Shown: one piece after another, positions 1 through 44,138 of the stretch
Layout: every line of letters starts with the position of its first letter
Position numbering within the stretch: the first letter of the stretch is position 1
DNA from: an uncultured Clostridia bacterium
GTDB taxonomy: Bacteria > Bacillota > Clostridia > Christensenellales > UBA3700
Reading direction: 5' to 3'
Assembly: GCA_944381275.1 (NCBI GenBank)
Contig: CALWKO010000009.1
Span: forward strand, 1 to 44,138
Length of the DNA: 44,138 bases
The notes under the pieces: model-generated
The model's input: the letters and a program-made list of their open reading frames with translations, nothing else
Databases searched by the model: none
Told to the model about the DNA's origin: nothing
Made by a program: the position numbers and the translations under genes

Positions 1-570
1 AAACAGATGACATATCCCGGAGAAAGGATACAAATAGACGTTAAATTTGTACCGCAAGACTGCACACGGGCAATGGGAGAAGGAACGAAGCTATACCAAT
101 TTACCGCGATAGATGAATACAGCCGGCAAAGATATTTAGAGGGGTTCAGTGACAACAGCAGTTACTCTGCGGCAACCTTTATGGAGCATGTGATAAAGTA
201 CTTCAAATTTAAAATAAAGTGCGTGCAAACGGATAACGGGCAGGAGTTTACCAAAACCTTTAGTTCTAAGTATAACAAGAATGGAGAATACAGCCCTACA
301 CTATTCCAAAAAGTATTGATTGAACACGGAATAGAGCACAAACTAATAAGGCCGTTTACACCTCGGCATAATGGCAAAGTGGAACGCAGCCACCGCAAAG
401 ACGGAGAGCGATTCTACGCAAAAAGAACCTTTTACAGTTTGGAGGACTACAACAAACAATTAAAAAGATACCTAAACGAGTATAACAACTTCCCCATGGA
501 ACCGCTAGGTTGGCTCTCGCCCAATGAATACCTCGCAAATTTTTATGCTAATGGTGTAACAAATGATTGA
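1..570 (+). CDS. IS481-family DDE transposase, C-terminal part (truncated by window edge)
   Basis: This is the C-terminal 189 or so codons of an integrase-core transposase that moves the insertion sequence by DDE chemistry. The reading frame is open at the left edge, so the first visible ATG (position 7) is internal. Counting from that ATG, the catalytic residues are Asp11 (in QIDVKF), Asp76 (in QTDNGQEF) and Glu126 (in HNGKVERSH), the usual rve-fold pattern in which the Glu is followed by R and sits in NGKVER. The N-terminal helix-turn-helix region is not visible. The C-terminus (LGWLSPNEYLANF) matches the normal end of this family, so the 3' end appears intact. Whether the whole gene is functional cannot be judged. 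Confidence 0.85.
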   Translation, partial: KQMTYPGERIQIDVKFVPQDCTRAMGEGTKLYQFTAIDEYSRQRYLEGFSDNSSYSAATFMEHVIKYFKFKIKCVQTDNGQEFTKTFSSKYNKNGEYSPTLFQKVLIEHGIEHKLIRPFTPRHNGKVERSHRKDGERFYAKRTFYSLEDYNKQLKRYLNEYNNFPMEPLGWLSPNEYLANFYANGVTND

Positions 571-580
571 CAAACCTACA
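1..580 (+). mobile_element. 3' end of an IS481-like insertion sequence
   Basis: The window opens inside a transposase gene that ends at 570. About ten bases later, near 580, lies a plausible IS end: read on the minus strand it begins TGTAGGTTTGTCAATCA, starting with TGT as is common for IS481/IS3-type inverted repeats. The other end is outside the window, so the boundary and any target duplication cannot be confirmed. The element stops about 14 bp from the stop codon of the convergent glycosidase gene and may have displaced its terminator. Confidence 0.6.
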
Positions 581-594
581 CGTAAGGGAATAAG

Positions 595-2778
595 TTACTT
601 TTCTATGGCGTTGAGGCGGGCGTTCAGCTTTTCCACCATCTCTTCCGGGACGGAGTCCCCCAGCATGGAGAGGATGCGCCTTATCCTCATCCCGCTCGCC
701 ATGCGCATCATGGCGGGGCTTATGTTGGGCATGGTCTTGCCGCGCGCGGCGAGGTAGGTCTTTGCCTCGTCGAGCACTTCCTTAACGAGTTTTTCCCCTT
801 CCTTGTTTGCCATGACCTCGCTTAGTTTGTCGTATATGGAAAACCTGCCCGTGGGAGCGGGATACCCGGAATATTTCAACTCCTCTTCTCCTTTGTTCTT
901 TTTTACCTTTACGCGGAAGATCTTGACTTCGTCCCTGCAGCCTTCCGCAACGGCAGCCACCCTAAGAATGCGTTTTAACGGCACGCTGAAGGTGAACACC
1001 TTGCCGCCCTCCGCTTCCGACACCTTGGTTTTACCCACATAAAGGGTGACTTTGGGCAAGTTGGAGTATACCTTTATAACGCACTCATCGCCCGCGCGCA
1101 CCTGCCTTTCTCCGCCCGCGATGTGAATGAAGGGGACGTTCGACCAATAAGCCTTGTAAAGGTAGAAGGGGTCCTTCTTCACCTTTCTGTCATAGGACAC
1201 GAGCCCCTTGTTGTTCATGCCCTTCACGCCGCCTTCGTCGCGCAGAGAGGATGCGAAATCGAACATATTCCATATATGCGTCGCCCACAGCCACGGACGC
1301 TCGGCGATGATCTTCGCCATCTTCTCGTGGTAGTCCGCCTGATATTCGAGCGAATAATCGCCGCGGCGGGGGAAGAGCGCGTGCCTGCCCGCGATCCCCT
1401 CGCACCCGTATTCGGAAAGTCCCAGCGCGCGGCGGGGGAAATGCTCCCTAAAATCGTCCAGCCAAGTTGCGTTATCCTTCGTGCTCCCCACATACCAGCC
1501 GAAATAGTGGTTGTACGAAACCACGTCCGCCGCCTTAGAAACGGCGCTTTCCGCGTCCTCCGCCATATAGCACGCCTGCACGGTGAAGCGGGTGGGATCC
1601 AGCTTGTGGCAGAGCGCGTTCAGCTTTTTGAGCAGGGGGAGCGGATCCCCCTCTTCCATGGTGACTTCGTTGCCTATGCCCCAGCACACAACGCTTGGGT
1701 GGTGGTAGTTTTGCACGATGAGCTCCTTCATCTGCTGCAGGGCGTTTTCGTCCCCGCCGGCATAGCCGCTGATAAAGGGGATCTCCGTCCACACGCACAG
1801 CCCCTCGGCGTCCGCAAAGTCGTATACTTCCTGCCCGTGCTGATAGTGCGCAAGGCGGAGGGTGTTTGCCCCCAGCTCCTTTATAAGGGCGAAGTCTTGC
1901 TCCTTTTGCTCCGCACCGACCGCCCAGCCGACCCCTTCCCTGTCCTGATGCATGGCTACGCCGCGCAGAGGGAGAAGTTCGCCGTTCAGCTTAAAGCCGT
2001 CCGCATCGGCAGCCGCCCTACGAATGCCGAATTTAATAATCCTCTCGTCCCACTTGCGTATTCCGTCCGTTATGGAAAGGCGCGCTTCGTACATGATGGG
2101 CGAGCTCTTCCCCTGCCAAAGGCGGGAATTTTCCAGGCGGAATACGGCGCGGGGGTTTTGCGTGGGCGCGCTGCTCTCCGCCACCTTTTCACCCAGGCAG
2201 GTTATGGATATATCCACCTTCAAGTCCTTGCGGGGGTTGGTGATATATGCCGTGACGTCCACTTCCGCAATGCCGTCTTTCAAAACGGGGGTCACCTTTA
2301 CGCCCTGCGAACCAAAGTAGTCCAAATCAAAGCGCGTCTGCGAGGCGGTGATGAGGCACACGCCGCGGTAGAGCCCGCCGAAGAATGTGAAGTCCGCCTT
2401 GTGCGGATAGATCCCCTCTTTGTCGCGGCTGTCCACGCGCACTTCTATCTCGTTTTCCCCGCTTTTGAGCAGTTTGGTCACGTCGAAGCGGAAGAGGGAA
2501 AAGCCGCCCTCGTGCCTGCCGGCGAGCGCCTTATTCACATACACTTCCGCGCAGGAAAACGCCGCGCCGAATTCCAAGTAATACGCCGCGCCTATGCACT
2601 TATAGATGGTGAGCGTCTTTGTGTAAACGCCCACGGCGCGCCTGTAATCCGCGCTTGTGCCGTCCTTGTCGTTCCAGGTGTGAGGAAGAGTCACCGTCTG
2701 CATATGCGAAACGAGCGCCGAACCCAAGTCGCCCTCGAGATGAAACTTCCAGCCCGCATTCAAATTTTCCCTTTTCAT
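595..2778 (-). CDS. glycoside hydrolase family 2 (beta-galactosidase/beta-glucuronidase-like)
   Basis: A 727-residue GH2 enzyme, cytoplasmic because no signal peptide is seen. It should hydrolyse a terminal beta-galactoside, beta-glucuronide or similar with retention; substrate cannot be fixed from sequence. Residues about 1-160 are the sugar-binding jelly roll (typical KRENLNAGWKFHL start and WNDKDGTSADYRR), followed by an immunoglobulin-like domain and a TIM barrel. The acid/base is Glu371 in GIGNEVTM and the nucleophile Glu456 in GLSEYGCEG; the barrel motif RGVAMHQDREG is present. After the barrel come a beta domain and an unusual helical, charged tail of about 90 residues. The ATG at 2778 is chosen over the in-frame ATG at 2796 because homology begins there and because the promoter ends six bases before it, implying a leaderless message. 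Monocistronic, divergent from the phosphoesterase gene. Confidence 0.9.
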   Translation of the reverse strand: MKRENLNAGWKFHLEGDLGSALVSHMQTVTLPHTWNDKDGTSADYRRAVGVYTKTLTIYKCIGAAYYLEFGAAFSCAEVYVNKALAGRHEGGFSLFRFDVTKLLKSGENEIEVRVDSRDKEGIYPHKADFTFFGGLYRGVCLITASQTRFDLDYFGSQGVKVTPVLKDGIAEVDVTAYITNPRKDLKVDISITCLGEKVAESSAPTQNPRAVFRLENSRLWQGKSSPIMYEARLSITDGIRKWDERIIKFGIRRAAADADGFKLNGELLPLRGVAMHQDREGVGWAVGAEQKEQDFALIKELGANTLRLAHYQHGQEVYDFADAEGLCVWTEIPFISGYAGGDENALQQMKELIVQNYHHPSVVCWGIGNEVTMEEGDPLPLLKKLNALCHKLDPTRFTVQACYMAEDAESAVSKAADVVSYNHYFGWYVGSTKDNATWLDDFREHFPRRALGLSEYGCEGIAGRHALFPRRGDYSLEYQADYHEKMAKIIAERPWLWATHIWNMFDFASSLRDEGGVKGMNNKGLVSYDRKVKKDPFYLYKAYWSNVPFIHIAGGERQVRAGDECVIKVYSNLPKVTLYVGKTKVSEAEGGKVFTFSVPLKRILRVAAVAEGCRDEVKIFRVKVKKNKGEEELKYSGYPAPTGRFSIYDKLSEVMANKEGEKLVKEVLDEAKTYLAARGKTMPNISPAMMRMASGMRIRRILSMLGDSVPEEMVEKLNARLNAIEK

Positions 2779-2784
2779 GATTAC

Positions 2785-2813
2785 AGTATAGCACAAAAAT
2801 TCCGCCTCGGCAA
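2785..2813 (-). promoter_or_regulatory. sigma-A promoter of the GH2 gene, predicted leaderless
   Basis: On the minus strand TTGCCG, 17 bp and TATACT (2790-2785) form a good housekeeping promoter. Only six bases (GTAATC) separate the -10 box from the ATG at 2778, so the normal start site, about seven bases downstream of the -10, falls on the A of the start codon. No Shine-Dalgarno sequence could fit. Confidence 0.7.
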
Positions 2814-2835
2814 TATCGTTTTTCTTGTATATTTT

Positions 2836-2978
2836 GCGGTTGCGTTTTTGCCGCGGAATGTGATAACATAATAAAGGTGCGCGGGAAATACGGGAAAAGG
2901 AAGCACCTTAAGGCAGTGCCGCCGCAGGGCGGACGGCTTTCGCGCGGCGAAAGAACTTTATCTACCATTGTTACCCGT
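2836..2978 (+). promoter_or_regulatory. promoter candidate and structured leader of the phosphoesterase gene
   Basis: A weak promoter, TTGCGT-18 bp-TAACAT, ends near 2867. The roughly 105-base leader that follows can fold: AAGGTGC near 2873 pairs with GCACCTT near 2904, and GCCGCCGC/GCGGACGGC forms a second hairpin near 2919-2938. No Shine-Dalgarno sequence is visible before the ATG at 2979. It matches no riboswitch class I recognise. Confidence 0.35.
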
Positions 2979-4244
2979 ATGGAATTTGAATTCGAAAAAA
3001 AAGTTTTAGCCGACATAACGCCCTCCTTCAAGGTGGGAGTGATAACCGATTCTCAGCTTTCGCCCTTCTTTTGGAAGAAGATGAACACCTTCGAGCGCAA
3101 TCTGCGCCGCGCCTGCATGAGGATGGCTGCGCTTAAGCCGGACATACTCATCTTTGCCGGCGACATATGCAACATAGCTTCAAATTGCGCCTACGGGCGG
3201 TTTATGCGCGCGCTCGGCGACGCCTTTAAGGAGAGCAAGCCGCACTTTGCGGTAATCATGGGCAATCACGATTACTTTCCCCGCCCGGAGATAGCCGCCC
3301 TGCGCAGGAGAAAATTTATAAAAAACACGGCGTTTCCGCCCTTTTGGCATTATGTGGCGGGAGGATACCACTTTGTGGGCGTATCCCCCGACTGCGGAAG
3401 CCTGCGCCGCGGCTATGACGGAGTGGCTCCCGCGCTCCGCCATGAGCTGGACAAAGCGGTGGCGGCGAGCGGCAAGCGCCCCGTCACCCTCATCACTCAC
3501 AACGCGGCGAAAAACACGGTGTACGGCTCGGATAAATGGGGGGACGAGAGCTTGGACTTTTTGAAAAATTACCCCACCGTCGTGCACATTTCCGGGCATC
3601 TGCACTATTCCATGCTGGACGAGCGGAGCATTCATATAGGCGACTTTATCTCCTTGGGCGCGCAGTCCACGGCGTATGTGGAGATGGACGGCGGCATGGC
3701 GAACGGCTCCGTGCCTCCGCTGGCGCACGACGCGGCGATGGGCTATCTGCTCGAATACTCCCTCTCCGGCATAGCGGTGAAGAGGATGAATATGGTCACG
3801 GGCGACGAAGAAAAACCCGCCTTCCGCCTGAACATCCCCGCGCAGCTGGACGAGGACGTCCTGCGCTCCCTTCAAGCCGCCCGCCCCGCGCCCGGCACGC
3901 CGGAGATGATAGCGGAAGCGGGACTTTGCGAAGTGGAAGGCGGCAGAACATGGCTCGTCTTTGACAGGGGCAAGGACGGCGACTTCGTGCACTCCTTCAA
4001 GGTGGTGTATAACACGGGGCAGGTGCAATATTACTACTCCGACTTCTACCGCGGGCTCACCCGCATATCCCCCACCATGCGGCTGGAAGTTTACCGCATG
4101 CCCAAGGGGGTGTACTCCGCCGACGTCTACGCGATAAATTCGGCGGGAGCGGTGAGCAAGACCGCCGTGCACATCGACGACATCAAAGTTTTAAAAAGGC
4201 GCAGATATCCGCTGATGTTTGCGCCCGACGCGAGGTATTTATGA
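2979..4244 (+). CDS. calcineurin-like metallophosphoesterase with C-terminal beta domain
   Basis: A 421-residue protein of the calcineurin-like phosphoesterase superfamily, which hydrolyses phosphomono- or diesters with a two-metal centre. Visible metal motifs in order are GVITDSQ (Asp24; the usual DxH is DxQ here), FAGDICN (Asp62), MGNHD (Asn96-His97), a lone His in THNAAKN, and GHLHYS. The last 80 or so residues (from VHSFKVVYN to AVHIDD) look like a fibronectin/immunoglobulin-like beta domain. No signal peptide, so probably cytoplasmic. I chose the ATG at 2979 because the upstream frame from 2877 (GTG) has no family resemblance, although 2979 lacks an obvious ribosome binding site. The stop overlaps the next start as ATGA, so the HAD gene is translationally coupled. 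The substrate is unknown. Confidence 0.8.
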   Translation: MEFEFEKKVLADITPSFKVGVITDSQLSPFFWKKMNTFERNLRRACMRMAALKPDILIFAGDICNIASNCAYGRFMRALGDAFKESKPHFAVIMGNHDYFPRPEIAALRRRKFIKNTAFPPFWHYVAGGYHFVGVSPDCGSLRRGYDGVAPALRHELDKAVAASGKRPVTLITHNAAKNTVYGSDKWGDESLDFLKNYPTVVHISGHLHYSMLDERSIHIGDFISLGAQSTAYVEMDGGMANGSVPPLAHDAAMGYLLEYSLSGIAVKRMNMVTGDEEKPAFRLNIPAQLDEDVLRSLQAARPAPGTPEMIAEAGLCEVEGGRTWLVFDRGKDGDFVHSFKVVYNTGQVQYYYSDFYRGLTRISPTMRLEVYRMPKGVYSADVYAINSAGAVSKTAVHIDDIKVLKRRRYPLMFAPDARYL

Positions 4245-4891
4245 ACATATACTCCTACGAAGGATATATCTTCGACTTAGACGGCACACTGCTTGATTCC
4301 ATGGAGGTGTGGCAGAAGATATACGCCCGCCCCTTTCAGGACGTGGGCATGAGCATGCCCAAAAATCTGCTGGAACAGATAAACCACCTTTCCCTGCTCG
4401 ATTCCGCCCGCTTTACGGTGGAGAAGACGGGCATCCCTTACACTCCGCAAGAGCTGGCGGAAAAGTGGGTGAAGACGGCGCGCTGGGTGTACGCCCACGA
4501 CATAGAGCTGAAGGCGGGCGCCTATGGCCTGCTCTCCCGCCTGCACGATATGGGCAAGCGGCTGGGGATTGCCACCGCCACCCCCCGCGGCATATTCGAA
4601 CCCTGCCTGGAAAGGCACGGCATAGCAGACTTTTTCATGTCCGCCACGAGCGTGGACGAGGTGCCGCGCGGCAAGGGCTTCCCCGATATATACCGCGAAG
4701 AAGCGCGCAGGCTGGGGCTTTCCGCCGGCGAATGCGTGGTATTTGAAGACAGTCACATGGGCGTGCACGGCGCCAAGGACGGCGGCTTTGCCGTTGTAGG
4801 CGTTTACGACAAGCAGTCCGCCAAATTCGCCAAGCAGATGCAAAAGGATTGCGATATGTATGTGTATTCGCTGGAGGAAATAGGAAAATGA
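4241..4891 (+). CDS. HAD-superfamily hydrolase, beta-phosphoglucomutase-like subfamily
   Basis: A 216-residue HAD subclass IA phosphatase/mutase, probably acting on a small phosphorylated sugar or similar metabolite. Motif I is FDLDGTLLDS (nucleophile and acid/base Asp). Motif II is the Thr of IATATPRG, motif III is the Lys in PRGKGFPD, and motif IV is FEDSHMG. The helical cap between motifs I and II is of normal size. It overlaps the preceding phosphoesterase gene by four bases, so the two probably act in one pathway of phosphorylated compounds. The stop codon TGA at 4889-4891 is formed by the first bases of the hairpin-array element that begins at 4888, so the original C-terminus may have been a little longer. 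Confidence 0.85.
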   Translation: MNIYSYEGYIFDLDGTLLDSMEVWQKIYARPFQDVGMSMPKNLLEQINHLSLLDSARFTVEKTGIPYTPQELAEKWVKTARWVYAHDIELKAGAYGLLSRLHDMGKRLGIATATPRGIFEPCLERHGIADFFMSATSVDEVPRGKGFPDIYREEARRLGLSAGECVVFEDSHMGVHGAKDGGFAVVGVYDKQSAKFAKQMQKDCDMYVYSLEEIGK

Positions 4892-5171
4892 TTTTTGAGG
4901 GACGCAAATTGACTATTTGCGGAGCGATAGCGTCCCTCAAAAATCGTGATATTTTTTACCTTCATATACTAAAAATAAATACGCCGCTTTTACAAGAAGG
5001 TAAAAAGTGATATTTTTTGGCAGATACACTATTATGCCATGAACAACTATTCGTGTGCCAAAAAGTGAAATGCGCCCTCAAACCGCCAAGGCGACGAGAG
5101 GGCGCGTGATATTTTTGCGCGTACAGTTTCAAGCAACGCCGCGCAAAAGTTGCGGTGCCGCAGGCGCATTG
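4888..5171 (+). repeat. hairpin array A-left (five modules, spacer GTGATATT)
   Basis: Starts with ATGATTTTT and reads inward. Module 1 has perfect 16-bp arms (4890-4905/4930-4945) with an inner GCAAAT/ATTTGC hairpin. Module 2 has arms TTTTTACCTTC 4953-4963/4996-5006 and an AT-rich loop. Module 3 has arms TTTTTGGCA 5014-5022/5056-5064. Module 4 has arms GCGCCCTC 5072-5079/5098-5105 with the conserved loop AAACCGC..GCGACGA. Module 5 has arms TTTTGCGCG 5113-5121/5140-5148. The array ends in the head GGTGCCGCAGGCGCAT (5154-5169). Modules are joined by GTGATATT, or GTGAAAT before module 4. No coding capacity is convincing. Confidence 0.85.
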
Positions 5172-5437
5172 AAAAATTTATATTTGATAAATACGCCGCT
5201 TTATAAATGTCAAAAGTGGAGATTTGCTCGTCAAATCTCCACGCGCCCTCTCGTCGCTCTGTGGTTTGAGGGGCATTGTTGTGCTTGCCTTGTTTTTCAG
5301 GTATCAATAGTTTATAAGCGGATAAGTAATAAATGCTTTTCAGGTATTGTAGCGTTATCTGCTGCCGCACAAAGAAATTTGACAGGCAAATTTCCACTTT
5401 TGGCACTTATAAAGCGGTGTATTTATTGAAGAAAAAA
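5172..5437. repeat. central segment of element A with inner inverted repeats
   Basis: Non-coding core between the two arrays. About 38 bp near 5188-5225 recurs inverted near 5388-5425 (both contain CCGCTTTATAA). Inside are a perfect 11-bp hairpin GTGGAGATTTG/CAAATCTCCAC, a copy of the module 4 sequence in reverse orientation (near 5244-5275), and two copies of the motif TTTTTCAGGTAT or CTTTTCAGGTAT. The same core sequence, including GCGGATAAGTAATAAATG, appears at the right end of the window in element D. Confidence 0.7.
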
Positions 5438-5763
5438 GTGTAAATGCGCCTGCGGCACCGCAACTTTTGGAGAGCGTTTACCGCTCGCGGTAAACAGTAT
5501 CTCCAAAAATATCACGCGCCCTCTCGTCGCTCCGCGGTTTGAGGGCGCATTTCACTTTTGGCGTAAGGATAGCTTCTGCGAAGAGAAAAAGCCTTAATGC
5601 TCATTACTTCACATCAAGGCTTATTATTTCGCTAGCCAAAAATATCACTTTTTTGGGGTAGATATAGCTTGCTTATTTTTTATTCTTTATCCCCAAAAAA
5701 ATATCACGATTTTTTCAAGTCGCTATCGCTCGTCATAAAATTATGCCGACTTGAAAAAATCAT
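5438..5763 (-). repeat. hairpin array A-right (inverted partner of A-left, spacer GTGATATT)
   Basis: Read on the minus strand from 5763. Module 1 is GATTTTTTCAAGTCG with perfect 15-bp arms (5708-5722/5747-5761). Module 2 has arms TTTTTTGGGG (5649-5658/5691-5700). Module 3 has arms TTTTGGC with an inner AAGCCTT/AAGGCTT stem (about 5555-5640). Module 4 has arms GCGCCCTC (5516-5523/5541-5548). Module 5 has arms TTTTGGAGA (5465-5473/5500-5508) and an inner GTTTACC/GGTAAAC stem. The head reads GGTGCCGCAGGCGCAT followed by TTACAC. Spacers are GTGATATT and GTGAAAT, as in A-left. The outer end supplies the TGA stop of iolG. Confidence 0.85.
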
Positions 5764-6758
5764 ATTAACCTTACCTCCCTCCCTTCTTTCAGCGCTTTTT
5801 TCGCCGCAATGCCTATCTTTACCGCCTGCAAGCCGTCTTCTATGCCCACGGGGACGGGCTTGTCGTTTTGCACGCAGTCGATAAAGGCGGTGATCTCGTT
5901 CACATAAGCCTGCATATAGCGTTCCAGGAAGAAGTAGAGGGGTTTTTCTCCCGTGACCCCGTCCTTGTTGGAGAGGACGGCGGAGGATAAAGTGTCGTTG
6001 CCCACAGCCACTTGACCGAGCTCGCCGAACGCCTCCGCGCGCTGGTCGTAGCCGTAGGCGGCGCGGCGGCAGTTATCTATCACCGCGATGGCGCCGCTTG
6101 TGAGGCGCATGACGATGACGGCGGTGTCGATGTCGCCCGCCTTGCCAATCTCATCGTCCACCATAACGCCGCCCATGGCGTACACGCTCTTCACCTCCTC
6201 GCCGGAGAGGAAGCGCACCATGTCGAAGTCGTGGATGGTCATATCCAGGAAGATGCCTCCGCTCACCTTGATGTAGTCCACCGAGGGGGCGGCGGGGTCG
6301 CGCGAGCAGATTTTGAGCACGTTGAGCGCGCCTATCTTGCCGCCCGCCACGGCGGCGCGCACGGCGGCGAAGTTGTGGTCGAAGCGGCGGTTGAAGCCCA
6401 CCTGATATTTGAGGTTCTTCCCCTCAAGCGCCCTCTTCACCTTCAAGATGTTCTCCACGTCGTGATCGACGGGTTTTTCGCAAAAGACGTGCTTGCCCGC
6501 CTCTATCGCCTCTATCGAGATGGGAGCGTGGGTATCGGTGGAAGAACAGATGAGCACCGCCTCTATCTCCTTATCCGCGAGTATTTCGCGGTAGTCTTTC
6601 GTTATCTTCTTCACGCCGAAACTCTTGATATATTCGGCGGTTTCCTCGCTCATGAAAGGGTCCGCCATGGCGGCGACTTCCGCGCCCTTGACGTAGCGGG
6701 ATATGGATTGCAAATGCACCTTGCCTATGCGCCCGGCGCCGATTATTCCTACTTTCAT
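5760..6758 (-). CDS. iolG: inositol 2-dehydrogenase (Gfo/Idh/MocA family)
   Basis: A 332-residue NAD-dependent dehydrogenase that should oxidise myo-inositol (or D-chiro-inositol) to scyllo-inosose, the first step of inositol breakdown. The Rossmann motif is MKVGIIGAGRIGKVH. The family signature EKPVDHD carries the catalytic-site Lys, and GGIFLDMTIHDFDMVRF carries the Asp and His of the sugar site. The ATG at 6758 is preceded by GGAGGAG; the longer frame to 6785 overlaps iolA and is not credible. Last gene of the iol operon, eight bases after iolA, whose stop overlaps this ribosome binding site. Gfo/Idh/MocA enzymes have varied substrates, but the context makes inositol the best call. Its TGA stop (5762-5760) is the edge of hairpin array A-right. 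Confidence 0.92.
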   Translation of the reverse strand: MKVGIIGAGRIGKVHLQSISRYVKGAEVAAMADPFMSEETAEYIKSFGVKKITKDYREILADKEIEAVLICSSTDTHAPISIEAIEAGKHVFCEKPVDHDVENILKVKRALEGKNLKYQVGFNRRFDHNFAAVRAAVAGGKIGALNVLKICSRDPAAPSVDYIKVSGGIFLDMTIHDFDMVRFLSGEEVKSVYAMGGVMVDDEIGKAGDIDTAVIVMRLTSGAIAVIDNCRRAAYGYDQRAEAFGELGQVAVGNDTLSSAVLSNKDGVTGEKPLYFFLERYMQAYVNEITAFIDCVQNDKPVPVGIEDGLQAVKIGIAAKKALKEGREVRLI

Positions 6759-6766
6759 AACTCCTC

Positions 6767-8278
6767 CTAGATGGTTCCGTCCCAAGTGGAAACCTTGGTG
6801 GATTTTGCCTCGTGCTCGTCAAACCAGTGGGTGGTGACGGTCTTGCTGTCGGTAAAGAATTTAAAGCTGTCCCTGCCCAGGCAGTGCAGATCGCCGAAGA
6901 AGGACTGCTTGTGCCCCGTGAAGGAGAATACGCCCACGGGCACGGGAATGCCCACGTTCACGCCCACCATTCCGCCGTGAGTGTAACGGGTGAATTCGCG
7001 GGCGTAGTAGCCGTTCTGCGTGTAGATGACCGAACCGTTTGCAAAGGGGTTGGCGTTCATCACGGCGAGCCCTTCTTCAAAGGTCTTTACGCGCTTTACG
7101 CACAGCACGGGTCCGAAGATCTCCCTCTGACCCACGCTCATTTCGGGCGTGACGTTATCCAGGATGGTGGGGCCGAGGTAAAAGCCGTTTTCGAAGCCCT
7201 TCACCTTTACGTCCCTGCCGTCCAGCACGAGGGTTGCGCCCTCCTTTATGCCCTTTTCTATCCACTCTTCCACGCTCTTTTTATGCTCGGCGCTGTAGAC
7301 GGGTCCCAGGGTGGTGGTCTTGTCGTAGGCGGGTCCCACCTTCACCTTTTCCTTGGCGAGGGCGACCAGCCTTTCCACCAGCTTGTCCGCTATGCTCTCC
7401 TGCGCCACCACCACGGGCAGAGCCATGCAGCGCTCGCCCGCGCAGCCGTATGCGGCGTTGATGATGCCGGCGGCGGTGCGCTCTAAGGCGGCGTCTTCCA
7501 GCACGAGCGCGTGGTTTTTCGCCTCGCACAGGCATTGCACGCGCTTGCCGTACTTGGCGGCGGTTTCGTAGATGTATCTGCCCACCGTGGTGGAACCTAC
7601 AAAGGATATGCCCACGACTTTGGGGTTGGAGATGAGCTCCTGCGTGTCGTTCCTGTCACAGCTGACGATGTTCAAAACGCCGTCCGGCAAGCCCGCCTCT
7701 TTATAAAGTTCGGCTATGCGCAGCGAGGTCATGGGCGTGGCTCCCGCCACTTTAAGCACTATCGCGTTGCCGCAGGCTATGCACACGGGCGCCATCCAGC
7801 CCATGGGGATCATGGCGGGGAAGTTGAAGGGGGCTATGCCTGCGAATACGCCCATCGGCTCGCGGTAAAGAACGGTGTCGTAACCCGAAGAAGCGTCCAT
7901 AAGGCTCTCCCCTTGCAGCAGAGAGGGCATGCTGCACGCAAGCTCGGTGCCCTCTTTTGCCTTTAAGATGTCGCCCTTGCTCTCCTCCCAATTCTTGCCG
8001 TGCTCGGTGGCGCAAAGCAGGGTGAGCTCGTCCATGTGCTCGATGAGCAGATCGCGCAGCTTATACAGCACCTGCACCCTTTTGAGCACGGGCACGCGGC
8101 TCCACTTTTCGTAGGCGGCGTGTGCGTTTTCTATCACCTGCGCCACTTCCGCGGAAGTACAGCGCGGCATGCGCGCTATCTGCTCGCCCGTGGATGGGTT
8201 GAATACGGGATAGTATTTATCCGTTTGCGATTGCACAAACGTGTTGTTTGTGAAATACTTCAATGTCTCTATTGCCAT
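6767..8278 (-). CDS. iolA: methylmalonate-semialdehyde dehydrogenase (CoA-acylating)
   Basis: A 503-residue aldehyde dehydrogenase of the MmsA/IolA type, which converts malonate semialdehyde (or methylmalonate semialdehyde) and CoA to acetyl-CoA (propionyl-CoA) with NAD. This is the last step of inositol catabolism. Family marks are MGVFAGIAPFNFPAMIPMGW, the NAD-site FVGSTTVGRYIYE, and the catalytic Cys in GCAGERCMALPVV. The general-base Glu of ordinary ALDHs is not evident, as expected for the CoA-dependent group. Length is normal. An AAGGAG lies before the ATG at 8278, 27 bases after the iolE stop. Confidence 0.95.
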   Translation of the reverse strand: MAIETLKYFTNNTFVQSQTDKYYPVFNPSTGEQIARMPRCTSAEVAQVIENAHAAYEKWSRVPVLKRVQVLYKLRDLLIEHMDELTLLCATEHGKNWEESKGDILKAKEGTELACSMPSLLQGESLMDASSGYDTVLYREPMGVFAGIAPFNFPAMIPMGWMAPVCIACGNAIVLKVAGATPMTSLRIAELYKEAGLPDGVLNIVSCDRNDTQELISNPKVVGISFVGSTTVGRYIYETAAKYGKRVQCLCEAKNHALVLEDAALERTAAGIINAAYGCAGERCMALPVVVAQESIADKLVERLVALAKEKVKVGPAYDKTTTLGPVYSAEHKKSVEEWIEKGIKEGATLVLDGRDVKVKGFENGFYLGPTILDNVTPEMSVGQREIFGPVLCVKRVKTFEEGLAVMNANPFANGSVIYTQNGYYAREFTRYTHGGMVGVNVGIPVPVGVFSFTGHKQSFFGDLHCLGRDSFKFFTDSKTVTTHWFDEHEAKSTKVSTWDGTI

Positions 8279-8305
8279 GATTTTCTCCTTGAAAAATGAT
8301 TTGCT

Positions 8306-9196
8306 CTATATTCCCGCCTTTTCGGCGATGTATTTCCTTGCCTTAATCGCATATTCCAGCGGATTTGCAACGGCGGGGTCCTGCTCCGCCTCCACTATCA
8401 TCCAGCCCTTGTACCCCGCCTTGTCCAGAATGTCGAAGACGGGCGCGAAATCTATCGCTCCGTCCCCGGGGACGGTGAAGGTGCCCGCGCGCACGCCTTG
8501 AAGGAAGGACATCTTCTCCTCCTTCACCCTGCGCAAGACGGCGGGGCGCACGTCCTTTAAGTGCACGTGTTTCACCCTGCCCGCGTGCTTTTTGAGCACC
8601 GCGAGGTAATCTTCCCCGCAATAGGCGAGATGACCCGTGTCGTAGAGGAGGGAAAACAGCTCCGGGTCGGTCATTTCCATAAGCCTGTCCACCTCTTCCG
8701 CCGTCTGCACCACCGTGCCCATGTGGTGGTGATAGGTGAGGGATATGCCCATACCGCGGGCGATTTTCCCCAATTTATTCAACCCCTGCGCCAGCTTTTC
8801 CCACTCTTTTTCCGTCATCACGTACTTGCCCTCGAAGACGGGCACGTCCTTGCCCTGAATGCTGAAGCTCTGCTCGGAAGCGCCTATCACCTTTGCGCCC
8901 ATCTCTTTTAGGAAGGCGCATTGCGCGATAAACTCCTTCTCCACCTGCTCGAAGGGAGCGGTGAGAATAAACGATGAAAACCATTGGTTGGCAATGGTAA
9001 GTCCGCGCAAAGCAAGCGCTTTTTTCAGCGTATCCGCGTCCTTGGGGTACTTGTTGCCCACCTCACAGCCGGTAAAGCCGGCGAGAGCCATCTCGCTCAC
9101 GCACTGTTCAAAGGTGTTCTCCGCGCCCAGATCGGGCATGTCGTCGTTTGTCCACGCGATGGGCGCAATGCCCAGCTTGATATTTTCCTTATTCAT
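8306..9196 (-). CDS. iolE: myo-inosose-2 dehydratase
   Basis: A 296-residue TIM-barrel protein of the xylose-isomerase-like superfamily. IolE removes water from scyllo-inosose to give 3D-trihydroxycyclohexane-1,2-dione, the second step of the pathway. Motifs are the N-terminal [18 protein letters not shown], which is characteristic of IolE, then [11 protein letters not shown], the metal-site [21 protein letters not shown] and [14 protein letters not shown] lies before the ATG at 9196. The 78-base gap from the iolD stop contains a GC-rich stretch (about 9214-9270) that may form a weak intra-operon hairpin. Confidence 0.95.
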
Positions 9197-9274
9197 ATAT
9201 TCTCCTATTATCTTGCCGCTCGGAGCGCGGGGCGCTCCGCCCCTTATCGGCGTGGCGCCGCAAGGGCGGAATGA

Positions 9275-11191
9275 TTAGTACTTCCTCGCTCTGCCCAGGT
9301 GCTCCGCCCTGTCCTTTTTCGCGCTCTCCTGCTTTGCGGTGCGCGGATTTTGCGTTACGCCCACGTTCCACCAGCCGTCGTAGCCGTGGGTCATCGTCTT
9401 GGGTGCGACTTTTATGTCAATGAGGGTGGATCTGCTCTGCTTCAAGGCGTCAGCCAGCGCGGCGCGCAGTTCGTCTTCCGTGCGGGCGGTATAGGTCACA
9501 CAGCCGTACCCTTCCGCCACCTTGGCGAAGTCGATGTTCATAAATTCGCCCTCGCGTATGGGCTTATCCCCGTCGCGGTACCTAAGTTCCGTGCACAGCG
9601 CGTCCACGCCCTGCTCCATTTGCAGGTTGTTTATACAGCCGAAGGAGGCGTTGTCGAACAAGAGCACGTTTATCTTCACCCCCTCTTGCAGGGAGGTGAC
9701 GAGTTCGGAATGCAGCATGAGGAAACTGCCGTCCCCCGCCATGGCGTACACTTCGCGGTTAGGCTCGGCGAGCTTGCTGCCCAGCGCGCCGGCTATCTCG
9801 TACCCCATGCAGGAATAGCCGTATTCCATGTTGTAGGCGTCCTTTGTATCCGTCGTCCACATGCGCTGAAGGTCGCCGGGCAGGGAGCCGGCGCTGCCCA
9901 CGATTACTGCGTCTTTCGGGATGCATTCGCGCACCGCCGCCACCGTCGCCGTTTGAGCCATGCCTCCGCCGTGGGCGGCGAGGTAGCCGGAGATAGCGTC
10001 CTTCATCTTGCTCCCTATTTCACCCGGGGAGTCTGGCGTGAGGGCGAGGTGCGCCAAGCGGTCGTACTCCGCCTGCCAGCGCGCCTTTGCCTCAGCTATC
10101 TCTCCCTTCCACTTGCTCTTGTAATCGCCCAGGGCGATGCGCAATATCTCCAAGCCCGCCTTGGCGTCGCAGGTCATCTTTACCGCGTCCAGCTTGCCGC
10201 CGTGGAAGGGCGACATATTTAAGGTGAGCACCTTTTTATCCGCAAAGAGCTCCTTGCTGCCCGTGGTGAAATCGGTAAAGCGGGTGCCGACGCCTATTAT
10301 AAGATCGCTCTGCCGCACGAGCTCGTTGGCGGAAGAGTTGCCCGTAACGCCCAAACCTCCCGCGTTGAGGGGGTGGGAGGAAGGGAGCGCGCTCTTGCCC
10401 GCCTGCGTTTCTACAAAGGGGATGTTCGCGTCCTCGCACAGCCTTTTCACCGCCTCGCCCGCTTCGGAATATCTCACGCCGCCGCCGACTATCAATACCG
10501 GTTTGGCAGCCGCCCTAATAATGCTCAATCCTTCCTCAAGCTCCTCTTTTACGGGGAGAGGGCGGATTATTTTGTGCACGCGCTTTACAAAAAATTCCTC
10601 CGGGTAGCCGTATGTTTCCCCCTGCACGTCCTGCGGCAGAGCTATCACCGCCGCGCCCGTGTGGGCGGGATCGGTGAGCACGCGCATGGCGTTGATGAGC
10701 GCGCTCATGATCTGCTCGGGGCGGGTGACGCGGTCGAAGTAGCGCGCCACCGCCTTAAAGGCGTCGTTGGTGGTGACAAGGGGGGAGTATAATTGCTCTA
10801 TCTGCTGCAACACGGGGTCGGGCTGACGGGAAGCGAACGTATCGCCCGTAAATAAGAGCAGGGGGATGTTGTTCGCCGTGGCGGTGCCCGCCGCCGTGAC
10901 CATGTTCGCCGCGCCGGGGCCTATCGAGGAGATGCAGGGCAGTATCTTGCGGCGGTTATGCTGCTTTGCGTAGGCGATGGCGGCGTGCGCCATGCCCTGC
11001 TCGTTCTTGCCCTGGTACACCTTTAAGGAGTGGTGCGCCATAGAGAGCGCCTCGCCCACACCCAGCACACAGCCGTGGCCGAAGATGGTGAAAAAGCCCT
11101 CGACGAATTTTTCTTCCTTGCCGTCAAGGCTGACGTATTGATTATCCAAAAAGCGGACGATGGCTTCGCCCATACTCATCTTTATTACCAT
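9275..11191 (-). CDS. iolD: 3D-(3,5/4)-trihydroxycyclohexane-1,2-dione hydrolase
   Basis: A 638-residue thiamine-diphosphate enzyme that opens the cyclohexane-dione ring to give 5-deoxy-D-glucuronate, the third step of inositol catabolism. It has the three-domain layout of acetolactate-synthase-like enzymes. The N-terminal pyrimidine-binding domain includes FFTIFGHGCVLGVGEAL, a middle domain includes PVLIVGGGVRYSEAG, and the C-terminal ThDP domain has the GDGS...N motif (AMAGDGSFLMLHSEL then LLFDNASFGC). The ATG at 11191 follows GAGG at normal distance and leaves eight bases after the iolB stop; a longer start at 11212 would overlap iolB. The lysine/arginine-rich end (from KQESAKKDRAEHL) is short and probably unstructured. 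Confidence 0.95.
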   Translation of the reverse strand: MVIKMSMGEAIVRFLDNQYVSLDGKEEKFVEGFFTIFGHGCVLGVGEALSMAHHSLKVYQGKNEQGMAHAAIAYAKQHNRRKILPCISSIGPGAANMVTAAGTATANNIPLLLFTGDTFASRQPDPVLQQIEQLYSPLVTTNDAFKAVARYFDRVTRPEQIMSALINAMRVLTDPAHTGAAVIALPQDVQGETYGYPEEFFVKRVHKIIRPLPVKEELEEGLSIIRAAAKPVLIVGGGVRYSEAGEAVKRLCEDANIPFVETQAGKSALPSSHPLNAGGLGVTGNSSANELVRQSDLIIGVGTRFTDFTTGSKELFADKKVLTLNMSPFHGGKLDAVKMTCDAKAGLEILRIALGDYKSKWKGEIAEAKARWQAEYDRLAHLALTPDSPGEIGSKMKDAISGYLAAHGGGMAQTATVAAVRECIPKDAVIVGSAGSLPGDLQRMWTTDTKDAYNMEYGYSCMGYEIAGALGSKLAEPNREVYAMAGDGSFLMLHSELVTSLQEGVKINVLLFDNASFGCINNLQMEQGVDALCTELRYRDGDKPIREGEFMNIDFAKVAEGYGCVTYTARTEDELRAALADALKQSRSTLIDIKVAPKTMTHGYDGWWNVGVTQNPRTAKQESAKKDRAEHLGRARKY

Positions 11192-11199
11192 AGTCCGCC

Positions 11200-11967
11200 T
11201 CACTCTTCCCAATGCTTAAAGCGCGGGTCGACGATGCGCGTCTTGTCCCACGGGTTGCCGGGCAGATGCCTTATCATCCAGCAGCAGTACATGGGATAGC
11301 CGGGCGCGGTGACCTGCACATGCGTCTTGCCGCCGGGGAAACAGCCCGCGCTGCCGTCCTTGACGGTGTGCGCTTCCTCGCCGATGAAGCAGGCGCCGAA
11401 GGCTTCGGGCGCAGACATCTTGTAATAGTACACTTCCGGCTGGGGATGGGAGTGGGGAAGATAGCTCCACCACCTGCCCTGGCGCGCGATCACCTCGCCC
11501 ACCACCAAGTTGGAGTAGGGGGCGTTGGAGTAGTCGAATATTGTGTTCACGTCCCTCACGGCGGTGTTTTCCCACAGTCCTTCGCAGGACACGGAACAGA
11601 TAACGTCCTTCTTATCGTAAAACTTCGCCTTGAACACCCTGTCGTTGGTGGTGGCGATATGCAAAATTTCGCAGTCGGTTACGGCGGTGACGCCTATCGT
11701 CTCACCCTTGCACACGTGGATAGCCGCGGGCAGATCGGTGAAGACGTCCTTGCGAGCGGCGCGCGCGGTGATATCGCCGCTTGAAAAGACAACTTCGCCC
11801 TCGGTGAGCAGCACGCATATCTCCTTGTCCTGCTTGCAAAAGCGCTTGCGTGCGCCCGCGCGCAACTTTATTACCTCTATATCCATGAGCATATCCTTGT
11901 TTATGCCCGTCATGGAGCAGATCTTCTTTACTCCTTCCTTGTTGAATGCGGGATATAAAAATGCCAT
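11200..11967 (-). CDS. iolB: 5-deoxy-glucuronate isomerase
   Basis: A 255-residue bicupin that isomerises 5-deoxy-D-glucuronate to 2-deoxy-5-keto-D-gluconate, the step between IolD and IolC. The C-terminal cupin carries the metal-binding pattern LPHSHPQPEVYYYKM and, further on, GGKTHVQVTAPGYPMYCCW. The N-terminal cupin is more degenerate, as in known IolB proteins. Length is normal. AGGAGGG sits before the ATG at 11967, nine bases after the iolC stop, so iolC and iolB are tightly coupled. Confidence 0.94.
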   Translation of the reverse strand: MAFLYPAFNKEGVKKICSMTGINKDMLMDIEVIKLRAGARKRFCKQDKEICVLLTEGEVVFSSGDITARAARKDVFTDLPAAIHVCKGETIGVTAVTDCEILHIATTNDRVFKAKFYDKKDVICSVSCEGLWENTAVRDVNTIFDYSNAPYSNLVVGEVIARQGRWWSYLPHSHPQPEVYYYKMSAPEAFGACFIGEEAHTVKDGSAGCFPGGKTHVQVTAPGYPMYCCWMIRHLPGNPWDKTRIVDPRFKHWEE

Positions 11968-11976
11968 ATTCCCTCC

Positions 11977-12993
11977 TTATTTACGGGCGACCATATCGCC
12001 GTATGTCTTTTTTTCTTCTTCGATGAATTTTTTCAGCTCGTCCATGGTGGGCATGAATTCGGAACAGCCGTGCGCCGCCACCAGCATGGAAGCGGACGCG
12101 CTGCCCATCTCCAGGCAGTCCATGATGTCCTCGCCGTTAAACAGCGCCGCCAAAAATGCCGAACCGTAGCCGTCGCCGCCGCCGAAGGATTTGAACGCCT
12201 TGACGGGGAAGGGCTTGATATCGTACTTCTTCCCGTCGCAGGTGTGGGCGGTGGAGCCCTCCTTACCGTGCTTGATGATGACTATCTTTGCGCCCTTGCC
12301 CGTCCAATAGGCGGCGGTGCGCTCGTCGGTTGCGCCGGGCATGTATATGCTCTCCGTGAGGTCGTATTCCTCGCGCGAGCCCATGATGATGTCCGCCTTC
12401 TCCGCAACGGCGGTGTAATATACGCTTATTTCGTCCTTGCTCTTCCAATTATAGGGGCGGTAGTCGATGTCGAAGATGACGCGCGTTTTCGTCTTTTTTG
12501 CCAAAAACACCGCTTTAAGAGCCGCCTCGCGCGAGGGGCTCTGCGCCAGCGCCGTGCCCGAGATGAGCAGGGCTTTGGCGGAGGCGATATACTCCTCGTC
12601 CACGTCCCCCGGCTCGAGCATGAGGTCGGCTATGCCGTCGCGGTACATCAAAATGCTGCTTTCGGTGGGTGATAGGATCTCCGTAAAGGTGAGCCCCAGC
12701 TTTTCGCCGTGAGCGGCGCGGGTGACGTGCGATACGTCTATCCCCTCTTTTTCAAAAAAGGAAGTGACGTAATCGCCGAATCTGTCGTCAGAAACTTTGC
12801 CGATAAAGCCGACTTTGCCGCCCAAGCGGGCAAGACCCACCGCCACGTTGGCGGGAGAGCCGCCCAAATACTTGCGGAACTCCCTGCTCTCGCTGAGCGG
12901 TTTGAAATAATCGATGGGGTTGAAGTCGATGGCGACCCTGCCCAGAGCCACCAAATCCAGCTTGCGCCCCGATTCAAAGGTAACGTATTGCAT
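11977..12993 (-). CDS. iolC: 5-dehydro-2-deoxygluconokinase
   Basis: A 338-residue PfkB-family sugar kinase that phosphorylates 2-deoxy-5-keto-D-gluconate with ATP. The N-terminal PfkB pattern is KYLGGSPANVAVGLARLGG. The C-terminal pattern FGGGDGYGSAFLAALF holds the catalytic Asp, with GGGD in place of the usual GAGD. IolC-typical sequence is also seen at the start (LVALGRVAIDFNPID). The ATG at 12993 follows AGGAGGG; an upstream in-frame start at 13020 is not supported. First gene of the iol operon. The aldolase IolJ that should cleave the product, an inositol transporter and an IolR regulator are not in this window. Confidence 0.94.
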   Translation of the reverse strand: MQYVTFESGRKLDLVALGRVAIDFNPIDYFKPLSESREFRKYLGGSPANVAVGLARLGGKVGFIGKVSDDRFGDYVTSFFEKEGIDVSHVTRAAHGEKLGLTFTEILSPTESSILMYRDGIADLMLEPGDVDEEYIASAKALLISGTALAQSPSREAALKAVFLAKKTKTRVIFDIDYRPYNWKSKDEISVYYTAVAEKADIIMGSREEYDLTESIYMPGATDERTAAYWTGKGAKIVIIKHGKEGSTAHTCDGKKYDIKPFPVKAFKSFGGGDGYGSAFLAALFNGEDIMDCLEMGSASASMLVAAHGCSEFMPTMDELKKFIEEEKKTYGDMVARK

Positions 12994-13057
12994 AATTTCC
13001 CTCCTAAGGGGGGAAGGCAAACGCCGAAAAAAACATGTCTTCGCCCCTTATGATAAT

Positions 13058-13086
13058 ATAATACAATATTATAAAAGCAAGTGCAA
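13058..13086 (-). promoter_or_regulatory. iolC: promoter of the iol operon
   Basis: On the minus strand TTGCAC (13086-13081), 17 bp and TATTAT (13063-13058) make a strong housekeeping promoter, giving a leader of about 58 bases before iolC. Just upstream at 13132-13152 is the inverted repeat AAAATGAA/TTCATTTT, a candidate operator. No regulator gene is nearby. Confidence 0.75.
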
Positions 13087-13213
13087 TGGTAAAAATTTCC
13101 AATTATCGGCAATATCAACCGTTTTGTCCATAAAATGAATTTTCTTCATTTTTCCTTAATATTAAATCGGCAAAATTCATATCGATTATCGCGCAAAAAA
13201 ATTTCGCGCTTGC

Positions 13214-13248
13214 GCGAATTTTCAGAAAAAATTTTTCCGAAAATTCGC
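13214..13248. repeat. 35-bp AT-rich palindrome in the iol/fibre divergent region
   Basis: GCGAATTTTCAGAAAAA and TTTTTCCGAAAATTCGC are 17-bp arms with one mismatch and a one-base centre. A smaller hairpin (TTCGCGC/GCGCGAA) overlaps its left side. It is followed by a run of nine C at 13269-13277. It lies between two divergent promoters and could insulate them as a bidirectional terminator or bind a protein. Confidence 0.6.
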
Positions 13249-13330
13249 AAAAAATCGGGGCAAGCTTACCCCCCCCCATAACTTGTTATTTAATTTAACT
13301 AAAATTTTAGCCCCAATCGTAAAAAAACAG

Positions 13331-13359
13331 TTGACACGGCATATTTTATATGTTACCAT
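13331..13359 (+). promoter_or_regulatory. promoter of the SipW/TasA-like locus
   Basis: TTGACA, 17 bp and TACCAT. Transcription would start near 13366, giving a leader of about 400 bases before the first clear gene at 13767. No other good plus-strand promoter is seen ahead of that gene, although GTGTATATTATC and GTGTATATAAT near 13690-13711 could hold a second, weaker one. Confidence 0.65.
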
Positions 13360-13365
13360 TATGGC

Positions 13366-13766
13366 GATTTAGGGGATAGCGTGAAGCGATTATGGGAACG
13401 AACGAGCGTGTTCTCCTTTTTTCTGCCCTGTTTGCACACAAGGGCGTGAAAAAGCGGCAAACGTGATAAAAATAACATCGATGACGATTAATGAATACCT
13501 CTCGCCGCCGATGTTAAGAACCTCCCCGCTCCCGTCAACGCCGAGCGGCGCGAACCTTAAAAACTTTACCTCTTTGCTTAAAAACACCCCTCAAAACGGC
13601 GGCAAATGTAAAGTCGGCAGGTTAAAAAGGTTTTATAAGGCAAAAACATTCAGCCGAAATGAAGCTGAATTAACCGTACATTAATCGCGTGTATATTATC
13701 GTGTATATAATTTAACCGATAATTCGCGCGCGTGCGCTTTGGGTAAACAAGCGCAAGGAAGTAACG
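13366..13766 (+). other. long untranslated leader, no confident gene
   Basis: About 400 bases with no recognisable gene. Two short frames overlap on opposite strands (13463-13684 plus, 13390-13587 minus); neither has a convincing start or known similarity. A small hairpin ATTCAGC/GCTGAAT sits near 13649-13671. It is not a c-di-GMP or other riboswitch class that I recognise. Confidence 0.5.
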
Positions 13767-14231
13767 ATGCGTAAAAGATCTATCGTGATTTTAATAGCTG
13801 CTTTGGCTGTCGTGGCGGTCGCCGCTTCGATAGGCGCGGCGTATGTAGTTGAAAAAGAGAACTCGGGCATGGCGCTGACTTCCGCGGGGGAGGAATTCAC
13901 CGACTCCGCAAGGATAGAAGGACTGCTGCCCGGGCAATCATCCGTGCAGGAGTACAAGGCGCACTCGCCGGGAGGAGCCACCTTCACCCTTTCGCTTACG
14001 GGCGGGCATTTTTCCGATTTGGGCAGATACCTGCACGTGAGCATAAAGCTGAACGGGAAAGAGCTCTACGGCGGCGCGTATCTCGACTGCAAAGGGGTCA
14101 TATACACGGCAAAGGTGAGCGGCGATTTCACCTTCTCCGTGACCTACTCCCTGCCCGAGGACGCGGGCAACGGAGCTCAGGGCAAGGAATGCGACATCGT
14201 CCTGCACTGCTCGCTGCAGGAGATAGAATAA
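13767..14231 (+). CDS. small secreted protein with SipW-type signal peptide
   Basis: A 154-residue protein with a positively charged start (MRKR), a hydrophobic segment at residues 5-27 and a SipW-like end to the signal region (ASIGAAYVVEKE). The mature part is about 120 residues, probably all-beta (alternating patterns such as GATFTLSLTGGHF and GDFTFSVTYSLPED), with LLPGQSSVQEY resembling the LxPGD segment of TasA/CalY proteins. AAGGAAG precedes the ATG. It is the first gene of the fibre locus, 24 bases before sipW. It could be an assembly partner or fibre cap comparable in position to TapA of Bacillus, but there is no clear sequence similarity, so the role is inference. Confidence 0.6.
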   Translation: MRKRSIVILIAALAVVAVAASIGAAYVVEKENSGMALTSAGEEFTDSARIEGLLPGQSSVQEYKAHSPGGATFTLSLTGGHFSDLGRYLHVSIKLNGKELYGGAYLDCKGVIYTAKVSGDFTFSVTYSLPEDAGNGAQGKECDIVLHCSLQEIE

Positions 14232-14255
14232 AGGGTTAAAGGGCAAGAAGGGAGT

Positions 14256-14948
14256 ATGGACAAAGTTAAGGGTAAAAAGGTGCGGAACATAGTTTCCGCC
14301 GTGATAGTTGCGATCGTGCTGATCGCCGCCATATGCGCGCTGGGCGTTTCGATAGCCTACCGCGTGCAGGGGCAGACGCTCACGATAGGCGGCACTCAGT
14401 TTAGGCTGGTGCTCACCGGCTCGATGGAAGGAGAGGAAGAAGACTCCATCCGCACCAACTCGGTGATAGCGATAAAGACGGTGCCGAAAGACGCGGAAGA
14501 AGCGCGCAAATTTATCGACGAGCTGGAAGTGGGCGACATCATCACCTTCTACGATACGTCCTTGGGCGCGGACGACATAGTGGTCACGCACAGGATTGTG
14601 GAGATTAGGCAGAGCTCCGGCGGCACGTCCTTCATCACCAAGGGCGACGCCAACAACACGCAGGACGCCTCCCCCGTGGACGAGAGCGACGTGATAGGCG
14701 TGGTGACGGGTTCCAACTACGCGTTCGGCGCGTTTTTGACCTTTCTCACCTCCACCACGGGCATTGTGGTGTGCCTGATAGTGCCCGCCGCGGTGATAAT
14801 GATATACGAGATATTCCGCATCGCCTTTTTGGTGAGTAAGGATAAAAAGCAAAAAAGGCAATCCGAAATGGATGAAAAGGAGCAGGAGATAGAACGCCTG
14901 CGCCAAGAATTGGAAGAAATGAAGAAAAGAGGTGAAAGCAATGACTGA
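14256..14948 (+). CDS. sipW: signal peptidase I, SipW (ER-like) type
   Basis: A 230-residue membrane signal peptidase of the archaeal/ER-like group to which Bacillus SipW belongs. It cleaves the special signal peptides of TasA/CalY-like proteins. A first membrane segment covers residues 11-35. The catalytic Ser56 is in VLTGSMEG, and His112 (in VTHRIVEI) replaces the Lys of ordinary bacterial SPases. The conserved acidic Asp131 is in ITKGDANN, and a second membrane segment covers about 158-190. The C-terminus is a highly charged, probably coiled cytoplasmic tail (Lys/Glu-rich, about 40 residues), longer than in many SipW. AAGGGAG lies just before the ATG. It overlaps the next gene by eight bases. 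Its likely substrates are the five TasA-like precursors downstream. Confidence 0.92.
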   Translation: MDKVKGKKVRNIVSAVIVAIVLIAAICALGVSIAYRVQGQTLTIGGTQFRLVLTGSMEGEEEDSIRTNSVIAIKTVPKDAEEARKFIDELEVGDIITFYDTSLGADDIVVTHRIVEIRQSSGGTSFITKGDANNTQDASPVDESDVIGVVTGSNYAFGAFLTFLTSTTGIVVCLIVPAAVIMIYEIFRIAFLVSKDKKQKRQSEMDEKEQEIERLRQELEEMKKRGESND

Positions 14949-15738
14949 GTCCTTGTTTATCGCATGCATAGCAATCGTGATCTGCATAGCCGTACTGCTC
15001 ATCATCTGGCTGGTGGTTTCGGCTTTGCGCAAGGGAAAGAGCGTTAAAGGCAAAGTCGTTTCGATAAACGACACCGATTATGTGCTCGTGCCCGTGGGCG
15101 AGAGCGCGGATAGATATGTAGCTCGCGCCGCCCGCCCCAAAGCGCAGGAAGAGCACGTTTCGCAGATAACCGAATCGCAGGTGTTCCCCGCTCATGCGCA
15201 GGAAGAAGCGGCGGAAGAAGCCGCCGCGACGGAAGCTCCCGCGACGGAAGCCCCCGCAACGGAAGCGCCCGCACAAGAGCCGGAGGGCGGCGCGGTCGTA
15301 CTGCACCGCAACACTGCCGTACCCTACCCCGAAGCCTACTCCGCCCTCTCCCCCGCCGAAAAGCGGTATGTGGACGACATCCTGGCATATGCCGAGAGCA
15401 AAGAAGGCGCCAAGCTCGTGACCAACGACAACGCCGCGTGCGTGTACTTCGGCAAAAAACAGCTCGTGCGCATCATCCTGCGCCGCGGCAAGATAACCGC
15501 CCGCATGCAAGTGCAGAACAACGCCCTGGCAAGCTACGCGGACGACAACAACTTCAACCTGCGCGAAAAGCCCGTGGACGTGCGCGTGGAGAGCGCCGCC
15601 ACCGTGGGCTACATAAAGGGCATAATCGACATCAATTACGCCACTTTCAAAGAAGAGCGCGAGATGAAGGAAGCCAAGAAGAAGGAAGAGCGCCGCTTGA
15701 AGCGCCAGCAAAAGCGCCAAGCCTCCTCTGAAAACTGA
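14941..15738 (+). CDS. membrane-anchored protein with acidic Pro/Ala linker, unknown function
   Basis: A 265-residue protein of no family I recognise. Residues about 4-30 are a single N-terminal membrane helix followed by basic residues. A disordered, Glu/Ala/Pro-rich linker (with ATEAP repeated three times) covers about 80-120. A compact domain of roughly 100 residues follows (from EAYSALSPAEKRY to IDINYATF), then a very basic coiled tail (KEAKKKEERRLKRQQKRQ). The topology suggests a cytoplasmic domain tethered to the membrane. The start at 14941 is preferred because GAGGTGAAAGCA precedes it; the frame to 14932 is not. The tight overlap with sipW suggests a role in secretion or assembly of the TasA-like proteins, which is inference from context. 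Confidence 0.6.
   Translation: MTESLFIACIAIVICIAVLLIIWLVVSALRKGKSVKGKVVSINDTDYVLVPVGESADRYVARAARPKAQEEHVSQITESQVFPAHAQEEAAEEAAATEAPATEAPATEAPAQEPEGGAVVLHRNTAVPYPEAYSALSPAEKRYVDDILAYAESKEGAKLVTNDNAACVYFGKKQLVRIILRRGKITARMQVQNNALASYADDNNFNLREKPVDVRVESAATVGYIKGIIDINYATFKEEREMKEAKKKEERRLKRQQKRQASSEN
15226..15270 (+). repeat. three 15-bp tandem repeats coding ATEAP
   Basis: Three near-identical 15-base units (consensus GCGACGGAAGCNCCC) in the linker of the membrane protein encode ATEAP three times. Copy number could vary by slippage without shifting the frame. Confidence 0.85.
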
Positions 15739-15750
15739 TTATTATACGTG

Positions 15751-16105
15751 CCGCAAGGGCGCGTGCGATGACCGCCCCTTACCCCGCCCCGTAAAGCAAA
15801 ATTATTTGCCGATCGGCTGTGCGGGCGAAGAGGCGGCGGCGATGCATTTTAGGATGATTTTTCTCGAAATCGGTGAAGGTAATACTAGCCGTATTATCAA
15901 ACCGAAATCGGGGAAAAGCGCCTAAAAGGCGCATGCATGATTGCCCCTTTGCTCGCTCACACCGTAAAGCAAAATTATTTGCCGATCGGCTGCGCGGGCG
16001 AAGAGGCGACGGCGATGCATTTTAGGATGATTTTTCTCGAGATCGGCGAAGGTAATACTAGCCGTATTATCAAGCCGAGCTCGGGGAAAAGCGCCTAAAA
16101 GGCGC
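15751..16105. repeat. tandem 173-bp structured repeat, two copies, between sipW genes and TasA-like genes
   Basis: Two copies, cores 15789-15930 and 15962-16105, at exactly 173-bp offset. Each has, in order, the palindrome GCCGATCGGC (15808 and 15981), a long hairpin with a T-rich left arm and A-rich right arm around GGTAATAC/GTATTATC, and a small hairpin GCGCC-TAAAA-GGCGC. Differences between copies are partly compensatory: CGGT..ACCG in copy 1 is CGGC..GCCG in copy 2. No coding frame. It may be a duplicated terminator/attenuator or a structured RNA. Confidence 0.75.
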
Positions 16106-16152
16106 GTCGGCGGTCTTCGCCCGCGAAGCCGAGCGGCAAAGGAGAAACAAAT

Positions 16153-16839
16153 ATGAAAAAACATGGAGTAATTATGGTGTCTGCCGTGATAGCCGTGCTG
16201 TGTGCGGCGATCGTGGTGGGAGCGTCGTTTGCCCTGTTTTCGCAAAACGCCTCCGTGGAAACGTATCTTTCCGCGGGCGAGCTGAGCGCCGCCCTCGTGC
16301 GCACCGATTTGAGCGGACAGTTCGTGGACAAGAACGGAATTTTGGGCACGGAAACCACCGTGGACGAGGACGTGAACCTCACCGCCCTCGACAACACCAC
16401 CAACGCGGCGTTCAGCTTCGGCGATGACGTGTCCCCCGTATACAACGTCCCCGGCGTGTGGGAAGAAGCTGCTTTCAGCCTCACCAATAGCGGCAACGTG
16501 GCGTTCGACAGCGCTCTGCAATTCGCCTTTGTGGATGAAGCGCCCGAGGAAGGCACGCCCGAATATGTGCTGGCAAGCAAACTCGTTGTAACCGTTTCCG
16601 ATAACACGAGAACCCTTAAAACGGGCACTCTTGCTCAGATAATAAGCGGCGGCGTTATCGACCTGAACGCACGTCAGCTTGCAAGCCAAAGCTATGTATT
16701 CAAGATCAAAATAGAGCTGCCCTATGAAAGCGAAGTCGTCGACGACGGCACGGGCAGCACCATCATGAACGCAAACTTGAAGTTCACCTTCACCGTGACC
16801 GCTACCCAGACGGTAGAGGACGGTGCAATAACCGAATAA
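16153..16839 (+). CDS. TasA/CalY-like secreted fibre subunit 1
   Basis: A 228-residue protein with a SipW-type signal peptide (MKKHGVIMVSAVIAVLCAA then VGASFALFSQNA) and a mature region typical of the TasA/camelysin family: an early strand (SAGELSAALVRTD), then AAFSLTNSGNVAFDSALQFAFVDE, and a late KIKIELPYESEV strand. TasA-type subunits are exported, cut by SipW and polymerise by donor-strand exchange into extracellular fibres. AAAGGAG precedes the ATG at good spacing. It is the first of five SipW-type substrates in a row. It lies after the 173-bp repeats, and no separate strong promoter is visible. The mature part does not share the long head module seen in the last three proteins. Confidence 0.8.
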   Translation: MKKHGVIMVSAVIAVLCAAIVVGASFALFSQNASVETYLSAGELSAALVRTDLSGQFVDKNGILGTETTVDEDVNLTALDNTTNAAFSFGDDVSPVYNVPGVWEEAAFSLTNSGNVAFDSALQFAFVDEAPEEGTPEYVLASKLVVTVSDNTRTLKTGTLAQIISGGVIDLNARQLASQSYVFKIKIELPYESEVVDDGTGSTIMNANLKFTFTVTATQTVEDGAITE

Positions 16840-16845
16840 TAACTC

Positions 16846-16861
16846 TCGCACACATGTGCGA
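16846..16861 (+). terminator. short stem-loop before fibre subunit 2
   Basis: TCGCACA and TGTGCGA form a perfect 7-bp stem with a two-base centre, directly upstream of the ribosome binding site of the next gene. There is no T-run, so it is more likely a message-stabilising or processing stem than a full terminator. Confidence 0.4.
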
Positions 16862-16878
16862 AAGGGAGGAGAAATAAA

Positions 16879-17544
16879 ATGACAAAGAAAAAAGCAATCG
16901 TATCGGCGGCACTTATCGCTCTGCTCTGCGCAGCGGTGATAGTAGGTTCCACCTTTGCACTTTTCGCGGTGAGCCGCTCTTCCGAGATAGCCGTTACCAC
17001 CGGCAGCGTGGATATCTCCGCAACCATGAGCAACCTAACCACGGCAAGTTTAAGCCCCACCGCCGACAATGTGACCAATAACACGGCGGAAAAATTCGCC
17101 ACGGGCGGCACCGCTTCTTTGAATGCGGAAGAAGGCAAGCTCACCCTTACCAATATCGTCCCCGGTGACAGCGCCACCTTCACCCTCGCCGTGCAGAACA
17201 CGGGCAACAACGCCGCCAAAGTGCGCGTGGACGTCGCCAAGACCATAACCACGGGCGAAGAAGGCGCGGCGGATGAACTGCTTGTGACCGTTAAGAAGGA
17301 TGATGCAGACTTCACCACGAATGCATGGACTTGTGGCGCAGATAACGGCGCACTCGTGCTCAACCCCGAAGAAACCCTTACCCTCACCATAACCGTGGCT
17401 TTGGATAAGAACGCCACTCAGCCGATAGGCGAAGACGGCACGGTGAAACAGCTTATCTCCGAGGCGACAATCAAAGTTACCGTATATGCAGGACAGGCGA
17501 ACGCTTCCGATTCCGACTTGAACGGAGCGCTCTCCCTTGACTGA
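16879..17544 (+). CDS. TasA/CalY-like secreted fibre subunit 2
   Basis: A 221-residue SipW-type substrate with signal segment MTKKKAIVSAALIALLCAA followed by VGSTFALFAVS. The mature part is the clearest TasA-family match in the window: TTGSVDISATMSNL early, then LTNIVPGDSATFTLAVQNTGNN, which mirrors the NLKPGD...FENNGS region of TasA. It ends in beta strands (LTLTITVALDKNATQ, then IKVTVYAGQANAS). GGGAGGAG precedes the ATG. Probably the major or a main polymerising subunit, inferred from its compact single-domain size and its family match. Confidence 0.85.
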   Translation: MTKKKAIVSAALIALLCAAVIVGSTFALFAVSRSSEIAVTTGSVDISATMSNLTTASLSPTADNVTNNTAEKFATGGTASLNAEEGKLTLTNIVPGDSATFTLAVQNTGNNAAKVRVDVAKTITTGEEGAADELLVTVKKDDADFTTNAWTCGADNGALVLNPEETLTLTITVALDKNATQPIGEDGTVKQLISEATIKVTVYAGQANASDSDLNGALSLD

Positions 17545-17559
17545 TAGGAGGAAATATAT

Positions 17560-18210
17560 ATGACTCGCACTAAAAAAACAGCTTTGCTCGTTTCCGCTTT
17601 GGCGATCGTGCTGTGTGCGGCGGTGATCGTGGGCGCGACCTATGCCCTCTTCACCGACGGCGAAGAATACGCGATCGGCGTGAATACCGGTAAGATAGAC
17701 GTCTCCGGCACCCTCACCCTCAAATCCGCCTGGTCGGAAGCTCAAACCACCGGAGTTAGGGATGAAGAAACTATCTCCGGCGATTCTGTAACCGTAGCTC
17801 AGGGCGGCACCGTCACCATAGCCGAAGGCAATACCCTTACTTTTGATAAGATGTCCTTGGGCGACGGCGCAAAAGTGAAGCTCACCTTTGCAAACAGCAG
17901 CTCCATAAACATGAAGTATCGCGTGACCCTCTCCGTCAAAAACGAAGGCTCACCCAGCGACTTTTTGAAGAACAACCTCACCGTAAAGGTGGGTAACGGC
18001 GAAGCGCAGACGGCTTTTGGCGCAGATTCCGATACCTTCGTGATCGTGAATTGGACGAGCGTGACCGCTTCTTCCGCAATAGATGAAGTTACCTTTGAAG
18101 TGGCTCTGCCCTGGAGCGCGCTTGAAGCAAGCGAAGCACTTTCCGACGCGCAATCCATTTCCCTTGTAGTAAAGATGGAAGCCGTGCAGAATAACGCTTA
18201 TACAGACTAA
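17560..18210 (+). CDS. TasA-like secreted protein, stand-alone head module
   Basis: A 216-residue SipW-type substrate (LSALAIVLCAAVIVGAT at the end of the signal helix, then YALFTDG). The mature region shares a specific module with the two giant proteins downstream: GKIDVSGTLTLKSAWSE, a VTIAEGNTLTFDKMSLGDGA segment, KYRVTLSVKNEG, FLKNNLTVKVGNG and VALPWSA, closing with MEAVQNNAYTD. It is therefore the free form of the head that the next two proteins fuse to beta-helix domains. It may be a fibre subunit that co-polymerises with those heads (inference). GGAGGAAA precedes the ATG, 15 bases after the previous stop. Confidence 0.8.
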   Translation: MTRTKKTALLVSALAIVLCAAVIVGATYALFTDGEEYAIGVNTGKIDVSGTLTLKSAWSEAQTTGVRDEETISGDSVTVAQGGTVTIAEGNTLTFDKMSLGDGAKVKLTFANSSSINMKYRVTLSVKNEGSPSDFLKNNLTVKVGNGEAQTAFGADSDTFVIVNWTSVTASSAIDEVTFEVALPWSALEASEALSDAQSISLVVKMEAVQNNAYTD

Positions 18211-18216
18211 ACCCGT

Positions 18217-18241
18217 GTGCGGCGCGGACTCTGCGCCGCAC
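18217..18241 (+). terminator. strong stem-loop between short subunits and giant fibre proteins
   Basis: GTGCGGCGC-GGACTCT-GCGCCGCAC is a perfect 9-bp GC-rich stem. It is followed by a second small hairpin GCCGC-GCAA-GCGGC (about 18252-18265). No T-run follows on the plus strand, so it may act as an RNA-stability or partial-termination element that sets the ratio of short subunits to giant proteins. Confidence 0.5.
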
Positions 18242-18323
18242 CAAAAAAAGCGCCGCGCAAGCGGCCCCAAATTTGAAAATAAAGTTTTGCCCTTCCCCCT
18301 AGGAGAGCAAAGAGAGGAATAAA

Positions 18324-20540
18324 ATGACTAAATCAAGCAAGAAAACGGCTATAGCAGCGGCAATCCTCGTCGTGGTGATGTGCGCGGCGATAATTGCGGG
18401 CGCTACGTTCGCGCTGTTTACTTCCACCGTCACAAACGACATCAACGTGAACACCGGTGACATAAAGGTGACCGGCTCGCTCACCTTGGACGAAGCTTGG
18501 TCGCAGAGTGAAGAGGGCGCAAAAACGAATGCGACCGTAAGCGGCAATTCCGCCACCGTACAGCAGGGCGGCACCGTTTCCGTAAACTCCGAAACGGGCG
18601 CGATAACTTTTAACAAGATCTCCTTGGGCGACGGCGCCAAGTTCACCCTTTCCTTGAACATCGTCAACTCCATTAGGGCTAAATACGCCGTGGAATTGCA
18701 AGTTGCAGAGGGGGCGGATTCCACTTTCTTGAAGGACAACTTGAAGGTCGCCTTCGGCGATAGCGAAGCCGCCCTTTCGGAAAACGCCGCCACCGTGAGC
18801 GATTGGAAGGTTTTGGAGATCAACGAGAGCGGCACGCAGGTGGACATCACCTTTACCATATCCCTCCCCTGGACTTCCACGGGCATTGACGCAGAGGGCG
18901 CGCAATCCATCAAATTGCAGCTCGTGACCAAGGCGGTTCAGGCGAACGCTTCCAGCGGCAAGGACTTTGAAACGGGCGACGGCACCGGTTACGACACCAT
19001 CACCGAAGCCATTCAAAACGCAAAGGACGGCGACACGGTGATGATCAATGCAAACAACATCACAATGCCCTCTCTTGAGGAGTTAACCGCTGCCACGGAG
19101 GGAAAGAAGATAACTATATCCGGCAAAGGCAGCGATTCTTCCACGGGAACTAAAATTACCGGCACTTCCAATGTATACGTTCCCGCCAATGTAACGCTCG
19201 AAAATGTTTACTCGCAAAAGATGATTCAAGCCGTTGAAGGCTGCACCTTGCGCAATGTAAAGATGAATAATAAGATAAACATTCGAGCAAATACCGCGGC
19301 GACCAACGCCCTTTCCGATGACGACACAACGAACGCCGTCGTTATCGATAGTTGCACCTTTACTTCTGTAAACCTAAGCGCTAACGGAGTGAGCGCAATA
19401 GTACGCAACTGCACCCTTACGGTTACCGGCTGCCCTGTTTCTGCTTCCAATTCTTCCCGTGTAGTGTTGGAAAATTGCTCTTTTTCTCTTTCCTCGGGCA
19501 GTAAGAATGTAATAGAAGCGTATAGCAACTCCACTGTTGTTGCCAAGGACAGCACTTTTACCCTTTCGTCGAAAATATCGCTCAGCAAGCCCGGCAGCGT
19601 TATCAAATTAAGCGGCGGATCGCAAGGCTTTTTTGAAAACTGCACCATAAACAACATAAACAATCTGAGCGGAAACGGCAACAGCATCTTCGTTACGGAA
19701 GGCGCAGACATCACCATGAATAATTGCACGGTGAACAGCACCCCCGCGGCATTGGCTGTTTATAACGAAAACGAAAATGAAACGCCTACCGCAACCCTCA
19801 CGAATACGAACATGACCGTAACAGGTGAAAATCTACTTGCGGTAACAGTCGGCGTGCATACGAATGAATTCAATGTCAAACCCGAGCAAACCCGCCCCGC
19901 AGGCAGCCCCGGCAAACTTGTTATGGATGGCGGCAGTATTATCGCCACAGGTACGGACGCTTCCGCGATATATGCGTCCAACTCCTCTTATGTGGAGCTG
20001 AATAACGCAACCGTCACTTCCGACAGCTTTGCTTTCAGCACCAACAACGTATACGGCGGCGAAACCGAATTGACGATAACCGGCTCTTCCGCTATCACTT
20101 CCAATAAGGAAGTTGCCCTCTACTTGCCCGCTTTGAAGACCTTTACCATGACGGGCGGCACCGTCAAGGGCGCGGCGGCCATGGACGTGCGCTTGGGCAC
20201 GATTGAAATCACGGGCGGCGAGCTCATCTCCACCGCAACGGATAATAAAGTGCTCCAATATGTGAGCGGCGAAGTTTCCGCAGACGGCGTGAACGGCGGT
20301 AGCAATCCTGACGGTTCTACCGTGATAGTAAACAGCTGCATATACAAGCTGGACGGCGAAATCGTGCCTTTGAACATCACCATAAGCGACGATGTGGCCA
20401 TAACTTCCGCTACAAGGGATGAAATCCACGTTTACGATTGGAATCAATTCGAACAAGACGTGACCACTTCCTTTGGCAATCATGCCGCCGTTAAGTACGA
20501 ACTCAAGAGCGGCACCACTCCCGAACTTGTGGTGGCATAA
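18324..20540 (+). CDS. giant SipW-type protein 1: TasA-like head fused to right-handed beta-helix
   Basis: A 738-residue secreted protein. Residues 1-32 are a SipW-type signal segment (VVMCAAIIAGATFALF), and about 33-212 are the TasA-like head shared with the preceding gene (GDIKVTGSLTLDEAWSQ, ISLGDGAKFTLSL, ISLPWTSTG, KAVQANASS). From about 215 to 700 it is a parallel beta-helix. The entry is pectate-lyase-like (YDTITEAIQNAKDGDTVMI), then about 20-residue coils rich in Asn, Ser, Thr and Gly such as VVIDSCTFTSVNLSANG and VVLENCSFSLSSGS. The end is a cap (VIVNSCIYKLDGE.. to VYDWNQF) that recurs in the next protein. No LPXTG or membrane anchor, so retention on the cell would rely on the head joining a fibre. 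Enzymatic activity is not indicated. Confidence 0.8.
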   Translation: MTKSSKKTAIAAAILVVVMCAAIIAGATFALFTSTVTNDINVNTGDIKVTGSLTLDEAWSQSEEGAKTNATVSGNSATVQQGGTVSVNSETGAITFNKISLGDGAKFTLSLNIVNSIRAKYAVELQVAEGADSTFLKDNLKVAFGDSEAALSENAATVSDWKVLEINESGTQVDITFTISLPWTSTGIDAEGAQSIKLQLVTKAVQANASSGKDFETGDGTGYDTITEAIQNAKDGDTVMINANNITMPSLEELTAATEGKKITISGKGSDSSTGTKITGTSNVYVPANVTLENVYSQKMIQAVEGCTLRNVKMNNKINIRANTAATNALSDDDTTNAVVIDSCTFTSVNLSANGVSAIVRNCTLTVTGCPVSASNSSRVVLENCSFSLSSGSKNVIEAYSNSTVVAKDSTFTLSSKISLSKPGSVIKLSGGSQGFFENCTINNINNLSGNGNSIFVTEGADITMNNCTVNSTPAALAVYNENENETPTATLTNTNMTVTGENLLAVTVGVHTNEFNVKPEQTRPAGSPGKLVMDGGSIIATGTDASAIYASNSSYVELNNATVTSDSFAFSTNNVYGGETELTITGSSAITSNKEVALYLPALKTFTMTGGTVKGAAAMDVRLGTIEITGGELISTATDNKVLQYVSGEVSADGVNGGSNPDGSTVIVNSCIYKLDGEIVPLNITISDDVAITSATRDEIHVYDWNQFEQDVTTSFGNHAAVKYELKSGTTPELVVA

Positions 20541-20569
20541 CAACGAAAAAAGTTTTGAGGTAAATAAAA

Positions 20570-23500
20570 ATGAGTAAGACAAGTCGCAGAAATGCAATAG
20601 TGGTTTCCGTCTTAATAGTCGCCCTGTGCGCGGCTGTTATAGGCGGCGCAACGTTTGCCCTCTATTCTGCCGGCGACACGCACAATATCACCGTAACTTC
20701 GGGCGATATTCAGCTTTCTTCCACCGTGAAGCTCACTTCCGCGTGGACGACGGCGCAGAGCGGAGAGAAGACGGACGCGAATGTAACGGATAACAAGACG
20801 GCTGCCCTCTCCACCGGCGGCAAAGTGAGCGTGGACGAAGGCGGCAACATCACATTCGACAGGATCGCCCTCGGCGACGGCGCAACATTTGAAGTGACCC
20901 TTTCCATGGCGTACACGATAAATATGAAGTACTCCTTGGCGCTTTTGGCGGAAGAATCAGACTCCTTCCTGTGCGATAATTTGCAAATCAAGGTAGGCGA
21001 TAAGACTTCCACCATGCAGGATTCTTATGTGTATATAGTGGATTGGACGGAGTCCGCAATAGACGATAAGGACGTTACCGAAAAATCCGTAACCGTATCC
21101 TTCGACATATCCCTGCCTTGGACGGCACAGGCGAGTGCTCCTAGCAGCGCAAGCTCGATTAAGCTCTCCTTGGTGGCTAGCGGCGTACAGACCAACGCCC
21201 TTACGGGTATATCCAACGCGGGCGGCGGCAATTACGGCACCCTTGAAGACGCCGTTGTGGGCGCAAACGCGGACGACACCATCATCATCGGCGAGGACAT
21301 GGACGAAACCGTTTGGACGGCGGAAGCCGCTGCCGCAGCCGCGGATAAAGACTTGGTGGTGATAGGCTCGAAGAACGCTTCCCTCACAGCAGAAGAAGGC
21401 GCGGTTATCCCCTCGAATGTTACTTTGCGCAATTTGAACGTAAATTCCGCTTTGAATTTGCAATCGGGCGCAAGCCTTGAAGACGTGACCGTTAACGGCA
21501 GCGTTACGGTGAACGGCGCTTCTTCCCGCGCAGCGGTAATGAGCCTTGCGAACGAATCGCAAGTGAGCGGCGGTAAATCCGTCTTCAACGGCGTGACCTT
21601 TAAGGAAGGGCTCGTGCTCAACAACGCAGACGTGACCATAACAAACAGCACGATAGACGATTATAACGGCACCGCCGTATACGTTACGGGCGGCAGCCTC
21701 ACCCTGGGTGACGGCAACTATTTCTCCGCCGTTGGTCCGAACAGCGTTATAGCGGCGTTCGGCGCAACCGTAACCATAACGGGCGGCGAATATGTGGCTG
21801 CCGCGGATATGGCGACCAATACCGGCTTGAACTATCAGGACGGCAAAGCCCTCGCCCTTTACAGCAACTCTTCCGCCACGATAAGCGGCGGCAAGCTGGA
21901 CTCCCGCGCGAACAACCAGACGGTGCAGCTAGGCTCCTTTGATGAGGATAACCCCGAAACGAATACTTCCGCTTCCCTCACCTTTACGGGCGGCGAGATA
22001 ACTTCGTATAACGTGGGCATTGCCATCTTCAATAGCTCTTCCTTCGTTATGGACGGCGGCAGCATTGCCGCGGACGCCTATGCGGTGAGCTCCAACAACC
22101 TTGCGGGAAGCGACATCTTCACGATAGATATAAACGGCGGCAGCATCACTTCTCCCGAAGTCTGCGCGGCGTTCTATTTGCCCGCTCCCGGCACCCTCAC
22201 ATTGGATAATTGCACCGTGACCGCGGGCGCGATCATCGACGCGCTCTTCGGCGATATCACCATAGGAAGCGGCGTAACCCTCAAATCCACCGCAACGAGC
22301 AGCCATTGGGGCGGTTCCAATGTGGGCATGGCGGAAGGCTCCGCAATCATCCTTAATACTTCCAAATATACCGTAAAGCCCGCAGGCACCGCCGGCAGCC
22401 TTACCCTCGCCGTGGCAGACGGCGCGAATATCACCTCCGCAACTGGCAGGATATTCGGCGTTTATAATTGGACAAATGCCGACAAGGAAGACGTTTCCTT
22501 AAACTTCGGCTCCTTTGCAGGCGACAAGGACGCAATCGCCTACTACAACGCGGCAAGCGCAACTTCCGTCACCCGCATGCGCGTTATCCCCGCCGCCGTT
22601 GACGGCAAATACGGCGCCGTCGGATACGCAACCTTGGCGGAGGCAAGCACGGCGGGAGTGACCAAGGCGGAGATAATCTATGACTTGAACGATACGTCCT
22701 CTTCTTCCGTCAACGTGACGATTTGGGAAGGCGTAAACGTGACGGGCGCAAATGTGGGCTCCTTGACCGCCCGCGGCGCCAACACCCTTGAAAATGTGAC
22801 CGCGGCAGAAAATTCCACGCTCGAAAGCTCCTCTGCTACTTATACCGTTGCATACTGCGCTTTTAATAAGGGCGTAACAATCAGCGGCAACGCAAACGTA
22901 ACGGGCGGCGCTTTTGGCAGCACTTATAACTGCCCCGTAAAAGTGGACAACGGCAGCACCGTTACTTTTGATAAAGTGACTATGGCGTTGAGCTCTACTC
23001 CCGCAATTCAGGTGCTGGATTCTTCCAACGTAACCATAACGGGAAGCACTCTTTCCACAATCACGGCGAATGTGCTTACCATAGATAACTCCACGGTTAC
23101 GGTGAGCGGCACTACGATGACGTCCTCATTCACCTATGGCGGCAATTATAACGTTATAACGGTAAAAAACTACGGCGAAGTAAATCTCTCCGGATGCACA
23201 ATTTCCACAACCGCTACCCCCGCTACTGTTGCGGGTGCGGCAATACATGCAAGCACAAGTTCTTCCGTAACCTTGAGCGAAACCTCTGTTACGGCGAAAA
23301 CCTACGGCATTGCCGTTTTTGCAAATTGCAGTGCAACTATAACCGATAGCCAGGTAAACGCCAATCTCGCGCTCTATGTGTACGGCGATAACGCCGAAAT
23401 CGTGGTGGACGGCAGTAACAGCGCTATAACTTCCACCGACCCTTCTTCCGACGGTGTAGCCGTGCAGGCCGGCGCTTACACTAGTATAAGCTCCTACGGC

Positions 23501-24112
23501 GGCGGTTCCTTCACCTTGAAAAACGGCAAGGTTGAAGGCGCAATATTAGCCGCGGGCACCGGTGAAATAACCATAAATGGTGGCAGTGTTCATTCTTCTG
23601 CTTTGGCGGTTTCCAACAACAACACAACAGCCGTCAACACTTCCATCACCATAAACGGCGGTATTATCGAAGCGGACGGCAGCGCAGCCATCTATCTGCC
23701 CGGTCAAGGCTCCTTTACCATGACGGGCGGCAGTGTTACCGGCAACTCCGCAATAGACGCGCGCCTTGGCAGTGTGACCATCACGGGCGGCACGCTTACC
23801 GCAAAATATAACGACGGTACCCCCTTGGGTAAAGGCGACGTGCAATATGTCACCGGCATGGCATTCTCCGACGGCAGCGTTATCGTGGTCAACTCCGGTA
23901 TTTACAAAAATATCGCGGGCGAACTTGTAGACTTGACCGTAACCATCGGCAACGATGTGGTCATGAACAAGACGGCGGATAACGCCGACTATGTGCGCCA
24001 CTACAATTACGGCAAGAACGAGCAGAAAGCCACCGTCACCATGAACGCAAGCTATAATGTAGCTTACTACACCTTGGTAGACGGCACTCCTACACTGCAG
24101 CCGCAAGCCTAA
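20570..24112 (+). CDS. giant SipW-type protein 2: TasA-like head with two tandem beta-helix domains
   Basis: A 1180-residue relative of the preceding protein. The signal segment ends ALCAAVIGGATFALYS, the TasA-like head extends to about residue 215 (ending in VASGVQTNALTG), and two beta-helix domains follow at about 220-680 and 695-1165. Each helix starts with a GYGTL/AVGYATL-type entry and ends with the cap seen in protein 1 (NTSKYTVKPAG..VYNW; NSGIYKNIAGE..HYNYGKNE), so the second helix is an internal duplication. Coils carry repeats such as TITGGEYVAA, TINGGSIT and TMTGGSVTGN, typical of polymorphic surface proteins. No anchor is visible. GAGGT precedes the ATG, 29 bases after the previous stop, and a strong terminator follows. 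The likely role is a large adhesin or fibre-tip protein; the ligand is unknown. Confidence 0.8.
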   Translation: MSKTSRRNAIVVSVLIVALCAAVIGGATFALYSAGDTHNITVTSGDIQLSSTVKLTSAWTTAQSGEKTDANVTDNKTAALSTGGKVSVDEGGNITFDRIALGDGATFEVTLSMAYTINMKYSLALLAEESDSFLCDNLQIKVGDKTSTMQDSYVYIVDWTESAIDDKDVTEKSVTVSFDISLPWTAQASAPSSASSIKLSLVASGVQTNALTGISNAGGGNYGTLEDAVVGANADDTIIIGEDMDETVWTAEAAAAAADKDLVVIGSKNASLTAEEGAVIPSNVTLRNLNVNSALNLQSGASLEDVTVNGSVTVNGASSRAAVMSLANESQVSGGKSVFNGVTFKEGLVLNNADVTITNSTIDDYNGTAVYVTGGSLTLGDGNYFSAVGPNSVIAAFGATVTITGGEYVAAADMATNTGLNYQDGKALALYSNSSATISGGKLDSRANNQTVQLGSFDEDNPETNTSASLTFTGGEITSYNVGIAIFNSSSFVMDGGSIAADAYAVSSNNLAGSDIFTIDINGGSITSPEVCAAFYLPAPGTLTLDNCTVTAGAIIDALFGDITIGSGVTLKSTATSSHWGGSNVGMAEGSAIILNTSKYTVKPAGTAGSLTLAVADGANITSATGRIFGVYNWTNADKEDVSLNFGSFAGDKDAIAYYNAASATSVTRMRVIPAAVDGKYGAVGYATLAEASTAGVTKAEIIYDLNDTSSSSVNVTIWEGVNVTGANVGSLTARGANTLENVTAAENSTLESSSATYTVAYCAFNKGVTISGNANVTGGAFGSTYNCPVKVDNGSTVTFDKVTMALSSTPAIQVLDSSNVTITGSTLSTITANVLTIDNSTVTVSGTTMTSSFTYGGNYNVITVKNYGEVNLSGCTISTTATPATVAGAAIHASTSSSVTLSETSVTAKTYGIAVFANCSATITDSQVNANLALYVYGDNAEIVVDGSNSAITSTDPSSDGVAVQAGAYTSISSYGGGSFTLKNGKVEGAILAAGTGEITINGGSVHSSALAVSNNNTTAVNTSITINGGIIEADGSAAIYLPGQGSFTMTGGSVTGNSAIDARLGSVTITGGTLTAKYNDGTPLGKGDVQYVTGMAFSDGSVIVVNSGIYKNIAGELVDLTVTIGNDVVMNKTADNADYVRHYNYGKNEQKATVTMNASYNVAYYTLVDGTPTLQPQA

Positions 24113-24163
24113 TAACTCAGCCCTTTTAACCCTCGGGAGCAACCCTCCCGATCCCTTCTGACG

Positions 24164-24194
24164 GGGGCGGAACAATCGTTCCGCCCCTAATTTT
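24164..24194 (+). terminator. intrinsic terminator of the fibre locus
   Basis: GGGGCGGAAC-AATC-GTTCCGCCCC is a perfect 10-bp stem followed by TAATTTT. A smaller CGGGAG/CTCCCG hairpin precedes it near 24134-24150. It closes the plus-strand transcript after the second giant protein. Confidence 0.85.
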
Positions 24195-24207
24195 CCCTCT
24201 CTCCAAT

Positions 24208-24230
24208 CGAGGTATACGCCGTATACCTCG
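24208..24230. repeat. 23-bp palindrome
   Basis: CGAGGTATACG-C-CGTATACCTCG, perfect 11-bp arms. It shares CAATCGAGGTA with the next palindrome 147 bp away. Unexplained non-coding stretch between convergent operons. Confidence 0.7.
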
Positions 24231-24354
24231 CGCCGACTCCCGCAATCTGCAAACACGCCCCACCCAATCAAGGGCAAAATTATGTGCTGTACACATATTT
24301 TTATATTACCCACACGGGGAAAATATTTAAATCAAACAAACTGCACACAGCTCA

Positions 24355-24381
24355 ATCGAGGTACGTTTTCCGTACCTCGAT
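24355..24381. repeat. 27-bp palindrome related to the one at 24208
   Basis: ATCGAGGTACG-TTTTC-CGTACCTCGAT, perfect 11-bp arms. With the first copy it forms a pair of related hairpins in the 300-bp gap between the fibre locus and tcdA. Nothing else is seen between 24231 and 24413. Confidence 0.7.
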
Positions 24382-24413
24382 ATCATATAAAAAATTTGTG
24401 GGCTAATTTCCAC

Positions 24414-24468
24414 GATTTTTTCAGGTCGCTATCGCTCGTCATAAATTATGCCGCCCCTCAAAAATCAT
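24414..24468 (-). repeat. solo tail module of the hairpin-array family (fragment C)
   Basis: On the minus strand it starts ATGATTTTTGAGGGGCGGC and ends GCGACCTGAAAAAATC, then GTGGAAATT. This is the module 1 layout of elements A, B and D, including the shared GACGAGCGATAGCGAC interior of A-right. The two arms no longer match well, as if halves from two sub-types were joined. The last nine codons of tcdA lie inside it. It may serve as terminator for the minus operon. Confidence 0.7.
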
Positions 24469-25122
24469 CCTTATGCCTTCCTCCGCAAGTTTTGCCGCAG
24501 CTGCCGCGGGAACATAGGAGATACTTGCGGGGGCGTGGCGGCCGCGCTCTTCTATCACTCCGCCGGAGGGGGGCTCCTTGGAGTAGACCACGGTGAGGGC
24601 GGGGACGCCCTCTTCCTTCAAAAGGCGGCGCATGGCGCGCGCGAGCGGACAGACGGAAGTGGAATAGATGTCCGCAACCTCGAACGAGGCTATCTTTTTA
24701 TTGCCCGTACCCATGCAGGAAAGGACGGGCGCAACGCCTTGGCACGCCTTGATAAGCGCGACTTTCGACGTGACGGTATCTATGCAATCGATGACCAGAT
24801 CGTAAGGGGAAAAATCAAAGGGGGTGGAGGCGGAGTAAAAAAGGTCGAACTCCTCCACGGTTATTTGCGGGTTGATGTCGCGCAGACGAGCGGCGCACAC
24901 GCGCGTTTTCTTCTTCCCTATGGTGGAAGTGAGGGCGATAATTTGCCTGTTTAAGTTGCTCTCGCTCACCGCGTCGCTGTCCACAAGGGCGAGCCTGCCC
25001 ACGCCCGCGCGGGCGAGAAATTCCGCCACGTAGCCGCCCACTCCGCCTATGCCGAAGATGGCAACGCTTGCAAAAGAGAGGGCGTCCGCGCCCTCCCCCA
25101 GCAATAGTTTTGTGCGATTCAC
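24439..25122 (-). CDS. tcdA: tRNA threonylcarbamoyladenosine dehydratase (ThiF/MoeB-like)
   Basis: A 227-residue E1-like ATP-using enzyme, the TcdA/CsdL (YgdL) type, which cyclises t6A in tRNAs to ct6A. The nucleotide-binding glycine motif is FGIGGVGGYVAEFLARAG. The family Asp/Arg motif is LVDSDAVSESNLNRQ, and later marks are LVIDCIDTVTSKVALI and SCMGTGNKK. Length is close to that of TcdA, and there are no rhodanese or ThiS partners, which argues against ThiF or MoeB. It overlaps cysK by four bases (ATGA). The C-terminal residues MIFEGRHNL are encoded within hairpin fragment C, so the natural C-terminus may have been replaced when that element arrived. Confidence 0.85.
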   Translation of the reverse strand: MNRTKLLLGEGADALSFASVAIFGIGGVGGYVAEFLARAGVGRLALVDSDAVSESNLNRQIIALTSTIGKKKTRVCAARLRDINPQITVEEFDLFYSASTPFDFSPYDLVIDCIDTVTSKVALIKACQGVAPVLSCMGTGNKKIASFEVADIYSTSVCPLARAMRRLLKEEGVPALTVVYSKEPPSGGVIEERGRHAPASISYVPAAAAAKLAEEGIRMIFEGRHNL

Positions 25123-26039
25123 TTGAAAACTCCGGACGAGAGATATCTATCCCCCGTATCGGGCAGAATAACCACGGTTTTTTTGCCCCTGCCCTCGTTT
25201 TTCACATACTCGCCCGCGGCAAAAAGCGCTGCGCCGGAGGATATTCCCGCAAGCAAACCTTCCGTTTTGGCGAGCAAGTCGGCGGTGTTAAAGGCGTCCT
25301 CGTCAGTGACGGTGATAACCTTGTCGTAGGCGGCGGTATCGAGCACCTTGGGCACGAAGCCCGCGCCTATGCCCTGAATTTTGTGCGCGCCCGCTTTGCC
25401 GCCCGAAAGTACGGGGGACGAAGCCGGCTCCACCGCTATCACGGCGATATCCTTGTTATACTCGCGCAGATACTTGGAAAGGCCCGTAACCGTGCCGCCC
25501 GTACCCACAGAGCATACCACGGCTTGCACCTGCCCTTCCGTATCGCGCCAAATCTCGTCCGCGGTGGACTTGTGCGCTTTGGGGTTGGCGGGGTTTTCGA
25601 ACTGCCCCGCGATTATGGACCCGGGGGTGGCGGCGTGAAGTTCTTCCGCCCTGCGCGTCGCGCCTGACATGCCCTCCGCGCCCGGGGTGAGCACCAGCTC
25701 CGCACCCAGCGCTTTGAGCAGCTTCCTGCGCTCTTCACTCATAGTTTCGGGCATGGTGAGGATGAGCTTGTACCCCCTAACCGCACACAGCGCGGCAAGC
25801 CCTATGCCCGTGTTGCCTGAAGTGGGCTCGATGACCGTGCCGCCCGCGCGCAGCAAGCCGCGCTCTTCCGCGTCGTTTAGCATGGAAAGCGCCGTTCTGT
25901 CCTTAATACTGCCGGCGGGGTTCATGCTCTCCACCTTACCGATGAGCGGGCAAGGCAGACCCATCTTTGCCGAAAGGCGGGAAAGCTCCACCAGCGGAGT
26001 GCCGCCTATTATCTGCGATATATCCTTTGCTATCTTCAT
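25119..26039 (-). CDS. cysK: cysteine synthase (O-acetylserine sulfhydrylase)
   Basis: A 306-residue PLP enzyme that makes cysteine from O-acetylserine and sulfide. The PLP-binding Lys46 is in NPAGSIKDRTAL. TSGNTGIGLAAL is the substrate loop, SVGTGGTVTGLSKYL the phosphate-binding loop, and ISSGAALFAA a C-terminal PLP contact region. Length matches CysK rather than the longer cystathionine beta-synthases. It is the fourth gene of a five-gene minus operon, six bases after the membrane protein and overlapping tcdA. The ribosome binding site is weak (AGGTT directly before the ATG), so translation may depend on coupling. Confidence 0.93.
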   Translation of the reverse strand: MKIAKDISQIIGGTPLVELSRLSAKMGLPCPLIGKVESMNPAGSIKDRTALSMLNDAEERGLLRAGGTVIEPTSGNTGIGLAALCAVRGYKLILTMPETMSEERRKLLKALGAELVLTPGAEGMSGATRRAEELHAATPGSIIAGQFENPANPKAHKSTADEIWRDTEGQVQAVVCSVGTGGTVTGLSKYLREYNKDIAVIAVEPASSPVLSGGKAGAHKIQGIGAGFVPKVLDTAAYDKVITVTDEDAFNTADLLAKTEGLLAGISSGAALFAAGEYVKNEGRGKKTVVILPDTGDRYLSSGVFK

Positions 26040-26045
26040 AACCTG

Positions 26046-26642
26046 TTATTCTTCCGTTTTATCTTCTTCGGGCGCACTGCCCTCTGCCGTGCCATCTTCT
26101 TGTGCGGGTTCCTGCGCGGGTTCTTCTTGTGCGGGTTCCTGCGCGGCTTCCTGCGCGGGCTCTGCCGCAACGGGTGCGGGAGAGAGGGCCTTTGCTATCA
26201 TGCATGCGCAAGAGATCAAGATGAGCGCAGCCGCTGCCGCCGCTTCAGCGGAAAGGTGCGTGCCGCTTTTTTCCACCATCTCCGCATACTCGTCCGTGAA
26301 GGGGAGCAGATAGCATTGATATGTGCACGCAACCATTATTCCGCAGGCGAGCAGCACCACCGCGGGCGCCAAGTACACCTTTGAATTGCGGTTGGGGATA
26401 AAGGTGAAGAGCACCACGAACATGGGAAACACGAAACCTATAAACAGCGGCGCATTGAAGTAAAAGGAGCGCGCCATTGAAAAGAAGGTTATGCGGAAGG
26501 TGGCAATGCCGTCCCCGCCCGCGTCCGTAACGCCCTTGGTGAAGAACAGTCCGAAGGCTATCACCGCGCACACTTCAGCCGCCAGCGTGAGCAAGAGCTG
26601 CCGCTTGGGCTGATGGATAATGCTTTTGAAAAACTTGATCAT
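26046..26642 (-). CDS. membrane protein with four predicted helices and acidic Ala/Gln/Glu/Pro tail
   Basis: A 198-residue protein of no recognised family. Predicted membrane helices lie at about 17-36, 60-82, 90-108 and 132-152. An extracytoplasmic loop (FFTKGVTDAGGDGIATF) follows the first. The last 45 residues are a disordered tail of AQEPAQEE-type repeats, encoded by a 26-bp tandem repeat. GGAGAGGAG precedes the ATG, 16 bases after the dehydrogenase stop, so it belongs to the same operon. The function is unknown and there is no evidence that it takes part in cysteine synthesis. Confidence 0.65.
   Translation of the reverse strand: MIKFFKSIIHQPKRQLLLTLAAEVCAVIAFGLFFTKGVTDAGGDGIATFRITFFSMARSFYFNAPLFIGFVFPMFVVLFTFIPNRNSKVYLAPAVVLLACGIMVACTYQCYLLPFTDEYAEMVEKSGTHLSAEAAAAAALILISCACMIAKALSPAPVAAEPAQEAAQEPAQEEPAQEPAQEDGTAEGSAPEEDKTEE
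26098..26149 (-). repeat. 26-bp tandem repeat in the tail of the membrane protein
   Basis: Two copies at 26098 and 26124 (each begins TTCTTGTGCGGGTTCCTGCG on the plus strand), with a third partial copy after them. They encode the acidic AQEP-rich tail. Because 26 is not a multiple of three, gain or loss of one unit would shift the frame of the C-terminus. Confidence 0.75.
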
Positions 26643-26658
26643 AATGTATCTCCTCTCC

Positions 26659-27606
26659 TTATCTTACCACGTTGTTCACTATCTCCCCGCGCATGAATGC
26701 CGCGAGGTTTTCCGCCGCTATCTTCACAAGGCGGTTGCGCGTTTCCGCGGGCGCCCACGCCACATGCGGCGTGATCACGCAATTTTCCAAACCGATGAGC
26801 GCGTTGCCGCGGGGCGGTTCCTGCGTGAGCACGTCCAGCGCCGCCGCCCTTATTTTTCCCGAAGTGAGCGCGGTATATAACGCGCCCTCGTCCACGAGCC
26901 CGCCGCGGGCGGTATTTATGAGTATGGCGTCCTTCTTCATAAGCGCGAGAGTGCCCGCGTTTATCAAGTTCGCCGTGTCCTCGGTGAGCGGACAATGCAG
27001 GGTGAGCACGTCGCTGCGGGCAAAAAGCTCCTCCTTGCCCACGAGTTCATAAGGGCAGCCGGCGGGGGTCGTGCGCGTGTGCACCAATACCTTCATGCCG
27101 AGCGCGTCGGCGGCTTTTGCCACCCGCTTGCCTATGTCGCCGCAGCCGAATATGCCAAGCGTTTTGCCGCTTATCTCCTGCATGGGATAGGGGAAGTAAC
27201 TAAAGCACTCCTGCCCTTCCCACTCGCCCGCGCGCACGGCTTTGTCATAGACGTCCACTTTGGAATAAAAGTGCAATATAAGCGCGATGACGTGCTGCGC
27301 CACCGCCGCGCCCGAATAGCCGGGGACGTTAGTCACGGTGACGCCCAGCTCGCGCGCCGCGGATAGATCCACGTTGTTATAGCCGGTGGCGAAAATGCCC
27401 ACATACTTCACTTCAGGGAGGGAAGAAAGCACCTTGCGCGTGATGAGCACCTTATTGCACAAGATGGCGGTGCACCCCTTTGCGGCGGCGATTATCTCCC
27501 CCTCCTCCTTGCAGCGCACATAGCGGACATTGCCCAGCTTTTCCAGCGGGGAAAAGTCCACGTCGCCGCGCGTGAGGGTGTGTTTTTCCAGAACGGCGAT
27601 GTCCAT
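26659..27606 (-). CDS. D-2-hydroxyacid dehydrogenase (glycerate dehydrogenase-like)
   Basis: A 315-residue NAD-dependent dehydrogenase of the D-isomer-specific 2-hydroxyacid family, which interconverts a 2-keto acid (hydroxypyruvate, glyoxylate or similar) and its D-hydroxy acid. The nucleotide motif is LGIFGCGDIGKRVAKAADALG. Catalytic residues are the Arg of NTARGGLVD, the Glu of LTQEPPRG and the His of ITPHVAWAP. Length and the YNNVDL motif fit HprA/glycerate dehydrogenase best, but specificity cannot be proved. Its ATG shares one base with the TAA of the SIS gene (TAATG), so the two are coupled. Confidence 0.88.
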   Translation of the reverse strand: MDIAVLEKHTLTRGDVDFSPLEKLGNVRYVRCKEEGEIIAAAKGCTAILCNKVLITRKVLSSLPEVKYVGIFATGYNNVDLSAARELGVTVTNVPGYSGAAVAQHVIALILHFYSKVDVYDKAVRAGEWEGQECFSYFPYPMQEISGKTLGIFGCGDIGKRVAKAADALGMKVLVHTRTTPAGCPYELVGKEELFARSDVLTLHCPLTEDTANLINAGTLALMKKDAILINTARGGLVDEGALYTALTSGKIRAAALDVLTQEPPRGNALIGLENCVITPHVAWAPAETRNRLVKIAAENLAAFMRGEIVNNVVR

Positions 27607-28637
27607 TAAAGGGTTACCGTCACCTTATTCAGGTTACGGGGAGTATCCACCTTCAAGCCCTTGGCAAGTCCCACGTTGAGGGCAAGTAATGATACCGCCA
27701 CGCCGTATATAACGGGCGCGGTCACGTCGCTTGCCGCGGGCATGACCACCTTGTTATCGGCAACTTCCAGCACCTCGGTGATGTCGCTGAACACGGTGAG
27801 TTTGCCGCCCAAGCTCTTAATGCGCTTTGCAAGACCCTTATATTCCTCGCCGAACACGCCGGAGGGGGCGAGCAGAATGACGTTCGCCGTTTCGTCGATG
27901 AGCGAGAAGGGCCCGTGCATGAAGTTGGCGGTGGAGAAGGCGCGGTTGAACATATAGCAGCATTCGGTGAGCTTCAAGGCGCACTCGTCGCCCGTGCCCA
28001 GCATGGTGCCGCGCGTTAAAATGATGTTGCTCTTTTCCTTGTAAATGCCCTTGGCGGCTGCGGCTATTTCGTCAAACTTTTCCAAAATGCCGGCTATCTT
28101 TGCGGGATATTCGTCTATCTCCTTACCGATATTCCCGCCCAGCGCGTCCGCCAAAAGCGCAAGCGCGGTGAGCTCGCCGATATACGTCTTAGTGGCGGCA
28201 ACGGATTTTTCTTCCTCCACGTCCATAAAAAGGTGAAAGTCCGCCTGCTGAGCCACGGGGCTTTCGCTGTTGTTGGTCACGGCAACGGTCATCGCGCCCG
28301 CCTCCTTTGCCTTGTTGAAGACGTCTATCGTATCCTTAGACATGCCCGATTGCGATACGATTATCATGCAAGTATCTTTCATATCCACCCTAGTATTGTA
28401 AACGGTGTAGAGCGAGGGGTGGAATTTGCCCACCTGAATGCCCGTAACCAGGGGGCAGAGGAAGGAAAACACGGTGGCGGCGTTATCCGAAGTGCCGCGC
28501 GCGAGCGTGACGAATTTGACGATGCCCTTGTCCTTCACCGCCTTGGCGATCTGCGCCGCAACGGGGCGGCAAGAAGCTATCGTGCGCTTTATCATTGTGG
28601 GTTCGGAGAAGATCTCCTGCTGCATTAAAGTGGTCAT
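27606..28637 (-). CDS. SIS-domain sugar isomerase/deaminase (GlmS isomerase-like)
   Basis: A 343-residue protein with two SIS domains, like the isomerase half of GlmS but lacking the glutaminase half. Motifs are TLARGTSDNAATVFSFL (GlmS-like active-site loop), IVSQSGMSKDTIDVF (sugar-phosphate site), FMHGPFSLID, and a C-terminus KVDTPRNLNKVTVTL like the GlmS DxPRNLAKSVTVE tail. Proteins of this type include NagB-II glucosamine-6-phosphate deaminase, AgaS and fructosamine deglycase, so it probably releases ammonia from or isomerises a phosphorylated amino sugar. GGAG precedes the ATG. It is the first gene of a minus operon with a strong promoter and a palindromic operator candidate upstream. Confidence 0.85.
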   Translation of the reverse strand: MTTLMQQEIFSEPTMIKRTIASCRPVAAQIAKAVKDKGIVKFVTLARGTSDNAATVFSFLCPLVTGIQVGKFHPSLYTVYNTRVDMKDTCMIIVSQSGMSKDTIDVFNKAKEAGAMTVAVTNNSESPVAQQADFHLFMDVEEEKSVAATKTYIGELTALALLADALGGNIGKEIDEYPAKIAGILEKFDEIAAAAKGIYKEKSNIILTRGTMLGTGDECALKLTECCYMFNRAFSTANFMHGPFSLIDETANVILLAPSGVFGEEYKGLAKRIKSLGGKLTVFSDITEVLEVADNKVVMPAASDVTAPVIYGVAVSLLALNVGLAKGLKVDTPRNLNKVTVTL

Positions 28638-28681
28638 ATAACTCTCCTTTTATGTCCTTACGGACGGAAATTTATATTATT

Positions 28682-28710
28682 ATAATAGCACACGCACGCG
28701 TTTTATGCAA
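28682..28710 (-). promoter_or_regulatory. promoter of the SIS-dehydrogenase-cysK-tcdA operon
   Basis: On the minus strand TTGCAT, 17 bp and TATTAT (28687-28682). The leader is about 40 bases. The five genes downstream are all within 16 bases of one another or overlapping. Confidence 0.75.
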
Positions 28711-28714
28711 CAGG

Positions 28715-28737
28715 ATATTGAATTGTTTGTTCAATAT
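28715..28737. promoter_or_regulatory. palindromic operator candidate upstream of the SIS operon
   Basis: ATATTGAA-TTGTTTG-TTCAATAT, perfect 8-bp arms, ends five bases before the -35 box. The position fits an activator or a repressor site. No adjacent regulator gene is seen. Confidence 0.5.
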
Positions 28738-28757
28738 GGCAAGGGAAGGGAGAGATT

Positions 28758-29073
28758 ATGATTTTTTCAAGTCGCAAAGTATTTGTTTGCGAAGCGTTAG
28801 CGACTTGAAAAAATCGCGAAATCTTTTGACTTCATAAACTATTTATATATTCCTTTCTTTTAACAGAAGTCAAAAGGCGAAATCTTGCGGCGGATATGAA
28901 TAATCTCTACGAAATACTTAACGTTCGCCGCAAGGCGAAATCCGCCCTCAAACCGCAGAGCGACGAGAGGGCGGGCGAAATCCATGGATATACTGTTGCG
29001 GAGCAACGCTATCCATGGGCGGCGGCACCGCAAGCGGATTTACACTTGTTTGGTCTTATTGCGAAAGTTATCA
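28758..29073 (+). repeat. hairpin array B-left (spacer GCGAAATC)
   Basis: Module 1 has perfect 16-bp arms GATTTTTTCAAGTCGC (28760-28775/28800-28815) with inner CGCAAA/TTTGCG. Module 2 has arms TTTTGACTTC (28824-28833/28866-28875). Module 3 has arms TTGCGGCG (28885-28892/28926-28933). Module 4 has arms CGCCCTC (28943-28949/28967-28973) with loop AAACCGCAGAGCGACGA. Module 5 has arms CATGGATA (28983-28990/29010-29017) with inner GTTGC/GCAAC. The head carries ATTTACACTTG. Every gap between modules is GCGAAATC. Confidence 0.85.
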
Positions 29074-29139
29074 CTCTAACATATTAAGCTGTTTATTGAG
29101 TTGGTAGTGTTGCCTTAATTGTTTTTTGTGCGCGGGCGT

Positions 29140-29490
29140 TTATTTGTCGCTCTTAGTTTTATTCGCGGTATTGATGGATTTTATTATCATCTTTCGTATT
29201 ACGCCGCATTCGTGTAACAAAGGCGTTACTTCTTCTTCCGCAAAATACTCGGCTCTCAAACCCAATTGCAACCAATATTCCGTTTCGTGGCATTCTTTCA
29301 ATGCTATGCGATATTTGTTTACAAAATCATCCGTGCTTGCGGCATACTTGGCTTCGTATGTATTTGCACCTATGGAAGTAGCACTCCTTCCCAATTGCCG
29401 TGCAACTATAACTTTTATGGAATCACGTTGAATATGTTCGCACAACTGCAAAACTTTTATGGCAAACGTTTGAGTTTTTTCCGTTAACAT
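29140..29490 (-). CDS. four-helix-bundle protein (23S rRNA intervening-sequence type)
   Basis: A 116-residue all-helical protein of the S23/IVS four-helix-bundle family, first known from open frames inside intervening sequences of 23S rRNA genes and related in fold to the Avd protein of diversity-generating retroelements. Family marks are FAIKVLQLCEHI, VARQLGRSATSIGANTYEA, STDDFVNKYRIALKECHET and EYWLQLGLRA. Its biochemical role is not established; nucleic acid binding is proposed for relatives. The start at 29490 is supported by GGGAGG; a TTG at 29505 is less likely. It is the only gene inside element B, has its own near-consensus promoter and is not linked to rRNA here. Confidence 0.9.
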   Translation of the reverse strand: MLTEKTQTFAIKVLQLCEHIQRDSIKVIVARQLGRSATSIGANTYEAKYAASTDDFVNKYRIALKECHETEYWLQLGLRAEYFAEEEVTPLLHECGVIRKMIIKSINTANKTKSDK

Positions 29491-29507
29491 AATATCCTCC
29501 CGCAACC

Positions 29508-29536
29508 ACTATAAAAGAAATCAAGTCTTGTGTCAA
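29508..29536 (-). promoter_or_regulatory. promoter of the four-helix-bundle gene
   Basis: On the minus strand TTGACA, 17 bp and TATAGT (29513-29508), close to consensus, with a leader of about 12-18 bases. It lies wholly inside element B, so the gene would be expressed wherever the element sits. Confidence 0.8.
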
Positions 29537-29585
29537 TAGCAAAACAAAACCACAGACAAAAATTTATACCAAAACGGAATAATAT

Positions 29586-29914
29586 TGATAACTTTCGCTA
29601 TAAGACAAACCAAGTGTAAATGCGCCTGCGGCACCTTCGCCCATGGAGAGCGTTTGCCGCTTGCGGCGAACTGTATCTCCATGGATTTCGCCCGCTTTCT
29701 CGTCCGCCGCGGAGCGGTGGGTTTGAAAGCGGATTTCGCCTTGCGGCGAACGTTAAGTATTTCGTAGAGATTATTCATATCCGCCGCAAGATTTCGCCTT
29801 TTCGGGGAAAGAATAGTGTTGATTATGAAAAATCTATATCCCCGAAAAGATTTCGCGATTTTTTCAGGGCACTTACGCTTCGCAAACAAATACTTTGCGC
29901 CCTGAAAAAATCAT
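29586..29914 (-). repeat. hairpin array B-right (inverted partner, spacer GCGAAATC)
   Basis: Read on the minus strand. Module 1 arms are GATTTTTTCAGGGC (29857-29870/29899-29912). Module 2 arms are TTTTCGGGG (29799-29807/29840-29848). Module 3 has the same arms as B-left (29741-29748/29782-29789). Module 4 arms are CGCTTTC/GAAAGCG (29693-29699/29725-29731), a double compensatory change from CGCCCTC/GAGGGCG. Module 5 arms are CATGGAGA (29642-29649/29676-29683). The head carries GGTGCCGCAGGCGCATTTAC. Spacers are again GCGAAATC. Confidence 0.85.
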
Positions 29915-29942
29915 CTTCTTCTTGCCTCACCCCCATAAAGAC

Positions 29943-29973
29943 TGCGGCGGACATTTGCCCGCCGCAATCTTTT
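29943..29973. terminator. stem-loop between element B and the membrane-protein pair
   Basis: TGCGGCGG and CCGCCGCA form a perfect 8-bp stem with an 8-base loop, followed by ATCTTTTT on the plus strand. It can serve as terminator; in the minus direction, the end of the 30016 gene, the T-run is weaker. Confidence 0.55.
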
Positions 29974-30015
29974 TATGAGGAGAGGTACGTCATGTCCTAA
30001 GGACATCGAAGTTGG

Positions 30016-30531
30016 TTATTTTCGCAGCTCCTTTGCTTGTTCGCACATACTGTGGATGCTTTCGGTTATGCCGCTTATTTGCAGCTCCGCCCTGCCGTTC
30101 ACCTTGGGCGCCGCCACGGTGAGCAGGCAGGTGAGCAAGAGCAGGATTAGTCCCGCTCCGCCGAAGCCGCCCGCCGCCGCAAAGCTGCCCAATATGGCTG
30201 CCACTATGCCTATTATCAAAAAGTATGCCGCCACTATTCCGCTCATTAGAGTGACGAATGAGAGCAATTGCGAGGGAGATTTCCTTATCCTTTCCACGTC
30301 GCGGATGAGCTTTTCGCACTCCTTTTGCAAGTCGTTCAGCTTTTTGCCCTCGCCCTTGCCCTCGCGCTTTTCGCGGCGGAAGTAGAGGACGGTCTTGCCG
30401 CTGCCCGCGCTTTCCTGCCTAACGCATTCCCAGCCAAAGTCGGCAAAACTCTGCTCCATGAGCGCGCTCTCTTCGTTACGCACCTCGCGCTTGGCGTATT
30501 CGTTTCCGCACAATGATATATTCCTGTTCAT
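30016..30531 (-). CDS. membrane protein with soluble N-terminal half, unknown function
   Basis: A 171-residue protein that I do not recognise. Residues 1-85 are soluble and charged, with a basic coiled stretch (KREGKGEGKKLNDLQKECEKLIRDVERIRK). Two adjacent membrane helices follow at about 88-110 and 115-142, the second Gly/Ala/Leu-rich. The short C-terminal tail is GITESIHSMCEQAKELRK. AAGGAGATATC precedes the ATG, and that sequence also encodes the end of the upstream gene, with an ATGA overlap. The two probably form a membrane complex. No secretion motif or catalytic motif is visible. Confidence 0.6.
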   Translation of the reverse strand: MNRNISLCGNEYAKREVRNEESALMEQSFADFGWECVRQESAGSGKTVLYFRREKREGKGEGKKLNDLQKECEKLIRDVERIRKSPSQLLSFVTLMSGIVAAYFLIIGIVAAILGSFAAAGGFGGAGLILLLLTCLLTVAAPKVNGRAELQISGITESIHSMCEQAKELRK

Positions 30532-30926
30532 AATGATATCTCCTTATTCAACGGTCTGCCGAGCAGCTTGTTCTTCACGTTGTTACTGCTCTTGATATAG
30601 TATTTGGTGATGGTCTTCATGCCAAAAAACACTTCCCTTGTGAGCAAGAAGGTGGGCGCCACTATCAGCCACATTGCCAGCCCGAACAAGAACAGCCCCA
30701 CCATGAAGCCCGCCTGCCTGCCCAGCAAGAACGCCATTACCATCATCGTGCCGCCGCCAACTATCTCCAGCAATATGGTGAGCGCGATGCCCGCCGCCAT
30801 CAGCCAGCCGAACGCCCAGCATGTGCCGGAAAAAAGGTAGTACAGCGCCAGCACGGGCGACACGAGCGCCGCTCTCCCCGCTCCGCCGGGGCGTTTGCTC
30901 CCGTTCATCTTCATAACTTGTTCCAT
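30528..30926 (-). CDS. small hydrophobic membrane protein, unknown function
   Basis: A 132-residue protein with three likely membrane segments (about 20-42, 45-68 and 74-95) and a cytoplasmic C-terminus rich in Lys and Asn (KTITKYYIKSSNNVKNKLLG). The N-terminal part is short and basic. GGGAGGA precedes the ATG. It overlaps the next gene by four bases. It lies 92 bases after the GT4 gene, with a GC-rich hairpin candidate (GCGGGG/CCCCGC, about 30975-31010) between. It may be co-transcribed from the GT4 promoter. Confidence 0.6.
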   Translation of the reverse strand: MEQVMKMNGSKRPGGAGRAALVSPVLALYYLFSGTCWAFGWLMAAGIALTILLEIVGGGTMMVMAFLLGRQAGFMVGLFLFGLAMWLIVAPTFLLTREVFFGMKTITKYYIKSSNNVKNKLLGRPLNKEISL

Positions 30927-31018
30927 ATATTCCTCCCGTCTGCCCGCGGCAGAACATTGCGTATATTATTATTCCCACGTGCGGGGTTATATACCTTAAT
31001 CCTGCCCCGCCCCGCGCA

Positions 31019-32218
31019 CTATTGCTGCCTTATGCCCAGCACCGCCGCGCGCTGAGAAGATTCCGTAACGGGAATGCCGTACACGGCGCGCTTGTTTTCC
31101 AGCACGGTGGTGGCGAGCATATCTTCCATGGCGTCCATGCAGCGGCTTTTTGAAAGATTGGCGGCAAAGTCCTTGTAGAGCAGAGCGCACTTCTCCTTTT
31201 CGTAAGGGTTGTCGATAAAGTAGTCTATCTTTGCGGCAAGATCGTCGCTGTCGTCCGGTGTGAACAGGTTATGGCTGCCCATGGCGAACGCCCTGGTCGC
31301 GCTCTTATCCGAATCCGCTATCACGGGAACGAGCCCGCCGCAGATGGCTTCGAGGCAGGAGATAGCCTCTATCTCCACCTTTGCCGTGTGCACATACAGG
31401 TCGGAAGAGTGGATGGTATCCACCAGCTCTTCACGGGTGAAGAACTTGAACGCGGGCGCGTTGGTCAGCCCCTCTGCCCTCTTCTTCAAGCTCTCTTCCA
31501 TAGGGCCCGCTCCGGCGAAGATGAGTTGGATGTCCTTTTCGTGCGCGCTCTTTTTCACCGCGTCTATCAGCACGCCCTGGTCTTTTTCGTGCGAATACCT
31601 GCCCGTGCAGAGGATGACGAACTTGCCGTCCGCCCTCTCCTTCCTCTCGCCTTGGAAGAAGGCTTCGTCCACGCCGTTTGAGATGACGTAGCCGTGCGTG
31701 CTCTTTTTCACGCTCTTTTCAAACTCGTTTTTGATGAACACGGTGGGGTAATGCACGCAGTCGCACTTGCCGTAAAGCACGCGGAAGAAGCGGCGGTAGA
31801 TGGCTTTGTTCAGCGCCTTGCTGTTCATCAGCCCCAAATGGTTGGTCACGTTCTCCGCCTGGCAATGGAAGCCCGCCGATACGGGAATGCCCAAACCGCG
31901 GGCGATGTCCACCGCCCTGCGCGAGAGGACGAAGGGCATCATGCAGTGCACTATGTCCGCGCCGTCTATCGCCGCATAGAGCAGGTCGTCGTCCGCCTTG
32001 GCGAGCACCACGTCGTTCTTCTTCACATACTTGTTGAAGGGTCCGAAGCTGCGCGTGGAGGTGATGTAGTAGCCTTCCTGCCCCATCTTGCTCTTGTCCG
32101 GGCACACCACCTTTACGGTGTGACCCTTTGCTTTAAGCGATTCTATCAAATTGGCTGCCGCCACGGCGGTGCCGTTTTTCCTTGAGAGAGGTATATCACA
32201 TATTATCGTAACTTTCAT
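31019..32218 (-). CDS. glycosyltransferase family 4, diacylglycerol glucosyltransferase-like
   Basis: A 399-residue GT-B enzyme that should transfer a sugar from a nucleotide sugar to a lipid acceptor at the inner membrane face. The N-terminal domain begins MKVTIICDIPLSRKNGTAVAA. The C-terminal donor domain has FVILCTGRYSHEKDQ, IFAGAGPMEESLKKRA and the GT4 motif VEIEAISCLEAICGGLVPVIAD, a pattern I associate with glycolipid-forming GT4 enzymes of Firmicutes. AAGGAG precedes the ATG. It has its own promoter, preceded by six 11-bp-phased repeats of PhoP-box type, so induction by a Pho-like regulator is likely. Phosphate-limited bacteria often replace phospholipids with glycolipids, which fits but is inference. 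Confidence 0.82.
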   Translation of the reverse strand: MKVTIICDIPLSRKNGTAVAAANLIESLKAKGHTVKVVCPDKSKMGQEGYYITSTRSFGPFNKYVKKNDVVLAKADDDLLYAAIDGADIVHCMMPFVLSRRAVDIARGLGIPVSAGFHCQAENVTNHLGLMNSKALNKAIYRRFFRVLYGKCDCVHYPTVFIKNEFEKSVKKSTHGYVISNGVDEAFFQGERKERADGKFVILCTGRYSHEKDQGVLIDAVKKSAHEKDIQLIFAGAGPMEESLKKRAEGLTNAPAFKFFTREELVDTIHSSDLYVHTAKVEIEAISCLEAICGGLVPVIADSDKSATRAFAMGSHNLFTPDDSDDLAAKIDYFIDNPYEKEKCALLYKDFAANLSKSRCMDAMEDMLATTVLENKRAVYGIPVTESSQRAAVLGIRQQ

Positions 32219-32243
32219 TTGTTACATCTCCTTTCCTTTTGTG

Positions 32244-32272
32244 ACTATATGATAAACCCCCTAAGTAAACAA
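32244..32272 (-). promoter_or_regulatory. promoter of the GT4 gene
   Basis: On the minus strand TTGTTT, 17 bp and TATAGT (32249-32244), with a leader of about 20 bases that includes the ribosome binding site. The -35 box is poor, as expected for an activator-dependent promoter. Confidence 0.7.
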
Positions 32273-32275
32273 CCC

Positions 32276-32335
32276 GTAACGCGTCGGTAACGCAACGGTT
32301 AAATTCGCGTTAAATAATGGTAAATTGATGGTTTT
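32276..32335 (-). promoter_or_regulatory. six PhoP/PhoB-type repeats at 11-bp spacing upstream of the GT4 promoter
   Basis: On the plus strand GTAAC (32276), GTAAC (32287), GTTAA (32298), GTTAA (32309), GTAAA (32320) and GTTTT (32331) begin exactly 11 bp apart. Read toward the gene they are TTTAC/TTAAC/GTTAC repeats separated by six bases. They end next to the -35 box, the classic place for OmpR/PhoB-class activators that bind tandem half-sites. Confidence 0.75.
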
Positions 32336-32346
32336 TGGGGAACTAT

Positions 32347-33084
32347 TTAGAAAATATAAGGGTAAATGCTAGCGTAGAAGTCGACTGTCTCAGCCGGCGA
32401 CGTCTCCTTCACCAATTTATACATATATGGATTTCTTCTTTTTATAACGGCAGATAGAAACGCTTTATCACCCCATAACGGACGCTCTACGTCTATCGCC
32501 TTTTTTAATATGTCTCCGCAAAATATGAAGTTAGCCATATTGCAATCGGTAAAAATAAATACTGGTTCTTCCGCTTGCGGCAGGGAGTCTATCCTATCAT
32601 AGCATGCCGCGCGCTCATATTTTGGCATTTTTTCGACAATACTGTATAAAAACTCTCTCCAAGATGAATATCTTGCCGTTCCATCCTTTTGCATCATTCC
32701 GAATTGCTTGCCTTTAATATTCGCGGCTCCCTGCATCAAATGCAGCGCTTGGGATAAAATATATCGTTCGCTGTCCTTTTTATAGTATATGTTGCCTTCG
32801 ACTTTTTCTTCTTCCAACACGGCATGATTTTTCAAAAACATGCCTTTGGGATAGACGTTAAAAATTTCGGCAACAGGGAGATTATGTCTTCTTAAAATAT
32901 CGTGCGCGGCTTGTTCGATAAAAAACGATTCGTCAGCATACTCGTTGTTATAAGCGCTTTTGGCAATCTTTATAATGCGCCCATCTTTTTCAAAAACATA
33001 ATGCTTTTCACTATAGGCAAAATAATTGTAGCCTATATTACAAAGCTCCTCATAATACGACTCGCTCTGCGGATTATTTATCAT
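32347..33084 (-). CDS. kinase-like phosphotransferase (choline/aminoglycoside kinase fold)
   Basis: A 245-residue protein with the layout of small-molecule kinases of the protein-kinase-like fold. The ATP-side Lys is probably in GRIIKIAKSAYN. The catalytic loop is VFIFTDCNMANFIFCGD, which corresponds to the HxDxxxxN motif with Thr-Asp, and the metal-binding Asp is in KAIDVERPLWGDKA. It probably phosphorylates a sugar, aminoalcohol or lipid-linked glycan. It is the last gene of the AT-rich glycan operon and overlaps the dehydrogenase stop by 11 bases. It resembles the kinase domain inside the polyenzyme of the same operon in length and position of motifs only; close kinship is not clear. Confidence 0.65.
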   Translation of the reverse strand: MINNPQSESYYEELCNIGYNYFAYSEKHYVFEKDGRIIKIAKSAYNNEYADESFFIEQAAHDILRRHNLPVAEIFNVYPKGMFLKNHAVLEEEKVEGNIYYKKDSERYILSQALHLMQGAANIKGKQFGMMQKDGTARYSSWREFLYSIVEKMPKYERAACYDRIDSLPQAEEPVFIFTDCNMANFIFCGDILKKAIDVERPLWGDKAFLSAVIKRRNPYMYKLVKETSPAETVDFYASIYPYIF

Positions 33085-33844
33085 TTTTTTCTCTTTTGTA
33101 AATAAGATTTTTTCTTACCACGCTTTTTAGCAAAGAACTGTCCGCACCGACGTCGTCAGACTGAGCTATTATCGAAGCGATATCTTTTGGCAGGCAACTT
33201 CCTCCGTACCCCCTGTTGTCTTCATACACAAAAGTGTGACTTTTGCCTATTCTGGGATCTGCAACCCATATTTCACGCGCCCTGTTATAGTCCGCTCCCA
33301 ACTTTTTTGCGATATCATACATCTCATTGCAAAATATGACTTTCATGGCAAGAAAGGCATTTTCCATATATTTTGCCATTTCCGCATCTTTGGCATCACT
33401 TTGATATATCTGCACATCGGAGCTTATAACATCTTGATATGCCCTGATAGCCAAATTTATCCCCTCTTTGCTCCCGCCGAACACAAGCCACCTTCTTTCT
33501 TGAAGATTTGCAAAAGGGTGCGCGGCCGTTTCTCCGTAATACTCCGGATGAAAGACGATTTCTTTATGATATTTCTCTCGCATCTCATCCGTAAAGCCAA
33601 CATACACGGTGGAACGCAAAATGATCACTTTGCATGTTGCCCACTGTATCACCTCTTCCACCGCGCTCGTGTCGCAATGCTCATCCTGCTTTTTCGGCGT
33701 GGGCACGCATACAAACACTGCGTCACATGAGTTTATTTCCTCGCGCGACCCTATGCCCAAATATTTATCGTATATCGCCGCGTCCTTAAACAAGGTGTGC
33801 ATAGCCTTTCCCACATGCCCGTATCCTACGATTCCCGTTTTCAT
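33074..33844 (-). CDS. short nucleotide-sugar/UDP-glucose 6-dehydrogenase-family protein
   Basis: A 256-residue member of the UDP-glucose/GDP-mannose dehydrogenase family, about 120-180 residues shorter than usual. The NAD-binding motif is KTGIVGYGHVGKAM. VFVCVPTPKKQDEHCD and VIILRSTVYVGFTDEM match the N-terminal domain. The central domain keeps FHPEYYGE, EMAKYMENAFLAMKVIFCNE and the catalytic Cys in NRGYGGSCLPKD. The C-terminal UDP-binding domain is missing. It may act on an unusual or protein/lipid-bound substrate, or need a partner. Its ATG overlaps the polyenzyme stop (ATGA), and AAGGAGG lies within the end of that gene. Confidence 0.85.
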   Translation of the reverse strand: MKTGIVGYGHVGKAMHTLFKDAAIYDKYLGIGSREEINSCDAVFVCVPTPKKQDEHCDTSAVEEVIQWATCKVIILRSTVYVGFTDEMREKYHKEIVFHPEYYGETAAHPFANLQERRWLVFGGSKEGINLAIRAYQDVISSDVQIYQSDAKDAEMAKYMENAFLAMKVIFCNEMYDIAKKLGADYNRAREIWVADPRIGKSHTFVYEDNRGYGGSCLPKDIASIIAQSDDVGADSSLLKSVVRKNLIYKREKNDK

Positions 33845-36800
33845 TTTTCCTCCTTATCTTTTAGCTTGCTTAAATTTTTTTCTCTCATTTTTGCTTTTTC
33901 CAAAAGTATTTTCTTTACTCTATGTTTTTCCTCTTCACCGTACTTCCCTGCTCCCTCTCTGTTTTGCGAACTAGGTTCGAAATAATATAGTACCTCCTGA
34001 ATAAAACCACATTTTTTCGCCCTTTGAACCATCGGTAGCATAAATGCAAAATCGGTATTAACATCGACATATTTCCCATCTATTTTCAAATCTTCTTCTA
34101 TGTCGATACCGTCGAACAAGTACCGCCTGAAACATTTGGGATGCAACCAAATATTGTCGCCGCCACGTTCCCATACCCTATCAAATGAATATACTCGATA
34201 ATTTTTAAGCGGCTTATCCCACCTTATGCAATTCCCGCAGGTTATCTCCACGCCTTGGGCAAATCTTTTTGTGATGATCTCTATCGCATGCTCGTTCACC
34301 AAATAGTCGTCATTGTCTACATTGATTACTATTGCATTTTTGTTTAGCACCATGTTTTGCATTGCAAATACAAAATTTTCCAACTCGCCCACATTTTCAT
34401 CGTTAAAGCACGCCTTGACTTTTGCTGCAAAATACGGATCTTTCCTTATGATCAAGCGTGCGTAATCGGCGCTTTCGTTTGTCGACGCGTCATCGATATA
34501 TACTATTTCAAAATTTTGATACGTTTGTTTTTTAATGCTATCAAACAGTCTTTTCAATTTTTCGCACGGCGTGTTGTATCCGCGTATATACAATACGACG
34601 TCGGCATATGTCTTTTCCACCCAGTCCCCGCGCGTCCCTTCCAAATTAACCTTGCCGTTCTGACCATAGAAAAATCTGCCTTTCTCCACCTGCTCCTGCA
34701 CTATCGATAAAAGATTTTTCTCCTTCTTCTTGTGGTTTTCCGGATGTATAAACCACGCCTCCGCATTGGCAAAACGCACGCTTTCCTTCTTTTGAAGTAC
34801 CAAATCCAAACTGCGGTGCCAAGGAAGTGATAACATGCCGTCTTCGATTACGTTGGGGAGAGGCAGGCGCGCCTTTAATTTTTCCAAATCAATAAGGCAC
34901 GACCGCACCTCCGTCCTATTACCGTATTGCGGATCGCCATCGCAAGAGCGGGCAACGCTCAAAGCAACCGTCACCGCCCCATCCTTTAATGCCTTTATCC
35001 CCGCTCCTAATGCGTCAGACTTTATGTAATACATAATATCGCTATCCGTTTGAAACACATACTTTGTATGGATCTTATCAAAGGCGGATATTGAAGCATA
35101 TATGCCCTGGCCGTTTACGGAGTGCCCTTGTTCCGACTCTTTATCAAAGTATTTCCGATAAAGTTTTTTCATATCCGAATCATCGTAAATAAAGAAGATT
35201 TCGTCAATCAACCCGTTCTCCTTTGCCAAAAGCAGTGCCCTTTTCAACTTTTCTTCATCATCGCAAGCGTAGCGTCTTGCTCTGCTTTCCGCTTCGGTCA
35301 TATCCGCTACCACAATCCTGTTTTCAAAACGTCCGAACCGTTCCAGCGAATTTACGATGTGGCATATGTTTTTATATATCCGCTGCCATTCCATGGGATT
35401 TGTTTTTATCAACAACGAACAATCTTCATAACATCGCGCTTTAGCTATTTTTTTGCAGGCAAAAATTATGTGTTCGGATATCGGCATAAGAGTTTCGGCA
35501 TTTACGCCGCCACCTTCAACCGCTTGTTCTATTTCTAATCCGTTCCTCGATAATAAGTTTTCGTAATACTCAATTGGGCGATGATATTCTTTGCGCACCG
35601 CGGTTCCCACCGTTAAATGCTTATAAAACATTGTGGAATGTCTATAATCCCCCGTTAAACCGTTTTTTCTAAGTTGCGTTTGCCCGGCAGTGTTAAACAG
35701 CGGATTGCATATGCTTATTACTGCTTTTCCGCCATCTTTTAAAACGGCATTTATGTCGCAAATTACATTCTGCGCCACATTATTCGGTATGCAACATAAA
35801 ACCAAATTGCAAGCAGCCAAATCATATTCTTCTTTTTTCAAGTCATCACGGACAAAAATTTTTCTTACTCGGCTATCTGCACGGGCGTTAAGTGTTTCGG
35901 TATCTAGATCGTAAACGCTTATATCGCACCTGTTTGCAAGCGCGTTTGCTATCTTGCACTTGCCCGCGCCATAATCCAAAACTTTGGCGGGATTTTCCCG
36001 CAAAATCAAGTCCTTCACAAATTCGTCATGCAAATCTTCTTTATACTTGCATTCCACAAGTTGCCTCAGCATCTCCTTCCCGTCGTCTATATATTTTGCC
36101 GTATCGCGGTATGATCTGTAAATAAGCTGCTTATACCCTTCTTCGTTCAAAAAAGGATAGCGCAACATCTCATAAACACGCGTTATGGATTTTTCTTTAC
36201 CTTCCGCGGAAATAGGCAAGAACGATTTGCCGTAATCTATAAGTTTGACTTGCCCTTGTACCACAATGAAATTGCTCTGCTTATAATTATCGAAAACAAA
36301 TCCGTTTTCCTCCGCAAATCGCAAGAGGTCAACAAAATCGGCGGTATGCCCGCCCTTATAAGGTTTAGAACGTTCATACTTATATCTCAACACCGTTTTC
36401 CCGCCCACCTCGTAAAACTCCTGCGGATAAAGATGTTTACACTTTGCAAAAGTCGGCGCGATTTGCCGTAAAAATGCAAGATTTTTTGACGATTTGAAAA
36501 AATATTTATATACATGCTCGTCATCCGTAAAAACAACACCTTCTCCCCCGTTTCCCAAATATCGCAACGAATTTGCGGGAATGTGAAAATATTTTTCCAG
36601 CTCTTTTCTGATCCGCTCATCACCTTCCGTTTGGCTTTGTATATGAAGTTTTTTGCAAAAATCTTCGTATGCGCAAAATACTTGTCCCCGCTCCGAATAA
36701 TTTTCAACCTCTTTAATATAAGCGCCTATCGCTCTTTGCGAAAAATAATCGATATATTTGCTTTCATTCAACATCGAAAGCAATCCTTGTATTCTGTAAA

Positions 36801-38703
36801 AATTTGCAATCACCTTTGTCAAGCGTGCCGAAAAATATCGGTCATACCAAAAGCAGAACTCCTCTCCCTTTGCGCCGATACCCACCTTTGCAACCGCCCT
36901 TGTAAAGGCATAGCCCATCAAATCGACAAGCAGTTTTTCCTTTTCCTTCTCATAATCAAAGCGCGTTGCTGCCCTATCATGCAACGTGGCAAACGGCGCG
37001 TTGACTATTTTATATCCTTTATTTTGCGCATACCATACCCAAAAGTAATCGCTTCTTCGGCCTATTTTATCACCTATGCGTATAGACCAATTGGGGATGG
37101 TCAGTAGCGCGCGATTGAATACTATCGTATTGCCGCCCCTTCCCGTCACTTCTTTTATTTTGGCATCCTGTAAAAACAGCTTTCTCGAAAGCGCTTTGCC
37201 GCAGAAAACATCGTCGGCGGTATACTTTGCAGCGCATTTTACGGGCAACTCCAACATATCTGTGGTTTCGTCGGACAAATCGTAATAGTAGTCCTTAAAC
37301 GACCTGGGAAAGCATTTACCGTAAAGACCCTTCTTATTGTAAAAGCAATCCAAAAGAGAAGTCCTTAGTGTGGAAAGAAGAGGCAGCGGGGGGTCCAAAG
37401 TATAATTACCCACAACCGCGTCATACTTACCGATGTATTCCCCTATCACGGCGTCTATGTCAAGCGGCTCTTCCTTATATTCTTCTCCGTCAAACATCAG
37501 TTCTTTCAGGCGCATATCTTCATCCAATACCCAAACCACTTCTTTATCTGTCGTATGTTTGTACAGATATTTTTGCAAAACAACACGCGCTACCGCCACA
37601 TCTTTAATGATCGGTTTTGAAAAATTCTCTTCCGTAACAAACTGATTGAATGCACCCCCGCGTATCTCATTCAAAATATCATCTCTTTCGATAAATTCAT
37701 ATGTGTATCCTGAATTTTGCAAAATTTCACTATACACTTCTTTGCTTTGCAAAAAATTTATAAGTATAACTATCCTCGTATTTTTTCGCTTAAGCGCCGT
37801 TATTTCTTCAAGTAATCTTGCCCCCAAAAGATAGTCCGTGGCGATAAAACCTATTACAAGTTCTCCGCAATATCTTTCTCTCGTATATCGAACTTCCGGC
37901 ATCGCCATCTTTTTATTGCCGTATAACAATTCCTCTTTTTTTATGCCAAAAAGCTTTTCCGCCCGTGTAAAAAAGGCTTCTTTCACATCTTGCGACATAT
38001 ACGCGCCGTATTTATATAAAAATTTACGCAATCCGTCTACTTTCGTTTCTTTTCTATTTGTTATTCTGCTACGAGAGTTGAACGCGTCGATTTTTACAAG
38101 ATGCCTATCTATCACCGCGTATGTCGGATTCAAAAGCATTATACGCGTAAATATATCTCTGTCTGTCGTTGAGCTCATGCTTTCATCAAATAATCCCGCT
38201 TTGAGCAGTGTGGATAACTTTACAAAAGTATTTGATCCTTGCAAGTGAGGATTCCCGCATAAAAAACTTTCCATAGTCAATTTGTGCGGAATCGAAAGTC
38301 TCTCTTGTCCCGCTTCGTTGCCATATATCAACCCGCTCACCACAAAATCTTCTCCGTTAAGCGCCCGTTCGCACTCCGCAATATATTCTTTCTCCCAAAG
38401 ATCGTCGTCATCCAGGAACGCTACATAAGTTTGATCGTAATCATGCTCCTCGAACAAATCCTTTTCCAAGATAAAGTGAATGGCGGTATTCAAAGATCCG
38501 GCATAATTATGGGTATATTTGTCCGCCAAAAAAACAGCGGAGCACTTTTCGGCAAGCTCCCTTTCCTTGTTTTTTAAGTCCTCATCAGAGTCACTTACCA
38601 CTATGATCATTTCCGGCTTTCTCGTCTGCGAAACAACGGAAAGCAATGCCTTTTCATAAAACTCGTATCTATTTTTCGTCGTTATTATTCCTATTATCTT
38701 CAT
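33841..38703 (-). CDS. six-domain polyenzyme: GT-GT-kinase-methyltransferase-GT-GT
   Basis: A 1620-residue cytoplasmic protein combining six enzyme-like domains. Residues 1-240 are a GT2 glycosyltransferase (start MKIIGIITTKNRYEFYEKAL, acidic motif FLDDDDLWE near 97). About 280-600 is a second GT-A-like domain (VWVLDEDMRL near 390; GRGGNTIVFNR near 522). About 711-850 is a kinase-like domain with glycine loop LGNGGEGVVF, catalytic loop FDNYKQSNFIVV and metal motif LIDYGKS. About 905-1085 is a SAM methyltransferase (KVLDYGAGKCKIANAL, VYDLD). About 1129-1350 is a third GT (VFQTDSDIMYY). About 1364-1580 is a GT2 (IVYIDDAST, INVDNDDYLV). A charged tail ends it. The start at 38703 overlaps the radical SAM stop (ATGA). 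It probably builds and decorates a phosphorylated, methylated surface glycan. Confidence 0.85.
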   Translation of the reverse strand: MKIIGIITTKNRYEFYEKALLSVVSQTRKPEMIIVVSDSDEDLKNKERELAEKCSAVFLADKYTHNYAGSLNTAIHFILEKDLFEEHDYDQTYVAFLDDDDLWEKEYIAECERALNGEDFVVSGLIYGNEAGQERLSIPHKLTMESFLCGNPHLQGSNTFVKLSTLLKAGLFDESMSSTTDRDIFTRIMLLNPTYAVIDRHLVKIDAFNSRSRITNRKETKVDGLRKFLYKYGAYMSQDVKEAFFTRAEKLFGIKKEELLYGNKKMAMPEVRYTRERYCGELVIGFIATDYLLGARLLEEITALKRKNTRIVILINFLQSKEVYSEILQNSGYTYEFIERDDILNEIRGGAFNQFVTEENFSKPIIKDVAVARVVLQKYLYKHTTDKEVVWVLDEDMRLKELMFDGEEYKEEPLDIDAVIGEYIGKYDAVVGNYTLDPPLPLLSTLRTSLLDCFYNKKGLYGKCFPRSFKDYYYDLSDETTDMLELPVKCAAKYTADDVFCGKALSRKLFLQDAKIKEVTGRGGNTIVFNRALLTIPNWSIRIGDKIGRRSDYFWVWYAQNKGYKIVNAPFATLHDRAATRFDYEKEKEKLLVDLMGYAFTRAVAKVGIGAKGEEFCFWYDRYFSARLTKVIANFYRIQGLLSMLNESKYIDYFSQRAIGAYIKEVENYSERGQVFCAYEDFCKKLHIQSQTEGDERIRKELEKYFHIPANSLRYLGNGGEGVVFTDDEHVYKYFFKSSKNLAFLRQIAPTFAKCKHLYPQEFYEVGGKTVLRYKYERSKPYKGGHTADFVDLLRFAEENGFVFDNYKQSNFIVVQGQVKLIDYGKSFLPISAEGKEKSITRVYEMLRYPFLNEEGYKQLIYRSYRDTAKYIDDGKEMLRQLVECKYKEDLHDEFVKDLILRENPAKVLDYGAGKCKIANALANRCDISVYDLDTETLNARADSRVRKIFVRDDLKKEEYDLAACNLVLCCIPNNVAQNVICDINAVLKDGGKAVISICNPLFNTAGQTQLRKNGLTGDYRHSTMFYKHLTVGTAVRKEYHRPIEYYENLLSRNGLEIEQAVEGGGVNAETLMPISEHIIFACKKIAKARCYEDCSLLIKTNPMEWQRIYKNICHIVNSLERFGRFENRIVVADMTEAESRARRYACDDEEKLKRALLLAKENGLIDEIFFIYDDSDMKKLYRKYFDKESEQGHSVNGQGIYASISAFDKIHTKYVFQTDSDIMYYIKSDALGAGIKALKDGAVTVALSVARSCDGDPQYGNRTEVRSCLIDLEKLKARLPLPNVIEDGMLSLPWHRSLDLVLQKKESVRFANAEAWFIHPENHKKKEKNLLSIVQEQVEKGRFFYGQNGKVNLEGTRGDWVEKTYADVVLYIRGYNTPCEKLKRLFDSIKKQTYQNFEIVYIDDASTNESADYARLIIRKDPYFAAKVKACFNDENVGELENFVFAMQNMVLNKNAIVINVDNDDYLVNEHAIEIITKRFAQGVEITCGNCIRWDKPLKNYRVYSFDRVWERGGDNIWLHPKCFRRYLFDGIDIEEDLKIDGKYVDVNTDFAFMLPMVQRAKKCGFIQEVLYYFEPSSQNREGAGKYGEEEKHRVKKILLEKAKMREKNLSKLKDKEEK

Positions 38704-39530
38704 AACAGTTGTTCCCCTGCGGTGATTTCTTTTGCAAAAGCCGTATCGCCGTCGCAAAAGAAACAAGCCTTACAATGTTTTCCGTTATACAATCCCGTCA
38801 GTTCTCTCCTAAACTCTTTCTTTTCCGTATAAACATCTATTCCGTCAAAAAAATTGCACCCATATTCTTCCATCATCGCAGCCCTGGAACAAACGTATAT
38901 TTTCCCCTTATAAAAAGACGTGCAACGTGTGATTGAGCATTCCGAAAACCTGTTTGCCCCGCGATTTTTTATATCGCCCATATCCTGCCATTTCTGCCCT
39001 ATTAAACGCACGTATTTCACGCCGTGCTCGCGTAAAATCCGCTCTGTTCTGTCCGCCCGATCCGCAAAGGCGGGATAGTCGCTTATCTGCATGACCGCCT
39101 TGCTTTCTTTTAAGCACTTCAATACTCTTTCGGAAGGTAAAACGGTGCCGTTTGTAGCGATCCTGATCGAGCGGATCTTTTTAAGTTTGTCGGCATACTT
39201 GACGATCTCACAAATTTCCGGGTGCAATAACGCTTCTCCGCCATGAATTTTCAATCTATAAAGTCTGTTTATTTTTGAAAGTAACTCGTCTAAATCGCGC
39301 TTGAATTCCTCAAACGGTATATTCTCTCCTCTTTCGAGATACGGGATCATATTCGAGCAATGTTTACATCTCAAATTACACTTCGTTGTTATAAACATTT
39401 CTATGTAAGGGACATCAAATCTCGCGAATACTTTCTGTCTTAAACAAACACTCGCTTTATTAAAAAACAGTAGCCTGCGTCTTATTTTATTTTGATAATA
39501 TAGGCACTCTTGATATACGTTTGCTTTCAT
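38700..39530 (-). CDS. radical SAM protein of the glycan operon
   Basis: A 276-residue radical SAM enzyme. The cluster motif is FITTKCNLRCKHCSN (CxxxCxxC). The glycine-rich SAM motif is KIHGGEALLHPE, followed by a TIM-barrel continuation (IRIATNGTVLPSE). A C-terminal Cys-rich part (SECSITRCTSFYKGKIYVCS; then HCKACFFCDGD) could bind an auxiliary cluster, as in SPASM-like proteins. It is the first gene of the operon, behind a near-consensus promoter. Similar proteins sit in surface-polysaccharide loci of gut Firmicutes, where their reaction is unknown. Sugar modification such as epimerisation or dehydration is one possibility, peptide maturation another. Confidence 0.85.
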   Translation of the reverse strand: MKANVYQECLYYQNKIRRRLLFFNKASVCLRQKVFARFDVPYIEMFITTKCNLRCKHCSNMIPYLERGENIPFEEFKRDLDELLSKINRLYRLKIHGGEALLHPEICEIVKYADKLKKIRSIRIATNGTVLPSERVLKCLKESKAVMQISDYPAFADRADRTERILREHGVKYVRLIGQKWQDMGDIKNRGANRFSECSITRCTSFYKGKIYVCSRAAMMEEYGCNFFDGIDVYTEKKEFRRELTGLYNGKHCKACFFCDGDTAFAKEITAGEQLL

Positions 39531-39641
39531 TTTCCCCCTTAAATTCCCGTTGCCAAATAGTTGTACATAACAGTTGCTTCAACTAAAAAGTAATTCCGGC
39601 ATACAAAAAGTTCTTTTTTTTGTACCGATTTCCTTTTCTTT

Positions 39642-39671
39642 ATATTAGACCAAAATAGTATTGCCTGTCAA
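39642..39671 (-). promoter_or_regulatory. promoter of the radical SAM/polyenzyme operon
   Basis: On the minus strand TTGACA (39671-39666), 18 bp and TAATAT (39647-39642). The leader is about 105 bases and unassigned. The near-consensus boxes suggest constitutive expression. Confidence 0.75.
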
Positions 39672-39716
39672 GGCTACCTACACCTTCAACTTATACTTGA
39701 TATTCTCCTGTACATA

Positions 39717-39758
39717 AAAATGAAAACTTTTCCTCGTTTTGGGAAAAGTTTTCATTTT
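39717..39758. terminator. bidirectional terminator after the histidine kinase gene
   Basis: AAAATGAAAACTTTTCC and its complement form a perfect 17-bp stem with an 8-base loop and T-runs on both strands. It closes the two-component operon and insulates it from the glycan operon. Confidence 0.85.
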
Positions 39759-39790
39759 GCAAACAAATTATTCTGAAAAAATGCCGCTCT

Positions 39791-40840
39791 TTACCCGGGG
39801 AGTTTTACGGTGAAGGTGCTGCCCTCGCCGAGGGTGCTTTGTACGGAGATGTCGCCGCCGCACAGCTGGACTATGCGCTTGCAGATGGAAAGTCCCAAGC
39901 CCAAGCCGCGCTTGGAGTGCGATTTATCCGTTTGATAGTATTTGTCGAAGACGCGGTCGAGGTCTTCTTTTGCAATGCCCTTGCCCGTATCGGCTACCGA
40001 GATATTCAGCGTTTTGCCCTCTTTTTTCAAGGTGACGGTTATGCTTCCGCCCTTGGGGGTGTATTTTATCGCGTTGGTCAGCAGGTTTATCCACAAATGC
40101 TGCATAAGATCGGGGTCGCCCACGAATATGGCTTCGTCCAAATCCATGGTCATGTCTATCTCCTTGCCCTGCCATTGGGAGGATAGGAGTATGCAGCAGC
40201 GGCGCAATTGCTCGTCGAGGGAATAAGCCTTCTTATCTGGGATTATCTTTTGCGTGTCCAGCTTGCTCATGAGCAGGCTGTTGCCGGCGAGGTCCGCCAA
40301 GCGGCGCGATTCGGAAGCGATGATTTCAAGGTAGGTGCGCATTTCTTCCTTACTCATCGTACCTGCGTTGTTCAAGATCATCTCCGCAAAGCCGTTGATC
40401 GAGGTGATGGGGGTGCGCAGCTCGTGCGCGTAGCCGTTGATAAAGTCGTTTTTTAACATCTCCACGCCGCAGAGTTCTTCCGCCATCTTGTTGAAGTTTT
40501 GATACAGCTCGCGGAAGGGTTGGTCCTTACCCATATCCAGGCGCACGGTGTAATCGCCGTCCGCCACCTTCTGCATGGCGTCCGAGATCTTGTCCAAATA
40601 GCGGTAGATATAGCGCGTGAACAAAAAGTTGACCAGCGTTATTAAGATGATAACGGGCACGAGCATGCTCAAAATGCCGATGAGGTGCATCTTTGTTATC
40701 ACCACGCGATACATGATCGCAATAGACGCGGCTATCGCCGCCACTATGAGCACCACGAAGAAGGTCTGCAACGTGAGCATTGCGGATATCTTCTTGCGCA
40801 TGGGCGAAAGCTTTTCTTTACTTTTTTCCTTTTTTACCAT
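39791..40840 (-). CDS. sensor histidine kinase
   Basis: A 349-residue membrane histidine kinase. Two membrane helices (about 22-44 and 53-75) leave almost no outside loop, so the signal is probably sensed in the membrane or through partners. A HAMP linker (YIYRYLDKISDAMQKVADGDYTV) follows. Phosphoacceptor His139 is in FINGYAHELRTPITSI. The ATPase domain has LWINLLTNAIKY (N box), VADTGKGIA (G1), FDKYYQTDKSHS (F box) and RGLGLGLSI (G2). GAGGTGA precedes the ATG, eight bases after the response regulator stop. It is the cognate sensor of that regulator. It differs from classic PhoR in having no PAS or sensor domain. Confidence 0.93.
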   Translation of the reverse strand: MVKKEKSKEKLSPMRKKISAMLTLQTFFVVLIVAAIAASIAIMYRVVITKMHLIGILSMLVPVIILITLVNFLFTRYIYRYLDKISDAMQKVADGDYTVRLDMGKDQPFRELYQNFNKMAEELCGVEMLKNDFINGYAHELRTPITSINGFAEMILNNAGTMSKEEMRTYLEIIASESRRLADLAGNSLLMSKLDTQKIIPDKKAYSLDEQLRRCCILLSSQWQGKEIDMTMDLDEAIFVGDPDLMQHLWINLLTNAIKYTPKGGSITVTLKKEGKTLNISVADTGKGIAKEDLDRVFDKYYQTDKSHSKRGLGLGLSICKRIVQLCGGDISVQSTLGEGSTFTVKLPG

Positions 40841-40848
40841 TTTTCACC

Positions 40849-41520
40849 TCATGCCTTTATGACCGCCTTATAGCCTATGCCCTTGACGGCGATGATGTCC
40901 ACCTCTTCCACGTCGGAGATCTTATTCCTCAGGCGGGAGATGTGCACCTTGACCGTGTCGTCGCCGCTGGCGCTGTCCGCGCCCCAAATTTCGTCCAGCA
41001 ATTGATTTTTCGTGAAGATCATGTTGGGGTATGAAAGCAGTTTGAAGAGCAGGTCGAATTCCTTGTGCGTGAGTTCGATGTTCTTGCCCTTGTAAGTCAC
41101 CGTATACGCCGCCGAATCCACCTTAAGCCCGCCCACCGTGATGGCGCGGGAATCGGCTATCTGCGCGCGTCGGAGTATAGCGCGTATGCGCCAGATGAGT
41201 TCGGCGTAATCTATCGGCTTGACCATGTAATCGTCTATGCCCAGCTCAAAGCCCTGAGCCTTGTCCTGAGGGGAAGCCTTTGCCGTGAGGAAGATGAAGG
41301 GGACGTTGTTGCCGCTGTTGCGCACCTCGCGCGCCAATTGATAGCCGTCCATGCCGGGCATCATGATATCTGAAACTATAACGTCCACATGGCGCGAATA
41401 AATCACGTCCAGCGCCGCGTTGCCGTCTTCTGCCGAAACCACGTCGAAGTCGCGGCGCAAGTTAGCCACCGTGAGCAGACGGGTGGAATAATCGTCCTCT
41501 ACCACCAAAACAGTTGACAT
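40849..41520 (-). CDS. OmpR/PhoB-family response regulator
   Basis: A 223-residue DNA-binding response regulator. The receiver domain has acidic residues in VVEDD, phospho-acceptor Asp51 in IVSDIMMPGMDG, Thr79 in FLTAKAS and Lys101 in MVKPIDY. The C-terminal winged helix is of OmpR type (LTHKEFDLLFKLLSYPN, then VKVHISRLRNKI, ending VKGIGYKAV). The start at 41520 is fixed by AAGGAGGAG; the longer frame to 41556 is unlikely. It is the best candidate to bind the 11-bp-spaced GTTAC/GTAAC repeats upstream of its own gene, the GT4 gene and the DUF2238-like gene. Confidence 0.94.
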   Translation of the reverse strand: MSTVLVVEDDYSTRLLTVANLRRDFDVVSAEDGNAALDVIYSRHVDVIVSDIMMPGMDGYQLAREVRNSGNNVPFIFLTAKASPQDKAQGFELGIDDYMVKPIDYAELIWRIRAILRRAQIADSRAITVGGLKVDSAAYTVTYKGKNIELTHKEFDLLFKLLSYPNMIFTKNQLLDEIWGADSASGDDTVKVHISRLRNKISDVEEVDIIAVKGIGYKAVIKA

Positions 41521-41670
41521 TTTTCTCCTCCTTGCCGCCCCTGCGAATTTTTGCATTATTAGGGAGGCTGCGAATGTATTTCCCTTTTATTCTCCGCCCA
41601 TGCGCTCTTTGCGGAGATACTTGCGGAGGGCGGAGCTGTCTTGCCCTTTTCCGCCCTTCCGATATAATAA

Positions 41671-41698
41671 TATCATAGAATGGTTAAATGAAAGTAAA
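41671..41698 (-). promoter_or_regulatory. autoregulatory promoter of the two-component operon
   Basis: GTTAA (41683) and GTAAA (41694) on the plus strand are exactly 11 bp apart, the same half-site type and phase as at the GT4 gene. On the minus strand they lie where a -35 box would be, ahead of TATGAT (41677-41672) or the TATTAT just after it. The leader before the regulator start is about 140-150 bases. Confidence 0.5.
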
Positions 41699-41721
41699 CA
41701 TTTTACATATTTTTCAAAACA

Positions 41722-41750
41722 AGGCGCGCCCCTTGCGGAACGCGCCCCGT
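41722..41750 (-). terminator. terminator candidate after the DUF2238-like gene
   Basis: Read on the minus strand, GGCGCG and CGCGCC pair across a 12-16-base loop, followed by TTGTTTT. It lies just downstream of the membrane protein stop and upstream of the two-component promoter. Confidence 0.5.
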
Positions 41751-41771
41751 TCGGCGTATCGCCGTATGACT

Positions 41772-42617
41772 TCACCCTATATTCGAGGGGGTATTTGATT
41801 TTTCCTCATCGCACAGCGCGCCCTCTTCTTGACCCATGCGGCGAGCCGCCGTATTCATATCCTTGCCGCAGATGTCGGAAATAAGCGACCTCATGCCCAA
41901 GTTCTTGCCCGTGAGCAGATGTATTGCATAGTGGACGCAGAAGGTGAGCGTGCCGCCCATGTGGCAGAGCATATCCAAGTCGGTATCGAGTACGGAGACG
42001 TACTTCATGCCTTCCCACGCCGCGGCTACGCCCGTTACGCCCTGTTCTTCCAGCGCGGCGAGCACCTCGGGCGGGACGTGCCCTTGCGAAGACTGCCCGG
42101 CGAAGATGTCCACGGTAAATTCCATAATCTCCCACACCGCCGCCGTGCCCATCGAGCAGAGCAACAACACCAATATCATGGCAAAGCCGGACTTTTTCTC
42201 CTGCTTGCCGCCTTCTTCTATCTTATTCAGCTTGCCGGCAAACGGGATGATGATAAACGTCATCATCACATAGCCGCTTAAAAAGTGCATTACGCAGTCG
42301 TACCACGCCACTTTGTTGAATACGTTGAACGCGCTGCCGATTATCGCGCTGCCCGTAAGCATGATTATGTACGCCAAGTGCTGCGAGGCGGAAAACCTGT
42401 GCTTTGCCGCCCGCTCTATCACATGCGGCACCCACATGAATACCGCCGTGCATATGCAGGTGAACAGCCTGTTCTCCGGGTCGCCCTGGATGCCGTTTAC
42501 TATCGCGGTTATCGCCGCAACCACGCTGACGGCGACTTCCGCCAATAATATTACGCACCTTTTTGTGTACGCCCCCGAACTTAAATCGCCTAATTTGACC
42601 CATTTCCTCTCGTGCAT
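41772..42617 (-). CDS. DUF2238/YjdF-like integral membrane protein
   Basis: A 281-residue protein with six to seven predicted membrane helices. It has the layout of the DUF2238 (YjdF) family: AWYDCVMHFLSGYVMM in the middle, then AVWEIMEFTVDIFAG and DTDLDMLCHMGGTL. The charged residues inside the helices (Asp, His, Glu, Asp) could bind metal or mediate transport, but no reaction is known. The N-terminus is short and basic, and the C-terminal 40 residues are hydrophilic. AAGGAGG precedes the ATG. Four 11-bp-phased repeats lie upstream, placing it in the same suspected Pho-like regulon as the GT4 gene. Confidence 0.75.
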   Translation of the reverse strand: MHERKWVKLGDLSSGAYTKRCVILLAEVAVSVVAAITAIVNGIQGDPENRLFTCICTAVFMWVPHVIERAAKHRFSASQHLAYIIMLTGSAIIGSAFNVFNKVAWYDCVMHFLSGYVMMTFIIIPFAGKLNKIEEGGKQEKKSGFAMILVLLLCSMGTAAVWEIMEFTVDIFAGQSSQGHVPPEVLAALEEQGVTGVAAAWEGMKYVSVLDTDLDMLCHMGGTLTFCVHYAIHLLTGKNLGMRSLISDICGKDMNTAARRMGQEEGALCDEEKSNTPSNIG

Positions 42618-42640
42618 AACATACCTCCTTGGTTGCTTAA

Positions 42641-42694
42641 AGCATACCCCTTGATTGTTACGCCCGCGTTACACAGCCGTTACATGACGGTTAC
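42641..42694 (-). promoter_or_regulatory. four PhoP/PhoB-type repeats and -10 box upstream of the DUF2238-like gene
   Basis: On the plus strand GTTAC begins at 42657, 42668, 42679 and 42690, four perfect copies at 11-bp steps. On the minus strand these are GTAAC repeats that cover the -35 area of a TATGCT -10 box (42646-42641). There is no recognisable -35 box, as in activator-dependent promoters. Confidence 0.75.
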
Positions 42695-42784
42695 ACCTTT
42701 GTAAAAATTGTGTTATGAGTGCAGATAAGGCAATAAAGGAGTTTATGGCGGACTTAGATGTTCGCAAGCGATCTCCTTTCAATA

Positions 42785-42812
42785 AAAAAGACGACCGTTT
42801 AAGCCGTCTTTG
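42785..42812 (-). terminator. intrinsic terminator downstream of ybaK
   Basis: Read on the minus strand AAAGACG and CGTCTTT form a 7-bp stem, extended by a TTTTTT run. It ends the ybaK transcript, including the small downstream frame at 42799-42945. Confidence 0.65.
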
Positions 42813-42945
42813 CGTTGCTGTAATCTCCTTGCGTTCGGTCTTGCCTTTCCTGCCGCTCTATCTCCTTTTTGCACCTCAATTTATATCGCTTATAGGTTTT
42901 TTTATAGCCGCCGGCTCTAAGCAGCTTGCTCTTTTTTGCAATCAA
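42799..42945 (-). CDS. possible small basic protein downstream of ybaK
   Basis: A 48-codon frame starting with TTG, seven bases after the ybaK stop, reading IAKKSKLLRAGGYKKTYKRY and continuing with many Lys, Arg, Gln and Glu to a stop that sits inside the terminator stem. Codons and composition look protein-like, and its stop coincides with the terminator, which supports reality. There is no good ribosome binding site, so it may need coupling to ybaK, or be the remnant of a longer gene. The overlapping plus-strand frame (42715-42978) crosses the terminator and is less likely. Confidence 0.3.
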   Translation of the reverse strand: MIAKKSKLLRAGGYKKTYKRYKLRCKKEIERQERQDRTQGDYSNAKTA

Positions 42946-42952
42946 AAAACCG

Positions 42953-43429
42953 CTATTCGGTTAGGTCGGCGGGGGTGATCTTTATCGCCTTTTGCAGGTC
43001 GGCAAGGCTCATTTCTATCTGCCTGCCTATCTTGCCGGCGCTGAAAATTATCGTTCCTAGGGCGGCTGCGGACGAATCGATAAAGGTGGGGAAGAACTTT
43101 TTCATGCCGATGGGGCTGCACCCGCCGTGCACATAGCCCGTAAGCGGCAAAAGGTCCTTTGCCTTTAACATCTCGATGTTCTTCTCCCCGGCTGCGCGGG
43201 CGGCTTTTTTCAAGTCCAGCTCGCCCGTGACGGGCACCATAAACACATAATGGCCGCCGCTTTTGCCCGTGGTGACCAGCGTTTTGAATACTTGGTGCGC
43301 TTCTTTGCCCAAAATTTTTGCCACTTCCTCACCCGAAGGCGCTACATCGCATTCGAAATAATAGCACTCGTGCGGGAGCTTTTTTGCGTCTAGTATGCGC
43401 ATTACGTTTGTCTTTTCCTGCTTTTCCAT
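42953..43429 (-). CDS. ybaK: Cys-tRNA(Pro)/Cys-tRNA(Cys) deacylase, YbaK/EbsC family
   Basis: A 158-residue member of the YbaK/EbsC family, which removes cysteine wrongly loaded on tRNA(Pro). Family marks are the invariant Lys in HQVFKTLVTTGKSGGHYVF, the ELDLKKAARAAGEKNIEM segment, TGYVHGGCSPIGMKKFF (GxxSPxG motif) and the C-terminal AGKIGRQIEMSLADL. Length is normal. The ATG at 43429 has no Shine-Dalgarno sequence and lies six bases after a TATACT -10 box, so the message is predicted to be leaderless, like that of the GH2 gene. The other end of the gene is followed by a short basic frame and a terminator. Confidence 0.92.
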   Translation of the reverse strand: MEKQEKTNVMRILDAKKLPHECYYFECDVAPSGEEVAKILGKEAHQVFKTLVTTGKSGGHYVFMVPVTGELDLKKAARAAGEKNIEMLKAKDLLPLTGYVHGGCSPIGMKKFFPTFIDSSAAALGTIIFSAGKIGRQIEMSLADLQKAIKITPADLTE

Positions 43430-43435
43430 ACTTAT

Positions 43436-43464
43436 AGTATAGCGGAAAAAATGAAAAAGTAAAG
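43436..43464 (-). promoter_or_regulatory. ybaK: promoter of ybaK, predicted leaderless
   Basis: TATACT (43441-43436) is followed by six bases (ATAAGT) and the ATG. A weak -35 (CTTTAC) lies 17 bp upstream. The geometry is identical to the GH2 promoter at 2785. Confidence 0.6.
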
Positions 43465-43474
43465 GGGAAAAGCG

Positions 43475-44138
43475 ATGATTTTTTCAGGTCGCAAAGTAAT
43501 TGTTTGCGAAGCGTTAGCGACTTGAAAAAATCGTGGAAATTTGCTTTTGATAACTACGACATTTAAACAAAGTGTGATAAGCAAATTTCTTTGCGCGGCG
43601 TAGAGATATGTATCGATACCCGACCAAGTAATCAGCCTTCCTTATAAAATATATCGATACCCGATAAAGTCACAGGTAGCGCAACTATTTTTTGGGGATA
43701 AAAAATAAAGAGTAAGCGCACAGTATCTACCCCAAAAAAGTGATATTTTTGGCTTGCGAAATTATAAAGCCTTGAAGTGACCGATAGGGAGCGCAAGGCT
43801 TTCTCTCTTCGCAGAAAAATATCACACGCCAAAAGTGAAATGCGCCCTCAAACCGCAAAGCGACGAGAGGGCGCGTGATATTTTTGGACATACAGCCGTG
43901 GAGCGGCGCTGTCCAAAAGTTAAGGTGCCGCAGGCGCATTATAACTGCTTTTTTCTTATTAAGACCAAGCAAGTGTAAACCCGCTTTGCGGAGCCGCAAC
44001 TTTTGCGCGGTGTTACTTGCAACAGTGCGCGCAAAAATATCACGCGACCTCTCGTCGCTCTGCGGTTTGAGGGGCACCTTTTTGTGCTTGCTTTGCTTTT
44101 CAGGTATCGATAGTTTTCAAGCGGATAAGTAATAAATG
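43475..44138. repeat. element D: hairpin arrays, truncated by the window edge
   Basis: Starts ATGATTTTTTCAGG. Module 1 has 16-bp arms (43477-43492/43517-43532), then spacer GTGGAAAT. Module 2 has arms AAATTTGCTT (43537-43546/43579-43588). An extra TTGCGC/GCGCAA module holds two copies of TATCGATACCCGA. Further modules have arms TTTTTTGGGG (43688/43730), TTTTGGC (43747/43828), GCGCCCTC (43842/43867) and TTTTGGACA (43882/43910), then the head GGTGCCGCAGGCGCAT. An inverted array begins at about 43971 (module 5 arms TTTTGCGCG 44001/44028, module 4 at 44045) and leads into the same core as element A. Spacers are GTGATATT and GTGAAAT. Confidence 0.85.

Follow-up and report, generated by a model that had tools for sequence, protein, structure and literature searches.

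The intervening sequences (IVSs) that sit in a helix of the 23S rRNA of Leptospira and Coxiella are short selfish elements in which an open reading frame of the S23p (IVP) family lies between terminal inverted repeats. In Coxiella, tandem GACAGAT heptamers precede the S23p open reading frame and vary in number by strain, an observation that has not been generalised (PMC4990558). REP/REPIN-RAYT systems consist of dispersed palindromes that form mirrored pairs and flank a gene, which encodes a Y1 HUH transposase. In REP/REPIN sequences, a conserved tag lies beside variable hairpins. S23p/IVP structures have been solved since 2006, and we know of no function and no catalytic activity for these proteins. 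Diversity-generating retroelements (DGRs) include a structural homologue of IVP, Avd, and their homing depends on a hairpin or cruciform in the DNA in which the stem acts by structure rather than sequence and a GRNA loop lies on one strand (PMC3240598). Finally, heptamer repeats are over-represented and unexplained in many bacteria, as exemplified by GGGAATC in Xanthomonas, GGGGA(T/C)T in Nostoc and TAACTGA in Beggiatoaceae, and X. campestris has 70 convergent heptamer pairs (PMC4692102, PMC4679880). We found no link to S23p/IVP in either of these two papers, and no paper making that link in the open-access literature (subscription journals and preprints lay outside the scope of this search).

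Here, we describe an element in which an IVP gene is bracketed by facing arrays of hairpins spaced by 7-nt units. We favour, with some reserve, a model whereby the IVP and the facing arrays are two parts of one REPIN/RAYT-like selfish element in which an IVP ring would bind 7-nt single-stranded repeats.

Anatomy of the element

The window, i.e. the whole stretch of DNA analysed (44,138 nucleotides from an uncultured Clostridia bacterium), contains the element at 28758-29914. As in the 23S rRNA IVS, an S23p open reading frame lies between terminal inverted repeats. The features are as follows.

28758..29914, no strand assigned, whole element as read from the sequence: facing five-hairpin arrays around the IVP gene
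28760..29018, + strand, left array of five hairpins
28760-28815, 28823-28876, 28884-28934, 28942-28974 and 28982-29018, left-array hairpins
28816, 28877, 28935 and 28975, starts of the left-array GCGAAAT linkers
29061..29073, + strand, left copy of the inner inverted repeat GCGAAAGTTATCA, perfect 13 bp
29140..29490, - strand, IVP/S23p four-helix-bundle gene, 116 aa, ATG at 29490
29508..29536, - strand, IVP gene promoter: -35 TTGACA (29531-29536), 17-nt spacer, -10 TATAGT (29508-29513)
29586..29598, - strand, right copy of the inner inverted repeat GCGAAAGTTATCA, perfect 13 bp
29641..29912, - strand, right array, mirror of the left
29641-29684, 29692-29732, 29740-29790, 29798-29849 and 29857-29912, right-array hairpins with ATTTCGC linkers between them

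The left-array hairpins have perfect stems of 16, 11, 9, 8 and 9 bp in this order, and on both arms neighbouring hairpins are spaced by exactly 7 nt, GCGAAAT on the left and the complement ATTTCGC on the right. The folding of each array lies 5.2-5.4 SD below that of dinucleotide shuffles. The arms are complementary to each other over 83 nt (98%), 75 nt (89%), 69 nt (86%) and 36 nt (89%); in hairpins 1 and 2 the two arms have different sequences with pairing kept, and both outer ends of the element read ATGATTTTTTCA. A previous sequence-only reading of this DNA had described the facing arrays, the perfect 13-bp inner repeat and the matching outer ends, all of which we confirmed, together with the near-consensus promoter that it had assigned to the gene (TTGACA-17-TATAGT) and its identification of 29140-29490 as a four-helix-bundle gene.

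The latter is borne out by profile matches of the protein to PF05635 (E=3e-21, 76 bits) and TIGR02436 (E=2e-25, 89 bits), both above the curated cut-off, and by an AF2 model (pLDDT 96) that matches the four-helix-bundle structures 2rld and 2gsc with TM 0.81-0.86 and, more weakly, Avd (4dwl, TM 0.79) and the DGR ribonucleoprotein 8ub7. Structure 2gsc originates from X. campestris, whose S23p homologue is reported to be a pentamer (PMC4990558). The gene has a GGAGG ribosome site.

The element lies at an intergenic site between protein genes. No rRNA family matched in the window and no Rfam family in the array elements, and on the lack of an Rfam match we rejected the reading of the arrays as an RNA family. 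At the copies read, we found no target-site duplication and no nuclease; the elements end in hairpin arrays, unlike insertion sequences or MITEs with their short terminal inverted repeats and duplication. The IVP gene is the sole gene within the elements read, and the reverse transcriptase, template repeat and variable repeat of DGRs were not found inside them.

Copies in the genome and in congeners

Two further elements belonging to this family are present in the window, both with GTGATAT linkers.

4888..5763, no strand assigned, second element, no IVP gene, between convergent genes
43476..44138, no strand assigned, third element, no IVP gene seen, ends at the contig edge

In the window genome (G000), the conserved motif of hairpin 4 occurs in 96 copies, equivalent to about 48 elements, many of them at contig ends. 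This genome has two IVP genes, each between facing five-hairpin arrays, with GCGAAAT linkers at one and GTGATAT linkers at the other, and the dispersed copies belong to the same two linker families. Among the congeners, G001 has exactly one element, which brackets its only IVP gene, and G003 has many copies and both of its IVP genes are bracketed, while in G004 (88% complete, fragmented) array pieces are present and an IVP was not found.

In the comparison of empty and filled loci proposed in the earlier reading, the window element is missing at the orthologous place in G004, G003 and G001. The flanking genes are kept without it in G004 and G003, and the interval measures 177 bp in G004 versus 1419 bp in the window genome and is shorter in G001 too. 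At the site orthologous to that of element 4888-5763 (L388, L389, L390), G004 retains only the outermost right hairpin, and G003 retains half a hairpin and a linker-like ATATCGC. These remnants indicate that this copy is an old one and not a recent insertion, and that elements can decay to one terminator-like hairpin between convergent genes. A target-site rule is not derivable, given the divergence of the flanks at the window element and the remnants at the 4888-5763 site.

In the array-rich genomes of the class-level survey described below, the extra copies are mini-elements, often gene-less, of about 170 bp that consist of two facing arrays and are common to genomes of different families. 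At L329-L348, mini-elements often adjoin intrinsic-terminator-like hairpins, as if the host hairpin were the outermost module or the target. At L049 (1190-1230), the first hairpin by the array pairs the neighbouring gene's 3' end (GCTAGAATAAGC) with an inverted copy of itself, which looks like the outcome of fold-back copying. Elsewhere in the window, a short dispersed repeat at 24411-24470 recurs on contigs C29 and C15 of G000 and on contig C9 of G004, and the open reading frame list places at 13767-24112 a run of genes for a putative signal peptidase, for several apparently secreted small proteins whose N-termini resemble one another, and for two long, repetitive proteins that also appear to be secreted.

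Strand-specific loops

In 14 mini-elements, 92% of cells in the named hairpins are paired versus 29-41% when the hairpins are slid, and the stems covary, with 70 cells changed on both sides versus 24 in shuffles. When the loop strand is defined as the one reading linkers AT[A/T]T[C/A][A/G]N, array triloops are GNA in 61 cases versus the complement in 4, and tetraloops are GNNA in 37 cases versus the complement in 1, with just 12 of the 37 conforming to GNRA. The loop-closing pair is C-G in 43/46 of the first set. In control hairpins outside arrays, GNA or its complement accounts for 142 of 730 loops. GNNA tetraloops are stable in DNA, and RNA favours GNRA. C(GNA)G loops form extraordinarily stable DNA minihairpins, according to Hirao 1994 and Yoshizawa 1997 as cited in PMC11101458. 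The strand-specific GNA/GNNA loops suggest single-stranded DNA rather than RNA. Calculated energies favoured the R strand with both RNA and DNA parameters (97:34 and 90:39), the DNA set having no bonus for GNA loops, and nearest-neighbour energies therefore do not separate DNA from RNA.

These loops bear on the alternative that the arrays act as RNA, with the IVP binding heptamer or hairpin transcripts and thereby affecting their processing, stability or translation, and with dispersal as a by-product. The family owes its name to intervening sequences of 23S rRNA that RNase III cuts out (PMC4990558), heptamers often lie directly upstream of the IVP gene, and the TAACTGA heptamers of Beggiatoaceae have been proposed to be translational regulators (PMC4679880). 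However, the loops do not follow the RNA rule, the inverted arms mean that a single transcript carries one arm in each sense, and the mini-elements are intergenic and beside terminators, such that we consider action as RNA unlikely.

Association of arrays and IVP across genomes

At least 20 of the 26 nearest relatives in named genomes (Clostridia, Oscillospiraceae and Akkermansia) lie no more than a few hundred bases from hairpin arrays whose linkers measure 7 nt. Chance folding is excluded as the source of the arrays by shuffled sequence, which gave 1 array in 216 kb and 1 in 158 windows. In an IVP tree of 158 rows (built on 107 columns, with many forks open), arrays accompany 46 of the 99 rows of one clade, made up of Clostridia and Akkermansiaceae, and none outside it (P=2e-12) by a strict detector. 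Conversely, array-rich genomes, defined by at least two occurrences of the array pattern on each strand, encode an IVP in 18/20 cases versus 98 of all 393 class-level genomes (Fisher P=5e-10), and the two array-rich genomes without an IVP contain simple tandem repeats and no hairpins. Nearly all of these genomes are fragmented metagenome assemblies, and many of the loci are not independent of each other, being linked by common ancestry or by transfer. At some loci (L091, L105, L297), the polarity is exceptional in that the array pairs diverge. On two phage-labelled human-gut scaffolds (L352, L353), an IVP gene has upstream hairpin arrays with GTGATAT/GTTATAT and ATGAAAT linkers, and the unit may therefore travel on phages.

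The proposal of the sequence-only reading that gene and arrays form one system had been exposed to relatives without arrays, to arrays without the protein and to the comparison of empty sites. It is supported on all of these grounds: most of the nearest relatives, including the IVPs of G000, G001 and G003, are flanked; nearly all array-rich genomes encode an IVP; and congeners lack the element at the orthologous place.

The consensus of the first 247 linkers is [G/A/T][T/C][G/T]A[A/T]AT, in which the final AT never varies, a consensus that is partly built in because the detector demanded a pattern of this kind; linker types from unrestricted chains are the same as those from the patterned detector. 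The linker goes with the subclade of the IVP and not with the host. Of the 63 IVPs for which a linker was called, 39 have exactly the same 7-mer as their nearest counterpart in a different host family, versus a mean of 6.1 (maximum 17) when permuted and 12.5 (maximum 29) when permuted within host families (5000 runs). In agreement, co-resident IVPs of different subclades carry different linkers, e.g. GTGATAT, GCTAAAT and TCGATAT in G172. This concordance could also arise because gene and array are inherited as one physical unit.

A second alternative is that the IVP is a passenger and the arrays are moved by another enzyme of the host or element, the gene being carried in some copies. Consistent with this, the gene is missing from most copies (the window genome has two IVP genes for about 48 elements), the IVP has no catalytic activity that we know of, and some Y1 transposase is present in 15/21 array-bearing genomes. 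Set against this, the elements read contain no gene other than the IVP, arrays are nearly missing from IVP-less genomes, and linkers track the IVP subclade across host families. Moreover, PF01797 (Y1) has no match in six array-bearing drafts, all incomplete (G000, G001, G172, G339, G340 and G468), the window genome among them being just 76% complete; a Y1/RAYT enzyme as the general mover was rejected on the lack of a match in several array-bearing genomes. We regard a passenger IVP as quite improbable.

A seven-base unit beside other IVP genes

The model in which the IVP and the facing arrays are parts of one element also concerns IVP clades without hairpin arrays, in which the flanking check returned 7-nt tandem arrays in their place. 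These genes are flanked by inverted tandem heptamers, such as TAATTCG in Nostoc and GTGAAAG-like units in Treponema, and in Planktothrix by CCCCAAT and CGTAAAT in a partly direct arrangement. For 158 IVP genes, a period-7 repeat is present in 47/310 of the adjacent 350-nt sides versus 2/291 sides 900 nt away, and all other periods from 4 to 12 combined account for 5 sides. In a replicate from viral contigs, phage scaffolds and plasmids, 37/56 sides have tandem repeats, all of period 7, versus 2/53 distal sides; three of these loci, L349-L351, had prompted the heptamer idea and do not count as an independent test. Pooled, 84 sides pass the threshold with period 7 and at most 3 with any other period, except for the multiple 14. 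Where both sides have repeats, 24/29 cases share 7-mers in inverted orientation only. As a control, 30 ParE toxin genes from the same class have period 7 at 1/60 sides and no hairpin arrays. About a third of the IVP genes examined (64/186), above all in the deepest clade, have no array by these detectors. The best-scoring IVPs (L129-L158) lack hairpin arrays and at first seemed to be a counter-example, but several of them have heptamers. Given the seven-base unit beside IVP in other clades, the hairpin arrays are best read as heptamer arrays with intervening hairpins. On cyanobacterial plasmids (L350, L374, L375, L376), heptamer-flanked IVP genes lie inside or beside defence-type operons with the DISARM helicase drmD, BREX pglX and DNA methyltransferases.

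It is very improbable that the heptamer arrays are products of polymerase slippage tolerated beside the IVP gene. Slippage of 7 nt has been proposed for heptamer abundance (as cited in PMC4679880 and PMC4692102), and heptamer copy number differs among Coxiella strains, but slippage does not produce matching arrays that flank a gene in inverted orientation, hairpins of differing sequence joined by 7-nt linkers, or a linker that goes with the protein clade; although disfavoured as the origin, it may lengthen existing arrays. Hardly credible is the idea of intergenic terminators or insulators with an IVP nearby by accident. Outer hairpins resemble bidirectional terminators, convergent genes flank element 4888-5763 and mini-elements often abut terminators, but the enrichment of period-7 and hairpin arrays beside IVP over distal DNA, other periods and ParE loci refutes accident as an account of the association, leaving termination as a possible secondary effect.

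Discussion

In our model of a REPIN/RAYT-like element composed of IVP and facing arrays, it is likely that the IVP recognises the 7-nt units, and fairly likely that the recognised form is single-stranded DNA. The layout in other IVP lineages is a 7-nt unit repeated head to tail and usually inverted on both sides; in the window lineage, DNA hairpins with GNA/GNNA loops would have been inserted between the 7-nt units. By folding out of single-stranded DNA, these hairpins would restore consecutive 7-nt units, and the pentameric IVP ring would most likely bind them while the DNA is single-stranded, for instance in cruciforms or at replication forks, with each IVP subfamily preferring its own 7-mer. 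We tentatively suggest that the IVP plays an active role in mobility: the ring may pair (synapse) facing arrays so that the element is copied, gene-less mini-elements being served in trans, and DNA joining might be carried out by host replication or repair, or by another enzyme.

The element shares with REP/REPIN-RAYT systems the dispersed palindromes and their mirrored pairs around a gene, and its 7-nt linkers are reminiscent of the REP/REPIN tags. By contrast, the partner is an IVP in place of the Y1 HUH transposase, and arrays of many hairpins with linkers [GAT][CT][GT]A[AT]AT stand in place of the GTAG/CGTC tags. These elements form a REPIN-like family in whose sole gene no nuclease can be recognised. 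The array hairpins have a parallel in the hairpin requirement of DGRs. The 23S rRNA IVS differs in its location in rRNA from the window-family elements, which are intergenic, multicopy and mostly gene-less with hairpins between 7-nt units; nevertheless, the Coxiella IVS looks like the same kind of element. The heptanucleotide repeats of other bacteria have the same unit length of 7, are intergenic and, in Xanthomonas, often form convergent pairs.

That IVP relatives in very different bacteria lie beside repeats of a 7-nt unit suggests joint action of protein and repeats. The association joins two puzzles, the function of S23p/IVP and the abundance of heptamers, and predicts that the ligand of each IVP is its neighbouring 7-mer. 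We speculate, at something short of probability, that IVP/S23p proteins are generally the trans-acting partners of bacterial heptanucleotide repeats, forming selfish elements in which a ring of no known catalytic activity would read a 7-nt single-stranded code and spread its cognate arrays, tandem or hairpin-interrupted. If so, this would explain the excess of heptamer repeats in many genomes and would give them a common origin with rRNA intervening sequences; the pairing of S23p/IVP with repeats may help to account for the high frequency of seven-base repeats among bacterial genomes.

Follow-up and report, generated by a model that had tools for sequence, protein, structure and literature searches.

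Hairpin arms with uniform linkers

The window (the whole 44,138-nt stretch of DNA analysed here, contig 9 of the parent assembly G000, which is 1.8 Mb and 76% complete) holds elements whose ends are rows of hairpins, and it raises the question of why the short sequences between these hairpins are alike within an element and change together from one element to another. Our answer, which we hold with a probability of roughly 70%, is that these rows (arms) are the ends of DNA elements in gut bacteria that are dispersed, probably mobile and dependent on a protein of the IVP family (PF05635/TIGR02436), and that the short sequences (linkers) would be sequence-specific sites for the IVP of the same or a related element.

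In element B (Table 1), GCGAAAT with a C behind it stands at each of the eight junctions in the two arms, so the likeness that the earlier note on this DNA had claimed for them is real. The 8-base junction described there is constant, but the true linker is 7 nt and the eighth base, C, opens the stem that follows. The hairpins are 33-56 nt each with exactly 7 nt between neighbours, and the outer ends read GATTTTT...AAAAATC with AT outside each end. A SIS-domain gene lies on one side of element B and an uncharacterised ORF on the other. Element A also reads as described earlier, with GTGATAT in both arms and GTGAAAT before module 4; element D has GTGATAT/GTGAAAT as inner linkers and is disrupted in its outer part.

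Table 1. Coordinates of the elements and their parts in the window
Feature	Position	Strand	Remark
Element A, complete	4890..5761	.	without IVP gene; T-type arms
Element A left linkers	4946, 5007, 5065 (GTGAAAT), 5106
Element A right linkers	5701-5707, 5642-5648, 5549-5555 (GTGAAAT), 5509-5515	-
Element B, complete	28760..29912	.	two inverted five-hairpin arms, IVP gene between
B left arm hairpin H1	28760..28815	+	56 nt
B left arm linker 1	28816..28822	+	GCGAAAT (C-type)
B left arm hairpin H2	28823..28876	+
B left arm linker 2	28877..28883	+	GCGAAAT
B left arm hairpin H3	28884..28934	+
B left arm linker 3	28935..28941	+	GCGAAAT
B left arm hairpin H4	28942..28974	+	module kept in sister species; compensatory stem changes
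B left arm linker 4	28975..28981	+	GCGAAAT
B left arm hairpin H5	28982..29018	+
GC after B left arm H5	29019-29020	+	letters 1-2 of split, type-matched fifth linker
B IVP gene (PF05635/TIGR02436)	29140..29490	-	ATG start; Shine-Dalgarno-like GGAGG immediately 5'
B right arm hairpin H5	29641..29684	-
B right arm linker 4	29685..29691	-	GCGAAAT on - strand
B right arm hairpin H4	29692..29732	-
B right arm linker 3	29733..29739	-	GCGAAAT
B right arm hairpin H3	29740..29790	-
B right arm linker 2	29791..29797	-	GCGAAAT
B right arm hairpin H2	29798..29849	-
B right arm linker 1	29850..29856	-	GCGAAAT
B right arm hairpin H1	29857..29912	-
Element D	43477..44138	.	ends at contig end; H1 intact, outer part disrupted
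Element D inner linkers	43740-43746, 43875-43881		T-type
Element D inner linker	44037-44043	-	T-type

Some further features of the window were seen alongside. Element A sits exactly at two gene ends, those of a HAD hydrolase (+) and a GFO/IDH/MocA oxidoreductase (-), and at its ends (4889-4891, 5760-5762) AT/GA gives TGA stop codons to both of these convergent neighbours. In element D, a stretch that carries two GTATCGATACCCGA-type repeats (43590-43690) takes the place of the outer part and is a separate insertion or rearrangement. Positions 15800-16140 hold two direct copies of a segment of ~120-170 bp (TTTGCCGATCGGCTG..GCGGGCGAAGA ... AAAAGCGCCTAAAAGGCGC), with an inverted piece directly upstream of the ORF at 16153; this segment, for which there is no Rfam match, looks like a duplicated leader element. 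An Rfam scan of the window matched no family, rRNA included.

Linker type is uniform along an arm throughout the genome

Within the window, GCGAAATC occurs 11 times (3.85 expected) and GTGATATT 12 times (0.98 expected), and none of 100 shuffles had as many of either. A similarity search with element B DNA gave 71 matches in the assembly. We scanned the fetched stretches with the sole requirement of a hairpin, 7 nt and another hairpin, and found the recurrent linker words GTGATAT (101), GCGAAAT (63) and GTGAAAT (18), all in one register and orientation. The linkers in G000 are therefore given here as C-type (GCGAAAT) or T-type (GTGATAT/GTGAAAT), and a complete arm is five unrelated hairpins with each joint exactly 7 nt.

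Letter 2 of the linker (C or T) is uniform in 41 of the 42 arms with at least three linkers, whereas 20,000 shuffles gave 13.4 such arms on average and at most 23. This test is not circular, since the search motif leaves letter 2 free between C and T. The claim of the earlier note that the spacers are uniform per element and switch together stands as to uniformity; the unit, however, is the arm, since one element (L012) combines a T-type arm with a C-type arm, arm types matching in 11 of the 12 complete elements (0.8-1.3 kb). Letter 5 is looser in T-type arms, mostly at junction 3, which reads GTGAAAT in 17 arms and GTGATAT in 11; GTGAGAT follows H1 in four.

We recognised 49 outer ends in G000, and AT stands before nearly all of them. 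An IVP gene is present in only two of the elements, B (C-type) and L016 (T-type). The genome has two linker types and exactly two detected IVP genes, one within an element of each type.

Hairpin stems and a split fifth linker

The hairpins H1-H5 in one arm are not copies of each other. Hence, tandem duplication cannot explain their alike linkers. Hairpin length ranges from 11 to 90 nt while the linker is constant at 7 nt, so spacing along an arm would be regular only if the hairpins are folded. In the H4 stem, two-sided changes keep the pairs (pair 1 is GC/CG and pair 2 is CG/TA, with further cases at pairs 5, 6 and 8). On the IVP-sense strand, we counted 15 G-T and 15 A-C stem mismatches in upstream arrays, and 18 G-T and 15 A-C in G000, in a search that tolerated G-T. 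With G-U showing no excess over A-C, the mismatches favour array hairpins that act as folded DNA rather than RNA.

The arm ends carry parts of one more linker. The two bases behind H5 are identical to linker letters 1-2 in 28 of 28 G000 arms and match the arm type (18.5 in shuffles for letter 2), and AT, the last two linker letters, precedes H1 in 25 of 28. In other lineages, the two letters after H5 agree in 12 and 11 of 13. Joining the two ends of an arm would thus give five linkers for its five hairpins, with a gap in the middle of the fifth.

Arrays accompany a subfamily of IVP genes

The architecture recurs in sister species, where an IVP gene again lies between the arms and the linkers are again uniform but differ in sequence: G001 and G003 have GTGAAAT, and a second element of G003 has GCGATAT. 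Sampled arms of G001 and G003 read GTGAAAT, the same as at the IVP elements of those genomes.

Further IVP genes (PF05635) were taken from the same order, the same class (Clostridia) and Akkermansia. A chain search without a motif (any 7-mer recurring with at most one mismatch and hairpins between, with dinucleotide shuffles as control) replaced an earlier hairpin-only scan around IVP loci that had missed arrays with short stems. At least three linkers were found on 57 of 221 IVP flanks in Clostridia and Akkermansia, compared with 0 of 221 shuffled flanks. A larger set of IVP flanks gave 161 arrays versus 7 in shuffles, and the motif NYKAN[AG]W, in either orientation, is present in 129 of the 161 and in none of the 7; the near-uniformity of these arrays is partly a condition of the search, because of its mismatch tolerance, and the strict test of uniformity is that in G000. 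The linker words seen were GTTATAT, GTGATAT, GTGAAAT, GCGAAAT, GCGATAT, ACGAAAT and ACGATAT, and further GCTAAAT, ATGAAAT, TTGAAAT, GTGAAGT, ATGATGT and GCGAGAT. Linkers hold this one consensus across phyla, between which the hairpins are unrecognisable. Arms around IVP genes have four linkers in 78 of 147 cases, three in 50 and five in 16. Hence, five hairpins are the commonest form and others exist.

The arrays belong to a distinct IVP subfamily: they occur at 91 of the 137 unique IVPs that carry E[AGS]xYA versus 3 of 135 other IVPs. The nearest array is mostly upstream of the IVP gene (56 of 69), and arm placement varies, with arms on both sides of the gene, on a single side, or in direct orientation (L079, L133). 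Viral contigs gave six IVP loci, one of them with arrays, in agreement with the letter-5 rule given below. By the same chain scan, plasmid IVPs of cyanobacteria and Treponema had no arrays. Three of the array-less genes on cyanobacterial plasmids, annotated as four helix bundle (L394, L396, L397), adjoin genes of defence type: in Planktothrix these are DISARM drmD and BREX pglX, in Dolichospermum a helicase and a DNA methyltransferase, and in Euhalothece an N-6 methylase. In one Clostridia genome (G533; L187, L199, L200), four IVP genes that share the same score and length (E 5e-33) lie far apart on a single contig; this set is possibly a recently multiplied IVP element or rRNA insert.

IVP residues track linker letters

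The element B protein matches PF05635 (E 7e-21) and TIGR02436 (E 2e-25) in profile searches, and PADLOC gave no match for it. It is predicted to be a four-helix bundle (pLDDT 95), and Foldseek matched the model to 2rld and 2gsc, entries with five chains each, and to the DGR protein Avd (4dwl_D, TM 0.80; 8ube, 8ub7). IVP/S23p has been known in bacterial genomes since the 1990s with 'no known function' and with roles in mobility only guessed; classical IVP genes sit in 23S rRNA inserts excised by RNase III, and a family member from Xanthomonas forms a homopentameric ring (PMC4990558, with Lin et al. 2006 as its source for the ring). Since the arm ends supply a split, type-matched fifth linker and the solved IVPs are homopentamers, an arm may offer five sites to the pentamer.

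In aligned array-bearing IVPs, residue 61 (Q or E; numbered from MLTEK of the element B protein, which has R there) tracks linker letter 5. The rule that Q goes with A and E with T or G was fixed before new loci were fetched. Of the 24 new unique IVPs with arrays, 22 have Q or E, and the rule was right in all 22 (Q-A 15, E-T 6, E-G 1; Fisher p 6e-6), these loci sharing lineages with the training set. One further case, in L387, also fits. In the pooled 91 IVPs, we counted 44 Q-A, 37 E-T, 2 E-G and 3 Q-T, plus 5 with other residues, all with A. The Q-with-T exceptions are L060 (in this genome), L076 and L078, and two of them have mixed A/T linkers.

Column 89 and letter 5 are the top pair among all pairs of a protein column and a linker letter. 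On a protein tree made with the column removed, a dependent model for letter 5 beats an independent one (LR 28, p 1e-5), compared with a best LR of 17.8 and a median of 3.5 for 60 control columns; only 6-7 changes occur on the tree at the letter and at the residue. Three more couplings were found post hoc: an N-terminal residue with letter 1 (S with G; N/D/H with A; LR 36), residue 48 with letter 2 (Q/N with T; K/V with C; LR 15.8) and residue 68 with letter 6 (Y/H/F with A; N/S with G; LR 15.5). A letter-6 rule set in advance did poorly on new data (C..E with A in 14 of 15, A..G with G in 1 of 2). In close IVP pairs that differ at one linker letter, the residue has often switched too: letter 5 and its residue both differ in L113/L217 (72% identical) and in L149/L220, and letter 1 switches in L324/L327 (83% identical) and L113/L213 (81%). 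The predicted secondary structure places the coupled residues at the N-terminal end of helix 1, where helix 2 ends, and two and four turns inside helix 3; this placement would fit a linker whose letters follow one another along one end of the bundle.

In the comparison that the earlier note had proposed, the type of spacer does track the type of cargo protein. Its suggestion that a type-specific factor recognises the spacer has good support from the covariation of linker letters with IVP residues and from the 22 correct advance predictions.

Dispersal of the elements

Copy number, dispersal, nested arms and IVP-less copies indicate that the elements are probably mobile. At six loci (L009, L010, L041, L042, L043, L029), arms lie inside the H1 loop of another arm or right after its inner end, which suggests that arms are targets for arms. 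A first query for empty sites matched the left flank alone in relatives; with a query of flank pairs, we found no clean empty site, and the orthologous sites in a sister species hold decayed remnants. At one of these (L368, G004:C24, orthologous to the L040 site), a single hairpin joins the 5' arm of one H1 to the 3' arm of another; this chimeric solo H1 is a possible footprint of loss via recombination between ends. A search for Y1_Tnp (PF01797) gave no match in the element-bearing G000 and G001, which is not proof of absence for G000 at 76% completeness, and a match in G002, where no array matched.

Discussion

The mechanism that we propose builds on the arm architecture, the linker uniformity, the stem covariation, the association with IVP and the covariation of residues with letters. 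An arm would be about five DNA hairpins whose folding exposes a regular row of identical 7-base linkers (~NYKANRT), whatever the hairpin lengths. These linkers, likely IVP recognition sites, would be bound by an IVP from the same element or from a related element in the genome, and each IVP lineage would read its own linker through a few residues. Letter 5 would be read by residue 61 (A by Q, T/G by E), and letters 1, 2 and 6 probably by a residue at the N-terminus, residue 48 and residue 68, respectively. As a single protein would read every linker in an arm, altered specificity of that protein would select for the same alteration at each junction; hence the junctions would be uniform and would switch together. 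The target of IVP would be folded DNA, and its binding would promote the spread of the element, the IVP acting in trans on copies without the gene. A further step, tentative and somewhat short of an even chance, is that a pentameric IVP ring sits on the five-hairpin arm with one subunit per linker (four whole and one split across the arm ends), reads it by a residue-to-base code and spreads the arms and their copies without IVP, no classical transposase being involved.

Uniform linkers could instead be a matter of descent, with arms duplicated or gene-converted whole as C-type and T-type lineages and nothing reading the linkers. In G000, linker type does go with the hairpin lineage (C-type versus T-type H2-H5), some arms are nested in or adjoin others, and chimeric H1 remnants indicate recombination between arms, so the earlier suggestion that an array is copied or corrected as a unit holds insofar as whole arms descend in this way within the genome. 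It leaves unexplained, however, uniform linkers between five unrelated hairpins and their link to protein residues: linkers share a consensus across phyla despite unrecognisable hairpins, and their letters covary with IVP residues in a prospective test. We consider descent without a reader quite improbable. It is more doubtful still that linkers of the left and right arms pair into a ladder of four-way junctions, with self-complementarity selecting for uniformity. Although linkers of inverted arms are exact complements and arm types match in nearly all complete elements, the two arms of L012 differ in type, other arms are direct or single, and pairing demands a match position by position rather than uniformity along an arm. 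No guide was found, and the earlier idea that spacers pair mutually or with a guide is not supported.

The arrays might also work as RNA, in which case the linker would still be the recognition site but in another molecule: the element would be transcribed, its hairpins would fold in the transcript, and IVP would bind single-stranded RNA linkers, like Avd in a reverse-transcriptase RNP, perhaps with a part in retro-mobility or in processing. In structure, IVP is homologous to Avd, a component of DGR ribonucleoproteins (8ube, 8ub7), classical IVP genes occur in the RNase III-cut inserts (PMC4990558), and the nearest array is mostly upstream of the gene. We nevertheless find this unlikely, as G-U is not above A-C in stems, no reverse transcriptase was seen within the elements, and arms lie in both orientations. 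Finally, the elements could be MITEs moved in trans by a Y1/HUH transposase (IS200/IS605 or RAYT-like), with linkers as guide-type sites and IVP as a passenger. REP/RAYT and IS200/IS605 ends are DNA hairpins flanked by short recognition motifs, which the arms resemble; Y1_Tnp, however, gave no match in the element-bearing G000 (76% complete) and G001 but is present in G002, where no array matched, and linker letters follow IVP residues. A Y1/HUH transposase is thus very unlikely to account for the arms. The preferred reading remains recognition of the linkers by IVP.

In REP/BIME-RAYT systems, scattered palindromic units are flanked by a short motif whose type goes with that of a cognate protein, and many copies are served in trans. 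The present elements share with these systems and with IS200/IS605 hairpin ends that have a type-specific motif beside them, here in the form of hairpin arms with uniform linkers that track protein residues; they differ in that IVP is a four-helix bundle without an HUH/Y1 motif and that each arm has five hairpins. As in MITEs, the elements are short, multi-copy, mostly non-coding (49 array ends, IVP in 2 elements) and intergenic with inverted ends, but these ends are arrays of separate hairpins, not simple terminal inverted repeats. We know of no matching transposase for hairpin-array elements. The likeness to CRISPR and integrons noted earlier is loose: regular spacing of repeats is shared with integron attC arrays and CRISPR superficially, but no integrase or Cas is seen in the elements, which are too small for Cas genes and encode IVP at most, and conserved and variable parts are reversed, the 7-nt linker being conserved and the palindromes variable. 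Hairpin modules also recur between arms, unlike the unique spacers of CRISPR.

Nearer to the protein, the 23S rRNA IVS shares a small PF05635/TIGR02436 ORF with 'no known function' within an element with inverted repeats (PMC4990558). In contrast, the elements here lie between genes in many copies and have arms of five hairpins joined by uniform 7-nt linkers, and element B lies outside any 23S rRNA gene in a window without rRNA. DGR Avd (4dwl, 8ube, 8ub7) shares the four-helix-bundle fold and the role of nucleic-acid partner; no reverse transcriptase or template/variable repeats were seen within the elements, which encode IVP at most, and the target is apparently DNA hairpin arrays. We found no description of IVP-associated hairpin arrays in the literature searched, which was limited to papers readable without subscription. 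The IVP family and its ring structure are known.

If the proposed reading is true, IVP/S23p would have a sequence-defined partner and a residue-base code that predicts new cases, making its function directly testable. It would also represent a mode of recognition in which the number of repeats is matched to the symmetry of the protein, and there would be a reason for the joint change of many separate 8-base junctions.

Follow-up and report, generated by a model that had tools for sequence, protein, structure and literature searches.

A single gene of an uncultured Clostridia bacterium encodes a polypeptide of six domains (the megaenzyme), four of which are likely sugar-transferase domains, and we consider it, with a probability of about one half, to be a horizontally mobile, soluble and cytoplasmic assembly-line enzyme for a methylated glycoconjugate. 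The gene lies in a window of 44,138 nucleotides, i.e., the whole stretch of DNA that was analyzed, and is part of an island of four genes (Table 1). In the open-access papers searched, no account of the six-domain architecture was found and apparently this assembly enzyme has no earlier description.

Table 1. Genes of the island and domains of the megaenzyme.
Feature	Position	Strand	Basis
Acquired island, extent	32304..39861	.	homology to congener absent between both points
Radical SAM protein, 276 aa	38700..39530	-	PF04055
Six-domain megaenzyme P0001	33841..38703	-	open frame and full-length relatives
Domain 1, GT2N, residues 1-275, GT2 glycosyltransferase, invariant LDDDD	37879..38703	-	Pfam PF00535; motif table
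Domain 2, GTA2, residues 276-690, GT-A-like, LD(E/D)DM	36634..37878	-	weak GT2 profile match; model topology
Domain 3, KIN, residues 695-892, protein-kinase fold	36028..36621	-	profile matches PDB kinases; alignments
Domain 4, MT, residues 893-1085, class I SAM methyltransferase, LDYGAGK	35449..36027	-	Pfam; Foldseek; VIA
Domain 5, GTA5, residues 1090-1345, GT-A-like candidate, TD(S/C)DI	34669..35436	-	conserved in relatives
Domain 6, GT2C, residues 1366-1600, GT2 glycosyltransferase, DNDD	33904..34608	-	PF00535 at 1376-1515; hhalign
UDP-glucose-dehydrogenase-like protein, 256 aa, N-terminal and central domains only	33074..33844	-	PF00984, PF03721
Separate APH-like kinase, 245 aa, D-C-N-M-A-N and IDIE/IDVE intact	32347..33084	-	weak PF01636; alignment

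Results

Conservation and Domains of the Megaenzyme

The megaenzyme is a genuine, conserved protein and no one-off fusion. Its frame (33841-38703, minus strand, 1620 aa) runs from ATG to stop without an internal stop, and the domains follow each other from the N to the C terminus in the order GT2N, GTA2, KIN, MT, GTA5, and GT2C. Eleven full-length proteins, encoded by Clostridia, by Bacteroidales, and on two contigs from a viral catalogue, share this six-domain order, and since full-length orthologs with this order occur also in other phyla, a chance frame is excluded. Over the full length, identities amount to 47-62% for Clostridia, 38-39% for Bacteroidales, and 42% for the viral-catalogued relative L097. 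Purifying selection is indicated in all six domains by omega values of 0.08-0.19 per domain, calculated for one sequence pair. No transmembrane-like segment was detected (maximum KD19 hydropathy of 1.26) and the hydropathy profile predicts a soluble protein.

The assignment of domains 1 and 6 as GT2 glycosyltransferases is solid at the level of sequence profiles. PF00535 matches the megaenzyme above cut-off (85.5 bits against 23.3) in two stretches, which correspond to both ends of the protein, the motifs LDDDD (domain 1) and DNDD (domain 6) are invariant among relatives, and domain 6 aligns with GT2 by hhalign with an E value of 5e-13. For domains 2 and 5, DxD motifs and a fitting topology in models suggest a GT-A-like nature, yet neither belongs to a confident family. 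Neither domain gave a Pfam match or a PDB sequence match; domain 2 aligns weakly with GT2 (hhalign E value of 0.0012, probability 20%), with the DxD in register, and domain 5 gave no GT2 profile alignment. In domain 5, D.D is invariant and a low-confidence model of residues 275-1350 displays a beta-alpha-beta order, motif and secondary-structure order thus making it a GT-A candidate. The mean pLDDT of this model is 59 and its Foldseek and VIA matches are methyltransferases, so that the lists are informative for the methyltransferase only and not for the kinase or the GT-A domains.

Domain 4 is solidly assigned as a class I SAM methyltransferase. PF13489 and PF08241 match above cut-off, the SAM methyltransferase Pfam span covering residues 899-1058, the fold matches 3e8s over 183 residues (VIA, Z 19.7, rmsd 2.6), and the motif LDYGAGK is invariant among relatives. 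A pattern search of the loci with a degenerate version of the methyltransferase motif gave no match.

A kinase fold for domain 3, the domain common to all main proteins of the family, is solidly predicted. Single-sequence searches gave weak matches only, and a profile built from 14 relatives matches protein kinases of the PDB (TTK, E value of 1.5e-7). The G-loop, Lys733, and Asp823 are invariant among relatives. However, domain 3 lacks the catalytic HRD aspartate of a canonical kinase, which is replaced by Asn806. Asparagine occupies this position in 13 of 14 aligned sequences and also in the viral-catalogued relative L135 (i.e., 14/15), the sole aligned kinase domain with the catalytic aspartate being that of Methanosarcina, and for this reason ordinary phosphotransfer by domain 3 is doubtful.

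A preliminary description of this DNA had given the continuous frame with exact coordinates, and its view of one chain that unites a kinase-fold domain, a methyltransferase domain, and four glycosyltransferase or glycosyltransferase-like domains is borne out by the full-length relatives. Of its domain assignments, both GT2 domains, the methyltransferase and the kinase fold stand, while domains 2 and 5 are left without a confident family. Its statement that each domain carries its key motif fails for the kinase, where the catalytic aspartate is missing; domain searches support both the methyltransferase and the kinase fold.

A Four-Gene Island at a Variable Site

Gene ends within the island overlap, by 4 bases between the radical SAM gene and the start of the megaenzyme gene, by 4 bases between the stop of the latter and the dehydrogenase-like gene, and by 11 bases between the dehydrogenase-like gene and that for the separate kinase, so that all four appear to form a single operon. 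The dehydrogenase-like protein showed no match to the C-terminal UDP-binding domain expected of a UDP-glucose 6-dehydrogenase. No exporter, lipid-carrier, or membrane gene exists among the four genes, and a polyprenyl transferase, flippase, or polymerase was found neither in the island nor as a conserved partner in relatives. The congener G002 (L122) possesses an empty site. The genes flanking the island, coding for a sensor kinase (39791-40840) and a GT4 (31019-32218), are neighbors in G002, about 440 bases apart, and homology to G002 ends near 39861 and returns at 32304. The island was therefore gained by transfer or lost in the congener, and base composition favors transfer over loss next door, with GC3 values of 0.43-0.48 within the island versus 0.73-0.78 outside.

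A candidate island promoter, TTGACA-18-TAATAT, is situated at 39642-39671 (minus strand) upstream of the radical SAM gene; the promoter scan overall was at chance level (17 against 18.0). Elsewhere in the window, five consecutive genes (16153-24112, plus strand) encode proteins of mostly growing length, from 216 to 1180 aa, with similar signal-like starts ending in ALF or ALY, possibly TasA/SipW-type surface proteins, and the region 5760-12993 (minus strand) resembles, from the protein starts only, a myo-inositol catabolism operon.

Distribution and Rearranged Relatives

Eight of 396 genomes of the order were positive, seven with full-length proteins and the eighth (G007) with a fragment only, and in a phylum-wide sample of 398 genomes the single match was the genome studied here; a shuffled control gave no matches. 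The G007 fragment (L009:2909-4558) comprises residues of about 170-738, adjoins a GmrSD-type gene and is apparently a decayed copy. Within a viral catalogue, the single protein found nothing, an alignment identified L097, a domain-5 alignment identified L135, and a kinase alignment identified none. In L097 (IMGVR_UViG_3300016722_000138, 7995-14155) the megaenzyme is fused to SLOG and accompanied by a dehydrogenase-like gene. L135 (IMGVR_UViG_3300021604_000066, 1412-11127) encodes a protein of 1964 aa in which the same six domains are followed by a C-terminal histidine phosphatase; downstream follow genes for another methyltransferase, for SLOG and DUF2924 proteins, and for a serine recombinase, and the part examined contained no phage hallmark gene. 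A protein search of a phage collection gave no match and a plasmid collection contained distant partial relatives only.

The preliminary description had proposed to look for relatives in which the domains are split. Such relatives do exist in marine bacteria and Methanosarcina, where domains are split or rearranged, whereas the domains are unsplit in Clostridia, Bacteroidales, and the two viral-catalogued contigs. The order is GT2N-GTA2-KIN in Kordia and GT2N-KIN-GTA2 in Pseudoalteromonas, and in Salinivibrio a separate gene for GT2N precedes one for another GT2-KIN-GTA5-GT2C. Methanosarcina sp. KYL-1 (L025:5029-15711) possesses KIN-GTA5-GT2C-phosphatase, with a histidine phosphatase at the end, and a GT2N fused to a dehydrogenase. 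Among relatives, GT2N also occurs alone or within other fusions. Two loci with half-size relatives comprising GT2, GT-A, and kinase domains (L024:204-5956 and L006:14986-21508) have asparagine-synthase-like and N-acetyltransferase-like genes alongside, and in Pseudoalteromonas these are joined by a GTP cyclohydrolase II-NADAR fusion on a plasmid.

Partner Genes and Genomic Surroundings

Of the 11 loci with a full-length megaenzyme, eight have SLOG cluster 4 (LOG-like) next to it or fused with it, eight have a dehydrogenase-like gene, and six have a radical SAM gene, which is situated upstream of the megaenzyme also in L007, L015, L018, L019, and L022. Homologs of the dehydrogenase-like protein occur in L007, L015-L019, L022, and L097, and in L025 as a fusion to GT2. 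An epimerase, encoded separately in L021 and fused in L020, is the NAD-epimerase counterpart of the dehydrogenase-like neighbor in Bacteroidales. SLOG is absent from the island of the window; the idea that this genome lacks the gene was dropped, since a homolog (55% identical) is encoded at C3:41455-42003 in a different context.

Downstream of the megaenzyme in L007, L015, L018, L019, and L022 follows a gene whose 637-aa product contains the RNxxxH motif twice, invariant in both places; this protein is absent here. Its family (633-637 aa; L018:13841-15754, L022:13841-15754, L132:9580-11487, L133:9335-11236) had no Pfam match above cut-off, the motif suggests a HEPN-like protein, and the AlphaFold model has a mean pLDDT of 44. 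In two genomes the RNxxxH protein occurs without the megaenzyme, paired with unknown genes whose products measure about 270 and 260 aa; it was therefore rejected as an essential part and is an accessory.

Some surroundings recall mobility and conflict. In the phage-like contig L097 the megaenzyme directly follows an AccI-type restriction-modification system and has phage genes (integrase, antirepressor, and replication initiator) on its other side, and serine recombinases adjoin L022 and L135. AbiEi/AbiEii are found beside L015 and L020, and the type I specificity subunit HsdS near L019. With 26 AbiEii genes in 81 genomes, the chance of one per given 20-kb stretch is well under 1%; the defense-gene neighbors, a small sample picked after the fact, are suggestive. 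PADLOC models gave no match for the megaenzyme, and the radical SAM ortholog matched the viperin models of PADLOC weakly (E value of 4e-10) along its radical SAM core, which is no surprise for members of one superfamily.

Discussion

In the proposed assembly line, the dehydrogenase-like neighbor, or the NAD-epimerase in Bacteroidales, would prepare a donor or oxidize the product, and the four glycosyltransferase or glycosyltransferase-like stations would put sugars onto an acceptor in the cytoplasm. Methylation of the product would fall to domain 4, and its tailoring to the radical SAM protein. The kinase-fold station would bind ATP, its role probably being regulatory, scaffolding or non-canonical, and any phosphorylation might be due to the separate kinase (32347-33084), whose catalytic residues are intact, or to another partner. 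We infer the substrates, the order of steps, the cytoplasmic product, and a role in conflict or host modification that benefits the mobile element or the host. A cytoplasmic product is suggested by the soluble proteins, by an island devoid of carrier and export genes, and by the spread, as a whole or in parts, over bacteria and an archaeon with differing envelopes; even so, the product could arrive at the surface through host exporters or carriers encoded elsewhere. The conserved six-domain order, the purifying selection in each domain, the lack of transmembrane-like segments, the neighbors of donor metabolism (UDPGDH-like and epimerase), the low-GC island with its empty site in the congener, the sporadic spread, the phage genes or serine recombinases around L097, L022, and L135, and the SLOG partners argue for the assembly line. 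The lack of a confident family for domains 2 and 5 and the relatives with half of the domains only count against it.

Multimodule glycosyltransferase enzymes are already known and the megaenzyme is a further variant, whose role is possibly novel. In Klebsiella pneumoniae O7, the single polypeptide ORF6 carries methyltransferase, kinase, and coiled-coil regions together with two GT2 modules, and in WbbB of Klebsiella O12 the terminator and both polymerase glycosyltransferases are fused (PMC11231755). The claim of the preliminary description that such activities reside on separate proteins in O-antigen systems is thus not general. Like the megaenzyme, O7 ORF6 unites GT2 modules, kinase, and methyltransferase on one polypeptide, but there the methyltransferase precedes the kinase, the aspartate is active (D441), and a coiled-coil ruler, ABC export, and an O-antigen are involved; two GT2 modules contrast with four glycosyltransferase or glycosyltransferase-like domains in the megaenzyme, and partners and mobility differ as well. 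WbdD with WbdA from E. coli O9a also pairs a kinase and a methyltransferase with glycosyltransferases, though as two proteins with an active kinase in a membrane-associated complex for LPS export (PMC3482155). O12 WbbB and similar polymerases share several glycosyltransferase modules per chain (PMC11231755), whereas they lack a kinase/methyltransferase pair of the megaenzyme type and serve a surface O antigen. Nucleotide-centered conflict systems (PMC7824862, PMC7159879) resemble the megaenzyme loci in SLOG or NADAR partners and in mobile or phage contexts, although no described member with a megaenzyme was found in the literature searched.

Since kinase and methyltransferase adjoin glycosyltransferases in one chain and O7 ORF6 offers a precedent (PMC11231755), an O-antigen-type polymerase with a WbdD-like methyl-phosphate chain terminator might be considered, which would agree with the capping role proposed in the preliminary description. 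We judge it improbable, and the capping role is unsupported. Judged by sequence, neither the active kinase that accompanies the methyltransferase in WbdD/O7-type terminators nor, among the four island genes, a linked ABC exporter was found; the catalytic aspartate is Asn, a lipid-carrier enzyme is missing from the island, the order methyltransferase-kinase of O7 is reversed, and the host belongs to a Clostridia group and is no O-antigen bacterium. A crude search detected no coiled-coil ruler, the longest helix of the low-confidence 275-1350 model having 32 residues and the heptad scan peaking inside domain 6. An assembly artefact or a decaying fusion of unrelated genes, which the incomplete draft state of the source genome might bring to mind, is refuted by the same architecture across independent assemblies and phyla with every domain constrained, and its probability is practically nil. 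Modification of a surface glycan, where a decorated side chain on a capsule or teichoic-like polymer alters phage receptors or antigenicity by means of the carrier and export of the host, appears rather unlikely to us. Glycosyltransferases, dehydrogenase, and epimerase are typical for loci of surface polysaccharides, glycosyltransferase clusters that modify capsules are known from some phages (PMC7824862), and the island is sporadic, mobile and at times phage-borne; however, the lack of a polyprenyl transferase, flippase, polymerase, and exporter in the island and among the conserved partners of relatives, the occurrence of relatives or parts in hosts whose envelopes differ greatly, one of them an archaeon, and the SLOG and radical SAM partners, atypical for surface loci, argue against it.

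A function in anti-phage or inter-element conflict, in which a modified nucleotide or glycan signals, poisons or marks and SLOG, or in some genomes the RNxxxH protein, acts as sensor or effector, is possible and we entertain it tentatively; it is compatible with the assembly line and does not exclude it. SLOG partners, members of a superfamily of nucleotide-centered conflicts (PMC7824862), the RNxxxH motifs of the 637-aa partner, and the AbiEi/AbiEii, HsdS, AccI-type, and GmrSD neighbors (the last beside the G007 fragment) speak for it. Nevertheless, PADLOC has no match for the megaenzyme, the 637-aa protein occurs also without it and is absent here, the neighbors are few and were not pre-specified, and integration sites are common to islands of any kind. 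That glycosyl assembly line and SLOG protein form a novel type of mobile conflict system, producing a glycosylated, methylated nucleotide-like molecule or mark by which phages and islands would control or protect hosts, is a speculative and, in our opinion, unlikely extension.

The mobile island, the SLOG partner found in relatives, and the relatives whose domains are split or re-ordered add to what the preliminary description contained. The latter form a natural gradation between separate domains and a machine of six domains, and the conserved Asn for Asp in a kinase fold is a clean case for distinguishing pseudokinase from unusual catalysis. For the assembly-line enzyme, a whole soluble sugar-assembly line can move as a single gene across phyla, also within phage, and its product, if truly cytoplasmic, would place glyco-chemistry beyond the cell envelope, possibly in the conflict between phage and host.
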